58,729 nucleotides of DNA, taken from positions 1-58,729 of the forward strand of contig JAFGKO010000009.1 of assembly GCA_016928525.1 (NCBI GenBank), given 5' to 3'. The position numbers were made by a program, and so were the translations under genes. The notes beneath the pieces are model-generated. The model made no database searches, was not told the DNA's origin, and saw only the letters and a program-made list of their open reading frames with translations. Shown in pieces: positions 1 through 58,729 of this stretch; the stretch's first letter is position 1; each line of letters begins with the position of its first letter. Origin of the DNA: Anaerolineales bacterium (lineage in GTDB: Bacteria; Chloroflexota; Anaerolineae; Anaerolineales; Villigracilaceae).

Positions 1-388
1 AAACGGGCTCAATTTGTAAGGTTCGATAGCGCCGGATTGAAATCCCGGTTACTTCGTCATCCGCTTTTAGCGGAAACTAAAGTTTATCAAGTTTTCGAAA
101 ACCTTGAATAAGTTATAATCCAAGGCTTAGTTGTGGATAACAAACGATCGAACGACCTTTTGTCCTTGGGGTGAACGACTGGTCGTATCTGGGCAAGCGA
201 CAGGTTATTAGCGGTGGGTGGCCCATTTGCAAAGGATGCCGAAACTCCTTTCATCACCTCGTTACCTTGGCCGCCAAGAGATTACAATTATGGATTGTGG
301 CAGGCGCCTGAGAAGACCACACTGCCCTATGTTTTATAAGACTTACCCTGCAAGAAATGGGAACTGAAAATATTACCTGGAGGACCTC
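1..388 (+). promoter_or_regulatory. Upstream region and long leader of the GH94 operon
   Basis: No convincing gene lies here. A TATAAT box at 114-119 could be a -10 element, without a good -35 partner. Further down there are short stems (AAAGGA at 231-236 with TCCTTT at 246-251; a CTTGG/CCAAG stem near 277-289), so the 270-nt leader may fold, but I could not match it to a known riboswitch. A Shine-Dalgarno GGAGG sits just before the ATG at 389. Confidence 0.3.
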
Positions 389-2959
389 ATGCGTTTCGGC
401 CATTTTGATGACCAACACCGCGAATATGTAATTGAACGCCCTGACACTCCCCTACCCTGGATCAATTATCTGGGGAGCGTAGCCTACTTTGGCATTATCT
501 CCAACACTGCTGGCGGGTACTCTTTTTATAAAGATGCTCGCTTGCGACGCCTGACTCGTTACCGTTACAACAACGCCCCGCTGGACATGGGCGGGCGTTA
601 TATTTACCTGCGGGATGACGCCCCGCATCTTTCTACGCCTCGAGTCTGGTCGCCGTCATGGATGCCGGTCCGCCGCTCGCTGGATTCCTACGAGTGCCGC
701 CATGGGATGGGCTATACCACCATCAAATCCCAATTGGCGGGGATCGAATCCCAGACCCGCTATTTTGTCCCGCTCGGAGACGACCTCGAAATCTGGGAAC
801 TGACCCTCACTAATCAGCGCAGCGAAACCGCGGACTTATCCATCTTTTCTGCCGTCGAGTTCGCGCTATGGGATGCTAATGATGACGCCACCAACTTCCA
901 GCGCAATTATTCTGTGGGGGAGGTAGAAGTTGCCCCCTTCTCTCTACCAGGGCGAGGCGCTGCCCTGAGCTTGTCGAAGGGGGGCGGGGGTGAGGGCCGG
1001 GTAATTTTCCACAAAACCGAATACCGCGAACGCCGTGACCATTTCGCCTACTTCGCTTGCTCTGAACCGCTGGCCGGGTTCGACACTGATCGCGAGGCCT
1101 TCCTCGGTCCATATCGGGGCTGGGATGCGCCTCAAGCGGTGGAAGCAGGCCACTCCTCTGGTTCGATCGCGCACGGCTGGCAACCCATCGGCGCACAGCA
1201 TGTAAAAGTCCATTTGGAGGCGGGTGAACAGAAAAAAGTCATCTTCGTCCTCGGTTATCACGCAAACCCCGTTGACGAGAAGTTCGATCCCCCGGATTCG
1301 CAAACGATAAACAAATGCTTGGTATTGCCGGTCATTGAAAAGTATCTCCAGCCTGAAACAGTTGAAAGCGCTTTTCAAGTCTTGCGCGAATATTGGGATG
1401 GGCTGTTGAATAAGTTTCTGGTGATTACGCCAGATGCCCATACCAACCGCATGGTCAACATCTGGAACGCCTACCAGGTGATGATTACGTTCAACATGAG
1501 CCGCTCGGCCTCCTACTTCGAGAGCGGCATCGGGCGCGGCATGGGTTTCCGCGATTCGAACCAGGATTTGCTGGGTTTCATGCACCTGATCCCGGAGCGG
1601 GCCCGCGAACGCATTCTGGACCTGGCCGCCACGCAATTGCCAACAGGCGGCGCATACCACCAATACCAACCGTTGACCAAGCGTGGTAACAATGATGTGG
1701 GCGGCAATTTCAATGATGATCCGCTCTGGCTGGTGCTTTCGGTAGCCGCTTATCTAAAAGAGACCGGCGACTGGAGCATCCTGGATGAGCCAGTGCCTTA
1801 CGATAATGTTCCTGGCACGGAAAAGCCGCTTGTTGAACATTTGCAGCGCTCGATCCAGTACACGCTGGATCGCCTTGGCCCGCACCGACTGCCACTGATC
1901 GGCCGCGCCGACTGGAACGATTGCCTGAACCTGAACTGTTTCTCGGATGCGCCTGGACAATCCTTCCAGACCACTACGAACAAAGAGGGCAAAGTAGCCG
2001 AATCGGTCTTCATTGCCGGCTTGTTTGTGCTGGCGGCGAAAGAAATGGCTGAACTGGTTGAACGCTACAAGCCTGTCCTGAGCATGGCCGAAGGATTGAA
2101 AGTTGAAGCTTTGCCCAAAACATTCAACCTTCAACCTTCAACTTTTTACACAGATGCGGCTGAACAAATGGGACAAACCATCTGGACCCACGGCTGGGAT
2201 GGCGACTGGTTCCGGCGCGCGTACGATGACTTCGGTCACGTGCTTGGGTCGAAGGAAAACGACGAGGGGCGCATCTTCATCGAGCCGCAAGGGATCTGTG
2301 TCATGGCTGGCCTGGGAATGGAGGATGGCCGCGCCGAAAAGGCCTTGGACTCGGTGGCCGAGCATCTGGCTACACCGCATGGTATCGTCCTGCACCAGCC
2401 AGGTTTCACAAGATACTATCTACACCTGGGCGAAATCTCGACGTACCCTGCCGGTTATAAAGAGAACGCGGGGATTTTCTGTCACACCAATCCCTGGATC
2501 ATGATCGCCGAAACGATGATTGGGCGCGGTGACAAGGCGTTCGATTATTACCTGCGCATCAATCCATCGGCGCGTGAAGAACTGAGCGATGTACATCGTT
2601 GCGAGCCGTATGTCTATGCCCAGATGATTGCGGGCAAAGATGCGCCCACCCATGGCGAGGCCAAAAACTCCTGGCTGACGGGCACCGCCGCCTGGAACTA
2701 TGTTGCCATCACCCAATGGATCCTGGGCATCCAGCCTACATATGATGGGCTACAGATCGCGCCGGTCATCCCCTCCGCATGGGATGGCTTCGAAGTGGTG
2801 CGCAATTACCGGGGAGCCCGCTACGAGATCAAGGTCGAGCGGCGCGGGCCGGGCAACAGCATCCAATTGGAAGTAGATGGCCTTCCCATCGCCGGAACGG
2901 TTGTGCCCTTCCCCCAGTCAGAGGCAAAACAAGTTTGTGTTCTTGTAATAGTGAAGTAA
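389..2959 (+). CDS. GH94 cellobiose phosphorylase-type enzyme
   Basis: Cytosolic inverting phosphorylase that would split cellobiose, or a close beta-glucobiose, with phosphate into glucose 1-phosphate and glucose. The N-terminus ([15 protein letters not shown]) and the block around residues 425-455 ([15 protein letters not shown], then NFNDDPLWL) match the cellobiose phosphorylase branch; Asp443/Asp444 of NDDP should include the general acid. There is no signal peptide. At 856 aa it is longer than the usual 800-820. Two low-complexity stretches, about residues 182-205 and 561-586, are palindromic repeat DNA kept in frame. A good Shine-Dalgarno (TGGAGGACC) supports this start. The following GH3 and GH1 genes suggest uptake and degradation of beta-glucan oligomers. 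Family is secure; exact substrate is inferred. Confidence 0.92.
963..981. repeat. Palindromic repeat core inside the GH94 coding sequence
   Basis: The 19-nt core CCCTGAGCTTGTCGAAGGG lies in the first GH94 gene and encodes part of a glycine-rich insertion, without breaking the frame. Similar cores occur at 2075-2095 and, more diverged, at 32594-32617. Confidence 0.65.
2075..2095. repeat. Second palindromic repeat copy inside the GH94 coding sequence
   Basis: A variant of the same repeat, GTCCTGAGCATGGCCGAAGG, followed by TTGAAAGTTGAA and tandem CTTCAACCTTCAAC units up to about 2145. It adds roughly 25 residues between two conserved GH94 segments while keeping the frame. Confidence 0.55.
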
Positions 2960-2986
2960 ATTTGTTTGGGTATAGAAGGAATCCTT

Positions 2987-4906
2987 ATGCGCCGCGCAAT
3001 TACTGTTCTTCTGGTGATTGTTTTTGGGCTTTCGGCTTGCGATCAAGTGGTTTCTCCCCCCGCTCCACTGACTACAACGGCCATTCCAACCCCTCTCGCT
3101 TTCGATGCCGGCCAGTCGGTCTCAGAACGAGTCGACACGTTGCTGGGTCAGATGACGCTGGACGAGAAAATCGGCCAGATGACGCAAGTTGAAGAGAATA
3201 GTATCCAGCCAGGCGACATCACCCACTATTTCATCGGCTCGATTTTGAGCGGTGGAGGTGGCAGTCAGTCTGCGAACTCGGCAAGATCCTGGGCCAGGAC
3301 AATCGAAGGGCTCCAGCAAGAGGCGTTGGCAACCCGCCTGGGCATCCCCATCATTTATGGCGTGGACGCGATCCACGGTCACGCAAGTTTATACGGTGCA
3401 ACGGTCTTTCCGCAGCCAATCGGCCTGGGCGCTACCTGGAATGCCGACCTAGTCCGCCAGATCGGGCAGGCGACCGCCGAAGAGATGCTGGCAACGGGTA
3501 TCCCCTGGAATTTTGCCCCGGTCATTGCTGTCCCGCAGGATATCCGTTGGGGCCGGACGTATGAGTCCTACGGGGAGGACACCGATCTGGTGAGTGAATT
3601 GGGCGTTGCTTTCATTGAAGGACTGCAATCCCTGCCTGACGGATACACGCCCGCTTCAGGCCAGGACCTGTACCTGTTGGCGACGCCCAAGCATTTTCTC
3701 GGCGATGGCGGTACCACCTTCGGCACATCGACCCAGGTTATCTATAAACCTTACTTGATCGATCAGGGCGATATGCGCTTCGATGAAGCCATGATCCGAA
3801 GCTTATTCCTGCCGTCTTACCGGGCTGCCCTGGATAGTGGCGCAAAGAGTGTCATGATTTCCTTTAGCAGTTGGAACGGGACTATGATGCACGCCCAGGA
3901 ATACTGGATTACCGATGTGCTCAAGGGCGAACTTGGTTTCCAGGGTTTTGTCGTCTCCGACTGGGGCGGCATAGACCAGATTGACGACGATTATTACACG
4001 TCTGTCGTTACAGCCATCAACGCCGGCATAGATATGAACATGGTTCCCTATGATTATGTCCGCTTTATTGATACGATGAAACAGGCTGTCCAGGAGGGCG
4101 ATATCCCCGAAGGACGGATTGACGACGCCGTGCGCCGCATTCTGACGGTCAAATTCGAGCTTGGCTTGTTCGACCACCCGTATGCTGACCCGGCTTTGCT
4201 CGATTCTGTTGGCTCGGACGAGCACCGTGCGCTGGCGCGCCAGGCCGTGCGTGAGTCGCTGGTGTTGCTGAAGAATGATAATTCCACTCTCCCGATTGCC
4301 AAGGACACACCCTTGATCTACGTTGCCGGGCAGGGAGCGGATGACATTGGGATGCAGTGCGGAGGTTGGACGACTGAGTGGCAGGGCAAGACCGGGGATA
4401 TCCAACTCGGCACAACCATCTTGCAAGGCATTCAGGCGACGGTCTCGAAGGGTGCAAAGGTGGAATATAATGTCCGCGGTGAATTCGATGGAATGGCAGA
4501 TATCGGTATTCTCGTAGTCGGCGAGCAGCCTTACGCTGAAGGAGTAGGCGATGCGAGCGACCTGAGTCTCTCGCAGACAGATATGCAGGTCATTACAAAC
4601 CTGCGCGCTCACAGCCGGAAACTGGTTGTCATTATTCTTTCCGGGCGGCCGCTTGTCATCACTGAGCAGTTCCAGATTGCAGATGCCTGGGTAGCAGCCT
4701 GGCTCCCCGGCACGGAAGGCGCGGGAGTGACCGATGTCCTATTTGGCAATTATCCTTTTACCGGGAAACTCCCTTATACCTGGCCGCGGGCTAACGAGCA
4801 GTTGCCCCTCAACAAAAACAACGCAGCCGACCTGACTGGCTGTGATGCCCCGCTGTTCCCCTATGGTTACGGCTTGGGCGAAGCTGGCAGCCAACCCGTT
4901 GAATGA
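2987..4906 (+). CDS. Lipid-anchored GH3 beta-glucosidase
   Basis: Retaining glycoside hydrolase of family 3, probably releasing glucose from cello- or beta-gluco-oligosaccharides outside the membrane. The N-terminus is a lipoprotein signal (hydrophobic run ending GLSAC), so the mature protein should be anchored by Cys17. The (beta/alpha)8 domain spans about residues 45-400, with the KHFLGDGGT motif near residue 230 and the nucleophile Asp325 in VVSDWGG. The second alpha/beta sandwich domain follows to residue 639. I take ATG 2987 (Shine-Dalgarno GAAGG) rather than the upstream in-frame GTG, because the signal peptide then begins properly. It lies 27 nt behind the GH94 gene, so they are probably cotranscribed. 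Confidence 0.93.
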   Translation: MRRAITVLLVIVFGLSACDQVVSPPAPLTTTAIPTPLAFDAGQSVSERVDTLLGQMTLDEKIGQMTQVEENSIQPGDITHYFIGSILSGGGGSQSANSARSWARTIEGLQQEALATRLGIPIIYGVDAIHGHASLYGATVFPQPIGLGATWNADLVRQIGQATAEEMLATGIPWNFAPVIAVPQDIRWGRTYESYGEDTDLVSELGVAFIEGLQSLPDGYTPASGQDLYLLATPKHFLGDGGTTFGTSTQVIYKPYLIDQGDMRFDEAMIRSLFLPSYRAALDSGAKSVMISFSSWNGTMMHAQEYWITDVLKGELGFQGFVVSDWGGIDQIDDDYYTSVVTAINAGIDMNMVPYDYVRFIDTMKQAVQEGDIPEGRIDDAVRRILTVKFELGLFDHPYADPALLDSVGSDEHRALARQAVRESLVLLKNDNSTLPIAKDTPLIYVAGQGADDIGMQCGGWTTEWQGKTGDIQLGTTILQGIQATVSKGAKVEYNVRGEFDGMADIGILVVGEQPYAEGVGDASDLSLSQTDMQVITNLRAHSRKLVVIILSGRPLVITEQFQIADAWVAAWLPGTEGAGVTDVLFGNYPFTGKLPYTWPRANEQLPLNKNNAADLTGCDAPLFPYGYGLGEAGSQPVE

Positions 4907-4950
4907 CCAGACTGCCCGTAAAATCTAATTACAAACAAGACCCTATCTGA

Positions 4951-6421
<1,471 letters not shown>

Positions 6422-6456
6422 TAGTGACAAGAGAACAAAAGATTTCACAAAAACCT

Positions 6457-6516
6457 GTGGTCTCGACACGCGCCCCGCTAAGCGGAGCGGTGCGGGGTAC
6501 GTCCCTCGAAAACCAC
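6457..6516. repeat. Second palindromic repeat in the GH1-GH94 gap
   Basis: Arms beginning GTGGTCTCGACACG and ending TCGAAAACCAC surround a GC-rich centre (GCCCCGC with GCGGGG). It is of the same style as the preceding repeat. Together they fill most of the 158-nt gap. Confidence 0.55.
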
Positions 6517-6545
6517 TCGGGACTACTCGACCAGCGAGGAAAATT

Positions 6546-8945
6546 ATGCAATACGGGCATTTCGACGATAACGCAAAAGAATATGTCATCACCCACCCCG
6601 ATACGCCAGCCTCTTGGAGCAACTACCTGGGCTCCACTGAGTATGGGGCAATCATTACCAACAACGCTGGTGGTTACGGTTTCTTCCAGTCAGGCGCGCG
6701 CGGACGCTTCCTGCGCTTGCGTTTCAACAGTGTCCCGCTCGACCAGCCTGGTCGCTACTTCTACCTGCGCGATAACGGGGACGGCGATTACTGGTCAGCC
6801 TCCTGGCAGCCAGTGGGCAAGCCGCTCGATCAATACCAGTCTATCTGCCGCCACGGCACGGCCTATACGGTTATCGAATCGCGCTATGCGGGTATTGCTG
6901 CCGAAACCACCTACTTCGTCCCGCTCGGCCAGACCTTCGAATATTGGCGTTTGAAGGTTACCAACGAGAGCGACCATCCCCGCGAGCTATCCCTGTTTTC
7001 TTTCTGCGAATTTACAAATCAGTGGGACACCTTCCAGGACTCGGTCAACCTGCAATACTCTCTTTTCATCGTGCGCGGCGAGTTGACAGGAGACAAACTG
7101 TTGCGGCTTGCTATCCAGGATAATTTGACCTCCGAAACCGAGGGTTTCTTCCTGCACGACATTGCGCGTCATACCTGGATGGGGATGTCTGGTTCCGTTA
7201 TAAAAGGTTTTGATACCAGTCGGGAATCTTTCCTGGGACCCTACCGCAGTTACCATAATTCGCTGGCCGTCGAGCAGGGATGCTGCGCGAACAGCACCGT
7301 TTACGGTGACAATGCCTGCGGCAGCCTGCAAACCGACCTCAGCCTCCAACCCGGCGAGAGCCGCGAGATCTTGCTCATGCTCGGCATCGGCGATGCGCGC
7401 ACTGTCGGTAAACGGATCTTCATCGAATTCGGCTCGCTCGAACGAGCCGAGTTGGAACTGAAAAAATTAAAATCCCACTGGCATGATCGGCTTGGCAGCC
7501 TGATCGTCGAAACGCCCGATGAGGAATTCAATCATACGGTCAACGTCTGGGGCTTGTACAACAGCCTGATTACCTTCGCCTGGTCGCGCGCCGCCAGCCT
7601 GGTTTACAACGGCGAACGCGATGGGCTGGGCTTCCGCGACTCGGTCCAGGACTTGCTCGGCGTGGTGGCCGCCATCCCGGACGAGGCGCGCCAGCGCCTG
7701 GAACTGATGCTGACGGGACAGGTTTCCAACGGCGGCGCGATGCCCGTCATCAGGCCCTTCGAGCACCGGCCTGGCCACGAGACGCCGCCTGCTGACGAAG
7801 AATATCGCTCAGACGATTGCCTGTGGTTCTTCAACGCCGTGCCTGCCTATGTCAACGAGACGGGCGACTTCGACTTCTACAACAAAGTCTTGCCTTACGC
7901 CGATCAGGGCGAAGCGACCGTCTTCGGTCACCTGCGGCGCGCACTCGAATTCAACTTGGAACGCACGGGAAAGCACGGCCTGCCGTGTGGCCTGTCCGCG
8001 GACTGGAACGATTGCCTGCGGCTGGGTTACTACGGCGAGAGCCTGTTCGTTGCCTTCCAGGTGCGGCTGGGGCTGACTGTTTATGCCGAAATAGCCGATC
8101 GATTGGGCTATCCCGAAGAGGCTGCCTGGGCACTAAATGAGCGCGAGAAATTGGATTCCAATATTCAGGCCTACACCTGGGACGGTGACTGGTTCATCTG
8201 GGCCATCGCAGAAGATGGCACGGTCTACGGCACAAAAGATTATGAGGAAGGTCAGGTTTACCTGAACACACAGGTCTGGTCAGTCATCAGCGAAGCGGCC
8301 ACACCGGAACAGGCCGAGCGTTGCATGGAAACTGTCCATACGCAGCTTGCCACCCCCTATGGATTGATGCTTTGTGCCCCGCCTTTCGTCAAAGCTCCTA
8401 TCGAGGTGATGCGCGCCGTGGTCTTCAACCCGGGTATCAAAGAGAATGCCGGTATCTTCAACCACACGCAAGGCTGGGGCGTGATGGCCGCGTGCATGCT
8501 GGGGGACGGCGATCGCGCCTACGAATATTATCGTGCCGCCATGCCGGCGGCCTATAATACCCGTGCTGAAATCCGCCAATGCGAGCCGTACGTCCAGTCG
8601 CAGACCACCTACTCCACTTTCTCCCCCCGCCCGGGCAACTCGCGCACATCCTGGTTGACGGGCGCAGCGGCGTGGAGCTACTTCAGCGCGACACAATACA
8701 TCTTGGGCATCCGCCCTGAATTGGACGGTTTGCGGATCGACCCGTGCATCCCGTCAGCTTGGGACGGCTTTTCTGTGACGCGCAGGTTCAGGTCCAGTAC
8801 GTATCGGATCGTCGTCCATAACCCGCAGGGGGTGTGCAGGGGTGTTGTCAAAATGACCGTAAACGGGAAAAAAGTTCCTGGAAATTTAATTCCGGCGGAT
8901 TTGCCCGGCGACGAGCACCGGGTTGATGTCTGGCTGGGAAGGTAA
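6546..8945 (+). CDS. GH94 glycoside phosphorylase, divergent from the first
   Basis: Second GH94 phosphorylase, 799 aa (family-typical length), starting at ATG 6546 behind GAGGAA. The N-terminus (MQYGHFDDNAKEYVI) is clearly paralogous to the enzyme at 389. The acceptor-site region differs: instead of the [13 protein letters not shown] block it has GGAMPVIRPFEHRPGHE followed by SDDCLWFF. The catalytic Asp is expected in SDDCLW. The changed loop suggests another acceptor sugar, for example a different beta-linked disaccharide or a chitobiose-type substrate; the sequence alone does not settle it. It has no secretion signal and is last in the sugar operon. Confidence 0.88.
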   Translation: MQYGHFDDNAKEYVITHPDTPASWSNYLGSTEYGAIITNNAGGYGFFQSGARGRFLRLRFNSVPLDQPGRYFYLRDNGDGDYWSASWQPVGKPLDQYQSICRHGTAYTVIESRYAGIAAETTYFVPLGQTFEYWRLKVTNESDHPRELSLFSFCEFTNQWDTFQDSVNLQYSLFIVRGELTGDKLLRLAIQDNLTSETEGFFLHDIARHTWMGMSGSVIKGFDTSRESFLGPYRSYHNSLAVEQGCCANSTVYGDNACGSLQTDLSLQPGESREILLMLGIGDARTVGKRIFIEFGSLERAELELKKLKSHWHDRLGSLIVETPDEEFNHTVNVWGLYNSLITFAWSRAASLVYNGERDGLGFRDSVQDLLGVVAAIPDEARQRLELMLTGQVSNGGAMPVIRPFEHRPGHETPPADEEYRSDDCLWFFNAVPAYVNETGDFDFYNKVLPYADQGEATVFGHLRRALEFNLERTGKHGLPCGLSADWNDCLRLGYYGESLFVAFQVRLGLTVYAEIADRLGYPEEAAWALNEREKLDSNIQAYTWDGDWFIWAIAEDGTVYGTKDYEEGQVYLNTQVWSVISEAATPEQAERCMETVHTQLATPYGLMLCAPPFVKAPIEVMRAVVFNPGIKENAGIFNHTQGWGVMAACMLGDGDRAYEYYRAAMPAAYNTRAEIRQCEPYVQSQTTYSTFSPRPGNSRTSWLTGAAAWSYFSATQYILGIRPELDGLRIDPCIPSAWDGFSVTRRFRSSTYRIVVHNPQGVCRGVVKMTVNGKKVPGNLIPADLPGDEHRVDVWLGR

Positions 8946-8996
8946 TTGGGAAAATTATTTCGCCATAACAAATTTCGAAATCTTGATCGGAAGAAC

Positions 8997-9025
8997 TTGA
9001 CTCTTGTGAAAAAAAATGCTATATT
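8997..9025 (+). promoter_or_regulatory. Sigma-70-type promoter of the Rrf2 gene
   Basis: TTGACT at 8997-9002 and TATATT at 9020-9025 are separated by exactly 17 nt. Transcription would start near 9032, about 30 nt before the ATG. Confidence 0.65.
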
Positions 9026-9045
9026 AAGAATAGTCAAGTGTACTA

Positions 9046-9061
9046 ATAGACTTTATAGACT
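9046..9061 (+). promoter_or_regulatory. Candidate Rrf2 operator (direct repeats)
   Basis: Two copies of ATAGACT (9046-9052, 9055-9061) abut the start codon of the Rrf2 gene. The same heptamer recurs as an inverted repeat at 9564-9584 before the next gene, which suggests autoregulation and control of the downstream genes. Confidence 0.45.
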
Positions 9062-9514
9062 ATGAGACTTTCCAAACGCGGTGAATACGGCCTGCGGGCA
9101 ATGATCTTCCTGGCCCATGCCTATAACGAATCGCCCGATGCTATGGTGCAGATCAAAGACATCTCGGCGCAGGAGAAGATTCCGGCTAAATATCTGGAGC
9201 AGATTTTATTAGCGCTCAAAAATGCCGGACTATTGCAAAGTCGCATGGGCATTGGCGGCGGCTACTACTTGGCGCGCCAACCAGAAGACATCAACCTGGG
9301 GCAGATCTTCCGCGTGCTGGACGGGCCGCTGGCACCCGTCCGCTGCGTGAGCCACATGGCCTACGAACCTTGCAGCTGCCCCGACGAACGCACCTGCGGA
9401 CTGCGCATGGTGATGGGTGATGTACGTAACGCAATCGCCGATATCCTTGAAAACACAACACTGGCTGACGTGACCGAACGCGTCGAAGCGGCGCGCACCT
9501 TACTGGAAAACTGA
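9062..9514 (+). CDS. Rrf2-family transcriptional regulator with four cysteines
   Basis: Winged-helix regulator of the Rrf2 family (IscR, NsrR and CymR relatives), 150 aa. The start MRLSKRGEYGLRAM and the wing GGGYYLAR near residue 65 are typical. The effector loop has Cys95, Cys104, Cys106 and Cys112, so a bound Fe-S cluster or other thiol sensing is likely. No Shine-Dalgarno is visible and the leader is only about 30 nt. It is followed by substrate-binding and transport genes that probably form its local regulon. Which signal it senses (iron, redox, NO or a sulfur compound) cannot be read from the sequence. Confidence 0.9.
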   Translation: MRLSKRGEYGLRAMIFLAHAYNESPDAMVQIKDISAQEKIPAKYLEQILLALKNAGLLQSRMGIGGGYYLARQPEDINLGQIFRVLDGPLAPVRCVSHMAYEPCSCPDERTCGLRMVMGDVRNAIADILENTTLADVTERVEAARTLLEN

Positions 9515-9563
9515 GGCTTCGAATCGTGGCGATAGGTTTCGCCGCGATAAAAGTGAGTTTGAT

Positions 9564-9584
9564 AGTCTATTATTTCTATAGACT
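9564..9584 (+). promoter_or_regulatory. Inverted-repeat operator upstream of the first PstS-like gene
   Basis: Perfect inverted repeat AGTCTAT-N7-ATAGACT. The ATAGACT half-site matches the two copies at the Rrf2 gene start. Confidence 0.5.
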
Positions 9585-9615
9585 TTATTGGCTAGTTGAT
9601 AGCCCGGAGGCAAAT

Positions 9616-10572
9616 ATGAAAATTTTGTTTCGCTTCCTCCTTGCAGGGCTTTTGATTGTCCTGATCGTCACTGCCTGTATCCCTTTCGCTGCTCCCGCAA
9701 ATGGAGAATCATTACAAGGCAAAATCACTGTCTCTGGTGCATTTGCACTCTATCCTCTCGTGCTTAGATGGTCAGAAGAATTCCAAAAAGTCTATCCCGG
9801 CGTGAAGTTCGATATCGCTGGCGGGGGCGCAGGGAAAGGTATGGAAGATATTCTGGCACAAAAAGTAGATATTGGTATGGTTTCGCGCGAGATTACGCCG
9901 GAGGAAGAAACACAGGGTGCCTACCCAATTGCGGTTGCCAAAGACGCGGTCTTTCCCATGATTAGCGAGCAAAACCCTGTTTTGAGTGAATTATTAGCCA
10001 GGGGTGTAACTCGCGAAACTCTAACAAAGATTTTCATTACCGGTGAGGTCAGAACCTGGGGACAGGTAGTTGGCAAAACTGATATCACTGATGAAATTCA
10101 TGTGTATACGCGTTCAGAAACTTGCGGCGCGGCCGAAACCTGGGGACTCTACCTTGGCGGCGGGCAGGCAGATTTGTCTGGAAACGGCAGATTTGGCGAT
10201 TCCGGCATTATCCGGGCGCTAATCAAAGACCCGCTGGGTATTGGTTACAGCAATCAGATCTATGCCTATGGCCTTGGAGATATACCCCCGGCTGGGACTA
10301 TTGTCCTGCCAATCGACTTGAATGGTAACAAGCAGGCGGAATCAGATGAGATCCTCGATACGCGCCAGAAAGCAACTGCAGCGGTCGCTTCGGGACTTTA
10401 TCCTGCTCCTCCATCCCGGATTCTATACCTGGTAACGAACGGTAAACCGGATGGCATAGTTCAGGTTTTCATCGAATGGGTTCTGTTGGAAGGCCAGGAC
10501 CTCGTTGATCGCCTGGGATACGTGCAGCTTTCATCAAAACTGTTGGATAGCTCATTGCAAAAAATCAGGTGA
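9616..10572 (+). CDS. PstS-like periplasmic substrate-binding lipoprotein (first copy)
   Basis: Extracytoplasmic binding protein of the phosphate-type PBP family, 318 aa. It has a lipoprotein signal (run ending IVTAC). The conserved opening GKITVSGAFALYPLVLRW, then GGGAGKGMEDILAQKVDIGMVSR and the TRSETCGAAETW segment, resemble anion-binding loops of PstS-type proteins. Start at ATG 9616, preceded by GGAGG. It is a clear paralogue of the protein at 11474. No permease follows directly, so it may serve the PstCAB-like importer downstream with a different affinity, or act as a sensor. Phosphate is the default ligand from the family; another oxyanion is possible. Confidence 0.82.
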   Translation: MKILFRFLLAGLLIVLIVTACIPFAAPANGESLQGKITVSGAFALYPLVLRWSEEFQKVYPGVKFDIAGGGAGKGMEDILAQKVDIGMVSREITPEEETQGAYPIAVAKDAVFPMISEQNPVLSELLARGVTRETLTKIFITGEVRTWGQVVGKTDITDEIHVYTRSETCGAAETWGLYLGGGQADLSGNGRFGDSGIIRALIKDPLGIGYSNQIYAYGLGDIPPAGTIVLPIDLNGNKQAESDEILDTRQKATAAVASGLYPAPPSRILYLVTNGKPDGIVQVFIEWVLLEGQDLVDRLGYVQLSSKLLDSSLQKIR

Positions 10573-10621
10573 GCAAAAGCCACCTTTTTCATATTTTATA
10601 TCCCACTAAGGAGAACTCCAA

Positions 10622-11374
10622 ATGGAATTGACAATCTTGCTCTACGTGTTGGTCGGTTTTTTGGCCCAAACTATCGATGGTGCATTAGGTATGGCCTACG
10701 GGGTCAGTTCGAACACATTCCTGCTCAGCGTTGGCGTGTCGCCAGCAATTGCCAGCGCCAGCGTACATGTGGCGGAAACATTTACGACCGCTGTATCGGG
10801 TGTTTCACACTGGCGTTTGGGAAATGTGGACAAAGATCTGTTCAAAAAGTTGATCATCCCCGGTGTGTTGGGAGCAATCCTCGGCGCTTATATCCTCACA
10901 CAAATTGATGGCAATGTCATCAAACCCTACATCTCAGCCTATCTGCTGGTCATGGGCATTCTCATCCTGGTAAAAGCATTACGCAGCGATCATAAAGATA
11001 GACAAGTGAATGATCATATCAGCATCCTGGGCGTGGTCGGTGGTTTCTTCGATGCCATCGGTGGTGGCGGTTGGGGTCCCATTGTGACCACTACGCTTGT
11101 GGCACGTGGCAATAATCCGCGCTTCACGATTGGCTCGGTCAATCTATCTGAATTCTTCGTGACATTCTCGCAGTCAGTGGTCTTCATCTTTACCCTTTCC
11201 TCCGACCTGCTTTCCAATTGGCAGGTGATCATAGGTCTGTTGGTTGGTGGTGTAATTGCTGCCCCTTTCGCTGCACTGGTGACAAAAAAATTGCCCGTAC
11301 GCGCGTTGATGGGCATGGTCGGTCTGCTCATTATTGGGTTGAGCATAAGGACGATCGTGCTGGCGTTTATATAA
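10622..11374 (+). CDS. TauE/SafE-family anion permease
   Basis: Polytopic protein of 250 aa with about eight hydrophobic segments, of the TauE/SafE (DUF81) family of sulfite, sulfoacetate or other small-anion exporters. The motif FLAQTIDGALGMAYG at the N-terminus and the GGGGWGP motif near residue 145 are family hallmarks. AAGGAG precedes the start. It lies between the two PstS-like genes in the Rrf2-led cluster, which links the cluster to sulfur-type anions as plausibly as to phosphate. The substrate is not determined. Confidence 0.85.
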   Translation: MELTILLYVLVGFLAQTIDGALGMAYGVSSNTFLLSVGVSPAIASASVHVAETFTTAVSGVSHWRLGNVDKDLFKKLIIPGVLGAILGAYILTQIDGNVIKPYISAYLLVMGILILVKALRSDHKDRQVNDHISILGVVGGFFDAIGGGGWGPIVTTTLVARGNNPRFTIGSVNLSEFFVTFSQSVVFIFTLSSDLLSNWQVIIGLLVGGVIAAPFAALVTKKLPVRALMGMVGLLIIGLSIRTIVLAFI

Positions 11375-11473
11375 CCATTTCCTGATGAACAACTAGAGGC
11401 CTCCCTTTAGATAGTCTGGCGAAAGCTCACCGTGTAATGAACTTTCACTTTCAAAAAAAAGGAGAATGAACCA

Positions 11474-12436
11474 ATGTCTAAAATATCTCGTTTGACCCTG
11501 ACAATCGCCGTTGCGATTGCCCTGTTGCTCCCGGCTTGTGGTGCGGAGACCGCAGGTTCTGATTCGGGGGAAATGAAAGGCACGCTGACTATTTCAGGCG
11601 CCTTTGCCCTGTACCCGATGATGACACGCTGGGCAGAAGAGTATCAGAGATTAAACCCGGGCGTGCAGTTCGATATTTCGGCGGGAGGCGCAGGCAAAGG
11701 CATGACCGACGCCCTCTCCGGCGCAGTGGATATCGGCATGGTCTCTCGCGATGTGACAGCCGAAGAAGAGGCCCAGGGCGCTTACTGGGTGCCCGTTACC
11801 AAGGATGCTGTTTTCCCAGTGGTCAACGCTCAGAATCCCGTCTTGGTGGATTTAATGAAAATCGGCTTGAGTCAAGATGTCTTCGAAGGCATCTTCATCA
11901 CTGGTGAGATCAAAACCTGGGGACAGGCCATCGGCAAACCCGAAATCACGGATGAAATCCACGTCTATACGCGCTCGGATGCCTGTGGCGCAGCTGAAAC
12001 CTGGGCCAAGTACTTGGGCGGCAAACAAGAGAACTTGCTGGGCATCGGTGTGTTTGGCGATCCCGGCTTGCTGGATGCGGTCATCAAAGACCCACAGGGC
12101 ATTGGTTTCAACAACCTGAACTATGCCTACGATATGGCCAGTGGAGCAGCAGTGACGGGCGCGGCCATCCTGCCGATCGATGTCAATGGCAACAGCCAGA
12201 TCGACCCTGATGAGACTCTGACAACCAAGGATGAAGCAGTGGCAGCCGTGGCGAATGGTAGATATCCCTCCCCGCCTGCTCGCGTGGAGAACCTGGTTAC
12301 CAATGGGAAACCGGAAGGCTTGGTCCAGGCTTTCATCCAGTGGATCTTGACAGGTGGACAGCAATATCTCGAAGAAGCAGGCTATATCCCGCTACCGCCT
12401 GATCAAGTGGATGCTTCCTTGCTGAAAGTTCAATGA
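11474..12436 (+). CDS. pstS: PstS-like substrate-binding lipoprotein (second copy)
   Basis: Binding protein of 320 aa, paralogous to the one at 9616. The signal ends LLLPAC; the block GTLTISGAFALYPMMTRW and the GGAGKGMTDALSGAVDIG and YTRSDACGAAETW segments are shared. The Shine-Dalgarno is AAAGGAGAA. Its TGA overlaps the ATG of the permease gene (ATGA), so it belongs directly to the importer. Phosphate is the likely substrate by homology. The Rrf2 and TauE/SafE context leaves room for a different oxyanion. Confidence 0.85.
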   Translation: MSKISRLTLTIAVAIALLLPACGAETAGSDSGEMKGTLTISGAFALYPMMTRWAEEYQRLNPGVQFDISAGGAGKGMTDALSGAVDIGMVSRDVTAEEEAQGAYWVPVTKDAVFPVVNAQNPVLVDLMKIGLSQDVFEGIFITGEIKTWGQAIGKPEITDEIHVYTRSDACGAAETWAKYLGGKQENLLGIGVFGDPGLLDAVIKDPQGIGFNNLNYAYDMASGAAVTGAAILPIDVNGNSQIDPDETLTTKDEAVAAVANGRYPSPPARVENLVTNGKPEGLVQAFIQWILTGGQQYLEEAGYIPLPPDQVDASLLKVQ

Positions 12437-13434
12437 GGAGAATTAATCCTGTAGCGGAAACCGGGAGGGATGAAAAGGGGGCGAAAGTCCATCTTTCGCC
12501 CCTCCCGGCACGCCGGGATCAGGATCGCTCGGCTAGCCGGACGCTTTTCTTGCTGACGCTCCTGCCGCCTGCCCTGGTGCTGGTCATCCTGATCGCCCTG
12601 GCTGCCCGTGCCTGGCCTATCCTGGGTGAACATACGCTCTGGGAACTGCTTGCGGGCACCGAATGGAAGCCATTGCAAGGATCATTCGGCTTTTGGCCCT
12701 TTATCGCTGGCACAGTTTGGGTGACGGTTGTAGCAGTAGCCCTCGCCATCCCACCCTGCCTGCTGACCGCCATCTATTTGTCGGAATACGCGCGCCAATC
12801 CATACGTGCGATCATGAAGCCATTACTCGACCTGCTGGCAGCCATCCCCTCGGTGGTCTATGGCGTGTGGGGCATGGTGGCAATTGTGCCCTGGGTGGAA
12901 CATACTCTGGTGCCTTTCTTCAGGCGCTGGCTGGGTTTCTTGCCTTTCTTTGTCAGCGCCAACCCGACCGGCTTCAGCATACTGGCAGGCGGGATCGTCC
13001 TGGCGGTCATGATTGCGCCTTTCATCATTGCTGTAACCTACGAGGTCATGGCTACGGTACCAGAAGGTTTGCGTCAGGCCTCGCTGGCGTTGGGCGCCAC
13101 TCGTTGGCAGACGGTCAAATCCGCGGTGTTGCCGCAGACGTTGCCGGGCATCCTGGCCGGGATTATACTGGGCTCGTCGCGTGCGCTCGGGGAAACGATG
13201 GCGGTGCTGATGGTGGTCGGGAACGTCCCGCAGGTGCCGGGGTCCGTGTTTGATGCGGCCTATCCGCTTCCGGCGCTGATCGCCAACAATTATGGCGAGA
13301 TGATGTCCATCCCTATGTACGACGCGGCGTTGATGGGCGCGGCGTTGATTTTGCTGGTCATTGTGCTGGTCTTCAACGTCGCATCCACGCTCGTCCTGCG
13401 GCGCATCATGGGGCGGGTCAGGAGGGCCTGGTAA
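12433..13434 (+). CDS. pstC: PstC-like ABC importer permease
   Basis: Inner-membrane permease, 333 aa, about six helices. The ABC permease EAA-type loop lies near residues 200-225 (EGLRQASLALGATRWQTVK), and PSVVYGVWG near residue 140 is typical of PstC. The start overlaps the preceding stop (ATGA). The first 35 residues are charged and unusual, and part of them is encoded by a strong hairpin (12478-12502), so the true start could lie further in. It pairs with the PstA-like protein that follows. Confidence 0.87.
   Translation: MRRINPVAETGRDEKGAKVHLSPLPARRDQDRSASRTLFLLTLLPPALVLVILIALAARAWPILGEHTLWELLAGTEWKPLQGSFGFWPFIAGTVWVTVVAVALAIPPCLLTAIYLSEYARQSIRAIMKPLLDLLAAIPSVVYGVWGMVAIVPWVEHTLVPFFRRWLGFLPFFVSANPTGFSILAGGIVLAVMIAPFIIAVTYEVMATVPEGLRQASLALGATRWQTVKSAVLPQTLPGILAGIILGSSRALGETMAVLMVVGNVPQVPGSVFDAAYPLPALIANNYGEMMSIPMYDAALMGAALILLVIVLVFNVASTLVLRRIMGRVRRAW
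12478..12502 (+). other. Stem-loop at the 5' end of the PstC-like gene
   Basis: GGGGCGAAAG (12478-12487) and CTTTCGCCCC (12493-12502) form a perfect 10-bp stem with a 5-nt loop. It lies just after the end of the binding-protein gene. In importer operons such hairpins often raise the level of the binding protein over the permease. Confidence 0.6.
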
Positions 13435-14294
13435 TGAAAAGAGGCTGGCGTAAACGCCATATCGAGGAAGCCATTTTGAATGGGCTAATGCTGATCTCGT
13501 TCCTGGTGGTGGCAGGCGCGCTGGTGCTGATCCTGGGCACGGTGCTGGTCAAAGGCTTGCCTGCGCTGAACTGGCAGATGGTCACGCAAACGCCCAAAGG
13601 CGGCTATTACCTGGGCAAGGAAGGCGGCATCTTGAACGCCATCCTCGGCTCGTTGTACCTGGCCGGCGGCGGGACGCTCCTAGCGCTGATCTTCAGCCTG
13701 CCGATCGCGCTCTACCTGGAAACTTATGTAAGCAAATCACCCTGGGGACGCTATGTGCGACTGTCTCTGGACGTGTTGTGGGGCATCCCCTCTATCGTGT
13801 ACGGCGCATTTGGATTCACGCTCATGCTCAGCCTGGGCTTGCGCGCTTCCCTGTTAGGCGGAATCATTGCCCTGGCGCTGCTTGAACTACCCATCATGAC
13901 GCGTGCTATGGATGAGGTGATCCGCCTGATGCCCGCTGACCTGGAACAGGCTTCTCTGGCGTTGGGCTCGACACGCCTGGAAACCGCCGTCCACGTCGTC
14001 ACGCGCCAGATGCTGCCCGGCATCCTGACTGCCATCCTGCTGGCTTTCGGGCGCGGCATTGGCGATGCGGCCTCGGTGTTATTCACCGCAGGGTACACCG
14101 ACCGTATTCCGACCTCACTAATGCGCCCGGTCGCCTCGCTGCCGCTGGCCGTCTTCTTCCAATTGGGCACGCCCTTCCCGGAAGTGCAGCAACGCGCCTA
14201 TGCCTCCGCGTTGATCCTTACCGTGATTGTGCTGGCTATCAGCCTGGGTTCGCGTTGGGTGGCGGCGCGGATGGGAAAATACACTGTGAAATGA
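13434..14294 (+). CDS. pstA: PstA-like ABC importer permease
   Basis: Second permease of the importer, 286 aa with about six helices. The conserved LDVLWGIPSIVYGAFG segment lies near residue 115 and the EAA loop near residues 165-190 (LMPADLEQASLALGSTRLE). Its start overlaps the PstC stop by one base (TAATG). Heterodimeric PstC/PstA permeases are the hallmark of phosphate importers and argue against single-permease tungstate (Tup) systems. Confidence 0.88.
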   Translation: MKRGWRKRHIEEAILNGLMLISFLVVAGALVLILGTVLVKGLPALNWQMVTQTPKGGYYLGKEGGILNAILGSLYLAGGGTLLALIFSLPIALYLETYVSKSPWGRYVRLSLDVLWGIPSIVYGAFGFTLMLSLGLRASLLGGIIALALLELPIMTRAMDEVIRLMPADLEQASLALGSTRLETAVHVVTRQMLPGILTAILLAFGRGIGDAASVLFTAGYTDRIPTSLMRPVASLPLAVFFQLGTPFPEVQQRAYASALILTVIVLAISLGSRWVAARMGKYTVK

Positions 14295-14308
14295 CGAGGA
14301 AGGAACTT

Positions 14309-15061
14309 ATGGAACCCCACATTCAAATCCGAAACCTGGATGCCTATTACAATAGTCACCAGGCTTTGAAGGGCATCAATCTGGAGATTCCCAAGCAACA
14401 GATCACGGTCATCATGGGACCCTCGGGTTGCGGGAAAACCACCTTGCTCAAAAGCTTGAACCGCTTCCTCGAGCTGACTGATGGCACGCGTATCACCGGA
14501 GAAGTCCTGATCGATAACGAGAACGTATACGCGCGCGAAATGGACGTGACCGAGATCCGCAAGAAAGCTGGCCTGCTGGCGCAACGACCTTACCCGCTGC
14601 CGATGTCCATCTACGATAACGTGGCCTATGGTATGCGCATCCACAACATGAAAAAAGGACGTAACTTGGAGGTGGCTGTCCGGCATTATTTGGAAGTTGC
14701 CGGTCTTTGGGACGAGGTCAAGGATCGCCTGCATGCCCCCGCTATGGGACTGTCCATTGGCCAGCAACAACGCTTATGCCTGGCGCGCGGGCTGGCTGTC
14801 GAGCCGGAAATTCTGTTGGGAGACGAGCCCACCTCGGCGCTCGATCCCATCTCCGCTCAACACATCGAGGGTCGCTTGCAAGACTTGAAAGAAAAATATA
14901 CCATCGTGCTGGTGACTCATATCCTGCGCCAGGCCAAACGGTTGGCAGATTATGTCATTTTTATGTATTTGGGAGAAGTGGTGGAAGCCGGTCCAGCGCA
15001 GGAAGTCTTCGAGAATCCCAAGGAGGCGCGCACGCGGGCATATTTGGAAGGACAGTTTTAG
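14309..15061 (+). CDS. pstB: PstB-like ABC importer ATPase
   Basis: ATPase of 250 aa. Walker A is GPSGCGKTT, the signature SIGQQQRLCLARGL is slightly degenerate, and Walker B is ILLGDEPTSALD followed by the switch His in LVTH. The phosphate-type feature LLKSLNRFLEL after Walker A is present. I chose ATG 14309, preceded by GAGGAAGG, over ATG 14291, which overlaps the PstA stop but has no ribosome site. It ends the importer operon. Confidence 0.9.
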   Translation: MEPHIQIRNLDAYYNSHQALKGINLEIPKQQITVIMGPSGCGKTTLLKSLNRFLELTDGTRITGEVLIDNENVYAREMDVTEIRKKAGLLAQRPYPLPMSIYDNVAYGMRIHNMKKGRNLEVAVRHYLEVAGLWDEVKDRLHAPAMGLSIGQQQRLCLARGLAVEPEILLGDEPTSALDPISAQHIEGRLQDLKEKYTIVLVTHILRQAKRLADYVIFMYLGEVVEAGPAQEVFENPKEARTRAYLEGQF

Positions 15062-15096
15062 CTGCAAACAGTGGGTGAGAAGCAGCAAGAATTGTT

Positions 15097-15129
15097 GAGT
15101 CTAGATCAGTTTCTCTTCTGATCGGACTC
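15097..15129 (+). terminator. Stem-loop after the importer operon
   Basis: GAGTC-TA-GATCAG pairs with CTGATC-G-GACTC around an 8-nt loop. There is no long T run, so it may be a weak terminator or a 3'-end stabiliser. Confidence 0.45.
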
Positions 15130-15180
15130 CGCCTCAACTCTTTTCTAAATTGTCAGTCGTGTTTGTTACATATGACACGA

Positions 15181-15209
15181 TTGACTTTGCATTTCCTGTG
15201 GTATACAAT
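15181..15209 (+). promoter_or_regulatory. Sigma-70-type promoter of the formate hydrogenlyase operon
   Basis: TTGACT (15181-15186) and TACAAT (15204-15209) are separated by 17 nt. This predicts a start near 15216 and a leader of about 115 nt before the first gene. Confidence 0.55.
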
Positions 15210-15219
15210 GATTCTAAGA

Positions 15220-15235
15220 TGTGATATTTATCACA
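15220..15235 (+). promoter_or_regulatory. Crp/Fnr-family operator TGTGA-N6-TCACA
   Basis: Perfect palindromic half-sites TGTGA and TCACA with spacer TATTTA. It lies just downstream of the predicted start point, so it would repress the 15181 promoter, or activate another promoter nearer the gene. It shares its half-sites with those at 39523, 45119 and 48197. Confidence 0.6.
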
Positions 15236-15331
15236 AATCCGTCTAAGTTCGCGCCAAAGGACGGTATCTGGGAGCATCTTGGAGCGCCATCTCAACTTTT
15301 GTGGCCTTATTTGGGTCACGGAGGAGGGCCT

Positions 15332-17404
15332 ATGCAACGTGCTTCCATCGCAAGTGTCTGCCCGTATTGTGGGGTCGGGTGTGGCTTATATATCACCACC
15401 GAAGCGGGCAAGATCACCGGCCTGGACTACATGACCGAGCATCCCGTCAATGAGGGAGCCTTATGTCCAAAGGGAAATGCCAGTTTGGACATTGTCTATC
15501 ACCATGACAGACTGCTCTATCCCATGCAGCGGGTGGACGGTCGCCTCGAACGCATCTCGTGGACAGAGGCGCTGACCACTGTTGCAGCGCGCCTGCACCG
15601 CATCCAGGCCGAGTCCGGGCCGGATGCGCTGGGTTTCCTGGCCTCGGCCAAGGCGACCAACGAGGAGAATTATCTCTTCCAGAAACTGGCGCGCATGCTC
15701 GGGACCAACAACATCGACCATTGCGCCCGTCTCTGACACAGTCCCACAGTGGCCGGTCTGGCCGCTACCCTGGGCTCGGGCGCAATGACCAATCCCATCG
15801 TCGATCTGGCCAACGCTGACTGCATCTTTGTGATCGGCTCCAACTTTGCCGAGAACCACCCTATCGTCTCACGTTGGGTGCTGGATGCGAAACAGCGCGG
15901 CGCGACGCTGATTGTGGCTGACCCGCGTTTCACTCCTACCGCCTGGTCGGCAGACTTGTTCCTGCCGCTTTTACCCGGCACTGACACGTCGCTCGTCAAC
16001 GCGATGATGAATGTCATCATTGCAGAGGGATTGTGGAATGAGGAGTTTGTTGAGGAACGCGTGGATGGCTTTGATGACCTGTGCGATATGGTCTCGCTAT
16101 ACCCGCCAGAGCGCGCCGCAAAAATTACGGGTGTTCCAGCAGAGGATATTGTCAAGGCGGCGCGGGCGTATGCCACAGCAGAGGCCTCATCTATTGTGTA
16201 TTGCATGGGCATCACCCAACACACCTGTGGCACCGAGACGGTCAAGAATCTGGCCAACCTTGCCATGTTGACCGGACAGATCGGCCGGCCCGGTACAGGT
16301 GTCAACCCGCTGCGCGGCCAGGACAACGTGCAAGGTGCCTGCGATATGGGCGCGCTACCCAATGTCTACCCCGGATACCAGCCGGTGACGGATGAAGCCA
16401 ACCGCACCAGCTTTGCCCGCGCCTGGGGGCTTGCGCCGGAAGACCTGTCGCTCAAGAACGGGCTGACGCTGGTCGAAATGACGCAGGCCATTGACGAAGG
16501 AAAACTGCGCGGCATGGTCATCCTGGGAGAGAATCCGGTTGTGGGCGACCCGAATGCCGCGCATGTGACGGAAGCGCTTAAAAAGCTGGACTTCCTGGCC
16601 GTGATCGAAATCTTCCCCTCCGAAACAACTGAACTGGCGCATGTGATCTTGCCAGCGGCGTCGTTCGCCGAGAAACGCGGCACCAAGACCGCCACCGACC
16701 GCCGTGTGCAGTGGCTGGAACGTGCCGTCGAACCGGTTGGCGAAGCCATGGCCGACTGGAAGATCATCTGTCGCCTGGCGGCGCGCATGGGCTTCGAGAA
16801 GGCCTTCACCTATCCGCACGAGGAGGCCATCTTCTACGAAATCCGGGCGATGGTGCTTAGTTATGCCGGTCTCAGCCCGGAGCGATTGCAGAACACAATT
16901 GGAGGCATCCCCTGGCCATGCCTGGACACAGACGATCCTGGTATGCCGATCCTGTACACCAAATCCTTCAACCGCCCTGGCGGAAAAGGGAAAATGTCGC
17001 CAGTAGAATATCTCCCGCCTGCCGAAGCCACATCTGACGAATATCCGCTGGTGCTGACTAGCGGGCGCGTCGTGCTGCACTACAACGCCGGAGCAATGAC
17101 GCGCCGCACGCGTGCCTTGCAAGAGCGCGAGCCGGAACTGTTCGTGCAGGTCAACCCGCAGACCGCTGAGTCCTACGGGGTTCGGGAACTGGCCGAGGCG
17201 TTCGTTACAACGCGCAGGGGAGAAGCCAAAGCGAAGGTGCGCATTACTCGTCGTATCCCGCCCGGGGTGCTGTTCATGCCTTTCCATTTCCCTGAAATGA
17301 ACTTCCTGACCAATGACGCGCTCGACCCGACTGCCAAGATTCCCGAATACAAGGTGGCCGCCTGCCGCATTCGGCCGGTTGAGGAAGGAGGCGGCCATGC
17401 CTAA
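15332..17404 (+). CDS. fdhF: Selenocysteine-containing formate dehydrogenase, catalytic subunit
   Basis: Molybdenum or tungsten bis-MGD formate dehydrogenase of the FdhF type, oxidising formate to CO2 for the adjacent hydrogenase. The frame is open from ATG 15332 (Shine-Dalgarno GGAGGAGG) to 17404 except for TGA at codon 135. That is where FdhF-type enzymes carry catalytic Sec or Cys: the context reads HCARL-[TGA]-HSPTVAGL. With Sec the product is 690 aa, a normal length. The N-terminal 4Fe-4S site is CPYCGVGC with the last Cys in GALCPKG; the C-terminal molybdopterin-binding domain starts near residue 565. No Tat signal is present, so it acts in the cytoplasm. The next gene overlaps it by 8 nt. 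A SECIS-like hairpin follows the TGA. Confidence 0.95.
15734..15736 (+). other. In-frame TGA read as selenocysteine (formate dehydrogenase residue 135)
   Basis: TGA aligns with the catalytic Sec140 of E. coli FdhF (context VUHGPSVAGL there, LUHSPTVAGL here). Both flanks are highly conserved and in the same frame. Confidence 0.93.
15748..15766 (+). promoter_or_regulatory. Bacterial SECIS hairpin of the formate dehydrogenase gene
   Basis: AGTGGCC pairs with GGCCGCT (one G-T pair) around the loop GGTCT. The loop begins 18 nt after the TGA. From memory, GGUCU is the apical sequence recognised by SelB in the E. coli fdhF element, at the same spacing, and the Moorella element has a similar GCCGGUCUGGC core. 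Confidence 0.88.
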
Positions 17405-17918
17405 GGTCTTTTATCTTGACGTGACGCGCTGCACTGGTTGCCGCGCCTGCGAGGTGGCTTGCGAGCGCGAGCATCACGGCCGCTCGAACATGTTTGTGCA
17501 GGTGATCGATGAAAGTTACGCCGTGCCGATCAATTGCCGCCACTGTGAGGAGAACCCTTGTATCGAGGTCTGCCCCACGCAGGCCATCCATCGCGAAACG
17601 CCCGACATCGTCTCGATTGCGTCGATGAAGTGTATCGGCTGCCAGTTGTGCTCGCTGGCCTGCCCGTTCGGCGCGATCTGGTTCGACAAGTTGAGCAAAG
17701 TAGCCCGCAAGTGCGACCGCTGCCTGGCCCGCCTGGAACGCGGCGAGGAACCGGCCTGCGTGACCACCTGCTCGGCGCGGGCGCTGGCTTATGGCGAAAT
17801 GCACGAGATGATAGCGCTGGCCGAAGAACGCGGTGAACACGCCATCTTCCATCGCTCCAGCGGCGATTTCGGCACGCTGGTGACCATCCCGCGCAGTTGG
17901 AACGGAAAAGGAGAGTAA
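17397..17918 (+). CDS. Four-cluster ferredoxin subunit of formate dehydrogenase (HycB-like)
   Basis: Electron-transfer protein of 173 aa carrying sixteen cysteines for four 4Fe-4S clusters: CTGCRACEVAC, CRHCEENPCIEVCP, CIGCQLCSLACP and CDRCLARL with CVTTC. It would pass electrons from formate dehydrogenase to the hydrogenase arm, as HycB does in E. coli. The start at ATG 17397 (GGAGG) overlaps the dehydrogenase stop. There is no membrane anchor, which fits the cytoplasmic hydrogenlyase type. Confidence 0.92.
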   Translation: MPKVFYLDVTRCTGCRACEVACEREHHGRSNMFVQVIDESYAVPINCRHCEENPCIEVCPTQAIHRETPDIVSIASMKCIGCQLCSLACPFGAIWFDKLSKVARKCDRCLARLERGEEPACVTTCSARALAYGEMHEMIALAEERGEHAIFHRSSGDFGTLVTIPRSWNGKGE

Positions 17919-17919
17919 C

Positions 17920-19662
17920 ATGCTGCTCGACACCAAGACAACCATCTCCCAAGATTTACAGGAGCGCCTGCGGTCTCCCTATCTGCGGATCGACGAAATC
18001 CGTGAGGACATGATCATTGCCAGCGCTTCGCCCCAGGACCTTGTGCCTGCTGTCCGTTTTATCCACGATATGCTCGGCGGACGGTTCATGACCTCTGCTG
18101 GGGCAGATATGCGTCCATTAAATGGCATGTACCAGGTGACGCAGTTGTTTGCGCTGGACAAAGAGAAGGCCTTCCTGGTGTTGAACGTGGAAATCGACCC
18201 GGCGCAGGCCAGCATCCCAAGCATTGTGGGTATCATCCCCGGTGCGGGCTGGGCCGAGCGCGAAGTGTACGACATGATCGGCGTGGAGCCTATCGGCCAT
18301 CCCGACCCGCGCCGCCTGGTGCTGCCCGACGACTGGCCGGATAATGTTCATCCGCTGCGCAAGGATTTCAAGGTGGACGAACGTCCGCCCGCCGCGCCGG
18401 AGAACAAGGTGCGCATCAATATCCCGCCCAAAGATGCCAGCGTGCTGCCGATTGGCCCGTTCTTCCCCACGCTGGAAGAGCCAGTCTTCATCAACCTGTT
18501 CGTGCATGGCGAAGAGATCGTTGGCATGGATTATCGCGGTTTCTACGGACATCGCGGCGTGGAGAAACTGGCTGATGCAGATTTGACCTACCAGCAGGTG
18601 CCTTACATCGCCGAACGCATCTGCGGCATATGAGGGTGTGTTCACAGTACGTGTTACTGTCAAGCCATTGAAAAAGCCGCAGGGATCGAAGTCCCTCGCC
18701 GCGCCCGTTATATCCGCACCATCCTGCTCGAGCTGGAACGCATCCACAGTCACTTGCTGTGGGTCGGGCTGGCCTGTCACTTCATCGGGTTCGACACGCT
18801 CTTCATGCAGACCTGGCGTATCCGCGAGCCGGTCATGTGGCTGACCGAGTACCTGACCGGAAACCGCAAAACCTACGGCATGAACAAGGTCGGCGGCGTG
18901 GCGCGTGACCTGCCGCCTGACTATGTGGAACGAATCCTGCCTGTGGTGGGCAAAATAGAAACCGAAGTATTGGGAGCAGTGGATGCCATCCTGGGCGATT
19001 CATCCTTGCAGGCGCGCCTGGCAGGGACGGGCATTATCACGCCCGAAGACGCGCGCGCCTTCTGTGTGTTGGGTCCCACTGCACGCGGTTCCGGCGTGGA
19101 CATCGATGCCCGCCGCGACCATCCTTTTGCGGCCTACGACGAAGTGGAGTTCGAAGTCTGTGTGGAGCAGGGCTGCGACATCTGGGCGCGTACGCTGGTG
19201 CGTATCCGCGAGACGATTGAAGCGATCAAGATAATCCGCCAACTCCTGGATAAAATGCCGGGCGGCCCGGTGATGGCCGAGTTCGACGAAATCCCACCTT
19301 ACCGGGTGGCTGTCAGTTCGGTGGAAGCGCCGCGCGGCGAAGTCCATCATTACGCCATGACTGGCCCGGACAACCGCCCATACCGCTGGCGGGTGCGCGC
19401 CCCATCCTACAACAACCTGCAAGTCGTCCCGTCCATGTTGCGCGGGCAAAAGATCGCAGATGCGCCCATTAGTGTGGGCAGCCTTGATCCGTGCTTCTCC
19501 TGCACCGAGCGCATGGCCGTGATCGATAAGGACAGCGGCGCGGTTAAAGTTTACAAACAGCAAGAATTGCTGGATATGTTCAAGAAGTCTAAAGAGTCGA
19601 ACAGGTCTGACGAGTCTGACCTGTCAGACCTGTCAGACATGGAGACGGAATCCGATGTTTAG
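17920..19662 (+). CDS. hycE: HycE-like NiFe-hydrogenase large subunit with candidate selenocysteine
   Basis: Group 4 (Ech/Hyc-type) hydrogenase catalytic subunit with a NuoC-like N-terminal domain (residues 1-170) fused to the NuoD/HycE domain. One in-frame TGA at codon 238 interrupts it. The frame before (AERICGI) and after (GCVHSTCYCQAIEKAAG) is perfectly conserved, so the N-terminal motif RxCGxC reads RICGI-[TGA]. With readthrough the product is 580 aa, the size of HycE. The C-terminal motif DPCFSCTERM (Cys525, Cys528) is all cysteine. Cleavage after Arg531 by the HycI-like protease would remove a 49-residue tail. A perfect hairpin follows the TGA. A nonsense mutation is the alternative, but the same operon already encodes a selenoprotein. 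Confidence 0.9.
18631..18633 (+). other. In-frame TGA, candidate selenocysteine 238 of the hydrogenase large subunit
   Basis: TGA replaces the second cysteine of the N-terminal RxCGxC motif, a Ni-Fe bridging ligand in known structures (Cys68 in D. gigas numbering). Known NiFeSe hydrogenases carry Sec in the C-terminal motif instead. Confidence 0.72.
18644..18660 (+). promoter_or_regulatory. Candidate SECIS hairpin in the hydrogenase gene
   Basis: ACAGTA (18644-18649) and TACTGT (18655-18660) form a perfect 6-bp stem around CGTGT. The stem can extend by TT/AA beyond one C-C mismatch. The loop starts 17 nt after the TGA and has G as its second base, which fits the loose bacterial SECIS rules. 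It lacks the GGTCT loop of the formate dehydrogenase element. Confidence 0.62.
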
Positions 19663-20191
19663 ACACACGATTTCCGAACTCAAAGAAGCCCTGGTCTGCC
19701 TGAAGGCCGGGCAGGTGACGCTGCATTATCCCTTCGAGCCAAGCCCGGTGGAAGATACCTTCCGTGGTCGGCCGGTGCTGAACACACGCAAGTGCATGTG
19801 TTGCGGCGCCTGCGCCAATGCCTGCCCGGCGCGTTTGATTACACTAACTGACAGCGACGGCATCCGCGCCTTGCATTTCGAACTGGGACGCTGCACGTAC
19901 TGCGGCAATTGCCGCGATGTCTGCCCACAGGAGGCCATCGAGATGTCGACGCAGTTCGAGACATCTACCGCCAACCCTGAGGATCTGGTCATCCACGCCG
20001 AGTTTTACCTGCAAACCTGCCGCGAATGCGGCGCAGTGATCGCTACACAGCGCGAAGTGGACGTGGTGCGCGAAAAATTGAGTAACAGCCCGGTGCATAC
20101 AAATTACGCTGATTATTTCGATCTCTGTATTACCTGTCGCCGCAAACAGGCCATCCATGCCCCGTCCCTGACGTTGGAGGTGGTGCCATGA
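19655..20191 (+). CDS. hycF: HycF/NuoI-like ferredoxin subunit
   Basis: Two-cluster 4Fe-4S protein of 178 aa that relays electrons within the hydrogenase arm. The motifs are CMCCGACANACP and CTYCGNCRDVCP, both ending in the usual proline. A C-terminal extension has two further pairs, CRECG and CITCR, likely a small zinc-ribbon fold as in HycF-type proteins. The start overlaps the large-subunit stop by 8 nt; the following gene overlaps its stop by 4 nt. Confidence 0.88.
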   Translation: MFRHTISELKEALVCLKAGQVTLHYPFEPSPVEDTFRGRPVLNTRKCMCCGACANACPARLITLTDSDGIRALHFELGRCTYCGNCRDVCPQEAIEMSTQFETSTANPEDLVIHAEFYLQTCRECGAVIATQREVDVVREKLSNSPVHTNYADYFDLCITCRRKQAIHAPSLTLEVVP

Positions 20192-20655
20192 GCAACACAC
20201 TCGATAAGGCACTCAATTGGTGCTTCAAGAAATCCATCTGGGTCTATCACGTCAACGCGGGCGGGTGCAACGGCTGTGATATCGAAATCCTGGATGTGCT
20301 CACACCTTACTACGATGTGGAACGCTTCGGCATCAAGCTGGTGCATACGCCCCGTCATGCGGATGCGCTGCTCGTGGCCGGTCCGGTCACACGCCAGGTG
20401 CGGGAAAGGGTCTTGCGCATTTACGAGGCAACCCCAGATCCCAAACTGGTCGTTGGGGTGGGGTCTTGCGCCATGGGTGGCGGTATCTGGCATAACTCCT
20501 ATGCCACCCTGGGTGGCCTGGGTAACGTGTTGCCGGTCGCCATCTACATCCCTGGCTGCCCGCCTCGTCCGGAAGCGATTTTGTATGGCGTAGCCCAGGC
20601 GCTTGGATTGGTGCCGCAACAGGTGAAGAAACAGGAATACCTGGAGGTGACATGA
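20188..20655 (+). CDS. hycG: HycG/NuoB-like hydrogenase small subunit
   Basis: Small subunit of 155 aa carrying the proximal 4Fe-4S cluster next to the NiFe site. The NuoB-type motifs are GGCNGCDIEI, VGSCAMGGG and PGCPPRPEAI. There is no signal peptide, as expected for a cytoplasm-facing group 4 enzyme. ATGA overlap with the gene before and a 4-nt overlap with the gene after indicate translational coupling. Confidence 0.93.
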   Translation: MSNTLDKALNWCFKKSIWVYHVNAGGCNGCDIEILDVLTPYYDVERFGIKLVHTPRHADALLVAGPVTRQVRERVLRIYEATPDPKLVVGVGSCAMGGGIWHNSYATLGGLGNVLPVAIYIPGCPPRPEAILYGVAQALGLVPQQVKKQEYLEVT

Positions 20656-21593
20656 ATTGGTCATCCCTTCCCTTAGCTTTGCTCTATACGCTCATCTTCC
20701 CCGGTTTCCTGTTTACGGCGGTGATGGGATTGCTGTTGACCTGGGTGGACCGCAAGGTAACGGCGGTCATCCAGAGCCGCATGGGACCACCCTGGTTCCA
20801 GCCTTTTGCTGACGTCGGCAAGTTGTTGTTCAAGCGCATGATCGTCCCGAAAGGCGTGCGGACGGTGGGTTTCATCGGCGCGCCGCTGCTTTCAGTGGCG
20901 GGCGCAACTCTGGCCTCCGTGATTGTCTTCCTGGCGCTATTCGACCCGACTGTCGGCTTCATGGGCGACCTGATCGTGTTGGTCTATCTTTCGATGATGC
21001 CCGCCATTGCGCTGATTATCGGCGGGGCCTCATCACGCAGTCCGTTTGGGGCGATTGGGGCCAGCCGCGAGATGAGCATGGTGCTGGCTTATGAAGTCGG
21101 CTTCCTGCTGGCAGTTATAACGGTCATCATGCAGACCGGTTCGATCCGCTTTGCTGAAATCCTGGCTTACCAGGCCCAGAACGGCGCAGTGCTATGGAGC
21201 CTGTCCGGTTTCATTGCTGCGGCGGTTATGATCCTGTGTATGCAGGCCAAGTTGGGATTCCTGCCTTTCGACATCAGTGAAGCTGACACTGAATTGATCG
21301 GTGGCCCATTGGCTGAATATTCCGGTGTAGGTTTGGCGCTTTTCAAACTTTCACGGGCGATGATGTTCTTCTTCCTGCCTGTTTTCATTGTGCTGATCTT
21401 CACTGGCGCGCCGCAACTGAACCTGCTCTCAATCCTGGGTTTTCTAGTGAAGTTGCTGACGGTGCTGGTGCTGCTGATCCTGATCAAGATCACGCACGCT
21501 CGCCTGCGTCTCGACCAGGCCCTGCACTTCTTCTGGACGAAGGTTGGTCTGGCGGGGTTAGTTGCCCTGGCGTTCGCCTCGCTGGGATTGTAG
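20652..21593 (+). CDS. hycD: HycD/NuoH-like membrane subunit
   Basis: Membrane anchor of 313 aa with about eight helices, homologous to NuoH and HycD. The conserved stretch DRKVTAVIQSRMGPPWFQPF follows the first helix, and LPFDISEADTELIGGP near residue 205 carries the acidic residues of the NuoH E-channel. It connects the soluble hydrogenase arm to the antiporter-like subunits and is thought to take part in ion pumping. Confidence 0.93.
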   Translation: MNWSSLPLALLYTLIFPGFLFTAVMGLLLTWVDRKVTAVIQSRMGPPWFQPFADVGKLLFKRMIVPKGVRTVGFIGAPLLSVAGATLASVIVFLALFDPTVGFMGDLIVLVYLSMMPAIALIIGGASSRSPFGAIGASREMSMVLAYEVGFLLAVITVIMQTGSIRFAEILAYQAQNGAVLWSLSGFIAAAVMILCMQAKLGFLPFDISEADTELIGGPLAEYSGVGLALFKLSRAMMFFFLPVFIVLIFTGAPQLNLLSILGFLVKLLTVLVLLILIKITHARLRLDQALHFFWTKVGLAGLVALAFASLGL

Positions 21594-21606
21594 GAAGGAG
21601 GCCACC

Positions 21607-23022
21607 ATGCTTGCAATCGCTACCTTTGGCATCCCCATCCTGGGCTCCATATTGACCTTACTTGCAGACCGCATCAACGGACTGCTGCGCAACGTTCTGG
21701 CCGTGTTGACGGTCGCGGCGACGCTGGCCTGTGCCCTGCTGCTCATCCCGATCTCAACCGAAGCAAAGACCATTATGCTCGGCCCTTCGACCATTCCCGG
21801 TTTTGGTTTCAACTTCATCGTGGATGGGTTAGGCGTATACGTTGCGATCACATCCGCACTGATCGGTTTGTTGATCGTGGTGTACTCGGTCGGCTACATG
21901 CGTGACTATGAACACCTGGGCGAGTATTACTTCCTGGTGGTGCTCTTCCTGGGCGCCATGATGGGACTGGTGCTCTCGGCCAACCTGCTGCTCATTTACA
22001 TTTTCTGGGAAATCACCGCTATCTGCTCCTGGCGTTTGATCGGTTTCTTCCGTGACCCGGCCCACCTGCGCAGCGCGGACACAGCCCTGCTGATGACAGT
22101 CTTCGGTTCGTTCTTCATGCTGGTCGGCATGGAGATGGTCTGGCACGAGACCGGCACGCTGACTGTGGCCGCCATCCGCGGGCATACCATCAGTGACCTG
22201 GCGATGTTCTTCATGTTCATCGGCATCCTGGCTAAATCTGCTCAAGTACCGCTGCAAATCTGGCTGCCGGCCGCGGGTGTGGCTCCTTCCCCTGTCACCG
22301 CTCTCCTTCATGCGGCAGTGCTGGTGGTGATCGGCGTCTTTGCCTTTGCGCGCATCTTCATCGGCGCCTTCAACCTGCCTGCCAACTGGCAGACCTACAC
22401 GTCCATCGTCGCTACGCTCACTATCCTGATCGCTGGCGGCGCTGCGTTGGTGGAGAATAACGCTAAACGCATTCTGGCTTATTCCACGCTGGGACAATTG
22501 GCTTACGTCTATCTCGGATTTGCCAGCATGACTACCATTGGCATCGTCGGTGGACTGGTCTTCCTGCTGGCGCACAGTTTAGCCAAAGCAGGACTGTTCT
22601 TATGCGTGGGCATCATCGAGCACAAGACCCACACCAAGGACATCCGTGAATTAGGCGGCATGTTCAAAAGCATGCCGGTCACAGCCGTGGCCTTTATCCT
22701 GTGTGCGCTGACCATCATTGGCTTCCCACCCTCGGCTGGTTTCATCGGCAAGATGATGATCATCATGGGCGCGCTACAGGGCGGCAAGGTTGTCTATGCG
22801 GCGTTGGCGGTGCTGGGAGCGCTGCTTAGCATGGGCTACATGCTGCGCCTGTTCAACGCTGTTTTTCTCGGCCATAACCCGCGTTGGAAAGACGTCCGCG
22901 AGGGCACGCCCGGCATGGTGCTGACTGTGGTCGCGTTTGCTGTGCTCTCCATTTTGGCTGGTCTGGCTGCCACGCCGCTGCTGGATGTCGTCCAGGTGTT
23001 GGTCAGCCAGATGACAGGGTGA
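21607..23022 (+). CDS. Antiporter-type membrane subunit (HyfB/NuoN-like)
   Basis: Polytopic protein of 471 aa with about fourteen helices of the proton-antiporter family shared by complex I and Hyf/Mrp systems. Conserved parts are FWEITAICSWRLIGF (around residue 135), the lysine and histidine segment AKSAQVPLQIWLPAA (about 215) and the NAKRILAYSTLGQLAY block (about 285). The start is ATG 21607 behind GGAAGGAGG, not the upstream ATG inside the preceding gene. It implies ion translocation coupled to formate oxidation or H2 evolution. Confidence 0.9.
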   Translation: MLAIATFGIPILGSILTLLADRINGLLRNVLAVLTVAATLACALLLIPISTEAKTIMLGPSTIPGFGFNFIVDGLGVYVAITSALIGLLIVVYSVGYMRDYEHLGEYYFLVVLFLGAMMGLVLSANLLLIYIFWEITAICSWRLIGFFRDPAHLRSADTALLMTVFGSFFMLVGMEMVWHETGTLTVAAIRGHTISDLAMFFMFIGILAKSAQVPLQIWLPAAGVAPSPVTALLHAAVLVVIGVFAFARIFIGAFNLPANWQTYTSIVATLTILIAGGAALVENNAKRILAYSTLGQLAYVYLGFASMTTIGIVGGLVFLLAHSLAKAGLFLCVGIIEHKTHTKDIRELGGMFKSMPVTAVAFILCALTIIGFPPSAGFIGKMMIIMGALQGGKVVYAALAVLGALLSMGYMLRLFNAVFLGHNPRWKDVREGTPGMVLTVVAFAVLSILAGLAATPLLDVVQVLVSQMTG

Positions 23023-23026
23023 CATT

Positions 23027-25426
23027 ATGAACACACTCCTTTTCTACCCAATCGCTGTGCCCATCCTGGTCGGGTTGGTGTGCTTGCTAACGCGGAATCA
23101 GGCCAAAGTCCTGCGTGAAGCGCTGCTGGTCCTCACGACGATAGCCGCGCTGGCGTTGTCCGTCTTCCTGTTCGTCCAGCCCGACCTGTCCATCTCCATC
23201 CGTTGGCTGCAACTCACCCCAAGCCTGGCCATCGGTTTCGACCTGCGCACATCGGCTTTTGCCCGCTTCACGCTCGTCATCATTGCAGTCTTCGGCCTGT
23301 TGGCGGGGCTGTACTCGCTGCCCTTCATGCGCACACACCCGCGCCATCGCGAATATTATGCTTATTACCTGATGGCTTTGGGCGTGACGGGCGGCGCAGT
23401 GTTGGCAGGCAACCTGGTGCTGCTGCTGTTCTTCTGGGAGTTGCACGGCTTCCTGCTCTTCTTGATGGCCGGAATCAATGGGGACTCAGCGGTGCCGGCC
23501 TCTAAACGGACCTTGATGATCGCGGGCATTGGCGACCTGACACTGATGCTGGGCATTGGTCTGCTCTGGACGCAGACCGGCTCGCTGTCCATCAGTGGGC
23601 TCGCAACTCAAGCCCTGGTCCCCTCAACCCCGCTGCTGGGAGCGGCCTTCATCCTGATGGTTTTGGGTGCGTTCGCCAAGGGCGGCGTGATGCCGCTGCA
23701 CACCTGGATCCCGGCGATTTCAACTGAAACTCCCCTGACGATCATGAGTTACTTCACTTCGCTGGACAAGATGCTCGGCTTCTACCTGCTGACGGTGCTG
23801 TCGTTGCAAATCTTCGATATCTCCGGTTGGGCGGGCTGGTTCCTGATGACGGTCGGCGCAGTGACGCTGCTGGGCGGCGTGCTGATGGCCGTCATCCAGA
23901 AGGATTTCCGCCGGATGCTGGCTTTCCATTCGGTTTCGCAGGTCGGGTATATGGTCATCGGCATCGGTACAGGGACAGCACTGGGCGTGATTGGCGGGCT
24001 GTTCCACCTATTGAACATGATCATCGTCAAAGGCAGCCTGTACCTGTGTGGGGGCTCGGTGCAATATCGCACTGGCAAGAACCAGTTTGATGAAATGGGT
24101 GGCCTGGCTAGAGCCATGCCATGGACCTTCGTCGCCACGTTGATCGCTTCGCTGGCGATTGCGGGTGTGCCGCCGCTGAATGCCTTTGTTTCGAAGTGGA
24201 TGGTCTACCAGGGCATCATCGAACGCGGCGGGGTGGCTTTTCCCATTTTCCTGCTGGTCGCCATGTTCGGCTCTGCGCTGACACTGGCCTCCTTCATGAA
24301 GTTGCTCTACTCGATGTTCTGGGGTGACAAACCCGCCGGACTGGGCGAAGTCAAAGAATCCCCCTGGACGATGGCACTGCCTATCTTTATATTGGGACTG
24401 ATTGCAGTAGGCTTTGGCGTGTTCTATCACTGGCCGGTGACCGCGTTCCTTGCGCCCATCTTGGGACCGGGAACGCAAGTCACAGCGTTTGGATTGTGGA
24501 ATTCCGGGTTGGCGACTGTGCTGTTGGTTGTCAGCCTGTTGATCGGCCTGGTCATTTACTGGGCGGGACGTCCGCGCCGGAGCGTGGAAGCGGACGTCTT
24601 CCTGGGCGGCGAAGCGCTCGATCCCGAAGTCTATCACGTGCCCGGTACGCACTTCTACGGCCCGGTCAAGAACATGGACGGGCTGAGACAGGCCTACGAT
24701 ATGGCCGACCGCGGCGTGTTCGACTTGTACAAGCAGGGCGCCCAATTGATCAAGCGTGCTTCGCGCTGGGTTTACCAGTACATCGACCAGGCGTTGGCCG
24801 ATTTCTACCAGGAAGTCATCCCGGCGCTGCTCTCGCTGATCGGAGAAATCTTGCATGTGTTGAATGCGCGCATGGTGCTGACACATATCCTGTGGGCGCT
24901 ATATGCGTTGGGTGGTTTGGCCATTCTGATCGTGCCGGACCAGCACGATATCCTGACGCTGACACGTGTCATTGCCTGTGTGGGTATGATCGGCTGGGCC
25001 TTCCTGGCCTGGGTCGAGACCGATTTGCAGCGTATGCTGGTTCTGGCGGCCACCAGCCAGTTGGGGTTTGTGGTGCTGGGCATTACGCTTTCGTCTGCGG
25101 TGGCGCTGTCTTACCTGGCGACGGGTAGTATCGCTTTGATGGTGTTGTTTGTCGTGACGTATTTCATCCGCCGCAGCCTGCATACCTCGCGCATTGACCA
25201 GATGTCCGGCCTGGCCGGCAAGATGCCGGTGGCCTTTGTCTTCTTCGTGCTGGCGGCGCTGTGGCTTTCCGGCCTGCCGCCTTTCGGCAGTTTCTTCAGC
25301 AAGTTCCGACTGGGTGTGGCGGCGGGCGAGATCAGCCCTTTCCTGACGATTGCTATCACCGGCGCCGCCATCCTGACGCTGGCGTACTTGCTGCGACCCA
25401 TCCGTAGATTCTTGCGGAATGAATGA
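23027..25426 (+). CDS. Long antiporter-type subunit with a second partial antiporter module
   Basis: Membrane protein of 799 aa. Residues 1-480 form a full antiporter module: FWELHGFLLFLMAG, GAFAKGGVMPLHTWIPAIS and QKDFRRMLAFHSVSQVGYM are present. Residues 500-620 carry a helix and an amphipathic stretch. Residues 640-799 look like the second half of another antiporter module, with ETDLQRMLVLAATSQLGFV and GLPPFGSFFSKF echoing the conserved parts of the first. Such a 1.5-module fusion resembles the large subunits of Mrp-like or HyfF-type systems. It is the last subunit of the operon before a strong hairpin. Confidence 0.85.
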   Translation: MNTLLFYPIAVPILVGLVCLLTRNQAKVLREALLVLTTIAALALSVFLFVQPDLSISIRWLQLTPSLAIGFDLRTSAFARFTLVIIAVFGLLAGLYSLPFMRTHPRHREYYAYYLMALGVTGGAVLAGNLVLLLFFWELHGFLLFLMAGINGDSAVPASKRTLMIAGIGDLTLMLGIGLLWTQTGSLSISGLATQALVPSTPLLGAAFILMVLGAFAKGGVMPLHTWIPAISTETPLTIMSYFTSLDKMLGFYLLTVLSLQIFDISGWAGWFLMTVGAVTLLGGVLMAVIQKDFRRMLAFHSVSQVGYMVIGIGTGTALGVIGGLFHLLNMIIVKGSLYLCGGSVQYRTGKNQFDEMGGLARAMPWTFVATLIASLAIAGVPPLNAFVSKWMVYQGIIERGGVAFPIFLLVAMFGSALTLASFMKLLYSMFWGDKPAGLGEVKESPWTMALPIFILGLIAVGFGVFYHWPVTAFLAPILGPGTQVTAFGLWNSGLATVLLVVSLLIGLVIYWAGRPRRSVEADVFLGGEALDPEVYHVPGTHFYGPVKNMDGLRQAYDMADRGVFDLYKQGAQLIKRASRWVYQYIDQALADFYQEVIPALLSLIGEILHVLNARMVLTHILWALYALGGLAILIVPDQHDILTLTRVIACVGMIGWAFLAWVETDLQRMLVLAATSQLGFVVLGITLSSAVALSYLATGSIALMVLFVVTYFIRRSLHTSRIDQMSGLAGKMPVAFVFFVLAALWLSGLPPFGSFFSKFRLGVAAGEISPFLTIAITGAAILTLAYLLRPIRRFLRNE

Positions 25427-25438
25427 TTGAAGGTGCAC

Positions 25439-25498
25439 AACGTCCCGTAGGTTTGTCTCCAAGTTTCGCCTGTTATGAGAGAACCTACGGGACGTTTT
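25439..25498 (+). terminator. Strong inverted repeat after the hydrogenase operon
   Basis: AACGTCCCGTAGGTT (25439-25453) and AACCTACGGGACGTT (25482-25496) are perfectly complementary, with a 28-nt loop and a short T run (25495-25498). It ends most transcripts before the protease gene or attenuates its expression. Confidence 0.6.
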
Positions 25499-25514
25499 TA
25501 AGGTGAAAGAGTCA

Positions 25515-25982
25515 ATGCTTGCGGAGTTAAGCTCGCGCCTAGCGGGGAAACGCGTGCTCGTCCTGGGAGTAGGGAATCGCTTAAGAGGGGATGATGCCGT
25601 TGGCCCCTTACTGGTTGACCACCTGCAAGGGAAAGTAAATGTCCCGTTGATCGATGCGGGGGACGTTCCGGAGAACTACCTGGGCCCCATCGAAGAGTCC
25701 GGCGCGGACCTGGTCCTGGTCCTGGATGCGACCGACCTGGGCGCGAAGGTTGGCGATGCAGCCATCTTTGATATCGAGCAGATACAGGGGAAATCCATCT
25801 CCACTCATACGGCCAATTTAGGGCTGCTCTTCAAAGTCATGCCTCCTGAAACGCGGCCGCAGGTCATTGTCTTGGGTATCCAGCCGGGAAATATAGAGTT
25901 TGGGCAGGGGTTATCTGACCCGGTACGCGCGACAATGGAAAACTTGACGGTGATGCTCATTGAAGTTCTGCTTCTTTCATAA
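25515..25982 (+). CDS. hycI: HycI-like hydrogenase maturation protease
   Basis: Endopeptidase that removes the C-terminal tail of the hydrogenase large subunit after nickel insertion. At 155 aa it matches HycI. The signature VLGVGNRLRGDDAVGP, the DAGDVPENYLGPI block and the STHTANLGLL histidine segment supply the expected Asp-Asp-His nickel ligands. ATG 25515 has AAGGTG upstream; a GTG at 25503 is the alternative. The likely cleavage site in the substrate (CTER|M) matches the Arg-Met site of HycE. Expression may depend on read-through of the hairpin just before it. Confidence 0.93.
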   Translation: MLAELSSRLAGKRVLVLGVGNRLRGDDAVGPLLVDHLQGKVNVPLIDAGDVPENYLGPIEESGADLVLVLDATDLGAKVGDAAIFDIEQIQGKSISTHTANLGLLFKVMPPETRPQVIVLGIQPGNIEFGQGLSDPVRATMENLTVMLIEVLLLS

Positions 25983-26043
25983 CCCCAAATTAAAACTTAC
26001 GGATTGTTTCGCATAGGTAGTGTTTAAAGAATCGTTATTACAA

Positions 26044-26072
26044 TTATTGAGTTAATTTTCATTGGTTATAAT
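26044..26072 (+). promoter_or_regulatory. Promoter of the pentapeptide-repeat gene
   Basis: TTATTG (26044-26049) and TATAAT (26067-26072) are separated by 17 nt, 87 nt before the pentapeptide ATG. The region from 25983 to here is AT-rich with no gene. Confidence 0.5.
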
Positions 26073-26281
26073 GCAAGATATATTTCATGTACGTTGAAAT
26101 GGGGAGTTTCCTATTGGAGAACCTCTCATCGTTCGTATATTTGATGACATAGCAAATAATGTCAAATTCAGAGCATAAAAGAATCTTATTACGAGGCGCT
26201 TCAATTTGGAATCAGTGGAGAAGCGCTAACCCCCAAATTAAGCCAAATCTTAATAGAGCTAATTTGAAAGGTGTAGATCTA

Positions 26282-27140
26282 TGAGAGTGTTTTGAAAATG
26301 GTTGAGTAAACTTGTAGGTGTGAACAGACAAGCCTACCCAACCGATCTCAATGATAATCAGTGGGCGCTAATTGCGCCACTGTTACCCAAAAGGTGCACC
26401 TTGCGTGGACGACCTCGGACCTGGAGCTATCGTGACATTATCGATGCTATTTTGTATGTTGTTCGGGGTGGATGTGGGTGGCGACTGATGCCACACGATC
26501 TCCCGCCCTGGCAAACCGTGTATGGTTACTACTGGCAATGGCGTAATAATGGTTTGTGGCAACAAATCAATACACTCCTGGTTGAAAAAGTACGCGTGAA
26601 GCAAGGCCGAAAACCACAACCAAGCGCTGGCATCATTGACAGTCAAAGCGTCAAGACCTCGGAAGGTGGCGAAGCCCGCGGCGTGGACGTCTATAAGCAG
26701 GTTTCTGGGCGTAAAAGACACATCGTTGTAGATACTTTAGGCCTGTTACTGATCGTTTTGGTGCATAGCGCCAATATGCCAGATGGCAATGGCGGCAAAC
26801 TTGTGCTGGCAAAGTTATTTGAGCGTATCAAACACAGCGTCTACAATCGTTGGTGTCGCTTGAAACTGATTTGGGCTGATGGCGCATACGAACATATCAT
26901 CGCCTGGGTCAAGCAACAATGCGGCTGGAAATTGTACATCGTCCACCTGAAGCCAAAGGCTTTCAACTCCTGCCGCGACGCTGGATTGTCGAACGCACTT
27001 TCGGGTGGTTTGGACGCTACAGACGCCTGAGTAGAGATTATGAACACCAAACGCTTTCCAGCGAATCAATGGTGTATCTGGCTAGCATTCACCGCATGTT
27101 GCGGCTACTGACCAGTGATCCTTGAATTTCAAAACACTCT
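26282..27140 (+). mobile_element. IS5-family insertion sequence, about 859 bp
   Basis: Terminal inverted repeats GAGAGTGTTTTGAAA (26283-26297) and TTTCAAAACACTCTC (27127-27141) are perfect. CTA at 26279-26281 and at 27141-27143 fits a 3-bp target duplication overlapping the right end. Removing one copy plus the IS restores the pentapeptide frame. It encodes one transposase with a frame break, so transposition is probably lost unless frameshifting occurs. Confidence 0.88.
26302..27125 (+). pseudogene. IS5-family transposase, frame-broken
   Basis: DDE transposase of the IS5 family: the DDE residues are in IIDSQSVKT, WADGAYE and WIVERTFGW. The first part reads from TTG 26302, and the second part (ending LTSDP at 27125) is in the -1 frame. 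The break lies around 26920-26940, where GWKL in one frame meets LEIVHRPPEAKGF in the other. No A6G-type slippery heptamer is visible there. Programmed frameshifting is therefore unlikely and a small deletion is the simpler reading. Confidence 0.85.
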
Positions 27141-27701
27141 CTAAGAAATTTTAATTTGAGTAATGCTAAACTACGGTGGGTCAATTTTAGAGAAGCCAAT
27201 CTAAGTTTCTGCGACTTGAGTAATTCTGATTTAAAACACGCTGACTTTAGTGATGCTGATCTTTCGTATGCAGACCTAAGCAACGCCAAATTGTCTGATA
27301 CTGACTTTACCAATGCAAATCTCGATCAAGCTAATCTAGAAGGGACATTGCATAACATTCATACAGTATTTCCAGACCAAAAGAGAAAGGACAAACCAAT
27401 GTTTAAGAAACCCGAATCTTCTAATGCACCTTCGCTCAAGCCGGTATCATTACCCGCATCTAACCACCCAACTGCTAATACACGACAAATTCCTCAACAA
27501 TGGGAATATGTTTGCTTGATGTTGCCAGTGCTTAAAGTTGCTGACCCAAATGAGACTCTAAATAATATGGGAATTCTAGGTTGGGAGCTTGTTAGTACAC
27601 AAATCTTCGAAATGCCGGTTGTCGGCAAGGGGCGAGAGTTGTATTTCAAACGACCGAAAATGGAGTAACACCCTAATTCGCCAGGGTTATAGGTTCATGT
27701 T

Positions 27702-27736
27702 CTAGCAGCTTGTCCGCCTCTCCGACAAGCTGCTAG
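27702..27736. repeat. Inverted repeat at the edge of the ISKra4-type remnant
   Basis: CTAGCAGCTTGTC (27702-27714) and GACAAGCTGCTAG (27724-27736) are perfectly complementary around 9 nt. It lies where the transposase frame opens and may mark the truncation point of the element. Confidence 0.6.
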
Positions 27737-28845
27737 TAGAACAGTTCGGGTTGAAACCTGGAGCGGTAACAGCAGGGTTGGCCACCTTGTTAGCATTGGC
27801 GGGGATTGAGTTCTCATACGACAAAAGCCCAAAGTGGTTAGAAGCCTACTTGTTGTTTGACATCTCCGAAAACACAGTGCGCTCAGAGACAGAGCAAATG
27901 GGGGCGTTGCAAGAAAAGCGCGAAGAAGCGTTGAGCCAACAAAGTAAGGATGAGAGGTATTTGCAGGAAAGACAACGCAATCCTGGGAGGATTGTCTCCT
28001 GCTTGTATGGCTCCATCGATGCAGCCAAGGTGCGCATTGAACCTCGTCCGAAGAAAGGGGAAGAGAAAGAAGAACATGAAGATTGGCGTGACATGAAGAT
28101 GTTGTGTTGGTTTGAAACCGAGGTTGTGCCGCCCAGTCAGCGTTCCAAGCGCCAGCAGAAGAAAGCAGTAAGAGAGCAGACTGCTTTGCGTGCTAAGAAC
28201 ATGCGATGTTTTTGCGATATCACCAAAGCAGAGGCGTTTGGAAAACTATTGTGAGCTACTGGCTGCACGGTCAATGCCGATTTTTGTCCTGATCTGGCTT
28301 TCTTGGGCGATGGGGCTACCTGGATCTGGAACCTGGTCACCCAATACTATCCCAATGCCAAACAAATTGTAGACTGGTATCATGCTGAAGAACACCTCGA
28401 AATTGTGGCCGCCGCTGCTTTCTCCGACTTGGCCCAACGAGCAACCTGGCTTGAAGAAACTACCCGGGCGCTGTGGGATGGACAGGTCGAAGATGTCGTC
28501 GTCGCCTGCCAAACCTTGGCCCAAACTTGTTCGCAGGCTGCACAGGCCGTGACCTACTTCACCAACAATATGGAGCGCATGCGTTATGATCGCTTCCGGG
28601 CTGCGGGCTATATGATCGGCAGCGGCACGATCGAAAGCGGCTGCAAGCAGATCGTTTCTCAGCGCCTCAAACTGTCTGGTGCACAATGGCTCGTTTCAGG
28701 CGCTGTTCGCACCGCTAAGGCACGCGCCGCCTGGCTCAGCCAACAATGGCACATCCTTTGCGCTCACCGTTCTGCTTTGCCCCTCGCGCTGCCTGACAAC
28801 ATTTGCGTGCACACTGGTATCTTGACAGAATTTTCAAATCCTTAA
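27706..28845 (+). pseudogene. ISKra4-family transposase remnant with internal stop
   Basis: The frame opens after TAG 27703-27705 and lacks the first part of the family protein. Residues near GLKPGAVTAGLATLLAL and the later FLGDGATWIWNLV, QIVDWYHAEEHL and GSGTIESGCKQIVSQRLKLS blocks are typical of ISKra4 transposases. One TGA at 28252-28254 interrupts it, where family members usually have Trp (context FGKLL-[stop]-A). A TGG to TGA mutation explains this. The rest is open to 28845. The gene is dead by truncation and nonsense mutation. Confidence 0.85.
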
Positions 28846-28889
28846 CTTGTGACCGATGCTTTTAGGCGAAATACTTTAAAATAGAAGCT

Positions 28890-30182
28890 GTGAAATCACC
28901 CTTACGACTCAATACTCGCCTGTTGCCCCTGCTTGTGATCGCGCTGTTTGTCATGCAGTTGATCGATCCTTCGCAGGTGTGGATGACCCTGCTGGTTGGG
29001 TTGGGCGGCCTTTGGCTGATCGCATACCTCTGGGCGCGCAGCCTGGCCGGACGGCTCACGATCGTGCGTGAAATGCGCTATGGATGGATGCAGGTCGGTG
29101 ATGCGCTGGAAGAACGCTTCACGTTGAATAATAAGAGTTGGTTGCCTGCCACCTGGGTGGAGCTTGAAGATCACTCTTCTTTACCGGGTTACGATGCCAG
29201 CCTGGCCACCGGGGTAGATGGTTCAGGGACAAACCAGTGGCGCAAAAAAGGGACATGTAACCGGCGCGGCCTGTATCAATTAGGGGATACCAGCATCCTG
29301 ACGGGCGACCCGTTTGGCATATATTCTGTCACCATCACGGACACCGCAAAGGCGTCGCTGATGGTCATGCCGCCGGTCGTGCCCTTGCCGCCCCTGGAAA
29401 TCATCCCCGGCGGGTACAGCGGCGAGGGACGCCCGATCCCTGATGCTCCGGAACGCAGCGTAGATGCCAGCAGCGTGCGTGAATATGTGCCAGGAGACAG
29501 TATGCGCTTGGTCCATTGGAAGACGACCGCCCGGCATGGGAAACCATTCGTGCGCCTGTTCGATGGCACCCCCGCCAGCGATTGGTGGATATTGCTGGAT
29601 TTGCAAGCTTCAGCGCAGGCTGGTCTTGGGGAAGATTCCACGGAAGAGCACGGCATCATCCTGGCGGCTTCGCTGGCCGACCGGGGGTTGCGCATGCAGC
29701 GAGGTATAGGCCTGGTATCGAACGGGAAAACACTCGATTGGTTGCCTCCCCGCACTGGCGATGGCCAGCGCTGGGAAATTTTGCGCGTGCTGGCGCTCGC
29801 AGCACGCGGAGAGACATCGCTTGGGGAAGTGCTTGAGCACGCCCGACCCAACCTGGGCCGCAATGCCAGCCTGCTCATCATAACGCCCACCGCCAGGATC
29901 GATTGGCTGAGAACGCTTCCTCTTCTCAACCGGCGTGGGATCAGGCCGACTGTCCTGCTGCTCGACCTGCATTCCTTCGACTCGAAACGGGATAATTCCA
30001 GGGTCGCGGTTGAGCTCAAGAAGGTACATGTCCCCTGCCACCTGATCCCGCGCGAGCTCTTGGATCGCCCTGAAGCGCACCCCGGGACGCGCGGCCAGTG
30101 GGAATGGCGCATCTCTCCCTTGGGACGGGCCATCCCTGTCCATGCGCCTGATGATCATAGCTGGCGGAGGCTGGCAAAATGA
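28890..30182 (+). CDS. DUF58 (vWA-like) protein
   Basis: Protein of 430 aa with two N-terminal helices (residues 10-55) and the DUF58 core. The signature SSVREYVPGDSMRLVHWKTT near residues 190-212 is diagnostic. DUF58 proteins usually accompany a MoxR ATPase and a TgpA transglutaminase. Here the transglutaminase follows with an ATGA overlap, but no MoxR gene precedes; the transposase remnant lies there instead. GTG start, by absence of an upstream ATG. The role is probably envelope-related, but unproven. Confidence 0.87.
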   Translation: MKSPLRLNTRLLPLLVIALFVMQLIDPSQVWMTLLVGLGGLWLIAYLWARSLAGRLTIVREMRYGWMQVGDALEERFTLNNKSWLPATWVELEDHSSLPGYDASLATGVDGSGTNQWRKKGTCNRRGLYQLGDTSILTGDPFGIYSVTITDTAKASLMVMPPVVPLPPLEIIPGGYSGEGRPIPDAPERSVDASSVREYVPGDSMRLVHWKTTARHGKPFVRLFDGTPASDWWILLDLQASAQAGLGEDSTEEHGIILAASLADRGLRMQRGIGLVSNGKTLDWLPPRTGDGQRWEILRVLALAARGETSLGEVLEHARPNLGRNASLLIITPTARIDWLRTLPLLNRRGIRPTVLLLDLHSFDSKRDNSRVAVELKKVHVPCHLIPRELLDRPEAHPGTRGQWEWRISPLGRAIPVHAPDDHSWRRLAK

Positions 30183-32512
30183 TGCCCCTGGCCTGGAAGT
30201 GGATTAGAGGGAACTTCAACCTTGTTCTATTACTGTCTGCGACGGTCTGCCTGGTATTGGCGCTTGGAAAGGTGGTACGGGGCGTCACCTGGTCCTGGCT
30301 GATGCCGGTTTCGCTGGCGGCGGTGGCTTGTGGCTGGGGGACAGGCGGCAGCCGCTTGACCACGAAGCAGGCCTGGGTGAGTCTGATCGCTGTGGGCATC
30401 CCGGGGGTGTTCATCTACGTCGCCGGGCTGGCTTTGCCAATCGGGCGCCTGGTCCTGGCTATGCTCTCCCTGATCCCCCAGATCGTCTCATGGATCTCTG
30501 ACAGGGTGCTGATCGACTTCAGTCCCTTGCTCGCTCCCTGGAATGATTTGAGCGGTCATATTGCCAGCGTTCTTGCCCGTACCTGGGAATGGTGCACGGC
30601 GCTCTTCGTTGGGAGGACGGTCCTGGACCCCATCGCAGCCGGTCTGGTATGGAACCTGCTCCTGTGGTTGGTCGGCGCCTGGGCCGGTTGGTACCTGCGG
30701 CGAAATCGTCAGGCCTTACCAGCGCTTGCGCCCGGCGGGATAGTGCTGGCTCTGGTGCTCGATTATACGCGCGGGGAGTTCGGGCTGGTGGTTGCATACC
30801 TTGCCATCCTGCTGACGTTGATGGGACTGGCGAGGAACGAATGGATGCACGTGCAATGGCGGCTGCGCAAGGTAGATTATGCCGAGAGCATCGTCATTGA
30901 CACGCTGGCGATGGTCGGGATGGTGACGATTGCCCTGGTCCTGTCCGCCGCCGGGACCCCTTCGCTTTCGTGGCGCGACCTGGTGGATAAACTACGCGAG
31001 CCCCCAAAGGAGAGCAACGACCGGGTGGCCGAATCGTTGGGCTTGGAAGCCCCGCTGAATGTTGCTACTTCTGCTGCCTACCGCGCTGATGGCTTACCCC
31101 GCCAGCACTTGCTGGATACGCCCCCCGACCAGTTGCAGGATGTGGTCTTGACCGTCAGCACAGGCGAATTGCCGCCCATCCCGGAGACAGTCCTTGAAAT
31201 CCGCCCCAACCGCTACTATTGGCGCGCGATCACCTACGATGTGTACTCCGGGGGGGGCTGGGGCAGTAGTTCGGCGCAGGAAGTTCTATTGCCCACCGAC
31301 ACGCCACTTCTGGAGTTCTCTCAGAACTATCGCCGGGTAAACCAACACATACTGCGGACTCCGGACCAGAGCACATACGTATACTGGACCGGCGCTCTGG
31401 CGCAGGCCGATGCAGACATCGAAATTGCCTGGCGGATAAAGCCGCCGTCGGATCCCATCCCTGCGCGGAGCGGCGATATGCTGGGCGCTTTGACTGACCT
31501 GGACGAGTACACTGTCGTTTCATACGTGCCGCAGTTAAGTGTCGGCCAGTTGCGCGCTTCGGGGAGCGATTATCCCCCGGAGATCCTCGCGCGTTACCTG
31601 GGGCTGCCCATCGACCTGCCCGAGCGCGTGCTGGCGCTGGCGCGGGAGCTCACCCAGGCTGCCCCTACACCCTACGACCGCGCCGTCGCCATCGAGTCCT
31701 ACCTGCGCACGTTCCCGTACACGCTGGAGGTCGAGCCACCTCCATCTGGCCGCGATGTGGTGGATTACTTCCTGTTCACAGCGCAGCAGGGCTATTGCGA
31801 CTATTATGCAACGTCGATGGTGGTGCTGGCGCGTGGGGCGGGGCTGCCGGCGCGGCTGGTGGTCGGTTACGCCAATGGCGACTACCATTCGCCAACTGCC
31901 GAATACATCGTCCGGCAGAAGCATGCGCATAGCTGGGCCGAAATCTATTTTTCAGGGATCGGATGGGTGGAATTCGAGCCGACGGCGGGCCAGCCGTCGA
32001 TCATCAGGGCGGGAGGCGAAAGCGCCTCGGGACCGCCCCCGGACCTGCCCGTCGCTAACCCGTTCGTCTCCTGGCTGAAAACGAGTTGGCGTGGGCTGAT
32101 CTCCAGCCTGGGGGGCCAGATCGCCATCGCTGGGATAGGCTTGTTCCTGTTACTGGCCCTGTGGCAGGCAGGGGAGCTTGGTTTCCTGCACCTGATCCCC
32201 TCGAAAATGGCAATCTCTCGCATGTATGCGCGTATGGAGAAAGCTTCTGCGCGCCTGCTCCCCGACCTGCCGGATGGACATACGCCACACCAATTACAAG
32301 CTGCTTTGTCTCTCAAGCTCAAGGGCGGGCAGAAGCATCCCTTCAAGTCGCTGTTCTCGGCGGCGGAGAGCGAGATCGAACGCGTGGTGGCGCTCCACGT
32401 GGCGCAGATTTTCAGTGCACATCCTCCTGCGCGACCACAGATCAGGGCAGGCATTCGAGCCTGGCTCCGGCTGCGTTGGCGCTTGTGGGTGGCAAAGGGG
32501 TGGATTCGATAG
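30179..32512 (+). CDS. TgpA-like membrane transglutaminase-domain protein
   Basis: Protein of 777 aa. About seven helices occupy residues 1-265, an extracytoplasmic domain follows, and the transglutaminase core lies at about residues 495-610. The catalytic Cys is in QGYCDYYATSMV, the His in KHAHSWAEIYF, and the acidic residue in WVEFEPTAG. Another helix near residue 645 precedes a soluble C-terminal tail. The start overlaps the DUF58 stop; ATG 30182 is an alternative. Together they form the usual DUF58-TgpA module. Confidence 0.9.
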   Translation: MMPLAWKWIRGNFNLVLLLSATVCLVLALGKVVRGVTWSWLMPVSLAAVACGWGTGGSRLTTKQAWVSLIAVGIPGVFIYVAGLALPIGRLVLAMLSLIPQIVSWISDRVLIDFSPLLAPWNDLSGHIASVLARTWEWCTALFVGRTVLDPIAAGLVWNLLLWLVGAWAGWYLRRNRQALPALAPGGIVLALVLDYTRGEFGLVVAYLAILLTLMGLARNEWMHVQWRLRKVDYAESIVIDTLAMVGMVTIALVLSAAGTPSLSWRDLVDKLREPPKESNDRVAESLGLEAPLNVATSAAYRADGLPRQHLLDTPPDQLQDVVLTVSTGELPPIPETVLEIRPNRYYWRAITYDVYSGGGWGSSSAQEVLLPTDTPLLEFSQNYRRVNQHILRTPDQSTYVYWTGALAQADADIEIAWRIKPPSDPIPARSGDMLGALTDLDEYTVVSYVPQLSVGQLRASGSDYPPEILARYLGLPIDLPERVLALARELTQAAPTPYDRAVAIESYLRTFPYTLEVEPPPSGRDVVDYFLFTAQQGYCDYYATSMVVLARGAGLPARLVVGYANGDYHSPTAEYIVRQKHAHSWAEIYFSGIGWVEFEPTAGQPSIIRAGGESASGPPPDLPVANPFVSWLKTSWRGLISSLGGQIAIAGIGLFLLLALWQAGELGFLHLIPSKMAISRMYARMEKASARLLPDLPDGHTPHQLQAALSLKLKGGQKHPFKSLFSAAESEIERVVALHVAQIFSAHPPARPQIRAGIRAWLRLRWRLWVAKGWIR

Positions 32513-32593
32513 CTTGAAGCAGCATAATCCGAACGGGGTATGGCAGTGGAAGTAATTTTCGGATAGAAATAACCAAGTCTGCGATTTTTCCGG

Positions 32594-32644
32594 GTCGAAG
32601 CGGACTGAGGCTTCGACACCGTTCGTGCCGCGAGCACGACGGTG
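32594..32644. repeat. Tandem palindromic repeats
   Basis: GTCGAAGC-N8-GCTTCGAC (32594-32617) is directly followed by CACCG-TTCGTGC-CGCGA-GCACGA-CGGTG (32617-32644). The first hairpin carries a CTGAG/TCGAAG core related to the repeats inside the first GH94 gene. The rest of 32513-32760 shows no gene. Confidence 0.6.
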
Positions 32645-32760
32645 CGAGACGGCAGACTCAACACAGGCACCCGCATTCCGGGACAATTCGTGTTTTACCG
32701 AAATTGTACAGGTATGTCGCCAGGCTTATCTGGTGAATGGTACGAGGAAAGGATCAGGCC

Positions 32761-32925
32761 ATGTCGAATGAAGGCGAAAAGGGCCTTAGCGACCAGCTCA
32801 GGCGCAGGCGTCTGGGCAGTCTCTTCAGGCAGAATCTGAATACCGTGTTATGGGTTGTTTTCGTTGGTTTATTGGTCGGGCTGTGTGTGTACCTGACGTT
32901 CAATTGGGAGTTTTTGACCGGTTGA
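32761..32925 (+). CDS. Small single-helix membrane protein
   Basis: Protein of 54 aa from ATG 32761, behind GAGGAAAGGA. The N-terminal half is charged and arginine-rich (SDQLRRRRLGSLFRQNLN), followed by one long helix (VLWVVFVGLLVGLCVYLTF). The positive-inside rule puts the N-terminus in the cytoplasm. I do not recognise a family. It stands alone, followed by strong hairpins. Confidence 0.55.
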   Translation: MSNEGEKGLSDQLRRRRLGSLFRQNLNTVLWVVFVGLLVGLCVYLTFNWEFLTG

Positions 32926-32943
32926 GCATCGCTATACCCAGGG

Positions 32944-32993
32944 CGGCCACAAATTGCGCTTTTTCAAAGATTGGAGAGCGCAATTTGTGGCCG
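32944..32993. terminator. Long perfect stem-loop
   Basis: CGGCCACAAATTGCGCT (32944-32960) pairs with its exact complement at 32977-32993, a 17-bp stem with a 16-nt loop. There is no T run on the plus strand, so its role as a terminator is uncertain. Confidence 0.5.
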
Positions 32994-33012
32994 TGGGCAT
33001 TATAAAAGCACA

Positions 33013-33054
33013 CCGCCCCGAGGGAGTCGGGGCGGGCCGACAGTGAGACACTGT
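33013..33054. other. Two further stem-loops in the same gap
   Basis: CCGCCCCGA-N5-TCGGGGCGG (33013-33035) and ACAGTG-AGA-CACTGT (33040-33054) follow the 32944 hairpin closely. Three stems in 110 nt without a gene could be a small structured RNA or a repeat cluster. A -10-like TATAAA lies at 33001-33006. Confidence 0.4.
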
Positions 33055-33305
33055 CTGTTTCACCGTTGTGGGCTGCAATGCACGGCCTATCTTACGCGCG
33101 CTGACATCAATAGTCAACACACAGTTTTGTTAATCCAGCCGCAGTATTCATAAGTCTCTGGTTACGCATTGCTTGTAACGAGGCTTGCTTCGCCGTTTTC
33201 TACGTTCATCAGCATTCCGCAGGGGTAAAAATAGGAGTTGCACATTAGGCAACCCAGCTTTTGGCATGCAAGGCAGAATTTGTCTGGGTTTTCCGCCCAC
33301 CTGGG

Positions 33306-33985
33306 TCAGTGGACGGGGCAGCTCTCTGCCGCCTTGTTTTTCTCGGTGATAAACAACAGCGCCGCGCCTCCCAGGATTTGTCCCAGCCCAAGCAGCGTGC
33401 TGGTGACCAGGAAGGCCGCGGCCCAGTTGGTCCCGTCCCAGGTGTGGCTGGGCCCGGCCCAGAATTGTACGGTCAGGGTTAGAACGCCCGTTACCAGGAG
33501 GGTGAGAGCGGCGGACAGCCTGCCGGTCTGGTCGTCTAAGCTGCCAGATGTATAGTCCACGCCCTGCCAGATGCCGGGGATGCGGAAGAGCAGGAAGACG
33601 ACCAGCGTCAATACGGTTGTATAGACCACCGCGTCCACAGGCATGGACATGCCGCGCAGCGCGCGCGAGGCCAGCATGTGAATCGCGCCGACTGCGATCC
33701 CCAGCACCAGCGCGATGAGGGCGTAGCGATAGGAATTTGGCCTGCCCTTGGCGAGCAGCACGACCGCGCGCGCGGCCATGATCCCGATGGCGGTCGTCAC
33801 GATCACGAAGAGGATATACAGCCATTGGAACGGCGCGATCGACGCCATGTGTCGCCAAAGCCGGTCGGGTTGAGCGCCACGCAGGTCGTGCCCACGCCGC
33901 TGGCGATGGTGAACAGGGCGGTGATGCCCATCAGCAGGATGCCGATGAAGCGCAGGGTCTTTCCCCACCAGGTATTTCTAGACAT
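33306..33985 (-). pseudogene. Membrane protein gene with one frameshift
   Basis: Translation should start at 33985 (AAAGGAGG upstream) with MSRNTWWGKTLRFIGILLMG, but this frame runs out. The continuation, MASIAPFQWLYILFVIVTT and several further helices, is in another frame from about 33852. One missing base near 33850 joins them. The joined product has about 225 aa and six helices. The final stop is TGA (33308-33306). Beyond it the same frame stays open to 33162 and encodes a Cys-rich tail (FCLACQKLGCLMC). This is last in the operon with the heme synthase. Function unknown. An assembly error is possible. Confidence 0.6.
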
Positions 33986-34041
33986 CTTAGCCTCCTTTAA
34001 AAAAAACGCGCCACGCTTGGCAGCGTGACCTGTGATTTTGG

Positions 34042-34503
34042 TTACTTTTCGATAAAGCCGTGTTGGAGTTTGAGTTGGCGCACCCGCATCCCGATGCCGC
34101 CCAGCCGCCCGAACATGATTCCCAGAATAGCGCACATGATGAAATCTGCTTCAGGGGTAAAAGGCGGGATGCGCCCAATGATGAGTTTGGAAATCACCAG
34201 CAGCCAGATTAGAAAGAGATAGACGCGGTCCAGCGAAAGGGTAACTGCCCGGAGCTCAGGGTCTGCTCTCATAGGGACAATCAGGCTCATCAGAAAGCCC
34301 ACTGGGATGAAAAGTATGAACAGAAGCGCGATCCACTTCCAACTGAAATATCCGTTTCCAATGTCGCGAAAGAAATAGAAACTGAACAACGCAGAGAACT
34401 GGATGAACAGGAAGGCCCGCAACCAAATCTTGAAGCGGCTCTTCTTCATCTCGCCGCGCAGGGATTGGAGACGTGAAAACAGGAAAACCATCTGTCGGAT
34501 CAT
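34042..34503 (-). CDS. Four-helix membrane protein, unknown function
   Basis: Protein of 153 aa starting at 34503, where its ATG overlaps the TGA of the preceding gene. Helices lie at about residues 30-48, 58-80, 93-113 and 125-142. The C-terminus is basic. I recognise no family. Translational coupling to the seven-helix protein upstream suggests a common complex or pathway with the heme-related genes of this operon. Confidence 0.65.
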   Translation of the reverse strand: MIRQMVFLFSRLQSLRGEMKKSRFKIWLRAFLFIQFSALFSFYFFRDIGNGYFSWKWIALLFILFIPVGFLMSLIVPMRADPELRAVTLSLDRVYLFLIWLLVISKLIIGRIPPFTPEADFIMCAILGIMFGRLGGIGMRVRQLKLQHGFIEK

Positions 34504-35105
34504 CCGTATCCGAATCCTATGACAAAGCAAAGCGTCATCAAAAACAGCAGGCCGGGCAGCACTTTGAAAATCGTTTCCCGCGAGAGGATGGGTCTGCCTG
34601 CTTTCAGGAAGGAGAGCAGCAGGCCGCCCAGTCCGATCAGTGCGCCGCCGAGGCCGACCAGCGCAAACCCCGTTTTTGCCTGGCCCGTGACTGCGAAGAT
34701 GATCGGCAGCAGGAAGATCGTCATGCCTGCAATTCCATGGACAATGGCCAGCACGAAGGTCGGCAGTTTTCCGTTCGCCGGGAGGGAGCGGGTGATGATG
34801 ATTGCCGCGAATCCGAGCAAGGTGAAGAGCAGGTAAGGGGTGCGGAACGAAGCGAGCTGCTCCCAGACCAGTCCGAGTGACAGGCTCAACGGGATCAACG
34901 TCGAGACGATGACCACAATTGGGCTGTCCAACACATCGAAGCCCAGGATGATGAGCAGCAAACCAGCGACCAGCAACACACCGAAAGCGATGGTATAAGC
35001 GATGATGGGCAGCGTGCTCAGGCTATCGATGCCAACCGCGACCTGATACGCGGCCAGGATGCCAGTCAGCAGCAGGAGGACACGGTCGAGGGGTTTCATT
35101 TTCAT
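34500..35105 (-). CDS. Seven-helix membrane protein, paralogue of the 38813 gene
   Basis: Protein of 201 aa with about seven helices and almost no loops. It aligns along its whole length with the protein at 38813-39436: LLTGILAAY, GLLLIILGFDVLDSP, GLGGALIGLGGLLLSFLKAG and LLFLMT have direct counterparts there. No catalytic motif was seen. It lies between the heme O synthase gene and the four-helix protein, probably in one operon. Function unknown. Confidence 0.75.
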   Translation of the reverse strand: MKMKPLDRVLLLLTGILAAYQVAVGIDSLSTLPIIAYTIAFGVLLVAGLLLIILGFDVLDSPIVVIVSTLIPLSLSLGLVWEQLASFRTPYLLFTLLGFAAIIITRSLPANGKLPTFVLAIVHGIAGMTIFLLPIIFAVTGQAKTGFALVGLGGALIGLGGLLLSFLKAGRPILSRETIFKVLPGLLFLMTLCFVIGFGYG

Positions 35106-35119
35106 GGCGAATTTCTCTT

Positions 35120-35193
35120 ACCACAAAGGTACTAAGCCCCAAAGACACAAAGAATATTGATTTGGTGACTTTGTGCCTTAGCGTCTTTGTGGT
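35120..35193. repeat. Inverted repeat with CACAAAG arms
   Basis: ACCACAAAG...TACTAAG...CACAAAG on the left (35120-35152) is imperfectly complementary to CTTTGTGCCTTAG...CTTTGTGGT on the right (35169-35193). It fills the gap between two minus-strand genes and resembles a small mobile palindrome. Confidence 0.55.
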
Positions 35194-35201
35194 GAGCTCC
35201 T

Positions 35202-36065
35202 TTAGATCACCTCGATGACGACCAAAATCATGGCCGCCAGCATGTAGATCGAGGCGTATTTGAACAGACCAAAATTGACCTGCTCGGAAGGCCGGAAGGT
35301 GATGGCGAAGGCCAGCGTCAACAAACCGGCGCTGAGTACGCCCAGCAGGCGCAGGAAGCCCCAGTCCATGCCGATGCCGATGGCCGCTGCGAGCATGGCT
35401 GCGGCTGCCAGCACGCTCGAAACCGCAATGGTAGCGCGGGTGAAGGCCAGCCCGTATGTGGACGGGAAGGTCGGCACGCAGGCGACTTCGTAATCCTTTG
35501 CGAATTTCATGCTGAAGGTCAGCGTATGGGTCGGGATCCAGAAGAGCACGCCCAGCGCCAGGGTGAGGCCGATCCAATCGAAACCGCCCAGGCCGAGCAC
35601 GCGCCCGGCCAGGACCGGCATGGCGCCCGAGACTCCGCCCCACAGGATGCCCCAACAGGTGCGGCGCTTGAGCCACATGCTGTAGACGACCACGTCGAAG
35701 AACAACCCGGCGAAGACCACCAATCCATACAGCGCATTGATGGCAACCGCCCAGCCCACGCCAATGACCGAAAGGACCAAACCCAGGCGCAACACCTCGT
35801 CTGCTGGAAGCGAGCCGGAAGAAGTGGGGCGCTTCTGGGTGCGTTTCATTTTGGCGTCGATGTCGCGGTCCCACCACATGTTGAGCACCGTGCTACCGGC
35901 GATGGCCAGGAACAGGCTGCCGGCCAACCCCAGGATGGTGCCTATATGGGTGATGGGGCAGCGTGTGCTTACGTAGCCAGCCACGCCGGTTGCCAGCAAC
36001 AGGCCGGTCTGCAGGGGTTTTGTCAGCGGCCAATACAGACGGAATTTGGCGTTGAGGATGTTCAT
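35202..36065 (-). CDS. ctaB: Heme O synthase (protoheme IX farnesyltransferase, UbiA family)
   Basis: Polytopic prenyltransferase of 287 aa that would farnesylate heme B to heme O for a heme-copper-type enzyme. The first Asp-rich motif, NMWWDRDIDAKMKRTQKRP (about residues 62-80), is typical of CtaB/CyoE, as is the second loop FAKDYEVACVPTFPS near residue 190. About nine helices. AGGAG lies before the start. No oxidase subunit II gene is visible; the nearest candidate user of the heme is the 12-helix protein at 37113. Confidence 0.9.
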   Translation of the reverse strand: MNILNAKFRLYWPLTKPLQTGLLLATGVAGYVSTRCPITHIGTILGLAGSLFLAIAGSTVLNMWWDRDIDAKMKRTQKRPTSSGSLPADEVLRLGLVLSVIGVGWAVAINALYGLVVFAGLFFDVVVYSMWLKRRTCWGILWGGVSGAMPVLAGRVLGLGGFDWIGLTLALGVLFWIPTHTLTFSMKFAKDYEVACVPTFPSTYGLAFTRATIAVSSVLAAAAMLAAAIGIGMDWGFLRLLGVLSAGLLTLAFAITFRPSEQVNFGLFKYASIYMLAAMILVVIEVI

Positions 36066-36092
36066 GCGTTACTCCTAAAGCAGGGATCAGAT

Positions 36093-36136
36093 GATCAGAA
36101 AATAGTTGATTGGTGAGCAGTGACTATTTTCTGATC
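36093..36136. repeat. Inverted repeat between the SUMF1 and heme O synthase genes
   Basis: GATCAGAAAATAGT (36093-36106) and ACTATTTTCTGATC (36123-36136) are perfectly complementary. ATTGGTGA in the loop is complementary to TCACCAAT further right. It could be a transcript-processing or terminator hairpin. Confidence 0.6.
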
Positions 36137-36165
36137 TCTATTCTCTAATCACCAATCCCTGAATT

Positions 36166-37116
36166 TTACCGCACACAGCGGAAGCCGACCTGCGGGCTGT
36201 AGTACTGCGGCCCGGCGCTGTTGTTCTTCCATACGCGTAGGTCCACTTCGTAGGAATAGAAGCTGCCGCCGCGCAGCATGCGGTAGTGCTGGTCGGGGTA
36301 GTCTTCGCCCATCCACTGCCAGACGTTGCCGGCCATGTCGTACAGGCCGTAGGGCGAAGCGGAGTCGAGCGTTTCGTAGTCATCGTAAGTCTTGCCGTTG
36401 TAGAACCCGACCGGGGTGGTGTTGCCCAGCTTGCCGAAGGCCTTCTCGAACAAGTCGAAGGAAGAGTAGTAGTTGGCGTTGTTTCGCTCGATGTGCGTGC
36501 CCCAGGGGTAGGGCAGGCCGTGGCCGTCTACCAGTTCTGTCCCGCGCGCGGCCTTTTCCCACTCGACCTCGGCCGGCAGGCGCCAGCCGTAATATTCACA
36601 ATAGGCATTCGCGCCGAACCAGGTCACCATGGTCATGGGATGGTTGGCATACTCGGGGATGGACGAGAACTCCCTGCCCGCCTCGATCAGGCGCAGACCC
36701 TCGGCCGGTGTGGGCACCAGCAGTTTGTCCCCGGCCTTGATCTCTTCCTCGTGCTCGTAGCCGTTGAAGGGATCGCCGGGATAATAACCGTAGATGCCCG
36801 TCTCCGTCCAGACCTGTTCTCCGGCTTCCACTTCCACCTCGCCCAGGCTGGCCGTTCCATCGGCCAACGCCGCGTTCAGGAAGCGGGCGTATTGCTCGTT
36901 GGTCACGTTGGTGACCATGATCTCGTAGTCGTAGTCCACCGGGGTCATGTGGTCGTGCTGGCCGTAGGGGAACTCCCCGGCGGGAACCAGCGCCCAGGAT
37001 TCGGGGTCGACCCCGGTCTCTACGTAAGGAGGCGTGATGGCGCCAATGCTGGGAGCGGGTGCGCAGGAAGTGATCGCCAGCGCGAGCAGCATAAAGAGGA
37101 ATAACAGCCGCTTCAT
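36166..37116 (-). CDS. SUMF1/formylglycine-type domain lipoprotein
   Basis: Lipoprotein of 316 aa (signal ending LAITSC) with one SUMF1-like domain. The start of the domain (ALVPAGEFPYGQHD), VTNEQYARFLNAAL, RLPAEVEWEKAARG, and the end motif GNVWQWMGEDY with MLRGGSFYSYEVDLR and VGFRCVR are all present. True formylglycine-generating enzymes have paired cysteines in the C-terminal region, which are not seen here, so this is more likely a structural or accessory member of the family. It overlaps the stop of the 12-helix protein gene (ATGA), pointing to an extracytoplasmic partner of that protein. Confidence 0.85.
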   Translation of the reverse strand: MKRLLFLFMLLALAITSCAPAPSIGAITPPYVETGVDPESWALVPAGEFPYGQHDHMTPVDYDYEIMVTNVTNEQYARFLNAALADGTASLGEVEVEAGEQVWTETGIYGYYPGDPFNGYEHEEEIKAGDKLLVPTPAEGLRLIEAGREFSSIPEYANHPMTMVTWFGANAYCEYYGWRLPAEVEWEKAARGTELVDGHGLPYPWGTHIERNNANYYSSFDLFEKAFGKLGNTTPVGFYNGKTYDDYETLDSASPYGLYDMAGNVWQWMGEDYPDQHYRMLRGGSFYSYEVDLRVWKNNSAGPQYYSPQVGFRCVR

Positions 37117-38648
37117 TCTGAGACCTCCTTCAAGATGGCATTCAGTTCTTCCAGTTTACGTTTCTGTTCTGCAAGTTCGGCTTCGGCATTGAATCTCTTT
37201 TCGGCTGAGAATTCTTTGAGCCAGTAACCCTTCTCCTGGAACAGGTCGTACAGACGCCAAATCAGGAAGATAGCCAGCGCAACTAGAATAATGCCCAGTC
37301 CCAGGTCCATCAATAGCATGAGGGTATTCACCAGGCTTTGCTGGTTGATCTCGTCCACGAACAGGCGTTTCATTGAAAAGATCGTCGCGGAGCCAAAGGC
37401 AACATCCGACAGGATGATGAGCAGCCAGCCAAACCACTTGCGGGCCTTGCCCTTCAAACCGGAGAGGTCGGCAAAGTACATCAGGATGATGGTGGCGACC
37501 AGCGCCGCCAGGATATGCCAGTGACCAGTCAGGGTGATGCGCTCCTCGCGATGCGGCCAGACGCGGAAGATTTCGTCCAGTTTGACAGCCATGAAGATGC
37601 CCACGCCGCTGACGGTGAAGTTCATGAAGACCATCTGCCAGCCGGGGCCGAATTTGAGCGGGTCGCGCAGCAACGCGCCTATCTTCTGGAAGAAGGTGGG
37701 TTTCTCGAGCCCGGCCGTGCCTTCCTTGATGAGCATGTCCCAGGTGTAGATAACGTACATTAATGCGGCCAGCATGATAAAGGTCGAGCCGACGTAAATG
37801 ATGGTATGCGCCCATTCCAGCCAGACCACCGAGAGCGCCCCGGTAGTGGTGCCGATGATGCCGATCACCATCAAGGGCATGGCGATTCTATGCAGGATGC
37901 CTTTGAATTTCATCCAACGCCCGACGATGAGCGTGATGCCGACGGCGATCAACGTCAGCATGATGTGCAGGTGGCCGATAATGGCTTTTTGCAAGTAGGT
38001 TTTGTGCGGGTTGCGGATCAGATCCTCGCCCAGGAAGGTTTCATGCCCGTTGCCCCAGAAGGAGCCGGTTACCGCACCGAAGGAAGCTGAAACCAGCATG
38101 GCAATTGCCATGATGAAGAACGACATGCGTTCCATGTCCAGGCCGCTTTTGGTGTGGGCGTAGGGTGAGTCTTTTTCCAGCCGGTATTCTTGTTTCCAGG
38201 GCCAAAGCGCCACCGCCAGCAGTATGCCCGCAAAAAAGACCAGTGATTGCCCGACCAGGAACAGGCCGTGGAAGGTGAAATTGTGCCCCCAGTAAGCGAA
38301 CAACAGGCCGAAAATGACCGCTGTCAGGTAGCCGACCGTGATGGTGCCGTTGATGATGACCTGCTCGTGACGTTTCATGGGCAGAATTTCGGTCATGAAG
38401 TAGACCTCGATGGCAACGATGGTCATGGCAATGGTGTGGTAGAGCATGATGATGCGGCCTTCACGCTCGGCTTCCAAAAGTTTCATGCCAAGGACGTTGA
38501 CCGTAATGTCTCTTACGCCCCACTCCACCATAGGACCCGAAAGCGTGCCATAAATGGCCGTGATGATGGAAACCACCGCGATGGCGACCAGGGTCAGCCC
38601 GCGCGTGGAGCGGAAGAGGTAATCCAACCGCTTTGTAAGTGCCTGCAT
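37113..38648 (-). CDS. 12-helix histidine-rich membrane protein, unknown function
   Basis: Protein of 511 aa from ATG 38648 (GGAGG nine bases upstream) with about twelve helices. Histidines sit at repeated helix positions: MLYHTIAM in helix 2, GHNFTFHGLF before helix 4, GHLHIMLTL in helix 6, WAHTIIY in helix 8 and GHWHILAAL in helix 10. Twelve helices with metal-type His in helices 2, 6 and 10 recall subunit I of heme-copper oxidases, but the helix 7 HH pair and the HPEVY motif are missing. The coiled-coil-like C-terminus (about residues 480-511) is charged. A heme O synthase in the same operon supports a heme protein. I cannot assign a family. Confidence 0.6.
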   Translation of the reverse strand: MQALTKRLDYLFRSTRGLTLVAIAVVSIITAIYGTLSGPMVEWGVRDITVNVLGMKLLEAEREGRIIMLYHTIAMTIVAIEVYFMTEILPMKRHEQVIINGTITVGYLTAVIFGLLFAYWGHNFTFHGLFLVGQSLVFFAGILLAVALWPWKQEYRLEKDSPYAHTKSGLDMERMSFFIMAIAMLVSASFGAVTGSFWGNGHETFLGEDLIRNPHKTYLQKAIIGHLHIMLTLIAVGITLIVGRWMKFKGILHRIAMPLMVIGIIGTTTGALSVVWLEWAHTIIYVGSTFIMLAALMYVIYTWDMLIKEGTAGLEKPTFFQKIGALLRDPLKFGPGWQMVFMNFTVSGVGIFMAVKLDEIFRVWPHREERITLTGHWHILAALVATIILMYFADLSGLKGKARKWFGWLLIILSDVAFGSATIFSMKRLFVDEINQQSLVNTLMLLMDLGLGIILVALAIFLIWRLYDLFQEKGYWLKEFSAEKRFNAEAELAEQKRKLEELNAILKEVSE

Positions 38649-38812
38649 ACCCATATACCTCCAAATAAAAGATGATACCAAGCCGCTGGCCCGATTATGT
38701 TTCTTTTGTACATCCTATCACAAGCCGGGCCGGGGGTCTTTGCCAAATGTCAAATTCTCTTACAGGATTGGGCTGGCAGTTCCTTTGCCAGCCCAACCAG
38801 TGACGAAAAAGT

Positions 38813-39436
38813 CTATCCCTTCTTCGCGAAGCCCAGCGCGAACGCGCCCGTCATCAGGAAGAGCAGGGGGGTCAGGATCAGCATCACGAACGCGGGGCTG
38901 AAGAACAGCAACTGTTTGCCGGCTGAGATGAAGGCCAGCGCGATGCCGCCCAGGCCAATCAGCAAACCGCCGATGCCAACCCAGAAGAACCCTTTTGGCG
39001 CGCCCTTCCCCTGCGGGGACGATGTGGCAAAGAATGGGCCGAGGAAGATCACCAGTCCTGCCACGCCATGGAAGAGCGGTACGGCGATCTTCTTGAGTGT
39101 CTCCATCCCGCCGAGGCTGGTGATGGCAATGGCCAGGAAGCCGATCGCGGCGAACCATTTGAAGGCTGTCTTCCACTTCGGGAAGTACTCCTCCGCCAGC
39201 CCCATCGAAATTCCCAGCGGGATCAGGCTGGCGACGGTCAGCACCCAGGGCGAGGCCAGAATGTCGAGGCCGAGGAAGATCAGCAACAGCCCCGAAACCA
39301 GAAGCACTGCAAAACCCATCAGATAGTAGATGTTATGCAGTGCTTTGTGCAGGCCATAACGCTTCCAGAAGTACCAGCACAGGTACGCGGCAAGCAGGCC
39401 CGTGAGCAGAAGGAACAGATTGTCGAGCGTGAACAT
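38813..39436 (-). CDS. Seven-helix membrane protein, paralogue of the 34500 gene
   Basis: Protein of 207 aa with about seven helices and alternating Gly-rich turns. The pattern GLLLIFLGLDILASPW and GIGGLLIGLGGIALAFISAGK parallels the protein at 34500-35105. No cofactor motif. It stands alone between two operons. A Crp/Fnr-type operator lies 87 bp upstream of its start (39523-39538), so it is probably transcribed from its own regulated promoter. Confidence 0.75.
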   Translation of the reverse strand: MFTLDNLFLLLTGLLAAYLCWYFWKRYGLHKALHNIYYLMGFAVLLVSGLLLIFLGLDILASPWVLTVASLIPLGISMGLAEEYFPKWKTAFKWFAAIGFLAIAITSLGGMETLKKIAVPLFHGVAGLVIFLGPFFATSSPQGKGAPKGFFWVGIGGLLIGLGGIALAFISAGKQLLFFSPAFVMLILTPLLFLMTGAFALGFAKKG

Positions 39437-39522
39437 GGCATTCTCCTTTTTTGAATGAGATCATGACAACTCCACACGGTTGTCAGCTATGTGAATTATG
39501 GCACAAAACTGCATCAAATTTC

Positions 39523-39538
39523 TGTGACATATATCACA
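39523..39538 (-). promoter_or_regulatory. Crp/Fnr-family operator TGTGA-N6-TCACA
   Basis: Perfect half-sites with spacer CATATA, upstream of the minus-strand gene starting at 39436. Same class as the sites at 15220, 45119 and 48197. Confidence 0.6.
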
Positions 39539-39589
39539 CTCCGCTTCGCCTCTGGATCCTGGGCCTGTTTGCCGGTTGATAGGCCTGTT

Positions 39590-40381
39590 CTACGCTTTGG
39601 AATTCCACGCTTCGAGTATCCTGCGCGTGGACGGCAATAGCAGGTAGACAAGCAAGCCTGTGCTCATGACTGGTGCGACCAGGAACATCGAAAAGCGTCC
39701 CTTCACGACCACATCAGTCACGCCGACGGGGAAGCCTCCGAACATGGACATGGCCGCCGCAAAGATGCCTACCGGCAGCGCCCAGCGCTTACCCTTGACC
39801 AGCCCGAAGATGAACATCGCCCAGACCGCCGCGCCCCACCAGTTGACCATCTGCGACATGGCATACATCGAACTGATGAAGCCCTTGGCTTCGGTCTGGG
39901 TGCGGGAGATGGCGCCGACGCCGTCGATGAAGGTCAGCACGTAAGCCAGCCCGCTGACGAAAGCCAGCGCAATGATCTTCTTGTCCACGCCGCCGATCAA
40001 GAGCATCCCGAACCACAAAACAAATGCGATCAGGAATATCCACATGGTCGGCGCGGGCAGTCCAATGCTGGAGGGCGGAATGATCGGGAAGAATCCCGCC
40101 AGGATCTGTATGGTTGCTGCCACCGTCCCCCAGAACCAGGCCCATTTGGCATTGTTCAGGAAGCCGTACAGAACCATGACCCACAAGGCCCCAGCGGCCA
40201 CCCCCAGCCAACTGAGCAGCGCGAAAACGATCTGCACCGTGATGGCTTCATCGGGACGTTCCCCGGCGATTTTACCGTCTATGTTGACCTGGTAAATGCT
40301 TGCCATCAGGAACAGGACCAGCAGGCCAGTCAGGATGCCGACCACGGCCAGTGTTGCACCTAATTTGTTGTTGCCTTTCAT
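39590..40381 (-). CDS. Polytopic membrane protein, tandem paralogue (second of pair)
   Basis: Protein of 263 aa starting MKGNNKLGATLAVVGILTG behind AAAGGAG, with eight or nine helices. It aligns over its full length with the upstream protein at 40402-41217, including MWIFLIAFVLWFGMLLIGG, AYVLTFIDGV and VNWWGAAVWAMFIF. No catalytic motif or cofactor site is recognised. The pair arose by tandem duplication and probably forms one unit, cotranscribed from further upstream. Confidence 0.78.
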   Translation of the reverse strand: MKGNNKLGATLAVVGILTGLLVLFLMASIYQVNIDGKIAGERPDEAITVQIVFALLSWLGVAAGALWVMVLYGFLNNAKWAWFWGTVAATIQILAGFFPIIPPSSIGLPAPTMWIFLIAFVLWFGMLLIGGVDKKIIALAFVSGLAYVLTFIDGVGAISRTQTEAKGFISSMYAMSQMVNWWGAAVWAMFIFGLVKGKRWALPVGIFAAAMSMFGGFPVGVTDVVVKGRFSMFLVAPVMSTGLLVYLLLPSTRRILEAWNSKA

Positions 40382-40401
40382 GAATATCTCCTTTTGTTGG
40401 T

Positions 40402-41217
40402 TTACGATTGTTTGATGCCCAGTAGTTTCTGTGTGCCGGGCAGCAACAACACGATCAGCAAGATCGTGCTCAAAATTGGCGCTGGCAAAAACATCGAGAA
40501 GCGTTGAACCTCTGCTACATTGTGGATGCCCATCGGGTACCCGCCAATCATGGACATGACAGCGGCAAAGATTCCAACGGGAATCGCCCACGATTTTTGC
40601 TTGAGCGCCGCGAAAATGAAGATCGCCCAGGCCGCCGCTCCCCACCAATTAACCTGTTGAGAAACGACATACATCCCATTCCAAACTGTATTCGGATTCT
40701 CGACAAAGGTTGTCGGTGTCTGGAAGGTGGTCTGGAATTTGGAAATCGGAGCTACGCCATCAATAAAGGTCAGTACGTAAGCCAGGCCTGCTATAAATGT
40801 CAATCCGATGATTCTTTTATTCATACCACCGATGAACAACATCCCAAACCACATGACCGCCGCCAGAAGGAATACCCACATTGTCGGGACGGGCAATCCG
40901 CTGTCAGCGGCTGGGATCATGGGGAAGAATCCAGCCAGCAGGAGGACGGTCGCGGCGATTGCTCCCCAGAACCAAGCCCAATCCTGTTTCTTCAGAAAGC
41001 CCCACAAAACAGCAGCAGAAAGCGCGCCAGCCGCTGTTCCCAGCCAGCCAAGCATCGCGTAGACGATCCGTACGGTATTGCTCTCTTCCCATTCGCCCGC
41101 GGCAAAGTGGGTGTGGATGACCGTATTATAGGTATCTGCCAGGAAATATAGACACAGTATCCCTGCCAGAATGCCGAGCGCCGCCAGTACTGCCCCAAGT
41201 TTGTTATTGCCTTTCAT
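40402..41217 (-). CDS. Polytopic membrane protein, tandem paralogue (first of pair)
   Basis: Protein of 271 aa starting MKGNNKLGAVLAALGILAG, eight or nine helices. The sequence parallels the next gene nearly helix by helix; the main difference is a short insertion near residue 165 (QTTFQTPTTFVENPNT). The NWWGAAAWAIFIF segment is the best-conserved part of the pair. Function unknown. The intergenic gap of 20 nt indicates cotranscription. Confidence 0.78.
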   Translation of the reverse strand: MKGNNKLGAVLAALGILAGILCLYFLADTYNTVIHTHFAAGEWEESNTVRIVYAMLGWLGTAAGALSAAVLWGFLKKQDWAWFWGAIAATVLLLAGFFPMIPAADSGLPVPTMWVFLLAAVMWFGMLFIGGMNKRIIGLTFIAGLAYVLTFIDGVAPISKFQTTFQTPTTFVENPNTVWNGMYVVSQQVNWWGAAAWAIFIFAALKQKSWAIPVGIFAAVMSMIGGYPMGIHNVAEVQRFSMFLPAPILSTILLIVLLLPGTQKLLGIKQS

Positions 41218-41248
41218 AACGAACCTCCTGGATTTGAATTTGACGGTA

Positions 41249-41632
41249 TCATTGTCTTTTTTGCCGCTGAACGATCAACAGGCCAATGATGATTGCCCAG
41301 ACGACCAGGCGGACAGTCATGGCCATGATGCTGTCGGGGGCGACCACCCCGCGGTAGGCGGCCTGTAAGATCAGCATGACAGCCGTGTGCAGGCCAAATG
41401 TCCCGATGGCCGCGGGGATGGCGAATTTGTTGTTTTTCCAGATGATTATGGAAGAGAAAAAGATCGAAACCACGCCCATCACAAAGTTATAGACGGGTAG
41501 CCAATTGATCACGTAATAATCGGGTAGGATGCCCAGCAGCACCCTTCCGCCTGCGACCACGGCCATTGCCCCGATGACAAACGCCAGAATGGATGCAATC
41601 TTGTTGAGAATGGAATTGTTTTGAAATCTCAT
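41249..41632 (-). CDS. Small four-helix membrane protein, paralogue of the 53189 gene
   Basis: Protein of 127 aa from 41632. The core (ILAFVIGAMAVVAGGRVLLG, YYVINWLPVYNFVMG, YRGVVAPDSIMAMTVRLVVW) is nearly identical to the protein at 53189-53566. About four helices. I do not recognise the family, but its presence in two distant operons beside different genes suggests a general membrane-associated accessory role. Confidence 0.75.
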   Translation of the reverse strand: MRFQNNSILNKIASILAFVIGAMAVVAGGRVLLGILPDYYVINWLPVYNFVMGVVSIFFSSIIIWKNNKFAIPAAIGTFGLHTAVMLILQAAYRGVVAPDSIMAMTVRLVVWAIIIGLLIVQRQKRQ

Positions 41633-41664
41633 TTCATCACCATCTTGATTTGGCAGTGCTGAAA

Positions 41665-41919
41665 TCAGCGAACGGATTCTTGAACTTTCTTTCTTCGCTG
41701 CTTTTTGACAATGTAAGGGAGCACATATAAATATGAGCCGGTTATGGCCATGAAAAGCATGAGTATGGAAGGTAGTTTGTCCCATTTCTCCCAAAGAGCA
41801 GCAATTTCAGGACTGCCGACCATCTTGATAATGAACGCAGTCAGAATAAGTAATGCGGTCGGTACCGCAATCCAGCGGTGTATATGGCGGAACCATTTGT
41901 TGAGAAATTTATTTATCAA
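41665..41919 (-). CDS. Small two-helix membrane protein
   Basis: Protein of 84 aa: WFRHIHRWIAVPTALLILTAF, then a second helix (ILMLFMAITGSYLYVLPYIV) and a basic tail. The RHIHRW entry to the first helix resembles PepSY-associated or cytochrome b-like helices, with two histidines that might bind heme. It overlaps the BON-domain gene upstream by 11 nt. Function unknown. Confidence 0.6.
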   Translation of the reverse strand: MINKFLNKWFRHIHRWIAVPTALLILTAFIIKMVGSPEIAALWEKWDKLPSILMLFMAITGSYLYVLPYIVKKQRRKKVQESVR

Positions 41920-42205
41920 GGTTTCCTTTTTTGTTTTGCAAATTCAAGTTGACTATCCTGGCCGGACTAGGCGCCCCGGGCGCTTCGATGCGGTTGACGA
42001 TCCCGCGCACGCCGGGCACATCTTCCGCCAGCTCGGCCGCAGCGATGCGGATTTCAAGCGCCGTTACCACGCCTGCCAGATGGGCGATCCCATTTAGCAC
42101 GCCCACGCGCAAGTTTGCGAATGCGGTGCGCTCATCAGCGGCAAACTTTGCCAGGATGGTTTTGCGCAGGGTGTCGTCAGAGAATCGATACTTGTCTTGA
42201 GTCAT
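41909..42205 (-). CDS. Small BON-domain protein
   Basis: Protein of 98 aa. Residues 30-90 fit the BON fold (LRVGVLNGIAHLAGVVTALEIR ... DVPGVRGIVNRIE), with the typical VxGxV and final VxxVxN/R pattern. BON domains bind lipids or mediate protein contacts at the membrane. There is no signal peptide. It heads the minus-strand run leading to 39590. Confidence 0.75.
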   Translation of the reverse strand: MTQDKYRFSDDTLRKTILAKFAADERTAFANLRVGVLNGIAHLAGVVTALEIRIAAAELAEDVPGVRGIVNRIEAPGAPSPARIVNLNLQNKKGNLDK

Positions 42206-42220
42206 AGCTCCTCAAAATAG

Positions 42221-42260
42221 AAACAGGCCAGTCTGTTTTAGTGTACAGACTGGCCTGTTT
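42221..42260. terminator. Bidirectional terminator hairpin
   Basis: AAACAGGCCAGTCTGT (42221-42236) and ACAGACTGGCCTGTTT (42245-42260) form a perfect 16-bp stem with an 8-nt loop, with T-rich sequence on both sides. It lies downstream of the Crp/Fnr gene and upstream of the BON gene. Confidence 0.8.
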
Positions 42261-42289
42261 TTTGTATACGACTTATGTCGTGTGAATTT

Positions 42290-43030
42290 TCACAAATCGC
42301 CGCGTTTTGCCAATCCCTGTGGGTCGAGCAGGATGATGGTCTGTTTCTCCACCCTGAGCAATCCCTCCGCTTCGAGCGTTTTCAAGGCGCGGCTGAGCAC
42401 ATCGCGCACGGTACCGAGGCGGACCGCCATTTCGTCGAAGGTCGTCCACTCGCGGCGTGGGACCAGCAATTGTCCGTCAATCGATTCGGCATGTTGCAGA
42501 AGTGTGTTTGCCAGGCGGGACTCTACATTACGCAGGGACAGGTCTTCCACCAATCCAATGTAATGCAGCACGCGGTCACTCAGATGGTGGATGATTGCCA
42601 TTGCCAATGCCGGAGATTGTTTTGCAAGCGCTAAAAATTTCTCTGCTGGAATCGCCCACACGTCCACGTCTTCAAGCGCCATCACCGTACCGGGATAGGT
42701 TGTGCCGCTGAAAACAGCAATATCCCCAAAGATTTCACCTGATTTCAGGAATAACATCGCCTGCTCACGACCCTCGCGCGACATGCGCGTTGCCTTTACC
42801 CAGCCGCGCTCCAGAAGGTAAAGCGTGTCAGCCGGCTCGCCTTCAATGTAAATAACTTGTCCTGCGTCGAAATGACGCAGCGTAGCAATGGCCGCAATGC
42901 GTTCCAGTACATCACGCGAACAACCGTTGAAGTGGCGGATTTTTGCAAGGAGCGCTTCCAGCCGGGGCAAATGTTTGGGGTCAGAAACCAGGTTGAATGT
43001 CATGAATGATGCGTCCTGTCTGGATTGCAT
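42290..43030 (-). CDS. Crp/Fnr-family transcriptional regulator (first copy)
   Basis: Regulator of up to 246 aa: cyclic-nucleotide-type sensor domain (residues 30-140, including IYIEGEPADTLYLLERGWVK), dimer helix, and HTH (EMAVRLGTVRDVLSRALKTL, about residues 198-217). The recognition helix has Arg-Asp and a later Arg, close to the Arg-Glu...Arg set that reads TGTGA in Crp. Only one Cys is seen (FNGCSRDV), so it is not an Fnr-type cluster protein. The cAMP-binding residues are not conserved. ATG 43003 is an alternative start. It follows the NapH-like gene in the same direction, and could bind the TGTGA-N6-TCACA sites. Confidence 0.88.
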   Translation of the reverse strand: MQSRQDASFMTFNLVSDPKHLPRLEALLAKIRHFNGCSRDVLERIAAIATLRHFDAGQVIYIEGEPADTLYLLERGWVKATRMSREGREQAMLFLKSGEIFGDIAVFSGTTYPGTVMALEDVDVWAIPAEKFLALAKQSPALAMAIIHHLSDRVLHYIGLVEDLSLRNVESRLANTLLQHAESIDGQLLVPRREWTTFDEMAVRLGTVRDVLSRALKTLEAEGLLRVEKQTIILLDPQGLAKRGDL

Positions 43031-43050
43031 CTCATTCTACCCCAAACCGG

Positions 43051-43890
43051 TCAGGTTTTGAGCACGCGCAATGTCAGCGCATCTTCGCGCGCGCAAGTTT
43101 CCAGGCATTCCAGGCAGCGGATGCATTCGGGGTCGCTCAGGTTATCGGGCACATCCTGGATGCCCATCGAGCACTCGATATCGCAGCGTCCGCAGTGGTT
43201 GCAGTGGTCATTGTCGCTGGTGATGCGCACGGGCGAGATTTTGTTGAAGATGGCCAGCGTCGCGCCGAGCGGACAGAAGTATTTGCACCAGAAGCGTTCC
43301 ACCAAAATGGAGCCCGCCAGGAAGACGACGAGCGTGATCCATAGCAGTGTGGTCATATGCAGACCGAACACGGCGCGTACGGGACAAAATTCGCGTAGTG
43401 GCGGGAAGGCCACGAGGAGGCTGGCAAACAGAACCAGCGCGAGTACGAGATATTTTGCATAACGGAGCGGGCGGTCAATGGAGGCGGGCAGGCGCAGGGG
43501 CAGGATCGTTTTACTGGGTTTGCCGCGGACGTGACGCTTCTCGCCGAGAAGTTTCCGCGTCCACTCTGCAACAAAATCCTGGATCGCGCCCAATCCGCAC
43601 AGCCAGCCGCAGAAGGCTCGTCCCGCCACCAGCGAGACTCCCAGCGTGGCGATCAGGACCGAGAAGTTGAGCAGGTTGGTGGATTTGAGCGTGTGCCCGT
43701 TGAAGAGGTAGGGCAGGAGCGTTTCGATTCCGCCGAACGCGCAGAATGAGTCGAACGATCCGCCGCGCGAGGCTTCGCCTGGCATGATATGGCGCAGGCC
43801 GAGCACAAATGTGCCGATCACCACCAGCCATTGGATGGTGCGGCGGCTTTTGGCAAGCGAGAAGGATTTTTCACGGGCAGCGGCGTTCAT
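43051..43890 (-). CDS. NapH/CcoG-like membrane 4Fe-4S protein
   Basis: Protein of 279 aa from 43890 with about five helices. The first membrane motif is AFCGWLCGLGAIQDF and the second WCKYFCPLGATLAIF, typical of NapH/NosR-type quinol-handling proteins. The C-terminal ferredoxin part has CNHCGRCDIECSMG and CIRCLECLETC for two 4Fe-4S clusters. It probably moves electrons between the quinone pool and a periplasmic or membrane partner. The start overlaps the small gene before it. The Crp/Fnr gene follows after 20 nt. Confidence 0.88.
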   Translation of the reverse strand: MNAAAREKSFSLAKSRRTIQWLVVIGTFVLGLRHIMPGEASRGGSFDSFCAFGGIETLLPYLFNGHTLKSTNLLNFSVLIATLGVSLVAGRAFCGWLCGLGAIQDFVAEWTRKLLGEKRHVRGKPSKTILPLRLPASIDRPLRYAKYLVLALVLFASLLVAFPPLREFCPVRAVFGLHMTTLLWITLVVFLAGSILVERFWCKYFCPLGATLAIFNKISPVRITSDNDHCNHCGRCDIECSMGIQDVPDNLSDPECIRCLECLETCAREDALTLRVLKT

Positions 43891-44066
43891 ACCAGGGACT
43901 CCAACGTCAGACAGGCGAGTTGCATCAGGGCGCCTCTGCCGTAGCCTTCGCCGCCGCGTTCGGGCCCAAAGCCCAGCAGGATGCCAAGCAGGAGAAAGAC
44001 CACATACGCGGTAATGATGATGGCGGGGTAGTAACGAGGGTTGATTTTCATCGATGTTTTTGTCAT
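43887..44066 (-). CDS. Small single-helix membrane protein upstream of NapH-like gene
   Basis: Protein of 59 aa (MTKTSMKINPRYYPAIIITA...) with one helix (AIIITAYVVFLLLGILLGFG) and a Gly-rich tail (ERGGEGYGRG). The stop overlaps the ATG of the NapH-like gene (ATGA), indicating coupling and probably a small partner subunit. No family recognised. MKIN at 44051 is an alternative start. Confidence 0.6.
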   Translation of the reverse strand: MTKTSMKINPRYYPAIIITAYVVFLLLGILLGFGPERGGEGYGRGALMQLACLTLESLV

Positions 44067-44072
44067 ACAGGC

Positions 44073-44109
44073 AGGCGTGACGCACCCTGGCCCGGGATAC
44101 GTCACGCCT
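44073..44109 (-). terminator. Stem-loop between two minus-strand genes
   Basis: AGGCGTGACG (44073-44082) and CGTCACGCCT (44100-44109) pair perfectly. It separates the 44130-44978 gene from the downstream NapH-like operon. Confidence 0.6.
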
Positions 44110-44129
44110 TCAGGAGAATGTGCCTGAAA

Positions 44130-44978
44130 TCAGGCCTCTGGTGCCTCATTTTCTTCTAATAAATGTTTTTTGAAGAAAGGCACCACGGTAAAGATCAGAA
44201 CGCCAATGGCGAGCAGTGCTCCGTAAAAATAATCCAGCGTTTTGGTGCGGATGAATTGTGTCGGAACGTTGATCATGAGAATTGTGCAGGAAGCGAGGAC
44301 TGCCATCCACCAGCCCCTGCGTTTGCCCATCGCCAGCAGCGGGATCGACATGAACAGGAAGATGACCGCCACCCAGTTCACTTCGCCAGCCCAGCGGAAG
44401 AGCCACCAGGTAAAGTCAGGATACATGGGGAAGCCGGGGCGGGTGGCCATGGTGCGCTGGGCGCCGATCCCAATGGTGAAGGCGTGCGTGGTTAACATGC
44501 CGATGAAGGTTAGTGCGGCAAATCGCGTCCATTTTTGTATTTTTGTTCCATGGTGGAGAAAGATGAAACTCCAAAAGCCGGCCAGGCCAATAAATGCAAT
44601 TACCATTGGCAGGGGAAAGCCAGGCACCCAACTGATATAGGGCAGGAACATAAAGAAACCGCCGATTGAAGGCAGGGCGAAAAGGGACAGGGCGAGAGGG
44701 TAAGTCCACTCGCTGCCCTTTTTGATCTCTTGCGAGATGATGACCAACGCCGCGCCACCCGCAAAAATCAGCGCTCGCCAGGCTGAGTAGAAAATGTCAA
44801 AAAGTGGCAAGCCGCTCGAAAAGGCTGGGAACCCCTTTTCTATGTGGGCGGTCAAATGAATCAACACCCGTTCCAACGAGGTTTGTACCAGGAACGGGAT
44901 GATATAAGCCATCACGAGCCCAATCACGATGGCAATGACAGACATGATCGTACGGTTCTTTTGAGAAGTCTCTTTCAT
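44130..44978 (-). CDS. Eight-helix membrane protein, unknown function
   Basis: Protein of 282 aa with about eight helices. Loop features include LHHGTKIQKW and the aromatic FTWWLFRWAGEVNW near residue 190. No cofactor motif and no clear family. It is preceded by a perfect 50-bp palindrome and a Crp/Fnr-type operator, so it is probably the first gene of a regulated unit that may read into the NapH-like genes. Confidence 0.65.
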   Translation of the reverse strand: MKETSQKNRTIMSVIAIVIGLVMAYIIPFLVQTSLERVLIHLTAHIEKGFPAFSSGLPLFDIFYSAWRALIFAGGAALVIISQEIKKGSEWTYPLALSLFALPSIGGFFMFLPYISWVPGFPLPMVIAFIGLAGFWSFIFLHHGTKIQKWTRFAALTFIGMLTTHAFTIGIGAQRTMATRPGFPMYPDFTWWLFRWAGEVNWVAVIFLFMSIPLLAMGKRRGWWMAVLASCTILMINVPTQFIRTKTLDYFYGALLAIGVLIFTVVPFFKKHLLEENEAPEA

Positions 44979-45028
44979 AACAGCCTCCGCATATGATTTG
45001 GGTGTATTTCATTTGAGTTGAAGGAAAG

Positions 45029-45078
45029 TCGGAAAAACGGGTGTGCGGGGGGTACCCCCCGCACACCCGTTTTTCCGA
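45029..45078. repeat. Perfect 50-bp palindrome with imperfect outer arms
   Basis: The 25 bases 45029-45053 (TCGGAAAAACGGGTGTGCGG, then GGGGT) are the exact reverse complement of 45054-45078, with no loop. Outside it, CATATG...GGGTG...TTTCA...AGTTG on the left (from about 44990) matches the complement of the right side up to about 45113. The whole 120-bp element is an extended palindrome in the leader of the 44978 gene. Confidence 0.85.
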
Positions 45079-45118
45079 AACTTTTCAACTTATTTGAAAC
45101 GCACCCATATGATTTATA

Positions 45119-45134
45119 TGTGAACAATATCACA
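45119..45134 (-). promoter_or_regulatory. Crp/Fnr-family operator TGTGA-N6-TCACA
   Basis: Perfect half-sites with spacer ACAATA. The flank to its right (GTGACAAAGTCTTTGC, TTAACGCAAA) is shared with the 48197 site. It lies upstream of the gene starting at 44978. Confidence 0.6.
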
Positions 45135-45178
45135 AGGATGTGACAAAGTCTTTGCTTTAACGCAAATCCGGGAATATA

Positions 45179-45213
45179 GAAACAGGTGTTGCATTGTCTG
45201 CAACACCTGTTTC
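45179..45213 (-). terminator. Terminator of the 45234-46355 genes
   Basis: GAAACAGGTGTTGCA (45179-45193) and TGCAACACCTGTTTC (45199-45213) form a perfect 15-bp stem with a 5-nt loop, 20 nt beyond the 45234 gene end. Confidence 0.8.
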
Positions 45214-45233
45214 TCATGTGTATGTCGAACGGG

Positions 45234-45713
45234 TTAGTTCCCGTTCCAAAGCGGATGCCCGGTTCCGTCTCGCAAAGCAACGCTTTGGGCGTTGTTGAGA
45301 TTGGTCATGCGCGTGATTTCGAAATGGCCGTTCTCGTCAAAGCCTTCCAGCCGGAGTATGTCCCCGTTCTGGGCGCTGAATCCAAATCCCTGCGCATAAC
45401 GCCACGCGCGACCACTCACATTGAGTATTTGCCCGTTGGGTAGCTGCATGGATAGTCCTCGGTTGCTGATGTTCAACACCTGCCCGTTGATGACGCTGTT
45501 CTCCTTGATCTCACTTTCGTGCTCTTTTGCGGACTGGCTGTCTACAGCAGGCTCGAGCACCGTCTCCCCGGCAGGTTGCTGCCTGGATGCGTTGCCCTGG
45601 TTCTGTTCCTGCCCGCCGTCAGCAAGTTTAACAGATGTGCGGTAGGCCGCCCCGGCGAGCAGGATCCCTAAAAATGATGCATACAAGCCCCAGAAGACCA
45701 TTTTTTTTAACAT
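45234..45713 (-). CDS. Membrane-anchored small protein with beta-type C-terminal domain
   Basis: Protein of 159 aa: one N-terminal helix (MVFWGLYASFLGILLAGAAY), a Gln/Glu-rich linker (about residues 30-70), and a globular part from residue 75 with repeated short strands (INGQVLNISNRGLSMQLPNG, then DILRLEGFDENGHFEITRM). It resembles small extracytoplasmic domains seen beside DUF4405 membrane cytochromes. It lies 12 nt downstream of such a gene, so a joint function is likely. No firm family. Confidence 0.65.
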   Translation of the reverse strand: MLKKMVFWGLYASFLGILLAGAAYRTSVKLADGGQEQNQGNASRQQPAGETVLEPAVDSQSAKEHESEIKENSVINGQVLNISNRGLSMQLPNGQILNVSGRAWRYAQGFGFSAQNGDILRLEGFDENGHFEITRMTNLNNAQSVALRDGTGHPLWNGN

Positions 45714-45725
45714 TGTGTTTCTCCT

Positions 45726-46355
45726 CTACTGTGACAGACTTCCTTGTCCTGGCAGGGTCCCCCTAAATTGTATTGGTTCGATCAACAATTTTCCGGCAAC
45801 CTTGAGTATCCAGCGCCAATGGATGGCGAAATGCAGGACAGTGGCAGCGATCATGATCACGCCTGACCAGGTGTGGATCACATCCCAAACAGGGCGACTG
45901 AAAATCAGAATGGCAGTGCGCGCGCTTGCACCCTGTCCGCCGGGAAAAAACAGGAAATATAAACTGCTGATAGCAACAATCAATCCGCTTAACCCGACCA
46001 CGCCATTGATTATTAAGTTGAACTGTCCACGGACGTTCATGCCCTGGCATTGACCGAGCATGATTTTGAAGATCCGTTTTGTCATCGTCAAGATCCATGA
46101 CCAGTGCATGGGGATGTGGATGGCTGCGATTGCGATCATCACCACCCCCGCCCAGGTATGGATCAAATCCCAGGTGGTGCGGCTGAAGAGGACGACGATC
46201 CCATAATAAGGGTTGCGGCCTCCCTGGTAGCCTCCATTTGGCAGGAGTAAAAAATAAACGCTGGAAAATATGGTAAACAAACCACTAGCGGTCAGTAGAA
46301 GCACCACCAGCCAGTTATTGCGGGTTTGATGGGAGAGACTAAGTTTTGAACTCAT
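45726..46355 (-). CDS. DUF4405-type membrane protein with duplicated two-helix unit
   Basis: Protein of 209 aa from ATG 46355. It contains two copies of one unit: a helix (LLLTASGLFTIFSSVYFLLLP; ISSLYFLFFPGG) followed by WDLIHTWAGVVMIA...HIPMHWSWIL and WDVIHTWSGVIMIA...HFAIHWRWIL. The paired His in each unit suggest heme b ligation, as in cytochrome b561-like DUF4405 proteins. The internal duplication is clear. It may transfer electrons across the membrane; the gene after it encodes a likely extracytoplasmic partner. Confidence 0.8.
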   Translation of the reverse strand: MSSKLSLSHQTRNNWLVVLLLTASGLFTIFSSVYFLLLPNGGYQGGRNPYYGIVVLFSRTTWDLIHTWAGVVMIAIAAIHIPMHWSWILTMTKRIFKIMLGQCQGMNVRGQFNLIINGVVGLSGLIVAISSLYFLFFPGGQGASARTAILIFSRPVWDVIHTWSGVIMIAATVLHFAIHWRWILKVAGKLLIEPIQFRGTLPGQGSLSQ

Positions 46356-46496
46356 CTTGATTTCTTTCTTCAATGCTGGAAAAGTTGTTTTTTTTCATTG
46401 CCATCATACCGGGATACTGTAAAGGAAATTTGTAAAATATGTAAAGAAAATGTGAAATTGTTTATGAATGTTCCTTTAATATTTGCCACCTTAAAC

Positions 46497-46530
46497 AAAA
46501 CAGGTAACTGTTTTGACAGATACCTGTTTT
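46497..46530 (-). terminator. Terminator of the FmdE-like lipoprotein gene
   Basis: AAAACAGGTA (46497-46506) and TACCTGTTTT (46521-46530) pair perfectly. It lies 36 nt beyond the gene end. The rest of 46374-46565 is AT-rich without a gene. Confidence 0.65.
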
Positions 46531-46565
46531 GTTATTGGTTCGGGAAGTGTGCTCTCTTTTTTGGA

Positions 46566-48113
46566 TTACTCCTCGTACACCGTCACAGTAAAGAAACCGT
46601 CCAGGTCGGCTTTCTCCAGGACGAATATAGCCCTGTCGTTCCAGTATTTCTGATAATCGGCAGCCTCTTCAGGAGTGGCTTCTCCAGCCGCCATCTTTTT
46701 ACCCATCGCCTGTCGTGCGGGCGTGGGGAGGGGGGTAATGACCACCAGATTGAATTTAACGCCTACTTTTGTGCCTGTATCCAGTCGTGTGAAAATCCAT
46801 TCGCGCATCGGGGGAAGTTGTCCGGTTGGCTCTTCCGCATAGACCATTTTGTTTTGGCGCACAAAGAGATTGTTTGTTTGCCCGAATTCTGCGCCAATGA
46901 AGCCTGTGTGGGGAGATGCACCTGTAACAAAGGTAATGATATCGCCAAACACGCCGACAAACCATTCATCCTCTGCACCCGGAGCTTCTACAGCAATTTG
47001 GCCGCGTACCGGAATCTCTCCGTCCGGATAAAGTACTTCCAGTGCCTTACGGGTGATCGTCCAGGCGCCGGTCGTCGCGCCGCAGGAATGACCGGCTAAT
47101 TTGACAGCCTCCTCATAATAATAGGGAACCGCTACCTGTGATTGCCCGAAGATCTGGAAATACGGATCGATTATCATGATCGGCGGCACTTCAGTGATGT
47201 AAGCTTGATCCCACGCAAATTCATCTGCGGGTACTGCTGCAGTTTCTTTTAGTACGGGATTTGCTGTAGCAACTGAGCCTTCATCATGGACAGTGACAGT
47301 GAAAAAGCCATCGAGGGTGTCGGCATTTTCCAGAACGAATTTTGCTCTGTCGTTCCAGTATTCGTAATACTCGGCGGCTTCTTCGGCAGTGGCTTCACCT
47401 GCGGCCATTTTCTTGCCCATTTCCTGACGCTCGGGGGTTGCGATCGGGGTAATCACCGCAAGGTTGAATATAACGCCCACCTTCGCGCCTGTATCAAGGC
47501 GTGTAAAAACCCATTCCATCTGTGGCGGGAGTGTCCCGGTGGGTTCTTCTGGATAGACCATTTTGTTTTGGCGTACAAAGAGATCGTTTGTTTCCCCAAA
47601 CTCTGCGCCAATAAAGCCCGTTTTGGGAGCAGCACCGGTAACAAAAGTGATAATCTCTCCAAACACGCCGACAAACCATTCATCTTCCGCGCCCGGAGCT
47701 TCCACGGCAATTTGACCGCGCACCGGGATCTCTCCGTCCGGATAGAGCAGTTCAAGGGCTTTGCGCGTGATCGTCCACGCGCCTGCTGTTGCACCGCAGG
47801 AGTGTCCGGCCAATTTGACGGCATTTTCATAAGTATAAGGAACTGCCACCTGGGATTGTCCGAAGATTTGGAAATACGGATCGATCATCATGATCGGCGG
47901 CACTTCCGTTATATATGCCTGATCCCATGCAAATCCACCTTCTGGTTCGGGTGCAATCTCTTCAGTTGGGGTTACTTCCTCCTCAGGTGCCACTTCTTCG
48001 ACAGCCTCCGCTTCGGTCGGCGTTGGGGAAGCTGGAGGGGCAGCGGGGGCGCATGCTGAGAGCGCAAACGCGGCAATAAGCAGGACCGCAAAAACAGAAT
48101 ACAGTTTTTTCAT
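46566..48113 (-). CDS. Lipoprotein with two tandem FmdE-like domains
   Basis: Lipoprotein of 515 aa (signal ending FALSAC), an acidic Pro/Glu-rich linker to residue 60, then two domains of about 217 residues (61-279 and 299-515) that are roughly 85% identical. Each has the FmdE-like block KLAGHSCGATAGAWTITRKA and a FVGVFGEIITFVTGA segment; the His-Ser-Cys of GHSC may bind metal, as in the formylmethanofuran dehydrogenase subunit E family. The domains are exported, unlike FmdE. A Crp/Fnr-type site precedes the gene. Role unknown; a redox or metal-binding accessory is plausible. Confidence 0.8.
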   Translation of the reverse strand: MKKLYSVFAVLLIAAFALSACAPAAPPASPTPTEAEAVEEVAPEEEVTPTEEIAPEPEGGFAWDQAYITEVPPIMMIDPYFQIFGQSQVAVPYTYENAVKLAGHSCGATAGAWTITRKALELLYPDGEIPVRGQIAVEAPGAEDEWFVGVFGEIITFVTGAAPKTGFIGAEFGETNDLFVRQNKMVYPEEPTGTLPPQMEWVFTRLDTGAKVGVIFNLAVITPIATPERQEMGKKMAAGEATAEEAAEYYEYWNDRAKFVLENADTLDGFFTVTVHDEGSVATANPVLKETAAVPADEFAWDQAYITEVPPIMIIDPYFQIFGQSQVAVPYYYEEAVKLAGHSCGATTGAWTITRKALEVLYPDGEIPVRGQIAVEAPGAEDEWFVGVFGDIITFVTGASPHTGFIGAEFGQTNNLFVRQNKMVYAEEPTGQLPPMREWIFTRLDTGTKVGVKFNLVVITPLPTPARQAMGKKMAAGEATPEEAADYQKYWNDRAIFVLEKADLDGFFTVTVYEE

Positions 48114-48196
48114 TTCTTTTCTTTCTCCTTTTTAGAATTTTTTGTAAGTCTGTCGATCAAGTATTCTCTTGATAACCAGACTTTGTGAACTCTATA

Positions 48197-48212
48197 TGTG
48201 AACGGTATCACA
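48197..48212 (-). promoter_or_regulatory. Crp/Fnr-family operator TGTGA-N6-TCACA
   Basis: Perfect half-sites with spacer ACGGTA, 84 bp upstream of the FmdE-like lipoprotein start. The region to the right, through about 48250, closely matches that at 45135-45172. Confidence 0.6.
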
Positions 48213-48536
48213 AACGAGTGACAAAGTCTTTGCCTTAACGCAAACCGGAGCCAAAATGCGCTGGCTCCACAGTTTTGACTGCCTGATCTTTGCTTGATGC
48301 ACGGCTATTATTTGTTCTAAAAGCAGATCCGAGACCAGTCAAGCTTGGCCCCGGAGTGCAAAGGAGAATGTTCCTGATGAGCCAGGTGATGTAATCTGGT
48401 TGATCAAGGGATGAAAATTTCTTTTACCCCCCCGCCTTTTTCGATGTTGTCGTTGGCAGTTGTACTGGGCGTGGCAGTCGTTCAGATGAATCAAACAAAA
48501 GGTAATTGAGTCGATTGAACCTCACGCCTAGAATGG
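48213..48536. other. Intergenic stretch without gene
   Basis: After the conserved box following the operator, I see no open frame with a ribosome site, no tRNA and no clear repeat here. Confidence 0.5.
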
Positions 48537-48574
48537 AAACGCCTCCCAAATCGTTTAATTTGAGGGGCGTTTTA
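48537..48574 (-). terminator. Terminator of the lipoprotein/exporter operon
   Basis: AAACGCC...CAAAT-CGTTTA-ATTTG...GGCGTTT forms a stem-loop with one internal mismatch, a few bases beyond the 48587 stop. Confidence 0.7.
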
Positions 48575-48586
48575 CATCCCTATTCA

Positions 48587-49174
48587 TTATTCCGCCATAC
48601 TCGTCAGGTATTCAATCGTCTTCTCGAACAGGAGCGTTTTGGCAGACTGACCCGTGCCAGTGATTTGACCCAAAGCGGCGGCGGTGGCCTGGGCTGCGGC
48701 CTTTTCTTCCTCGGTCTTGCCGCTTCCCGAACCGGGAACTTTGGTCACGCCGGGGACGGGAGTGGGGAGCACGATGCCGTATTCTGCGTAAAAAGTGCTT
48801 AGGTCGGCGTTGGTGATCTGCATGGCGGCGATGGACTGTAGTTGTTCGGATGTCAATGTAGCCACGATTTGGTCCTGCACGGCGGTCAGTTCTTCTGAGG
48901 CGGTGGTGGTATCCCCGCTCAGGGCGATGATCGCCTGCCAGAACGGGATCAGTGTTTGGGCCTGTTCGGGCGTGACCGCGTTGGGAGTGTTGTTCAGGTT
49001 CATGATACCGAAAGCCAGTTGATTGCGCAGGTTGGCCGCGTCGGTATATTCGGTGGTGAGATATTCGCCCGCGATGGAAGTGGGAGCGATGATAGTGATT
49101 TCAGCGGCGGGGGCACAGGCGACAAGTAGAGATGCTGATACGACCAGAATGGTAAGAGAGCGGAAGATGTTCAT
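48587..49174 (-). CDS. Lipoprotein of unknown function (second of paralogous pair)
   Basis: Lipoprotein of 195 aa (signal ending LLVAC). The mature part is helical, with VTPEQAQTLIPFWQAIIAL and LTSEQLQSIAAMQITNADLS matching PITPEQAKFMLPLWEGLL and FTPEQLAAINTMKLTSADLQ of the neighbouring gene. The linker is Gly-Ser-rich (VPGSGSGKTEEEK). Its ATG overlaps the stop of that gene. It is last in an operon with a MacAB-like exporter, so it may be a cargo or accessory of it. Confidence 0.75.
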   Translation of the reverse strand: MNIFRSLTILVVSASLLVACAPAAEITIIAPTSIAGEYLTTEYTDAANLRNQLAFGIMNLNNTPNAVTPEQAQTLIPFWQAIIALSGDTTTASEELTAVQDQIVATLTSEQLQSIAAMQITNADLSTFYAEYGIVLPTPVPGVTKVPGSGSGKTEEEKAAAQATAAALGQITGTGQSAKTLLFEKTIEYLTSMAE

Positions 49175-49761
49175 TGTGTCAAACCTTGCAAATAGACGAT
49201 CAGCACGTTGAGTATGGCAGTGGATACGCCGTTGCCGCCGCTCCCGCTTGTGACGCCTTCAGCCGCTTGTCTGGTGGCACGCGCTTCGGGCGACATGCCG
49301 CTTCCGCTACCCTGACCGGAACCTGGCTGTCCCGATCCGCTTCCCGTGGTAATGCCATTGGCGGCAGACCAGGCCTGAAGGTCAGCAGAGGTGAGTTTCA
49401 TTGTATTGATGGCCGCCAATTGCTCGGGGGTGAACGTAGCTTCGATCTGTGCCAGCAGGGCGTTTACTTCAGCCTGGGCGCTGTTGCCTGTGCGTGTCAT
49501 GTTCAGCAGTCCTTCCCAGAGGGGGAGCATGAATTTTGCCTGTTCAGGCGTGATGGGCATATTTGTCTCCGCCAGCCTCAAGGAACCGAGAGTAAATTGC
49601 AGGCGGGCGTTGAGCGCGTTTTCGTAACTGACGTCCAGGTTAGGGCTGACGTAGGCTTCAGAGCTGGCTGATGTCGTCGAAGCAGGAGCAGCCGTCCCCC
49701 CGCACGAAGCGAGCAGGAGGGCGACGAGAATGGTTAAGGTGGGGATGAAAATCCGTTTCAT
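49171..49761 (-). CDS. Lipoprotein of unknown function (first of paralogous pair)
   Basis: Lipoprotein of 196 aa (signal ending LLASC). It has the same helical layout as the next gene, with a long Gly/Ser stretch (GSGSGQPGSGQGSGSG near residue 140). The two TPEQ blocks per protein recall small helical periplasmic sensors, but this is only a visual similarity. It is coupled to the downstream paralogue by a 4-nt overlap and lies 45 nt after the permease gene. Confidence 0.75.
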   Translation of the reverse strand: MKRIFIPTLTILVALLLASCGGTAAPASTTSASSEAYVSPNLDVSYENALNARLQFTLGSLRLAETNMPITPEQAKFMLPLWEGLLNMTRTGNSAQAEVNALLAQIEATFTPEQLAAINTMKLTSADLQAWSAANGITTGSGSGQPGSGQGSGSGMSPEARATRQAAEGVTSGSGGNGVSTAILNVLIVYLQGLTQ

Positions 49762-49806
49762 GGTTGTTTCCTTTTAGACTGATGACTGATTTTTGATTAC
49801 TGGCGG

Positions 49807-51018
49807 CTATTCGCGCCGCAACGCTTCAATCGGGTCGAGTTTCGCGGCTTGTGTGGCGGGGTAATACCCAAAGAAAATACCGACCGCCGCCGCTGCGCCG
49901 AAGGCAAGCGGGATGGAGAGCGGCACGATTTCCGTACGCATGGTACCGAACGAGCCAAACAGGTACGAACCGCCCACACCGATAAAGACGCCGACCAATC
50001 CGCCAACCAGGCTGAGGATGACAGCCTCGATCAGAAATTGGGTCAGCACATTGGCTGGACGCGCGCCCAGCGCCTGGCGCAAGCCGATTTCGCGCGTGCG
50101 CTCCGTGACAGAGACCAGCATGATGTTCATAATGCCGATACCGCCCACAAGCAGGGAGACGCCTGCCACCCAGGCCAGCAGGTCACGGAAAGCGGCGGTG
50201 GTAGCTTCCTGCGTGGCGATGATGTCCTGCTGGGTCTGCACGGTGAAGTCGGGTTTGGCAGCGTCGACATCGTGGCGCTCCGCCAACAGCGCGGTGGTCT
50301 GCGCGATGATGCTGGGTATCTGCTCCTGGCTCTCGGCTTTGAGGTAAACAGTGCGGACGGCATCAGCGCGGAGCGGGGAGGCGGGCATATATTTTTGGAA
50401 GACCACGCTGAGGGGCAGGTAGATGCGCCCATCGTAATCCACGTCGGACACGATGCCTTTGGGTTCCATCACGCCGATCACAGTTAATTTGGTTGTGCCC
50501 ACGGTGACAGTCTGTCCGATGGCGCTCTCTGCGCCGAACAGGTCGGTGGCAATACCCGCGCCAAGCACAACCAGTTTTGCCTTGCGGTCATCTTCATCCA
50601 CCGTAAAATAACGTCCCTCGGCAACCGCGTAATCACGCACGTCGGGAAAATCTGCGGTGGTACCGATGAGGGCAATCGACTCGAGCGTAACGCCGCCCGC
50701 GCGGATGTTTTGTGGCGCAGGGGATTGTTCGGCGGAAACGCCCGTTATACCGACCACCTGTTCGGCAATTGCGTACACATCATCGAGCAGCAATGTGCGC
50801 GAGGCGCCAGGGATGCCGCGCATGGGCGAGACGATGACCAGGTTTGCGCCCAGTGCGTTGATCTGTTCGGCAATCGAGGCCTCCGCACCCGCGCTGACCG
50901 CCAACATGACGATGACCGAAGCCACGCCGATGATCACGCCCAGGGTGGTGAGAAACGAACGGACCTTGTTGAGCATCAAACCTTCCCAGGCTGTGCGGAA
51001 AATTTTTGAGAATTTCAT
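49807..51018 (-). CDS. MacB-like ABC permease (FtsX family)
   Basis: Permease of 403 aa: one N-terminal helix (LTTLGVIIGVASVIVMLAV), a periplasmic MacB_PCD domain (residues 45-255), then three C-terminal helices of the FtsX family (LLVGGIGIMNIMLVSVTERTREIG; the ALGAR signature). The layout is of the MacB type without the fused ATPase. It works with the ATPase at 51028 and the adaptor at 51787; such systems export peptides, lipoproteins or toxic compounds. Shine-Dalgarno AGAGG. Confidence 0.9.
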   Translation of the reverse strand: MKFSKIFRTAWEGLMLNKVRSFLTTLGVIIGVASVIVMLAVSAGAEASIAEQINALGANLVIVSPMRGIPGASRTLLLDDVYAIAEQVVGITGVSAEQSPAPQNIRAGGVTLESIALIGTTADFPDVRDYAVAEGRYFTVDEDDRKAKLVVLGAGIATDLFGAESAIGQTVTVGTTKLTVIGVMEPKGIVSDVDYDGRIYLPLSVVFQKYMPASPLRADAVRTVYLKAESQEQIPSIIAQTTALLAERHDVDAAKPDFTVQTQQDIIATQEATTAAFRDLLAWVAGVSLLVGGIGIMNIMLVSVTERTREIGLRQALGARPANVLTQFLIEAVILSLVGGLVGVFIGVGGSYLFGSFGTMRTEIVPLSIPLAFGAAAAVGIFFGYYPATQAAKLDPIEALRRE

Positions 51019-51027
51019 GGCATACCT

Positions 51028-51750
51028 CTATTTATGCAAACCCGAGCATGGATTGGAACCATCGTGCCCATCGGAGAGGATCATCCCATCCTTGACACAG
51101 ATGATACGGTCCGCGTGTGCGGCAATGTCCGACTCATGCGTCACCATGACAATGGTCGCATCGTTTTTATGAAGGCCATGCAAGATGTCCATGATCTCGA
51201 CGCTGGATTTGGAGTCGAGATTGCCAGTCGGCTCATCTGCCAAAATCAGCGGTGGTTTGTTGACCAGGGCGCGCGCAATTGCGACGCGTTGCTGCTGTCC
51301 GCCAGACAACTGGTTGGGACGGTGATGCAGCCGATTCCCCAGTCCGACCGCAGTCAATGAGGCAACGGCCCGCGCTTCGGACTCCTCGTCGCTCACATCA
51401 TCCGCGTTATACAACATGGGGAGCATTACATTGGAAAGCGCGCTCAAGCGCGGAAGCAGGTTGAACGACTGGAAGATAAAGCCAAGCTTCTCGTTCCGAA
51501 TTTCAGCCAGTTCATCCTTGCTCATCTGACTTACGTCGCGCCCGTCGAGAATATATTGCCCGGCAGTGGGGCGATCCAGGCAGCCGACGATATTCATCAG
51601 CGTGGACTTACCTGACCCTGAGGGTCCCATGATGGCGACAAACTCGCCGCGCTGCACTTGCATATCCACCCCTGCCAGTGCGTGCACTTCCGCATCGCCT
51701 TCGCCATACACTTTTGTCATACCTGTAATTTCGATCAGGGTATTATTCAT
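51028..51750 (-). CDS. MacB/LolD-type ABC ATPase
   Basis: ATPase of 240 aa: Walker [12 protein letters not shown], signature [15 protein letters not shown], Walker [13 protein letters not shown], switch His in MVTHE. The ending [11 protein letters not shown] is typical of the MacB/LolD branch. Ten bases separate it from the permease gene, so the two are cotranscribed with the adaptor. Confidence 0.94.
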
Positions 51751-51763
51751 GGCAATATCCTGT

Positions 51764-51790
51764 GTAGGTCACGTTTGAAAGGTGACCTAC
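51764..51790. repeat. Short perfect inverted repeat
   Basis: GTAGGTCAC (51764-51772) and GTGACCTAC (51782-51790) surround 9 nt. It lies between the ATPase start and the adaptor stop codon, which is inside it. Confidence 0.6.
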
Positions 51791-53094
51791 TTTGTCTCCA
51801 CCGTCCCCGTGCTGACCACATCGTCAACTTTCAGGCCGCTCAAAATCTCGGCATTGGCAAAATCGCGCAAGCCCACTTCGACAGGAGTCATCTTTGACTG
51901 GCCATCGGGTGCGACAACAAAGACTGCGAATGAACCAGGCGTAAGCTCGCGCAAAGCCTGAACGGGTACGAGAAGCGTATTGCGCGCTTCCGCCGCAAGC
52001 ACTTCGGCCTCCACTGTCATTCCAGAGATCACTGTCGATGGCATTTCATCGGGCAATGAAGCCCACAGTACAACCACAGGCGTGCCGTCCACAACTTGCA
52101 GGGCAGGCTCCACCAGAACGATTTCGCCGGTCACATTCGTACCGGGGTAAGCATCAAAGGTAAAGATCACAGGATTGCCCAGCGCAGCTTTGTCAATATC
52201 AGTCTCATCGAGATAGAAGCGGACCAACAAACGATCGGTCGTCGCAATCGTCATCACAGGCGAAGTCCCCACTGTCTGTCCCTTTACAATATCCAGCGCA
52301 ACTACCGACCCGTCAAAAGGCGCGACGAGTTGCGTATTCTCAACCGCAAGGCGCGCCTGTTCCAACTTTGCTGTCTCTGTGCCCAGCGCGATGATCGGCG
52401 CAGTCAGAACTTCCGGTCCTGCCTGGACAATTTCCAGCGCGGCCTGGGCATCAAGCAAAGCTACTTTGGCGGATTCATATTCGGCACGCGCAAGGGTGAT
52501 GTCCACATTCGGGATATTGCGCAAACTCAGGAAGTAATCCATGCGGGCGCGAGCCTCATCAACAACTTTCTGCGCCTCTTCTCTTTGACTTGAGGTTGCC
52601 GCCGCTTCGAGGGCATTCAGCGCCGCCTCAGCCTGATTCAACTGACCTTCCCAGTACCAGGCATTCGAACCGACCAGATAGATCACGCTATTGGTGGCAT
52701 CCTCCAGTGCGGACTCAGCATTGGCAACGGCCAGTTGCGCCTGCGCCAACCCTTGCGCTGAAAACAAAGCCTGGAAATCGGCCTTTGCCTGGATATTTTC
52801 CTCCAACCGTCCCAGTATCTGCGCAGTTGTGACAGAGTCGCCGTTTTCTACGTTTAGCTCAGTTACCACACCCGCAGAACGAAAACCTATATCCACTTCC
52901 GCGGCAGGGACGATGTTCCCCGCGCCATTAGCGGTGATTACCAGATCCCCCGTACGGACTTTGGTAGTCTGCAATTCAGGCGTGGCAGTTTCGTCTGCAG
53001 CAGATGGCTGGGTGAAATACAAGGCTCCACCAATAATGACAGCGAACACAATACCTGTAATGACAAGATTGGAACGCTTCTTGAAGAATTTCAT
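51787..53094 (-). CDS. HlyD/MacA-type membrane-fusion adaptor
   Basis: Adaptor of 435 aa with one N-terminal helix (LVITGIVFAVIIGGALYF), a split biotinyl-lipoyl domain (about residues 55-95 and 265-300), a long coiled-coil hairpin (100-260), beta-barrel and membrane-proximal domain. It links the MacB-like permease to the exterior. The first gene of the exporter operon (53094 to 48587). There is a paralogue at 56653 in the second such system. Confidence 0.9.
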   Translation of the reverse strand: MKFFKKRSNLVITGIVFAVIIGGALYFTQPSAADETATPELQTTKVRTGDLVITANGAGNIVPAAEVDIGFRSAGVVTELNVENGDSVTTAQILGRLEENIQAKADFQALFSAQGLAQAQLAVANAESALEDATNSVIYLVGSNAWYWEGQLNQAEAALNALEAAATSSQREEAQKVVDEARARMDYFLSLRNIPNVDITLARAEYESAKVALLDAQAALEIVQAGPEVLTAPIIALGTETAKLEQARLAVENTQLVAPFDGSVVALDIVKGQTVGTSPVMTIATTDRLLVRFYLDETDIDKAALGNPVIFTFDAYPGTNVTGEIVLVEPALQVVDGTPVVVLWASLPDEMPSTVISGMTVEAEVLAAEARNTLLVPVQALRELTPGSFAVFVVAPDGQSKMTPVEVGLRDFANAEILSGLKVDDVVSTGTVETK

Positions 53095-53188
53095 GGTTTA
53101 CTCCTGTTAGGCAACTTGATTATTGACGATAATGGTAAAAGAAGTATGTAAAGTTATTTTGGATAGAATATAAAGATTTGATGAAGGC

Positions 53189-53566
53189 TCATTTTCCACG
53201 CTTTTTGCGCAATTGGAAAAACATCAAAACCAGAATGATCGCCCAGACAATCATGCGAACCGTCATGGCTTGAATACTGTCTGGCGCGACCACGCCGCGA
53301 TAAGTGGTTTGCAGGATGAACATAACGAGGGCATGAATGCTGAACGCTCCAATAACCGTGGGCATGGCAAGCCTGCTGTTCTTCCAGATGAGGATGACGA
53401 TTATGAAGATGGTAAGGAGCCCCATAGTGTAGTTGTATAGCGGAAGCCAGTTAATGACATAGTAGCCAGGATTGCTGCCCAGCAACGCCTTCCCGCCCGC
53501 GAAGATAGCCATTGCGCCGATAATAAAAGCCAGAACAGCTGCGATTTTGTTGAGGTTGATTTTCAT
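53189..53566 (-). CDS. Small four-helix membrane protein, paralogue of the 41249 gene
   Basis: Protein of 125 aa, about four helices. It shares ILGAMA-type core stretches with the 41249 protein: LAFIIGAMAIFAGGKALLG, YYVINWLPLYNYTMG and YRGVVAPDSIQAMTVRMIVW. A basic tail ends it (LRKKRGK). AAGGAG precedes the start. It may head the exporter operon or stand alone. No known family. Confidence 0.75.
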   Translation of the reverse strand: MKINLNKIAAVLAFIIGAMAIFAGGKALLGSNPGYYVINWLPLYNYTMGLLTIFIIVILIWKNSRLAMPTVIGAFSIHALVMFILQTTYRGVVAPDSIQAMTVRMIVWAIILVLMFFQLRKKRGK

Positions 53567-53628
53567 TGTCTCTTCTCCTTGGTTGAATTGATGCTTGGAG
53601 TATATGTCCGTCCTGCGGACAAGTTAAT

Positions 53629-53638
53629 GACTTAAGTC
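53629..53638 (+). promoter_or_regulatory. Palindrome GACTTAAGTC upstream of the second Crp/Fnr gene
   Basis: A perfect 10-bp palindrome 60 bp before the Crp/Fnr start. Similar CGAC-N4-GTCG sites occur after this gene (54406-54417) and after the other Crp/Fnr gene (42269-42280). It could be an autoregulatory site. Confidence 0.35.
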
Positions 53639-53698
53639 GTTAATGAAGGAACAGAATGTATAATCATCTGCAGGCGCGATGTTGTGAATCGAGGAAAC

Positions 53699-54391
53699 AT
53701 GAACAAAGGCGATGCTCTCCAAAACGCAGGCAGAATATTGAAGGCGGTTTCCTACTTTTCAGATTTGGATGACGTCGCTCTGAGCTTGGTGGCGCAGTCA
53801 GCGATCCGGCGTGTTTATGATTCTGAACAGGTGATCCTGATCGAAGGTGAACCTTGCGTGGGTTTGTATATTGTCGAAAGCGGCTGGTTGAAGGTTTCTA
53901 AAATCGGAATCGATGGCCGCGAGCAGATATTGCAAACGCTGGGGCCAGGGGATGTTTTCAATGCGCTCAGCGTGTTCACCGACGCGCCTAACCAGGCAAC
54001 CGTGACGGGATTGGAGACTTCGGTGGTCTGGATAGTTCGGCGCGAAGTCCTGCTGAACCTGATGGAGGAGCGTTCCTCATTGGCGCGTCAAGTGATTCGG
54101 GAACTGGCGGGCAGAGTGCAGTACCTGATCCAATTGGTGGAAGACTTGTCCCTGCGTTCGGTGGAAGCGCGTCTCGCGCGGCTCTTGCTGGAGCAGGCGG
54201 AAGGCGAGTCGGTGCGACGCCGACACTGGGCCACACAGGCTGAAATGGCTTCGCGCCTCGGCACCGTGCCAGACGTGGTCAACCGCGCTTTGCGTAAACT
54301 TTCGGAAAAGGAAATGATCCGCGTGGAACGTCATCAGATCCAAATCCTGGACAAAGAGGGATTGAAGTCCATTGCGCAAACAGTAGAATGA
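53699..54391 (+). CDS. Crp/Fnr-family transcriptional regulator (second copy)
   Basis: Regulator of 230 aa: sensor domain (residues 20-125, with VILIEGEPCVGLYIVESGWL), dimer helix (LIQLVEDLSLRSVEARLARLL, close to the corresponding part of the 42290 protein) and HTH (EMASRLGTVPDVVNRALRKL). The recognition helix has Pro-Asp instead of the Arg-Asp of the other copy, so its DNA target probably differs. Only one Cys, in GEPCVG. The start at ATG 53699 (GAGGAAAC) is preferred to GTG 53684. It leads the plus-strand genes to the ferredoxin. Confidence 0.88.
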   Translation: MNKGDALQNAGRILKAVSYFSDLDDVALSLVAQSAIRRVYDSEQVILIEGEPCVGLYIVESGWLKVSKIGIDGREQILQTLGPGDVFNALSVFTDAPNQATVTGLETSVVWIVRREVLLNLMEERSSLARQVIRELAGRVQYLIQLVEDLSLRSVEARLARLLLEQAEGESVRRRHWATQAEMASRLGTVPDVVNRALRKLSEKEMIRVERHQIQILDKEGLKSIAQTVE

Positions 54392-54427
54392 CGTAAACTG
54401 AAAACCGACAAAAGTCGTTGGACGAAA

Positions 54428-54470
54428 CTCGCTCAGGGTATATGCTTGGCATCACCTGAGCGAGATTTAT
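54428..54470 (+). terminator. Terminator of the second Crp/Fnr gene
   Basis: CTCGCTCAGG (54428-54437) and CCTGAGCGAG (54455-54464) pair perfectly and are followed by ATTTATTTAT. Confidence 0.75.
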
Positions 54471-54472
54471 TT

Positions 54473-54550
54473 ATGTCACTGCGAGGCGGCGAATTTCTGC
54501 CGAAGCAGTCTCCTCGTTGAACTGGGAGATTGATTCGCTCGCAATGACAT
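54473..54550. repeat. Palindromic repeat (ATGTCACTGCGAG type)
   Basis: ATGTCACTGCGAG (54473-54485) and CTCGCAATGACAT (54538-54550) are complementary but for one base; the centre has GAAGCAGTCTCC and GGGAGATTGATTC. Palindromes of this style are common in anaerobe genomes. Confidence 0.65.
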
Positions 54551-54568
54551 AGAACTTGGAGCATTTAT

Positions 54569-54841
54569 ATGACTCATTTCAACGACAGACCTATTCCGAT
54601 CATTGACCTGCAGTTATGCGACGGGTGTGAATTGTGCGTGCGCGCTTGTCCCACCAAAGCGCTGGAAGTGCGTGATGGCAAAGCGGTCGTCGCTAATCCG
54701 CTGGCGTGTGAATATAGCGGGTTGTGTGAGGCTGTTTGCCCCACGCACGCCATCACGCGCCCGTTTGAAATTGTCATCGCTGGTGCGGAAGACGATGAAA
54801 CGATGTACTCAAATTCGATAAAAGTCGTGGAGAAAGATTGA
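54569..54841 (+). CDS. Small 4Fe-4S ferredoxin-like protein
   Basis: Protein of 90 aa with two clusters: CDGCELCVRACPTKAL and the shorter CEYSGLCEAVCPTHAI. The second motif is CxxxxxCxxxCP, so that cluster may be a variant or lack one ligand (three Cys seen). It follows a palindromic repeat and has a weak ribosome site. It probably supplies electrons to a neighbouring membrane system; the partner is unknown. Confidence 0.85.
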   Translation: MTHFNDRPIPIIDLQLCDGCELCVRACPTKALEVRDGKAVVANPLACEYSGLCEAVCPTHAITRPFEIVIAGAEDDETMYSNSIKVVEKD

Positions 54842-54897
54842 TCATCCGCCTACAATACGGGCTGACAACAACAATTTGATTTCAAGGAGAAATGAAA

Positions 54898-55023
54898 ATG
54901 AACGAACTTGCCATCAACCTCATTCACGGATTGCTTGCAACCATCCTGGCTTTGGCTCCGCTATCTGTAGCCGCCTATTTCGACTTGAAACAAACGCGTG
55001 AAACCCGGCAGAAAAACCAATAG
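54898..55023 (+). CDS. Very small single-helix protein
   Basis: Forty-one residues: MNELAINLIHGLLATILALA, then PLSVAAYFDLKQTRETRQKN. AAGGAG lies at an ideal distance from ATG 54898 (ATG 54892 is too close). One helix, basic C-terminus. The good ribosome site and position between the ferredoxin and the DUF1858-like gene argue that it is real, though it is too short for family recognition. Confidence 0.5.
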   Translation: MNELAINLIHGLLATILALAPLSVAAYFDLKQTRETRQKNQ

Positions 55024-55027
55024 CATC

Positions 55028-55073
55028 GCAGGTTGCGCTTGCGAAGTCCCCAAAAGGGGGAAGCGTGACCTGC
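55028..55073. repeat. Palindromic repeat with GCAGGT/ACCTGC arms
   Basis: GCAGGT-TG-CGCTT and AAGCG-TG-ACCTGC flank GCGAAGTCCCC-AAAA-GGGGGA. The inner part matches the repeat inside the adaptor gene at 57421-57440 in reverse orientation. Confidence 0.65.
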
Positions 55074-55088
55074 AAGGAGAACTACAAA

Positions 55089-55319
55089 ATGCAAATCACA
55101 AAAAACACTCGTGTATCCGCCATTCTTGAAGAATACGGCGACATCGCCGATGTAATGGAAATCTTCGGCGTCAAAAGAGTGGCCCGTTATTCCCTGCGGG
55201 CGCTGACTGCAAAAGCGCTTACCGTTGAATGGGCGGCGCGCATCCATCGCGTACCGTTGAATGAATTTCTTGGAATTTTGCAACAGGCGATCCATCCTGC
55301 CAAAAAGCAGTCTGATTAA
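55089..55319 (+). CDS. DUF1858-like small protein (first copy)
   Basis: Protein of 76 aa: ITKNTRVSAILEEYGDIADVMEIFGV fits the DUF1858 pattern, followed by a helical half (AKALTVEWAARIHRVPLNEFL). Family members often have a CxxC in the middle; here that place reads RVARYSL, without cysteine. DUF1858 proteins occur next to redox and nitrosative-stress genes. The start ATG 55089 is preceded by AAGGAG. Confidence 0.75.
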   Translation: MQITKNTRVSAILEEYGDIADVMEIFGVKRVARYSLRALTAKALTVEWAARIHRVPLNEFLGILQQAIHPAKKQSD

Positions 55320-55347
55320 GCGCGGACGTTACTATTAGGAGAAAAAA

Positions 55348-55764
55348 ATGTCTGAAACAAAAAGGAAATTACCAACATGGACAGTGCGCGTGGTGATCCT
55401 GTCGCTGTTACTGTTCTTCTTTGCCGTTCCACACACGCTGGAGGACTTTACCCTAGGTGAGCCAGCTAAAAACGGAGTTCCGGAAGCGGCGCTTGCCTTT
55501 GTCGTGTCGGGGTTGTTTGCCTTGCAAGGACTGGCGCTATTTTGGACTGGCCAACAAAATCGTCGAGGTTATTTTGTCCACGCGGCATTGGGTGTTTTGT
55601 GGCCGTTGGCGGCAGGCACTGCCCAATTGCCGGTCATTCTTGCCTCAAGCAATTACCGTTCCGGGTTCATCTCGGTGTTATACGTGGCTGGGGTGATCGC
55701 GATTGGTATTTTGCTTTTTCTGGCTTCTCTTCAAGCCTTGAAAACCAGCAGCGCACACCCGTAA
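55348..55764 (+). CDS. Four-helix membrane protein, unknown function
   Basis: Protein of 138 aa with about four helices (VVILSLLLFFFAVPHTLEDF; ALAFVVSGLFALQGLALFW; the GYFVHAALGVLWPLAAG segment; VLYVAGVIAIGILLFLASL). AGGAG precedes the start. It lies between two DUF1858-like genes, 28 nt after the first. No family recognised. Confidence 0.7.
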   Translation: MSETKRKLPTWTVRVVILSLLLFFFAVPHTLEDFTLGEPAKNGVPEAALAFVVSGLFALQGLALFWTGQQNRRGYFVHAALGVLWPLAAGTAQLPVILASSNYRSGFISVLYVAGVIAIGILLFLASLQALKTSSAHP

Positions 55765-55779
55765 GGGAAAAAATAAGCC

Positions 55780-56052
55780 ATGCTTGAAAATACTTCGCAG
55801 TTGACCAGGGGCGAGCGCTCCATGGTAATTACCAAAGATACGCGTGTATCTGTTATTCTCGAGGAATATGGCGACATCGCCGATGTCATGGAAATTTTCG
55901 GCGTCGAGCGCGTGGGGCGCTATTCCCTACGCATGTTCCTTGCCAAGGCGCTCACGGTGGAATGGGCGGCGAAGGTCCACCGTGTTCCGCTGGCCGAATT
56001 TCTCAATATTCTGAATCGGGCAGTTGTCAAAAAACAGGGGAATGCCCAGTGA
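55780..56052 (+). CDS. DUF1858-like small protein (second copy)
   Basis: Protein of 90 aa from ATG 55780, or 76 aa from ATG 55822. The shorter form aligns end to end with the 55089 protein (VITKDTRVSVILEEYGDIAD against QITKNTRVSAILEEYGDIAD), so 55822 could be the real start. The cysteine position is again lost (ERVGRYSL). Its stop overlaps the GTG of the next gene. Confidence 0.75.
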   Translation: MLENTSQLTRGERSMVITKDTRVSVILEEYGDIADVMEIFGVERVGRYSLRMFLAKALTVEWAAKVHRVPLAEFLNILNRAVVKKQGNAQ

Positions 56053-56561
56053 GCGAAACGCGCACACACTCGGACGCGCTCAGGCGGCTGGTGATCATCC
56101 TCTTCTTTTTGGGACTGCTGTCCATGGCGATCCTCGCGCTGGGGATTGGCTGGGCTTGCGCGGACTGGGGCAAGATCCGCTTGGGGTGGCTGAATCAGCT
56201 CCTCGGTCCCGCGTTGACCGTGGGCGGGCTGGCCCTCGTCAGCTGGTCGGTGCGAATCCAATATGTCCTCGGCAAAGGCACGCCCGCGCCGAAAGTTGCC
56301 GCGCAAAGTCTGGTGACGCAGGGGCCGTATGCCTATTCCCGCAACCCGATGACGCTGGGCGCGTTGTCCCTGTATCTGGGCATCGGAGTTTGGATGGGTT
56401 CGGGTGTGATCATCATCCTGGCCTTGAGCGTGTTCAGCGCATTGCTGACATTTATCTATATTCACGAAACTCGAGAACTGCGCGAGCGGTTCGGCGAGGA
56501 ATACCTGGAATACAAAAGACGGACGCCGTTCTTGTGGCCGTGCTTGACGATGAGGAAATGA
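56049..56561 (+). CDS. Isoprenylcysteine/phospholipid methyltransferase-family membrane protein
   Basis: Protein of 170 aa with four or five helices of the ICMT/PEMT family. The signature GPYAYSRNPMTLGALSLYLG (about residues 97-116) and the end HETRELRERFGEEYLEYKRR are diagnostic of SAM-dependent methylation of a lipid or thiol at the membrane. GTG start at 56049 overlaps the DUF1858 stop; AGGGG lies upstream. The substrate is unknown. Confidence 0.85.
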   Translation: MSETRTHSDALRRLVIILFFLGLLSMAILALGIGWACADWGKIRLGWLNQLLGPALTVGGLALVSWSVRIQYVLGKGTPAPKVAAQSLVTQGPYAYSRNPMTLGALSLYLGIGVWMGSGVIIILALSVFSALLTFIYIHETRELRERFGEEYLEYKRRTPFLWPCLTMRK

Positions 56562-56652
56562 AGCAGGATGTTCGCGGATCGGATTTCGTTGAACATAAAT
56601 CAAAAAATATTGGGCAGGTATTTGGCCTGCATAGAAACAAGGAGAAAATCTC

Positions 56653-57738
56653 ATGAACAAAAAAACGCTTTTGGCCCTAACGGTCATCGTTGTGGTAATC
56701 GCGCTGAGTTTTGTAATGACCCAGCAAATAGCGGCGAAAAAAGCGGTGGAAACGCCCGCAACCGAAACTGCCGTTGTTCAACGCGGCAACCTATCCATGA
56801 CAATAGACGCCTCTGGCAGTATCGTCCCACACATGGAAATCGGGCTGGCATTCACAAGCAGTGGACAAGTGGCTGAACTGCTGGTTGCCGAAGGAGAGCA
56901 GGTGCAGGCAGGTCAACCTCTTCTGCGGTTGGATACGCAGGATCTAGAGTGGCAAGCGGAACAGGCGCGCCTGACCGTGTCCATCGCGGAATATGATCTT
57001 TCCGACGCGCGGGATGATTACTGGGAAGAAGATGAGCCGGTGAAAAAAGCCAAAGCCAAATTGGAACAGGCGCAGGTTTCCCTGCAACAAGCGAAATGGC
57101 GGCTGGAGCAGGCCACGTTAGTAGCGCCCATTAGTGGTGTTGTCACGCAACTGTTTGTAGATTCCGGCGAAATGGCAAATACTGGTCAAACCGTTGTCGT
57201 TTTGAGCGATCTCTCGAATCTGGATGTTGAAATAAACCTTGATGAAACCGACGTGGCGCGTGTTGCGATGAGTACGCCGATTGTCATCACAGTGGACGCT
57301 TTCCCTGGTGCGAAACTGAGCGGCGAAATAATCGAAATTGCATCTTTGGCGGATGTGCAATCCGGCGTAGTGCTTTATCCTGTGACCGTCCGCTTGAATC
57401 CCACCGACTCTTCGACGGACTCCCCCTTCGGGGACTTCGCAGGGCAGGCGCTGCCTCTTCGCCCTGGAATGACTGTCAACGTAATTCTGACGATTGAAAA
57501 TCGGGAGGACACCCTGTTCGTCCCCTTCCGTGCGGTCGAGACGGAGGGCGGGCAGGCTTACGTGACGCGGGTGACCGCCTCCGGGTCCGAGCGTGTGGGG
57601 GTGACGCTGGGTTTGGTCACCGATACCCAGGTGGAAATCCTGAGCGGCATTGAGGGAGGGGATGTTGTAGCGGTCTACGCTAATCCCGTTCAAGACACCG
57701 CAGTCATGCACAGTCCCATCTTCGGCGGAGGGCAATGA
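56653..57738 (+). CDS. HlyD/RND-type adaptor of the second MacAB-like exporter
   Basis: Adaptor of 361 aa with one N-terminal helix, lipoyl halves near residues 55-95 (GQVAELLVAEGEQVQAGQPL) and 155-185, a short coiled-coil hairpin between them, and a C-terminal barrel (LRPGMTVNVILTI). Around residue 255-270 an insertion, SSTDSPFGDFAGQA, is encoded by palindromic repeat DNA. AAGGAG precedes the start. The next gene begins 1 nt after the stop. Shorter hairpin than in the 51787 paralogue. Confidence 0.9.
   Translation: MNKKTLLALTVIVVVIALSFVMTQQIAAKKAVETPATETAVVQRGNLSMTIDASGSIVPHMEIGLAFTSSGQVAELLVAEGEQVQAGQPLLRLDTQDLEWQAEQARLTVSIAEYDLSDARDDYWEEDEPVKKAKAKLEQAQVSLQQAKWRLEQATLVAPISGVVTQLFVDSGEMANTGQTVVVLSDLSNLDVEINLDETDVARVAMSTPIVITVDAFPGAKLSGEIIEIASLADVQSGVVLYPVTVRLNPTDSSTDSPFGDFAGQALPLRPGMTVNVILTIENREDTLFVPFRAVETEGGQAYVTRVTASGSERVGVTLGLVTDTQVEILSGIEGGDVVAVYANPVQDTAVMHSPIFGGGQ
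57421..57440. repeat. Palindromic repeat inside the adaptor coding sequence
   Basis: TCCCCCTTCGGGGACTTCGC matches, in reverse complement and with small changes, the centre of the intergenic repeat at 55041-55061. It is kept in frame. Confidence 0.6.
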
Positions 57739-57739
57739 G

Positions 57740-58462
57740 ATGATCTCCATCCAAAACATGACCAAAGTGTATGGAGCAGGCGAGGCGGAAGTCCGCGCGT
57801 TGGATGGTGTCTCGCTGGAGGTTGCCAAAGGCGAGTGGGTGGCAATCACCGGCCCCTCCGGTTCGGGCAAATCCACGCTGATGCACATCATCGGATGCCT
57901 AGATTCGCCCACCTCCGGGGAGTACTCACTGAACGGCGTCGAAGTGAGCGGCATGGATGATTCCCAACTCGCTGCTGTCCGCAACCGCGAGATTGGCTTT
58001 GTCTTCCAGAGTTTCAACCTGCTGTCGCGTGTGGACGCTCTCCAGCAGGTGATGTTACCCTTGCAATATCAGCGCGGTGACAAGCGCTTGCCGCGCAGTG
58101 AGCGCGCCAAAAAGTCGCGCGAAATGCTGGAACTGGTTGGGTTGGGGGATCGCACGCACCATCGCCCCACCGAACTTTCCGGCGGACAGCAACAACGCGT
58201 GGCGATTGCCCGAGCCCTGGCGCAGCAACCCTCCATCCTGCTAGCCGACGAACCCACCGGCAATCTGGATTCCAAATCCGGCGCGGATGTCATGGAAATC
58301 CTCCATCGCTTGCACCGCGAACATGGGCTGACGGTGGTGATGGTTACCCATGATCCGAAGGTTGCTGCCCGGGCGCAGCGCGCCATTTACTTTCAGGACG
58401 GGCTGATTGCGGAAACGCAGGTAAATTCCGCCCTGCCCGGCGCACAGCAAGGAGGCGCATAA
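57740..58462 (+). CDS. MacB/LolD-type ABC ATPase (second exporter)
   Basis: ATPase of 240 aa. Walker [12 protein letters not shown], signature [15 protein letters not shown], Walker [13 protein letters not shown], and MVTHD are all present. It is a close paralogue of the 51028 ATPase. The stop overlaps the permease ATG by one base (TAATG), after an upstream GGAGG. Confidence 0.94.
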   Translation: MISIQNMTKVYGAGEAEVRALDGVSLEVAKGEWVAITGPSGSGKSTLMHIIGCLDSPTSGEYSLNGVEVSGMDDSQLAAVRNREIGFVFQSFNLLSRVDALQQVMLPLQYQRGDKRLPRSERAKKSREMLELVGLGDRTHHRPTELSGGQQQRVAIARALAQQPSILLADEPTGNLDSKSGADVMEILHRLHREHGLTVVMVTHDPKVAARAQRAIYFQDGLIAETQVNSALPGAQQGGA

Positions 58463-58729
58463 TGGACTGGATCGAGAGTTTAACTACGGCATGGAACGGC
58501 TTGAATGCCAACAAGATGCGCTCCGGGTTGACCATGCTGGGCGTCATCATCGGGGTGGCGGCAGTCATTGCCCTGCTTTCCATCGGACAGGGCGTGCAGG
58601 AGAGCATTACCGGCTCGATCACGGGTGCCGGATCGAATCTGCTCTTTGTCGCGCCCGGCTCATTTTCGATGGGTGGGGTGGAAGCCCCCAGCGGAAGCGC
58701 TGCCAGCCTGACTTATGCCGACGCGCAAG
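58462..58729 (+). CDS. MacB-like ABC permease, cut by the window end
   Basis: The first 89 residues of an FtsX-family permease. The N-terminal helix region (MRSGLTMLGVIIGVAAVIAL, then SIGQGVQESI) and the start of the periplasmic domain (NLLFVAPG) match the 49807 paralogue. The gene runs off the right edge. Confidence 0.9.
   Translation, partial: MDWIESLTTAWNGLNANKMRSGLTMLGVIIGVAAVIALLSIGQGVQESITGSITGAGSNLLFVAPGSFSMGGVEAPSGSAASLTYADAQ

What the first reader, a model, noticed from the sequence alone, without database searches (positions are those of the whole stretch)
18625..18666. Selenocysteine at the N-terminal RxCGxC motif of a group 4 NiFe-hydrogenase
Seen: one TGA splits an otherwise perfect HycE-like frame exactly at the second cysteine of RICGxC; a perfect 6-bp hairpin (ACAGTA/TACTGT, loop CGTGT) starts 11 nt after it. 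The downstream residues are highly conserved. Known: NiFeSe hydrogenases described so far carry Sec in the C-terminal DPCxxC motif, as a terminal Ni ligand. Here DPCFSC is normal and Sec would be the Ni-Fe bridging ligand of the other motif. The stem also recodes HSTA to HSTC, adding cysteines (GCVHSTCYC) beside the active site. Inferred: a new type of selenium-containing hydrogenase with altered oxygen tolerance or catalytic bias. I do not recall such a position being described.
Basis: partly seen in the sequence, partly recalled or inferred. Interest (0 to 1): 0.95.

Follow-up and report, generated by a model that had tools for sequence, protein, structure and literature searches.

The report
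Hydrogenase with selenocysteine at bridging site
Bacteria of at least two phyla appear to build selenocysteine into a hydrogen-making enzyme at one of the four positions that hold its nickel-iron centre, a different position from the one used in the selenium-containing hydrogenases known so far.

Summary
An in-frame TGA (18631-18633) replaces the second Cys of RICGxC in a HycE-like large subunit, inside a formate hydrogenlyase-type operon. It is no sequencing error: the same TGA occurs in 19 further genomes, 4 Chloroflexota and 15 of 82 of an unnamed phylum. All 20 copies keep one 6-bp stem whose 5-nt loop starts 16 nt after the UGA, as the bacterial SECIS model asks; 0 of 11 Cys homologues read has it. 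Of 174 columns fixed in residue but free in codon, 7 keep one codon in all 19 complete genes; all 7 are the TGA, the codon before it and the hairpin region. SelA is found in all 19 genomes, SelB in 15, a clear tRNA-Sec in 14; two have neither of the latter. One shared Sec clade is rejected (AU p 5e-7). The 2026 selenoproteome review's table lists no such family and ten open-access searches found none. Sec at this ligand has been engineered in E. coli Hyd-1 and Hyd-2. That Sec is inserted, and what it does, is inferred, not measured.

The parts
17920..19662 (+). hycE-like [NiFe]-hydrogenase large subunit, read through one UGA (580 aa)
   Evidence: PF00329 + PF00374 + PF00346; best PDB hit by sequence and by fold is E. 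coli HycE 7z0s_E
18622..18633 (+). N-terminal C-G-I-U: Cys235 (TGC 18622-18624) and Sec238 (TGA 18631-18633)
   Evidence: aligns to CGIC of HycE and to an invariant Cys column
18628..18630 (+). ATA codon directly before the UGA, ATA in 20 of 20 Sec copies
18644..18660 (+). SECIS-like hairpin, stem 18644-18649/18655-18660, loop CGTGT 18650-18654
   Evidence: constraints of the bacterial model in PMC13188914
19492..19503 (+). C-terminal motif Cys525-x-x-Cys528 (DPCFSC), both Cys
15221..17404 (+). fdhF-like formate dehydrogenase with its own in-frame TGA at 15734-15736 (U172) followed by a hairpin with loop GGTCT
   Evidence: z 0.62, not remarkable by energy; TIGR01591 over cut-off; TGA also in L001 and L004
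17313..17918 (+). HycB/HydN-like 4Fe-4S protein (ORF as listed; it overlaps fdhF, so the real start is probably downstream)
19655..20191 (+). hycF-like ferredoxin subunit, ends in TGA
20188..20655 (+). hycG/NuoB-like small subunit
20652..21593 (+). hycD/NuoH-like membrane subunit
21562..23022 (+). hyfD/antiporter-like membrane subunit
23027..25426 (+). antiporter-like membrane subunit, 799 aa
25503..25982 (+). hycI-like maturation protease
   Evidence: TIGR00142 108 bits, cut-off 119; TIGR00072 over cut-off

Best explanation
The operon encodes a membrane-bound formate hydrogenlyase-type complex (group 4 [NiFe]-hydrogenase plus formate dehydrogenase). Its large subunit is a selenoprotein. SelB with Sec-tRNA reads UGA238 as selenocysteine, directed by the hairpin that begins 10 nt downstream. 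Sec238 takes the place of the second Cys of RxCGxC, by homology the N-terminal thiolate that bridges Ni and Fe, giving a Ni-(mu-Se)-Fe centre; the other three ligands (Cys235, Cys525, Cys528) stay Cys. Shown: conserved UGA in two phyla, codon-level selection on the hairpin, Sec genes in most relatives, homology and predicted fold match to HycE. Inferred: that Sec (not another residue) is inserted, that it bridges the metals, and that selenium makes the site easier to reactivate after oxidation and/or changes catalytic bias in H2 evolution from formate.
For: Same TGA in 20 copies. Stem, 5-nt loop with G second and 16-nt spacer in 20/20 Sec vs full stem in 0/11 Cys, against the model. 7 of 174 invariant degenerate columns are single-codon, all at TGA and hairpin; 1 of 145 in 11 Cys genes, far away. 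SelB full length and over cut-off, tRNA-Sec at 70-72 bits in all 4 Chloroflexota TGA genomes; SelA over cut-off in 19 of 19 TGA genomes, ringing in 1 of 14 controls, E. coli. Cys at this column in 119 of the best 120 (of 7855) relatives; the 120th lacks the N-terminal half and starts just after the site. 7 of 67 and 33 of 118 further database proteins start at [VM]HST right after the TGA site. TGA is an ordinary stop for 6 of 13 genes around.
Against: No protein or selenium measurement. In the unnamed phylum SelB was over cut-off in 11 and a clear tRNA-Sec found in 10 of 15 TGA genomes; G820 and G801 have neither (G801 only a 47-bit tRNA hit at the cut-off). SelA is also in both Cys genomes tested, G780 and G713. 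The stem never varies, so there is no compensatory change. The computed minimum fold of the 45 nt from the UGA holds the stem in 15 of 20; L001, L004, L083, L084, L087 prefer another fold, L003 is at -6.6 against the model's -7.5, and the hairpin alone is only about -4.5 kcal/mol. Sec at each of the four Cys positions in E. coli Hyd-2 lowered activity, so an advantage here is not evident.
Confidence: 0.9

Rival explanations
1. UGA is read as cysteine (or another residue) by a suppressor tRNA, so the protein is an ordinary [NiFe] enzyme.
For: Cys fits the site; such tRNAs are known (recalled). In G820 and G801 neither SelB nor a clear tRNA-Sec was found.
Against: SelA in 19/19 TGA genomes and SelB in 15/19; hairpin of SECIS form under codon-level selection; neighbouring genes end in TGA; classical FDH Sec codon in the same operon in window, L001 and L004.
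Confidence: 0.05
2. The UGA is a real stop or a switch: the gene is broken or makes two pieces, or is read through only when selenium is plentiful.
For: Gene callers split it; a selenium-dependent switch is a natural by-product of Sec decoding.
Against: Both halves are conserved and carry ligands of one metal site; all 19 complete genes align as one protein; GTT, not a start codon, is the next Val codon in the 5 Chloroflexota-type copies.
Confidence: 0.04
3. Sequencing or assembly error, or codon bias by chance.
For: Named relatives are metagenome-assembled; the hairpin alone arises in about 10% of recodings of this gene.
Against: 20 copies in two phyla with the same TGA and stem.
Confidence: 0.005

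Closest known systems
[NiFeSe]-hydrogenases (HysA of sulfate reducers; FruA/VhuU of methanogens)
   Same: Natural [NiFe]-hydrogenase large subunit with one Ni ligand replaced by Sec.
   Different: There Sec is the first position of the C-terminal DPCxxC motif, a terminal Ni ligand (UxxC in PMC13188914 Table 1; place in the sequence and ligand role recalled). Here DPCxxC is all Cys and Sec is the second position of the N-terminal motif; group 4, not groups 1 or 3. The review says the known ones occur exclusively in sulfate reducers and methanogens.
E. coli formate hydrogenlyase HycE (7z0s/7z0t)
   Same: Best sequence and fold match; same kinds of partner subunits; Sec-containing FDH in the same complex (PMC9474812, passages).
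   Different: HycE has Cys at this position.
Engineered Cys-to-Sec variants of E. coli Hyd-1 (Evans 2021, not held; known from citing papers and recall) and Hyd-2 (Evans 2024, PMC11212049)
   Same: Each of the four Ni-binding Cys was replaced by Sec in turn, including residue 64 of HybC, by motif order the equivalent of this site (my inference); all four Hyd-2 variants were active.
   Different: Laboratory constructs read from TAG, in group 1 enzymes; the paper singles out only C546U (C-terminal position) as markedly changed.
Cys-containing HycE-like subunits
   Same: Nearest seven are 69-73% identical.
   Different: Cys at the column; where DNA was read (11 copies), TGC/TGT and no full stem.

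Membership tests
Group 4 [NiFe]-hydrogenase, formate hydrogenlyase (HycE) type | Large subunit with Complex I 30K + 49K domains and both CxxC motifs | tested here: met
   one of four Cys is Sec
Group 4 [NiFe]-hydrogenase, formate hydrogenlyase (HycE) type | Operon with small subunit, ferredoxin, NuoH-like and antiporter-like membrane subunits, formate dehydrogenase, HycI | tested here: met
   window. Hydrogenase subunits also in L001-L004; FDH and HycI beside them only in L001 and L004, not within the fetched stretches of L002 and L003
Group 4 [NiFe]-hydrogenase, formate hydrogenlyase (HycE) type | H2 evolution from formate | not testable with these tools
   needs biochemistry
[NiFeSe]-hydrogenase as described (Sec in C-terminal DPCxxC) | Sec at first position of DPCxxC | tested here: not met
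   DPCFSC in window; NF045518 HysA 44 bits against cut-off 780
[NiFeSe]-hydrogenase as described (Sec in C-terminal DPCxxC) | Selenium bound to Ni | not testable with these tools
   inferred from homology only
Bacterial selenoprotein gene | In-frame UGA aligned with conserved Cys, with UGA homologues in other species | tested here: met
Bacterial selenoprotein gene | bSECIS: stem 4-16 bp, loop 3-9 nt with G in first two positions, spacing 16-37 nt, MFE <= -7.5 | tested here: met
   window: all four (MFE -8.1 with the stem). All 20: stem, loop, spacing 20/20; MFE 19/20; the minimum fold holds the stem in 15/20
Bacterial selenoprotein gene | selA, selB, selC in the genome | tested here: inconclusive
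   window's genome not held; relatives with TGA: selA 19/19, selB 15/19, clear tRNA-Sec 14/19
Bacterial selenoprotein gene | Se detected in the protein | not testable with these tools
   75Se or mass spectrometry needed

The most novel reading that the evidence does not exclude
A natural class of [NiFe]-hydrogenase with a bridging selenolate between Ni and Fe, in group 4 enzymes of at least two bacterial phyla, gained or lost repeatedly because the conserved protein motif HSTxYC can itself be encoded as a SECIS stem.
Probability: 0.85. Interest if true: 0.9.

Novelty: new variant of a known kind. Interest (0 to 1): 0.86.

Why it matters
Selenium in natural hydrogenases has been tied to the terminal, proton-relaying Ni ligand, and explanations of faster H2 production, low product inhibition and O2 recovery rest on that position. 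Evolution using a different ligand, with Sec and Cys interchanging more than once, in complexes related to respiratory complex I, gives a natural test of which effects depend on position. It adds a selenoprotein subfamily that gene callers now cut in two, so these hydrogenases are miscounted in metagenomes. It also offers a neat genetic case: a protein motif whose coding can double as the SECIS.

Tried and rejected
Covariation of the stem: the stem is identical in all 20 copies, so it cannot be tested; codon-level constraint was used instead. Folding the window alone: z -1.29, uninformative. Single-origin reading: Sec rows held as one clade are rejected (AU p 4.86e-7), though one ancient Sec state with several losses to Cys is not excluded, because the count of changes cannot tell gain from loss; an HSTxYC-encoded stem makes convergence plausible. 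SelB with the TGA form inside the unnamed phylum is no sharper than background (11 of 15 against 46 of 67), so it supports capacity, not linkage. The tRNA-Sec family's own cut-off (47 bits) proved loose: 6 of 7 Cys genomes and 5 of 14 controls pass it, so only hits at E below 1e-9 and above 60 bits are called clear. Rfam on the window found nothing. The TGA+hairpin pattern, one mismatch allowed, was found in 1 of 400 genomes drawn from the phylum of G001 (G002-G004 were not among the rows with a match), 0 of 291 of the phylum of G009 and, exact, in no viral contig. Plasmid tblastn gave nothing above 60% identity. In the class search 30 places were fetched and read out of those in 68 matching genomes of 396 (1 TGA, 29 Cys at the codon); in the order search 20 places out of 42 matching genomes of 400 (2 TGA, 18 Cys). 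Several unfetched rows report a TGA somewhere inside the match; fetched rows with the same flag, other than G001 and G002, had Cys at this codon, but the unfetched ones were not read. L092 was left out of the trees and codon counts (its gene is in two pieces); L030, L031, L012 were left out of the second and third trees as long branches; L033, L061, L066 were asked for in the first tree but not picked up by the script. The codon count includes the TGA column itself, fixed by the choice of rows; without it 6 of 173. In the 14-gene subset 9 of 234 columns are single-codon, 7 of them here; in the 5 close Chloroflexota-type genes 92 of 358 are, so that subset alone says little.

Full report
WHAT IS THERE. 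The frame 17920-19662 is one hydrogenase large subunit of 580 aa interrupted once, by TGA 18631-18633. It carries Pfam Complex1_30kDa, NiFeSe_Hases and Complex1_49kDa. Its closest solved relative by sequence is HycE of the E. coli formate hydrogenlyase (7z0s_E, E 1e-143). An AlphaFold model made with Cys in place of Sec (mean pLDDT 83.3; the C-terminal motif stretch 527-532 is under 50) matches the same chain first (TM 0.85/0.92). The TGA aligns with the second Cys of CGxC; Cys235, Cys525 and Cys528 are the other three ligands by alignment. That the second Cys of this motif bridges Ni and Fe is established for [NiFe]-hydrogenases and is recalled here; PMC12134894 (passages) states that two of the four Cys bridge, and PMC9474812 (passages) names Cys531 of FHL as a terminal ligand. 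The gene sits in an operon with an FDH that has its own Sec codon, hycF, hycG, hycD, two antiporter-like subunits and a hycI-like protease, the parts of a formate hydrogenlyase.

IT IS CONSERVED. The one genome-contig scan gave 12 loci; 5 carry TGA at this codon (L001-L004 Chloroflexota; L010, a 'bacterium' of unnamed phylum) and 7 carry TGC/TGT. A search of the 82 genomes in the phylum of L010 (G005) found 16 with a match at 1e-100; 15 have the TGA, and the 16th, 45% identical, has none. The family of L004's genome (152 genomes) has 10 matches at 1e-120: 4 with one TGA, 6 with none. Among 396 genomes of the class and 400 of the order, the matches read at sequence level (30 and 20 places) were Cys except in G001 and G002. 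So the form is rare in Chloroflexota and the rule among close homologues in the unnamed phylum. In the protein database gene callers cut the gene in two: 7 of 67 new entries and 33 of 118 start at [VM]HST right behind the TGA site. Relatives in these lists that still have the motif show Cys there: 119 of 119's list of 120, 4 of 4 and 66 of 66 in the others. These lists are the best 120 of many thousands, and some short proteins may be contig ends.

IT IS UNDER SELECTION AS RNA. All 20 TGA copies read ATA TGA GGn nnn GTn CAC AGT ACG nnn TAC TGT CAr GC. The stem ACAGTA/TACTGT, a 5-nt loop with G second, and 16 nt between UGA and loop meet the bacterial SECIS model quoted in PMC13188914 (passages). 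Its -7.5 kcal/mol rule is met by 19 of 20, but the computed minimum fold of the 45 nt contains the stem in only 15 of 20, and the bare hairpin is worth about -4.5. No Cys copy read has the full stem (0 of 11). Over 19 complete Sec genes, 174 columns are invariant in residue yet free in codon; only 7 use one codon in all: the Ile before the UGA, the UGA itself, and His, Ser, Thr, Tyr, Cys of the hairpin region. In 11 Cys genes 1 of 145 such columns is fixed, elsewhere. The codon in the loop varies (Cys, Ala, Gly). A caution: because HSTxYC is easily encoded as this stem, 2-20% of synonymous recodings of a single Sec gene make it by chance (513 of 5000 for the window). The argument rests on all copies together.

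THE DECODING MACHINERY EXISTS. No genome is held for the window. In the four Chloroflexota TGA genomes SelB is full length and over cut-off, and tRNA-Sec scores 70-72 bits. Of the seven Cys-carrying genomes in the same calls one has SelB over cut-off. In the unnamed phylum SelB is over cut-off in 11 of 15 TGA genomes (in G005 the match covers only its first 354 positions) and tRNA-Sec at E below 1e-9 in 10 of 15. A second look at 7 genomes, two of them already positive, added only 45-49-bit hits. G820 and G801 have neither SelB nor a clear tRNA-Sec. SelA is over cut-off in all 19 TGA genomes, and also in two Cys ones tested. The gaps fit incomplete assemblies but are not proved to be that. TGA is a normal stop for 6 of 13 genes around, so no change of code is needed.

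EVOLUTION. On a 52-row tree Sec and Cys change at least 3 times, 2 forced by supported branches, and a single Sec clade is rejected (AU p 4.86e-7). In the Chloroflexota-type part, the Cys rows P0004, P0005, P0007 and L060 fall inside the supported set that holds the 5 Sec rows, and L060 still shows 4 of 6 stem pairs, as if Sec had reverted to Cys. A further group of truncated proteins (P0155, P0156, P0164, P0167) may be a third Sec lineage, unproved without DNA.

HOW IT WORKS. Most likely SelB delivers Sec at codon 238, and the Ni-Fe site is assembled with a bridging selenolate. In the window, L001 and L004 the partner FDH has a Sec codon too. In the unnamed phylum the FDH-like neighbour has Asp, Tyr, His or Thr at the Mo-ligand position in 10 of 10 loci where it is covered, of 14 looked at, so Sec in this operon is not tied to a Sec FDH. 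What selenium buys is open. In E. coli Hyd-2, Sec at residues 61, 64, 546 or 549 gave active but weaker enzyme, and only C546U is reported as markedly changed, with bias and H2 inhibition altered (PMC11212049, section 2 read in full). For Hyd-1 a review says the natural [NiFeSe] position raised O2 tolerance while H2 oxidation fell at every position (PMC9961374, section 3.1 read). The likeliest gain, easier reactivation after oxidation or better H2 release in a low-driving-force reaction, is a guess at perhaps 40%.

KNOWN OR NEW. PMC13188914 Table 1 (section 7, parts 1 and 2 of 3 read), said to cover 119 families or subfamilies, has FrhA and MvhA/VhuU with UxxC as its hydrogenase large subunits. 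NCBIfam names no family for this protein: the listed hits are all below cut-off (best 25 of 27 shown). Ten library searches returned no paper whose listing or opened passages describe it; most listed papers were not opened. Checked by passages: PMC7117926, PMC5736913, PMC9312934, PMC11291895, PMC12013277, PMC1088965, PMC4607533, PMC13111528, PMC8406227. Most subscription papers and all bioRxiv preprints were out of reach, so an earlier report cannot be excluded. I file it as a new variant of a known kind: a formate hydrogenlyase-type group 4 [NiFe]-hydrogenase and a bacterial selenoprotein, but not a [NiFeSe]-hydrogenase as described so far.

Noticed in passing
L010, L105-L110, L113, L114, L117: FDH-like molybdoprotein near the Sec hydrogenase lacks Cys/Sec at the aligned Mo-ligand position (Asp, Tyr, His or Thr in 10 of 10 covered loci) and scores below the FDH-alpha cut-off in the 3 tested. 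L109 and L110 have one stop elsewhere in the match, not looked into.
   Followed up: partly
window 15734-15770: FDH Sec codon with a 7-bp hairpin, loop GGTCT (z 0.62); the E. coli fdhF SECIS loop is similar (recalled). The FDH match in L001 holds a second stop besides this TGA, not looked into.
   Followed up: partly
window 18628-18630: The codon before the UGA is ATA in all 20 Sec copies, while the Ile three codons upstream is ATC/ATT in 18 of 19 and the same Ile in 8 of 11 Cys genes; an upstream context effect on Sec insertion is possible.
   Followed up: no
L060 (G713), motif region: Cys copy that nests among Sec copies retains 4 of 6 stem pairs, a possible SECIS relic.
   Followed up: partly
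P0171: Truncated HycE half attributed to a Gallionellales bacterium is 77% identical to the Chloroflexota form: transfer or mis-binning.
   Followed up: no
G010:C122:18412-20406: SelB match in a 1045-aa open frame directly followed by tRNA-Sec; G822 has a 1035-aa SelB frame.
   Followed up: no
window 2966-6387 and 9526-15061: Beta-glucosidases and two PstS-like binding proteins with PstC/A/B-like genes lie upstream of the operon; a PstS-like gene also precedes fdhF in L001 and L004, so an oxyanion transporter may belong to the neighbourhood.
   Followed up: no
window 26302-27030: IS4/5-type transposase just downstream of the operon.
   Followed up: no
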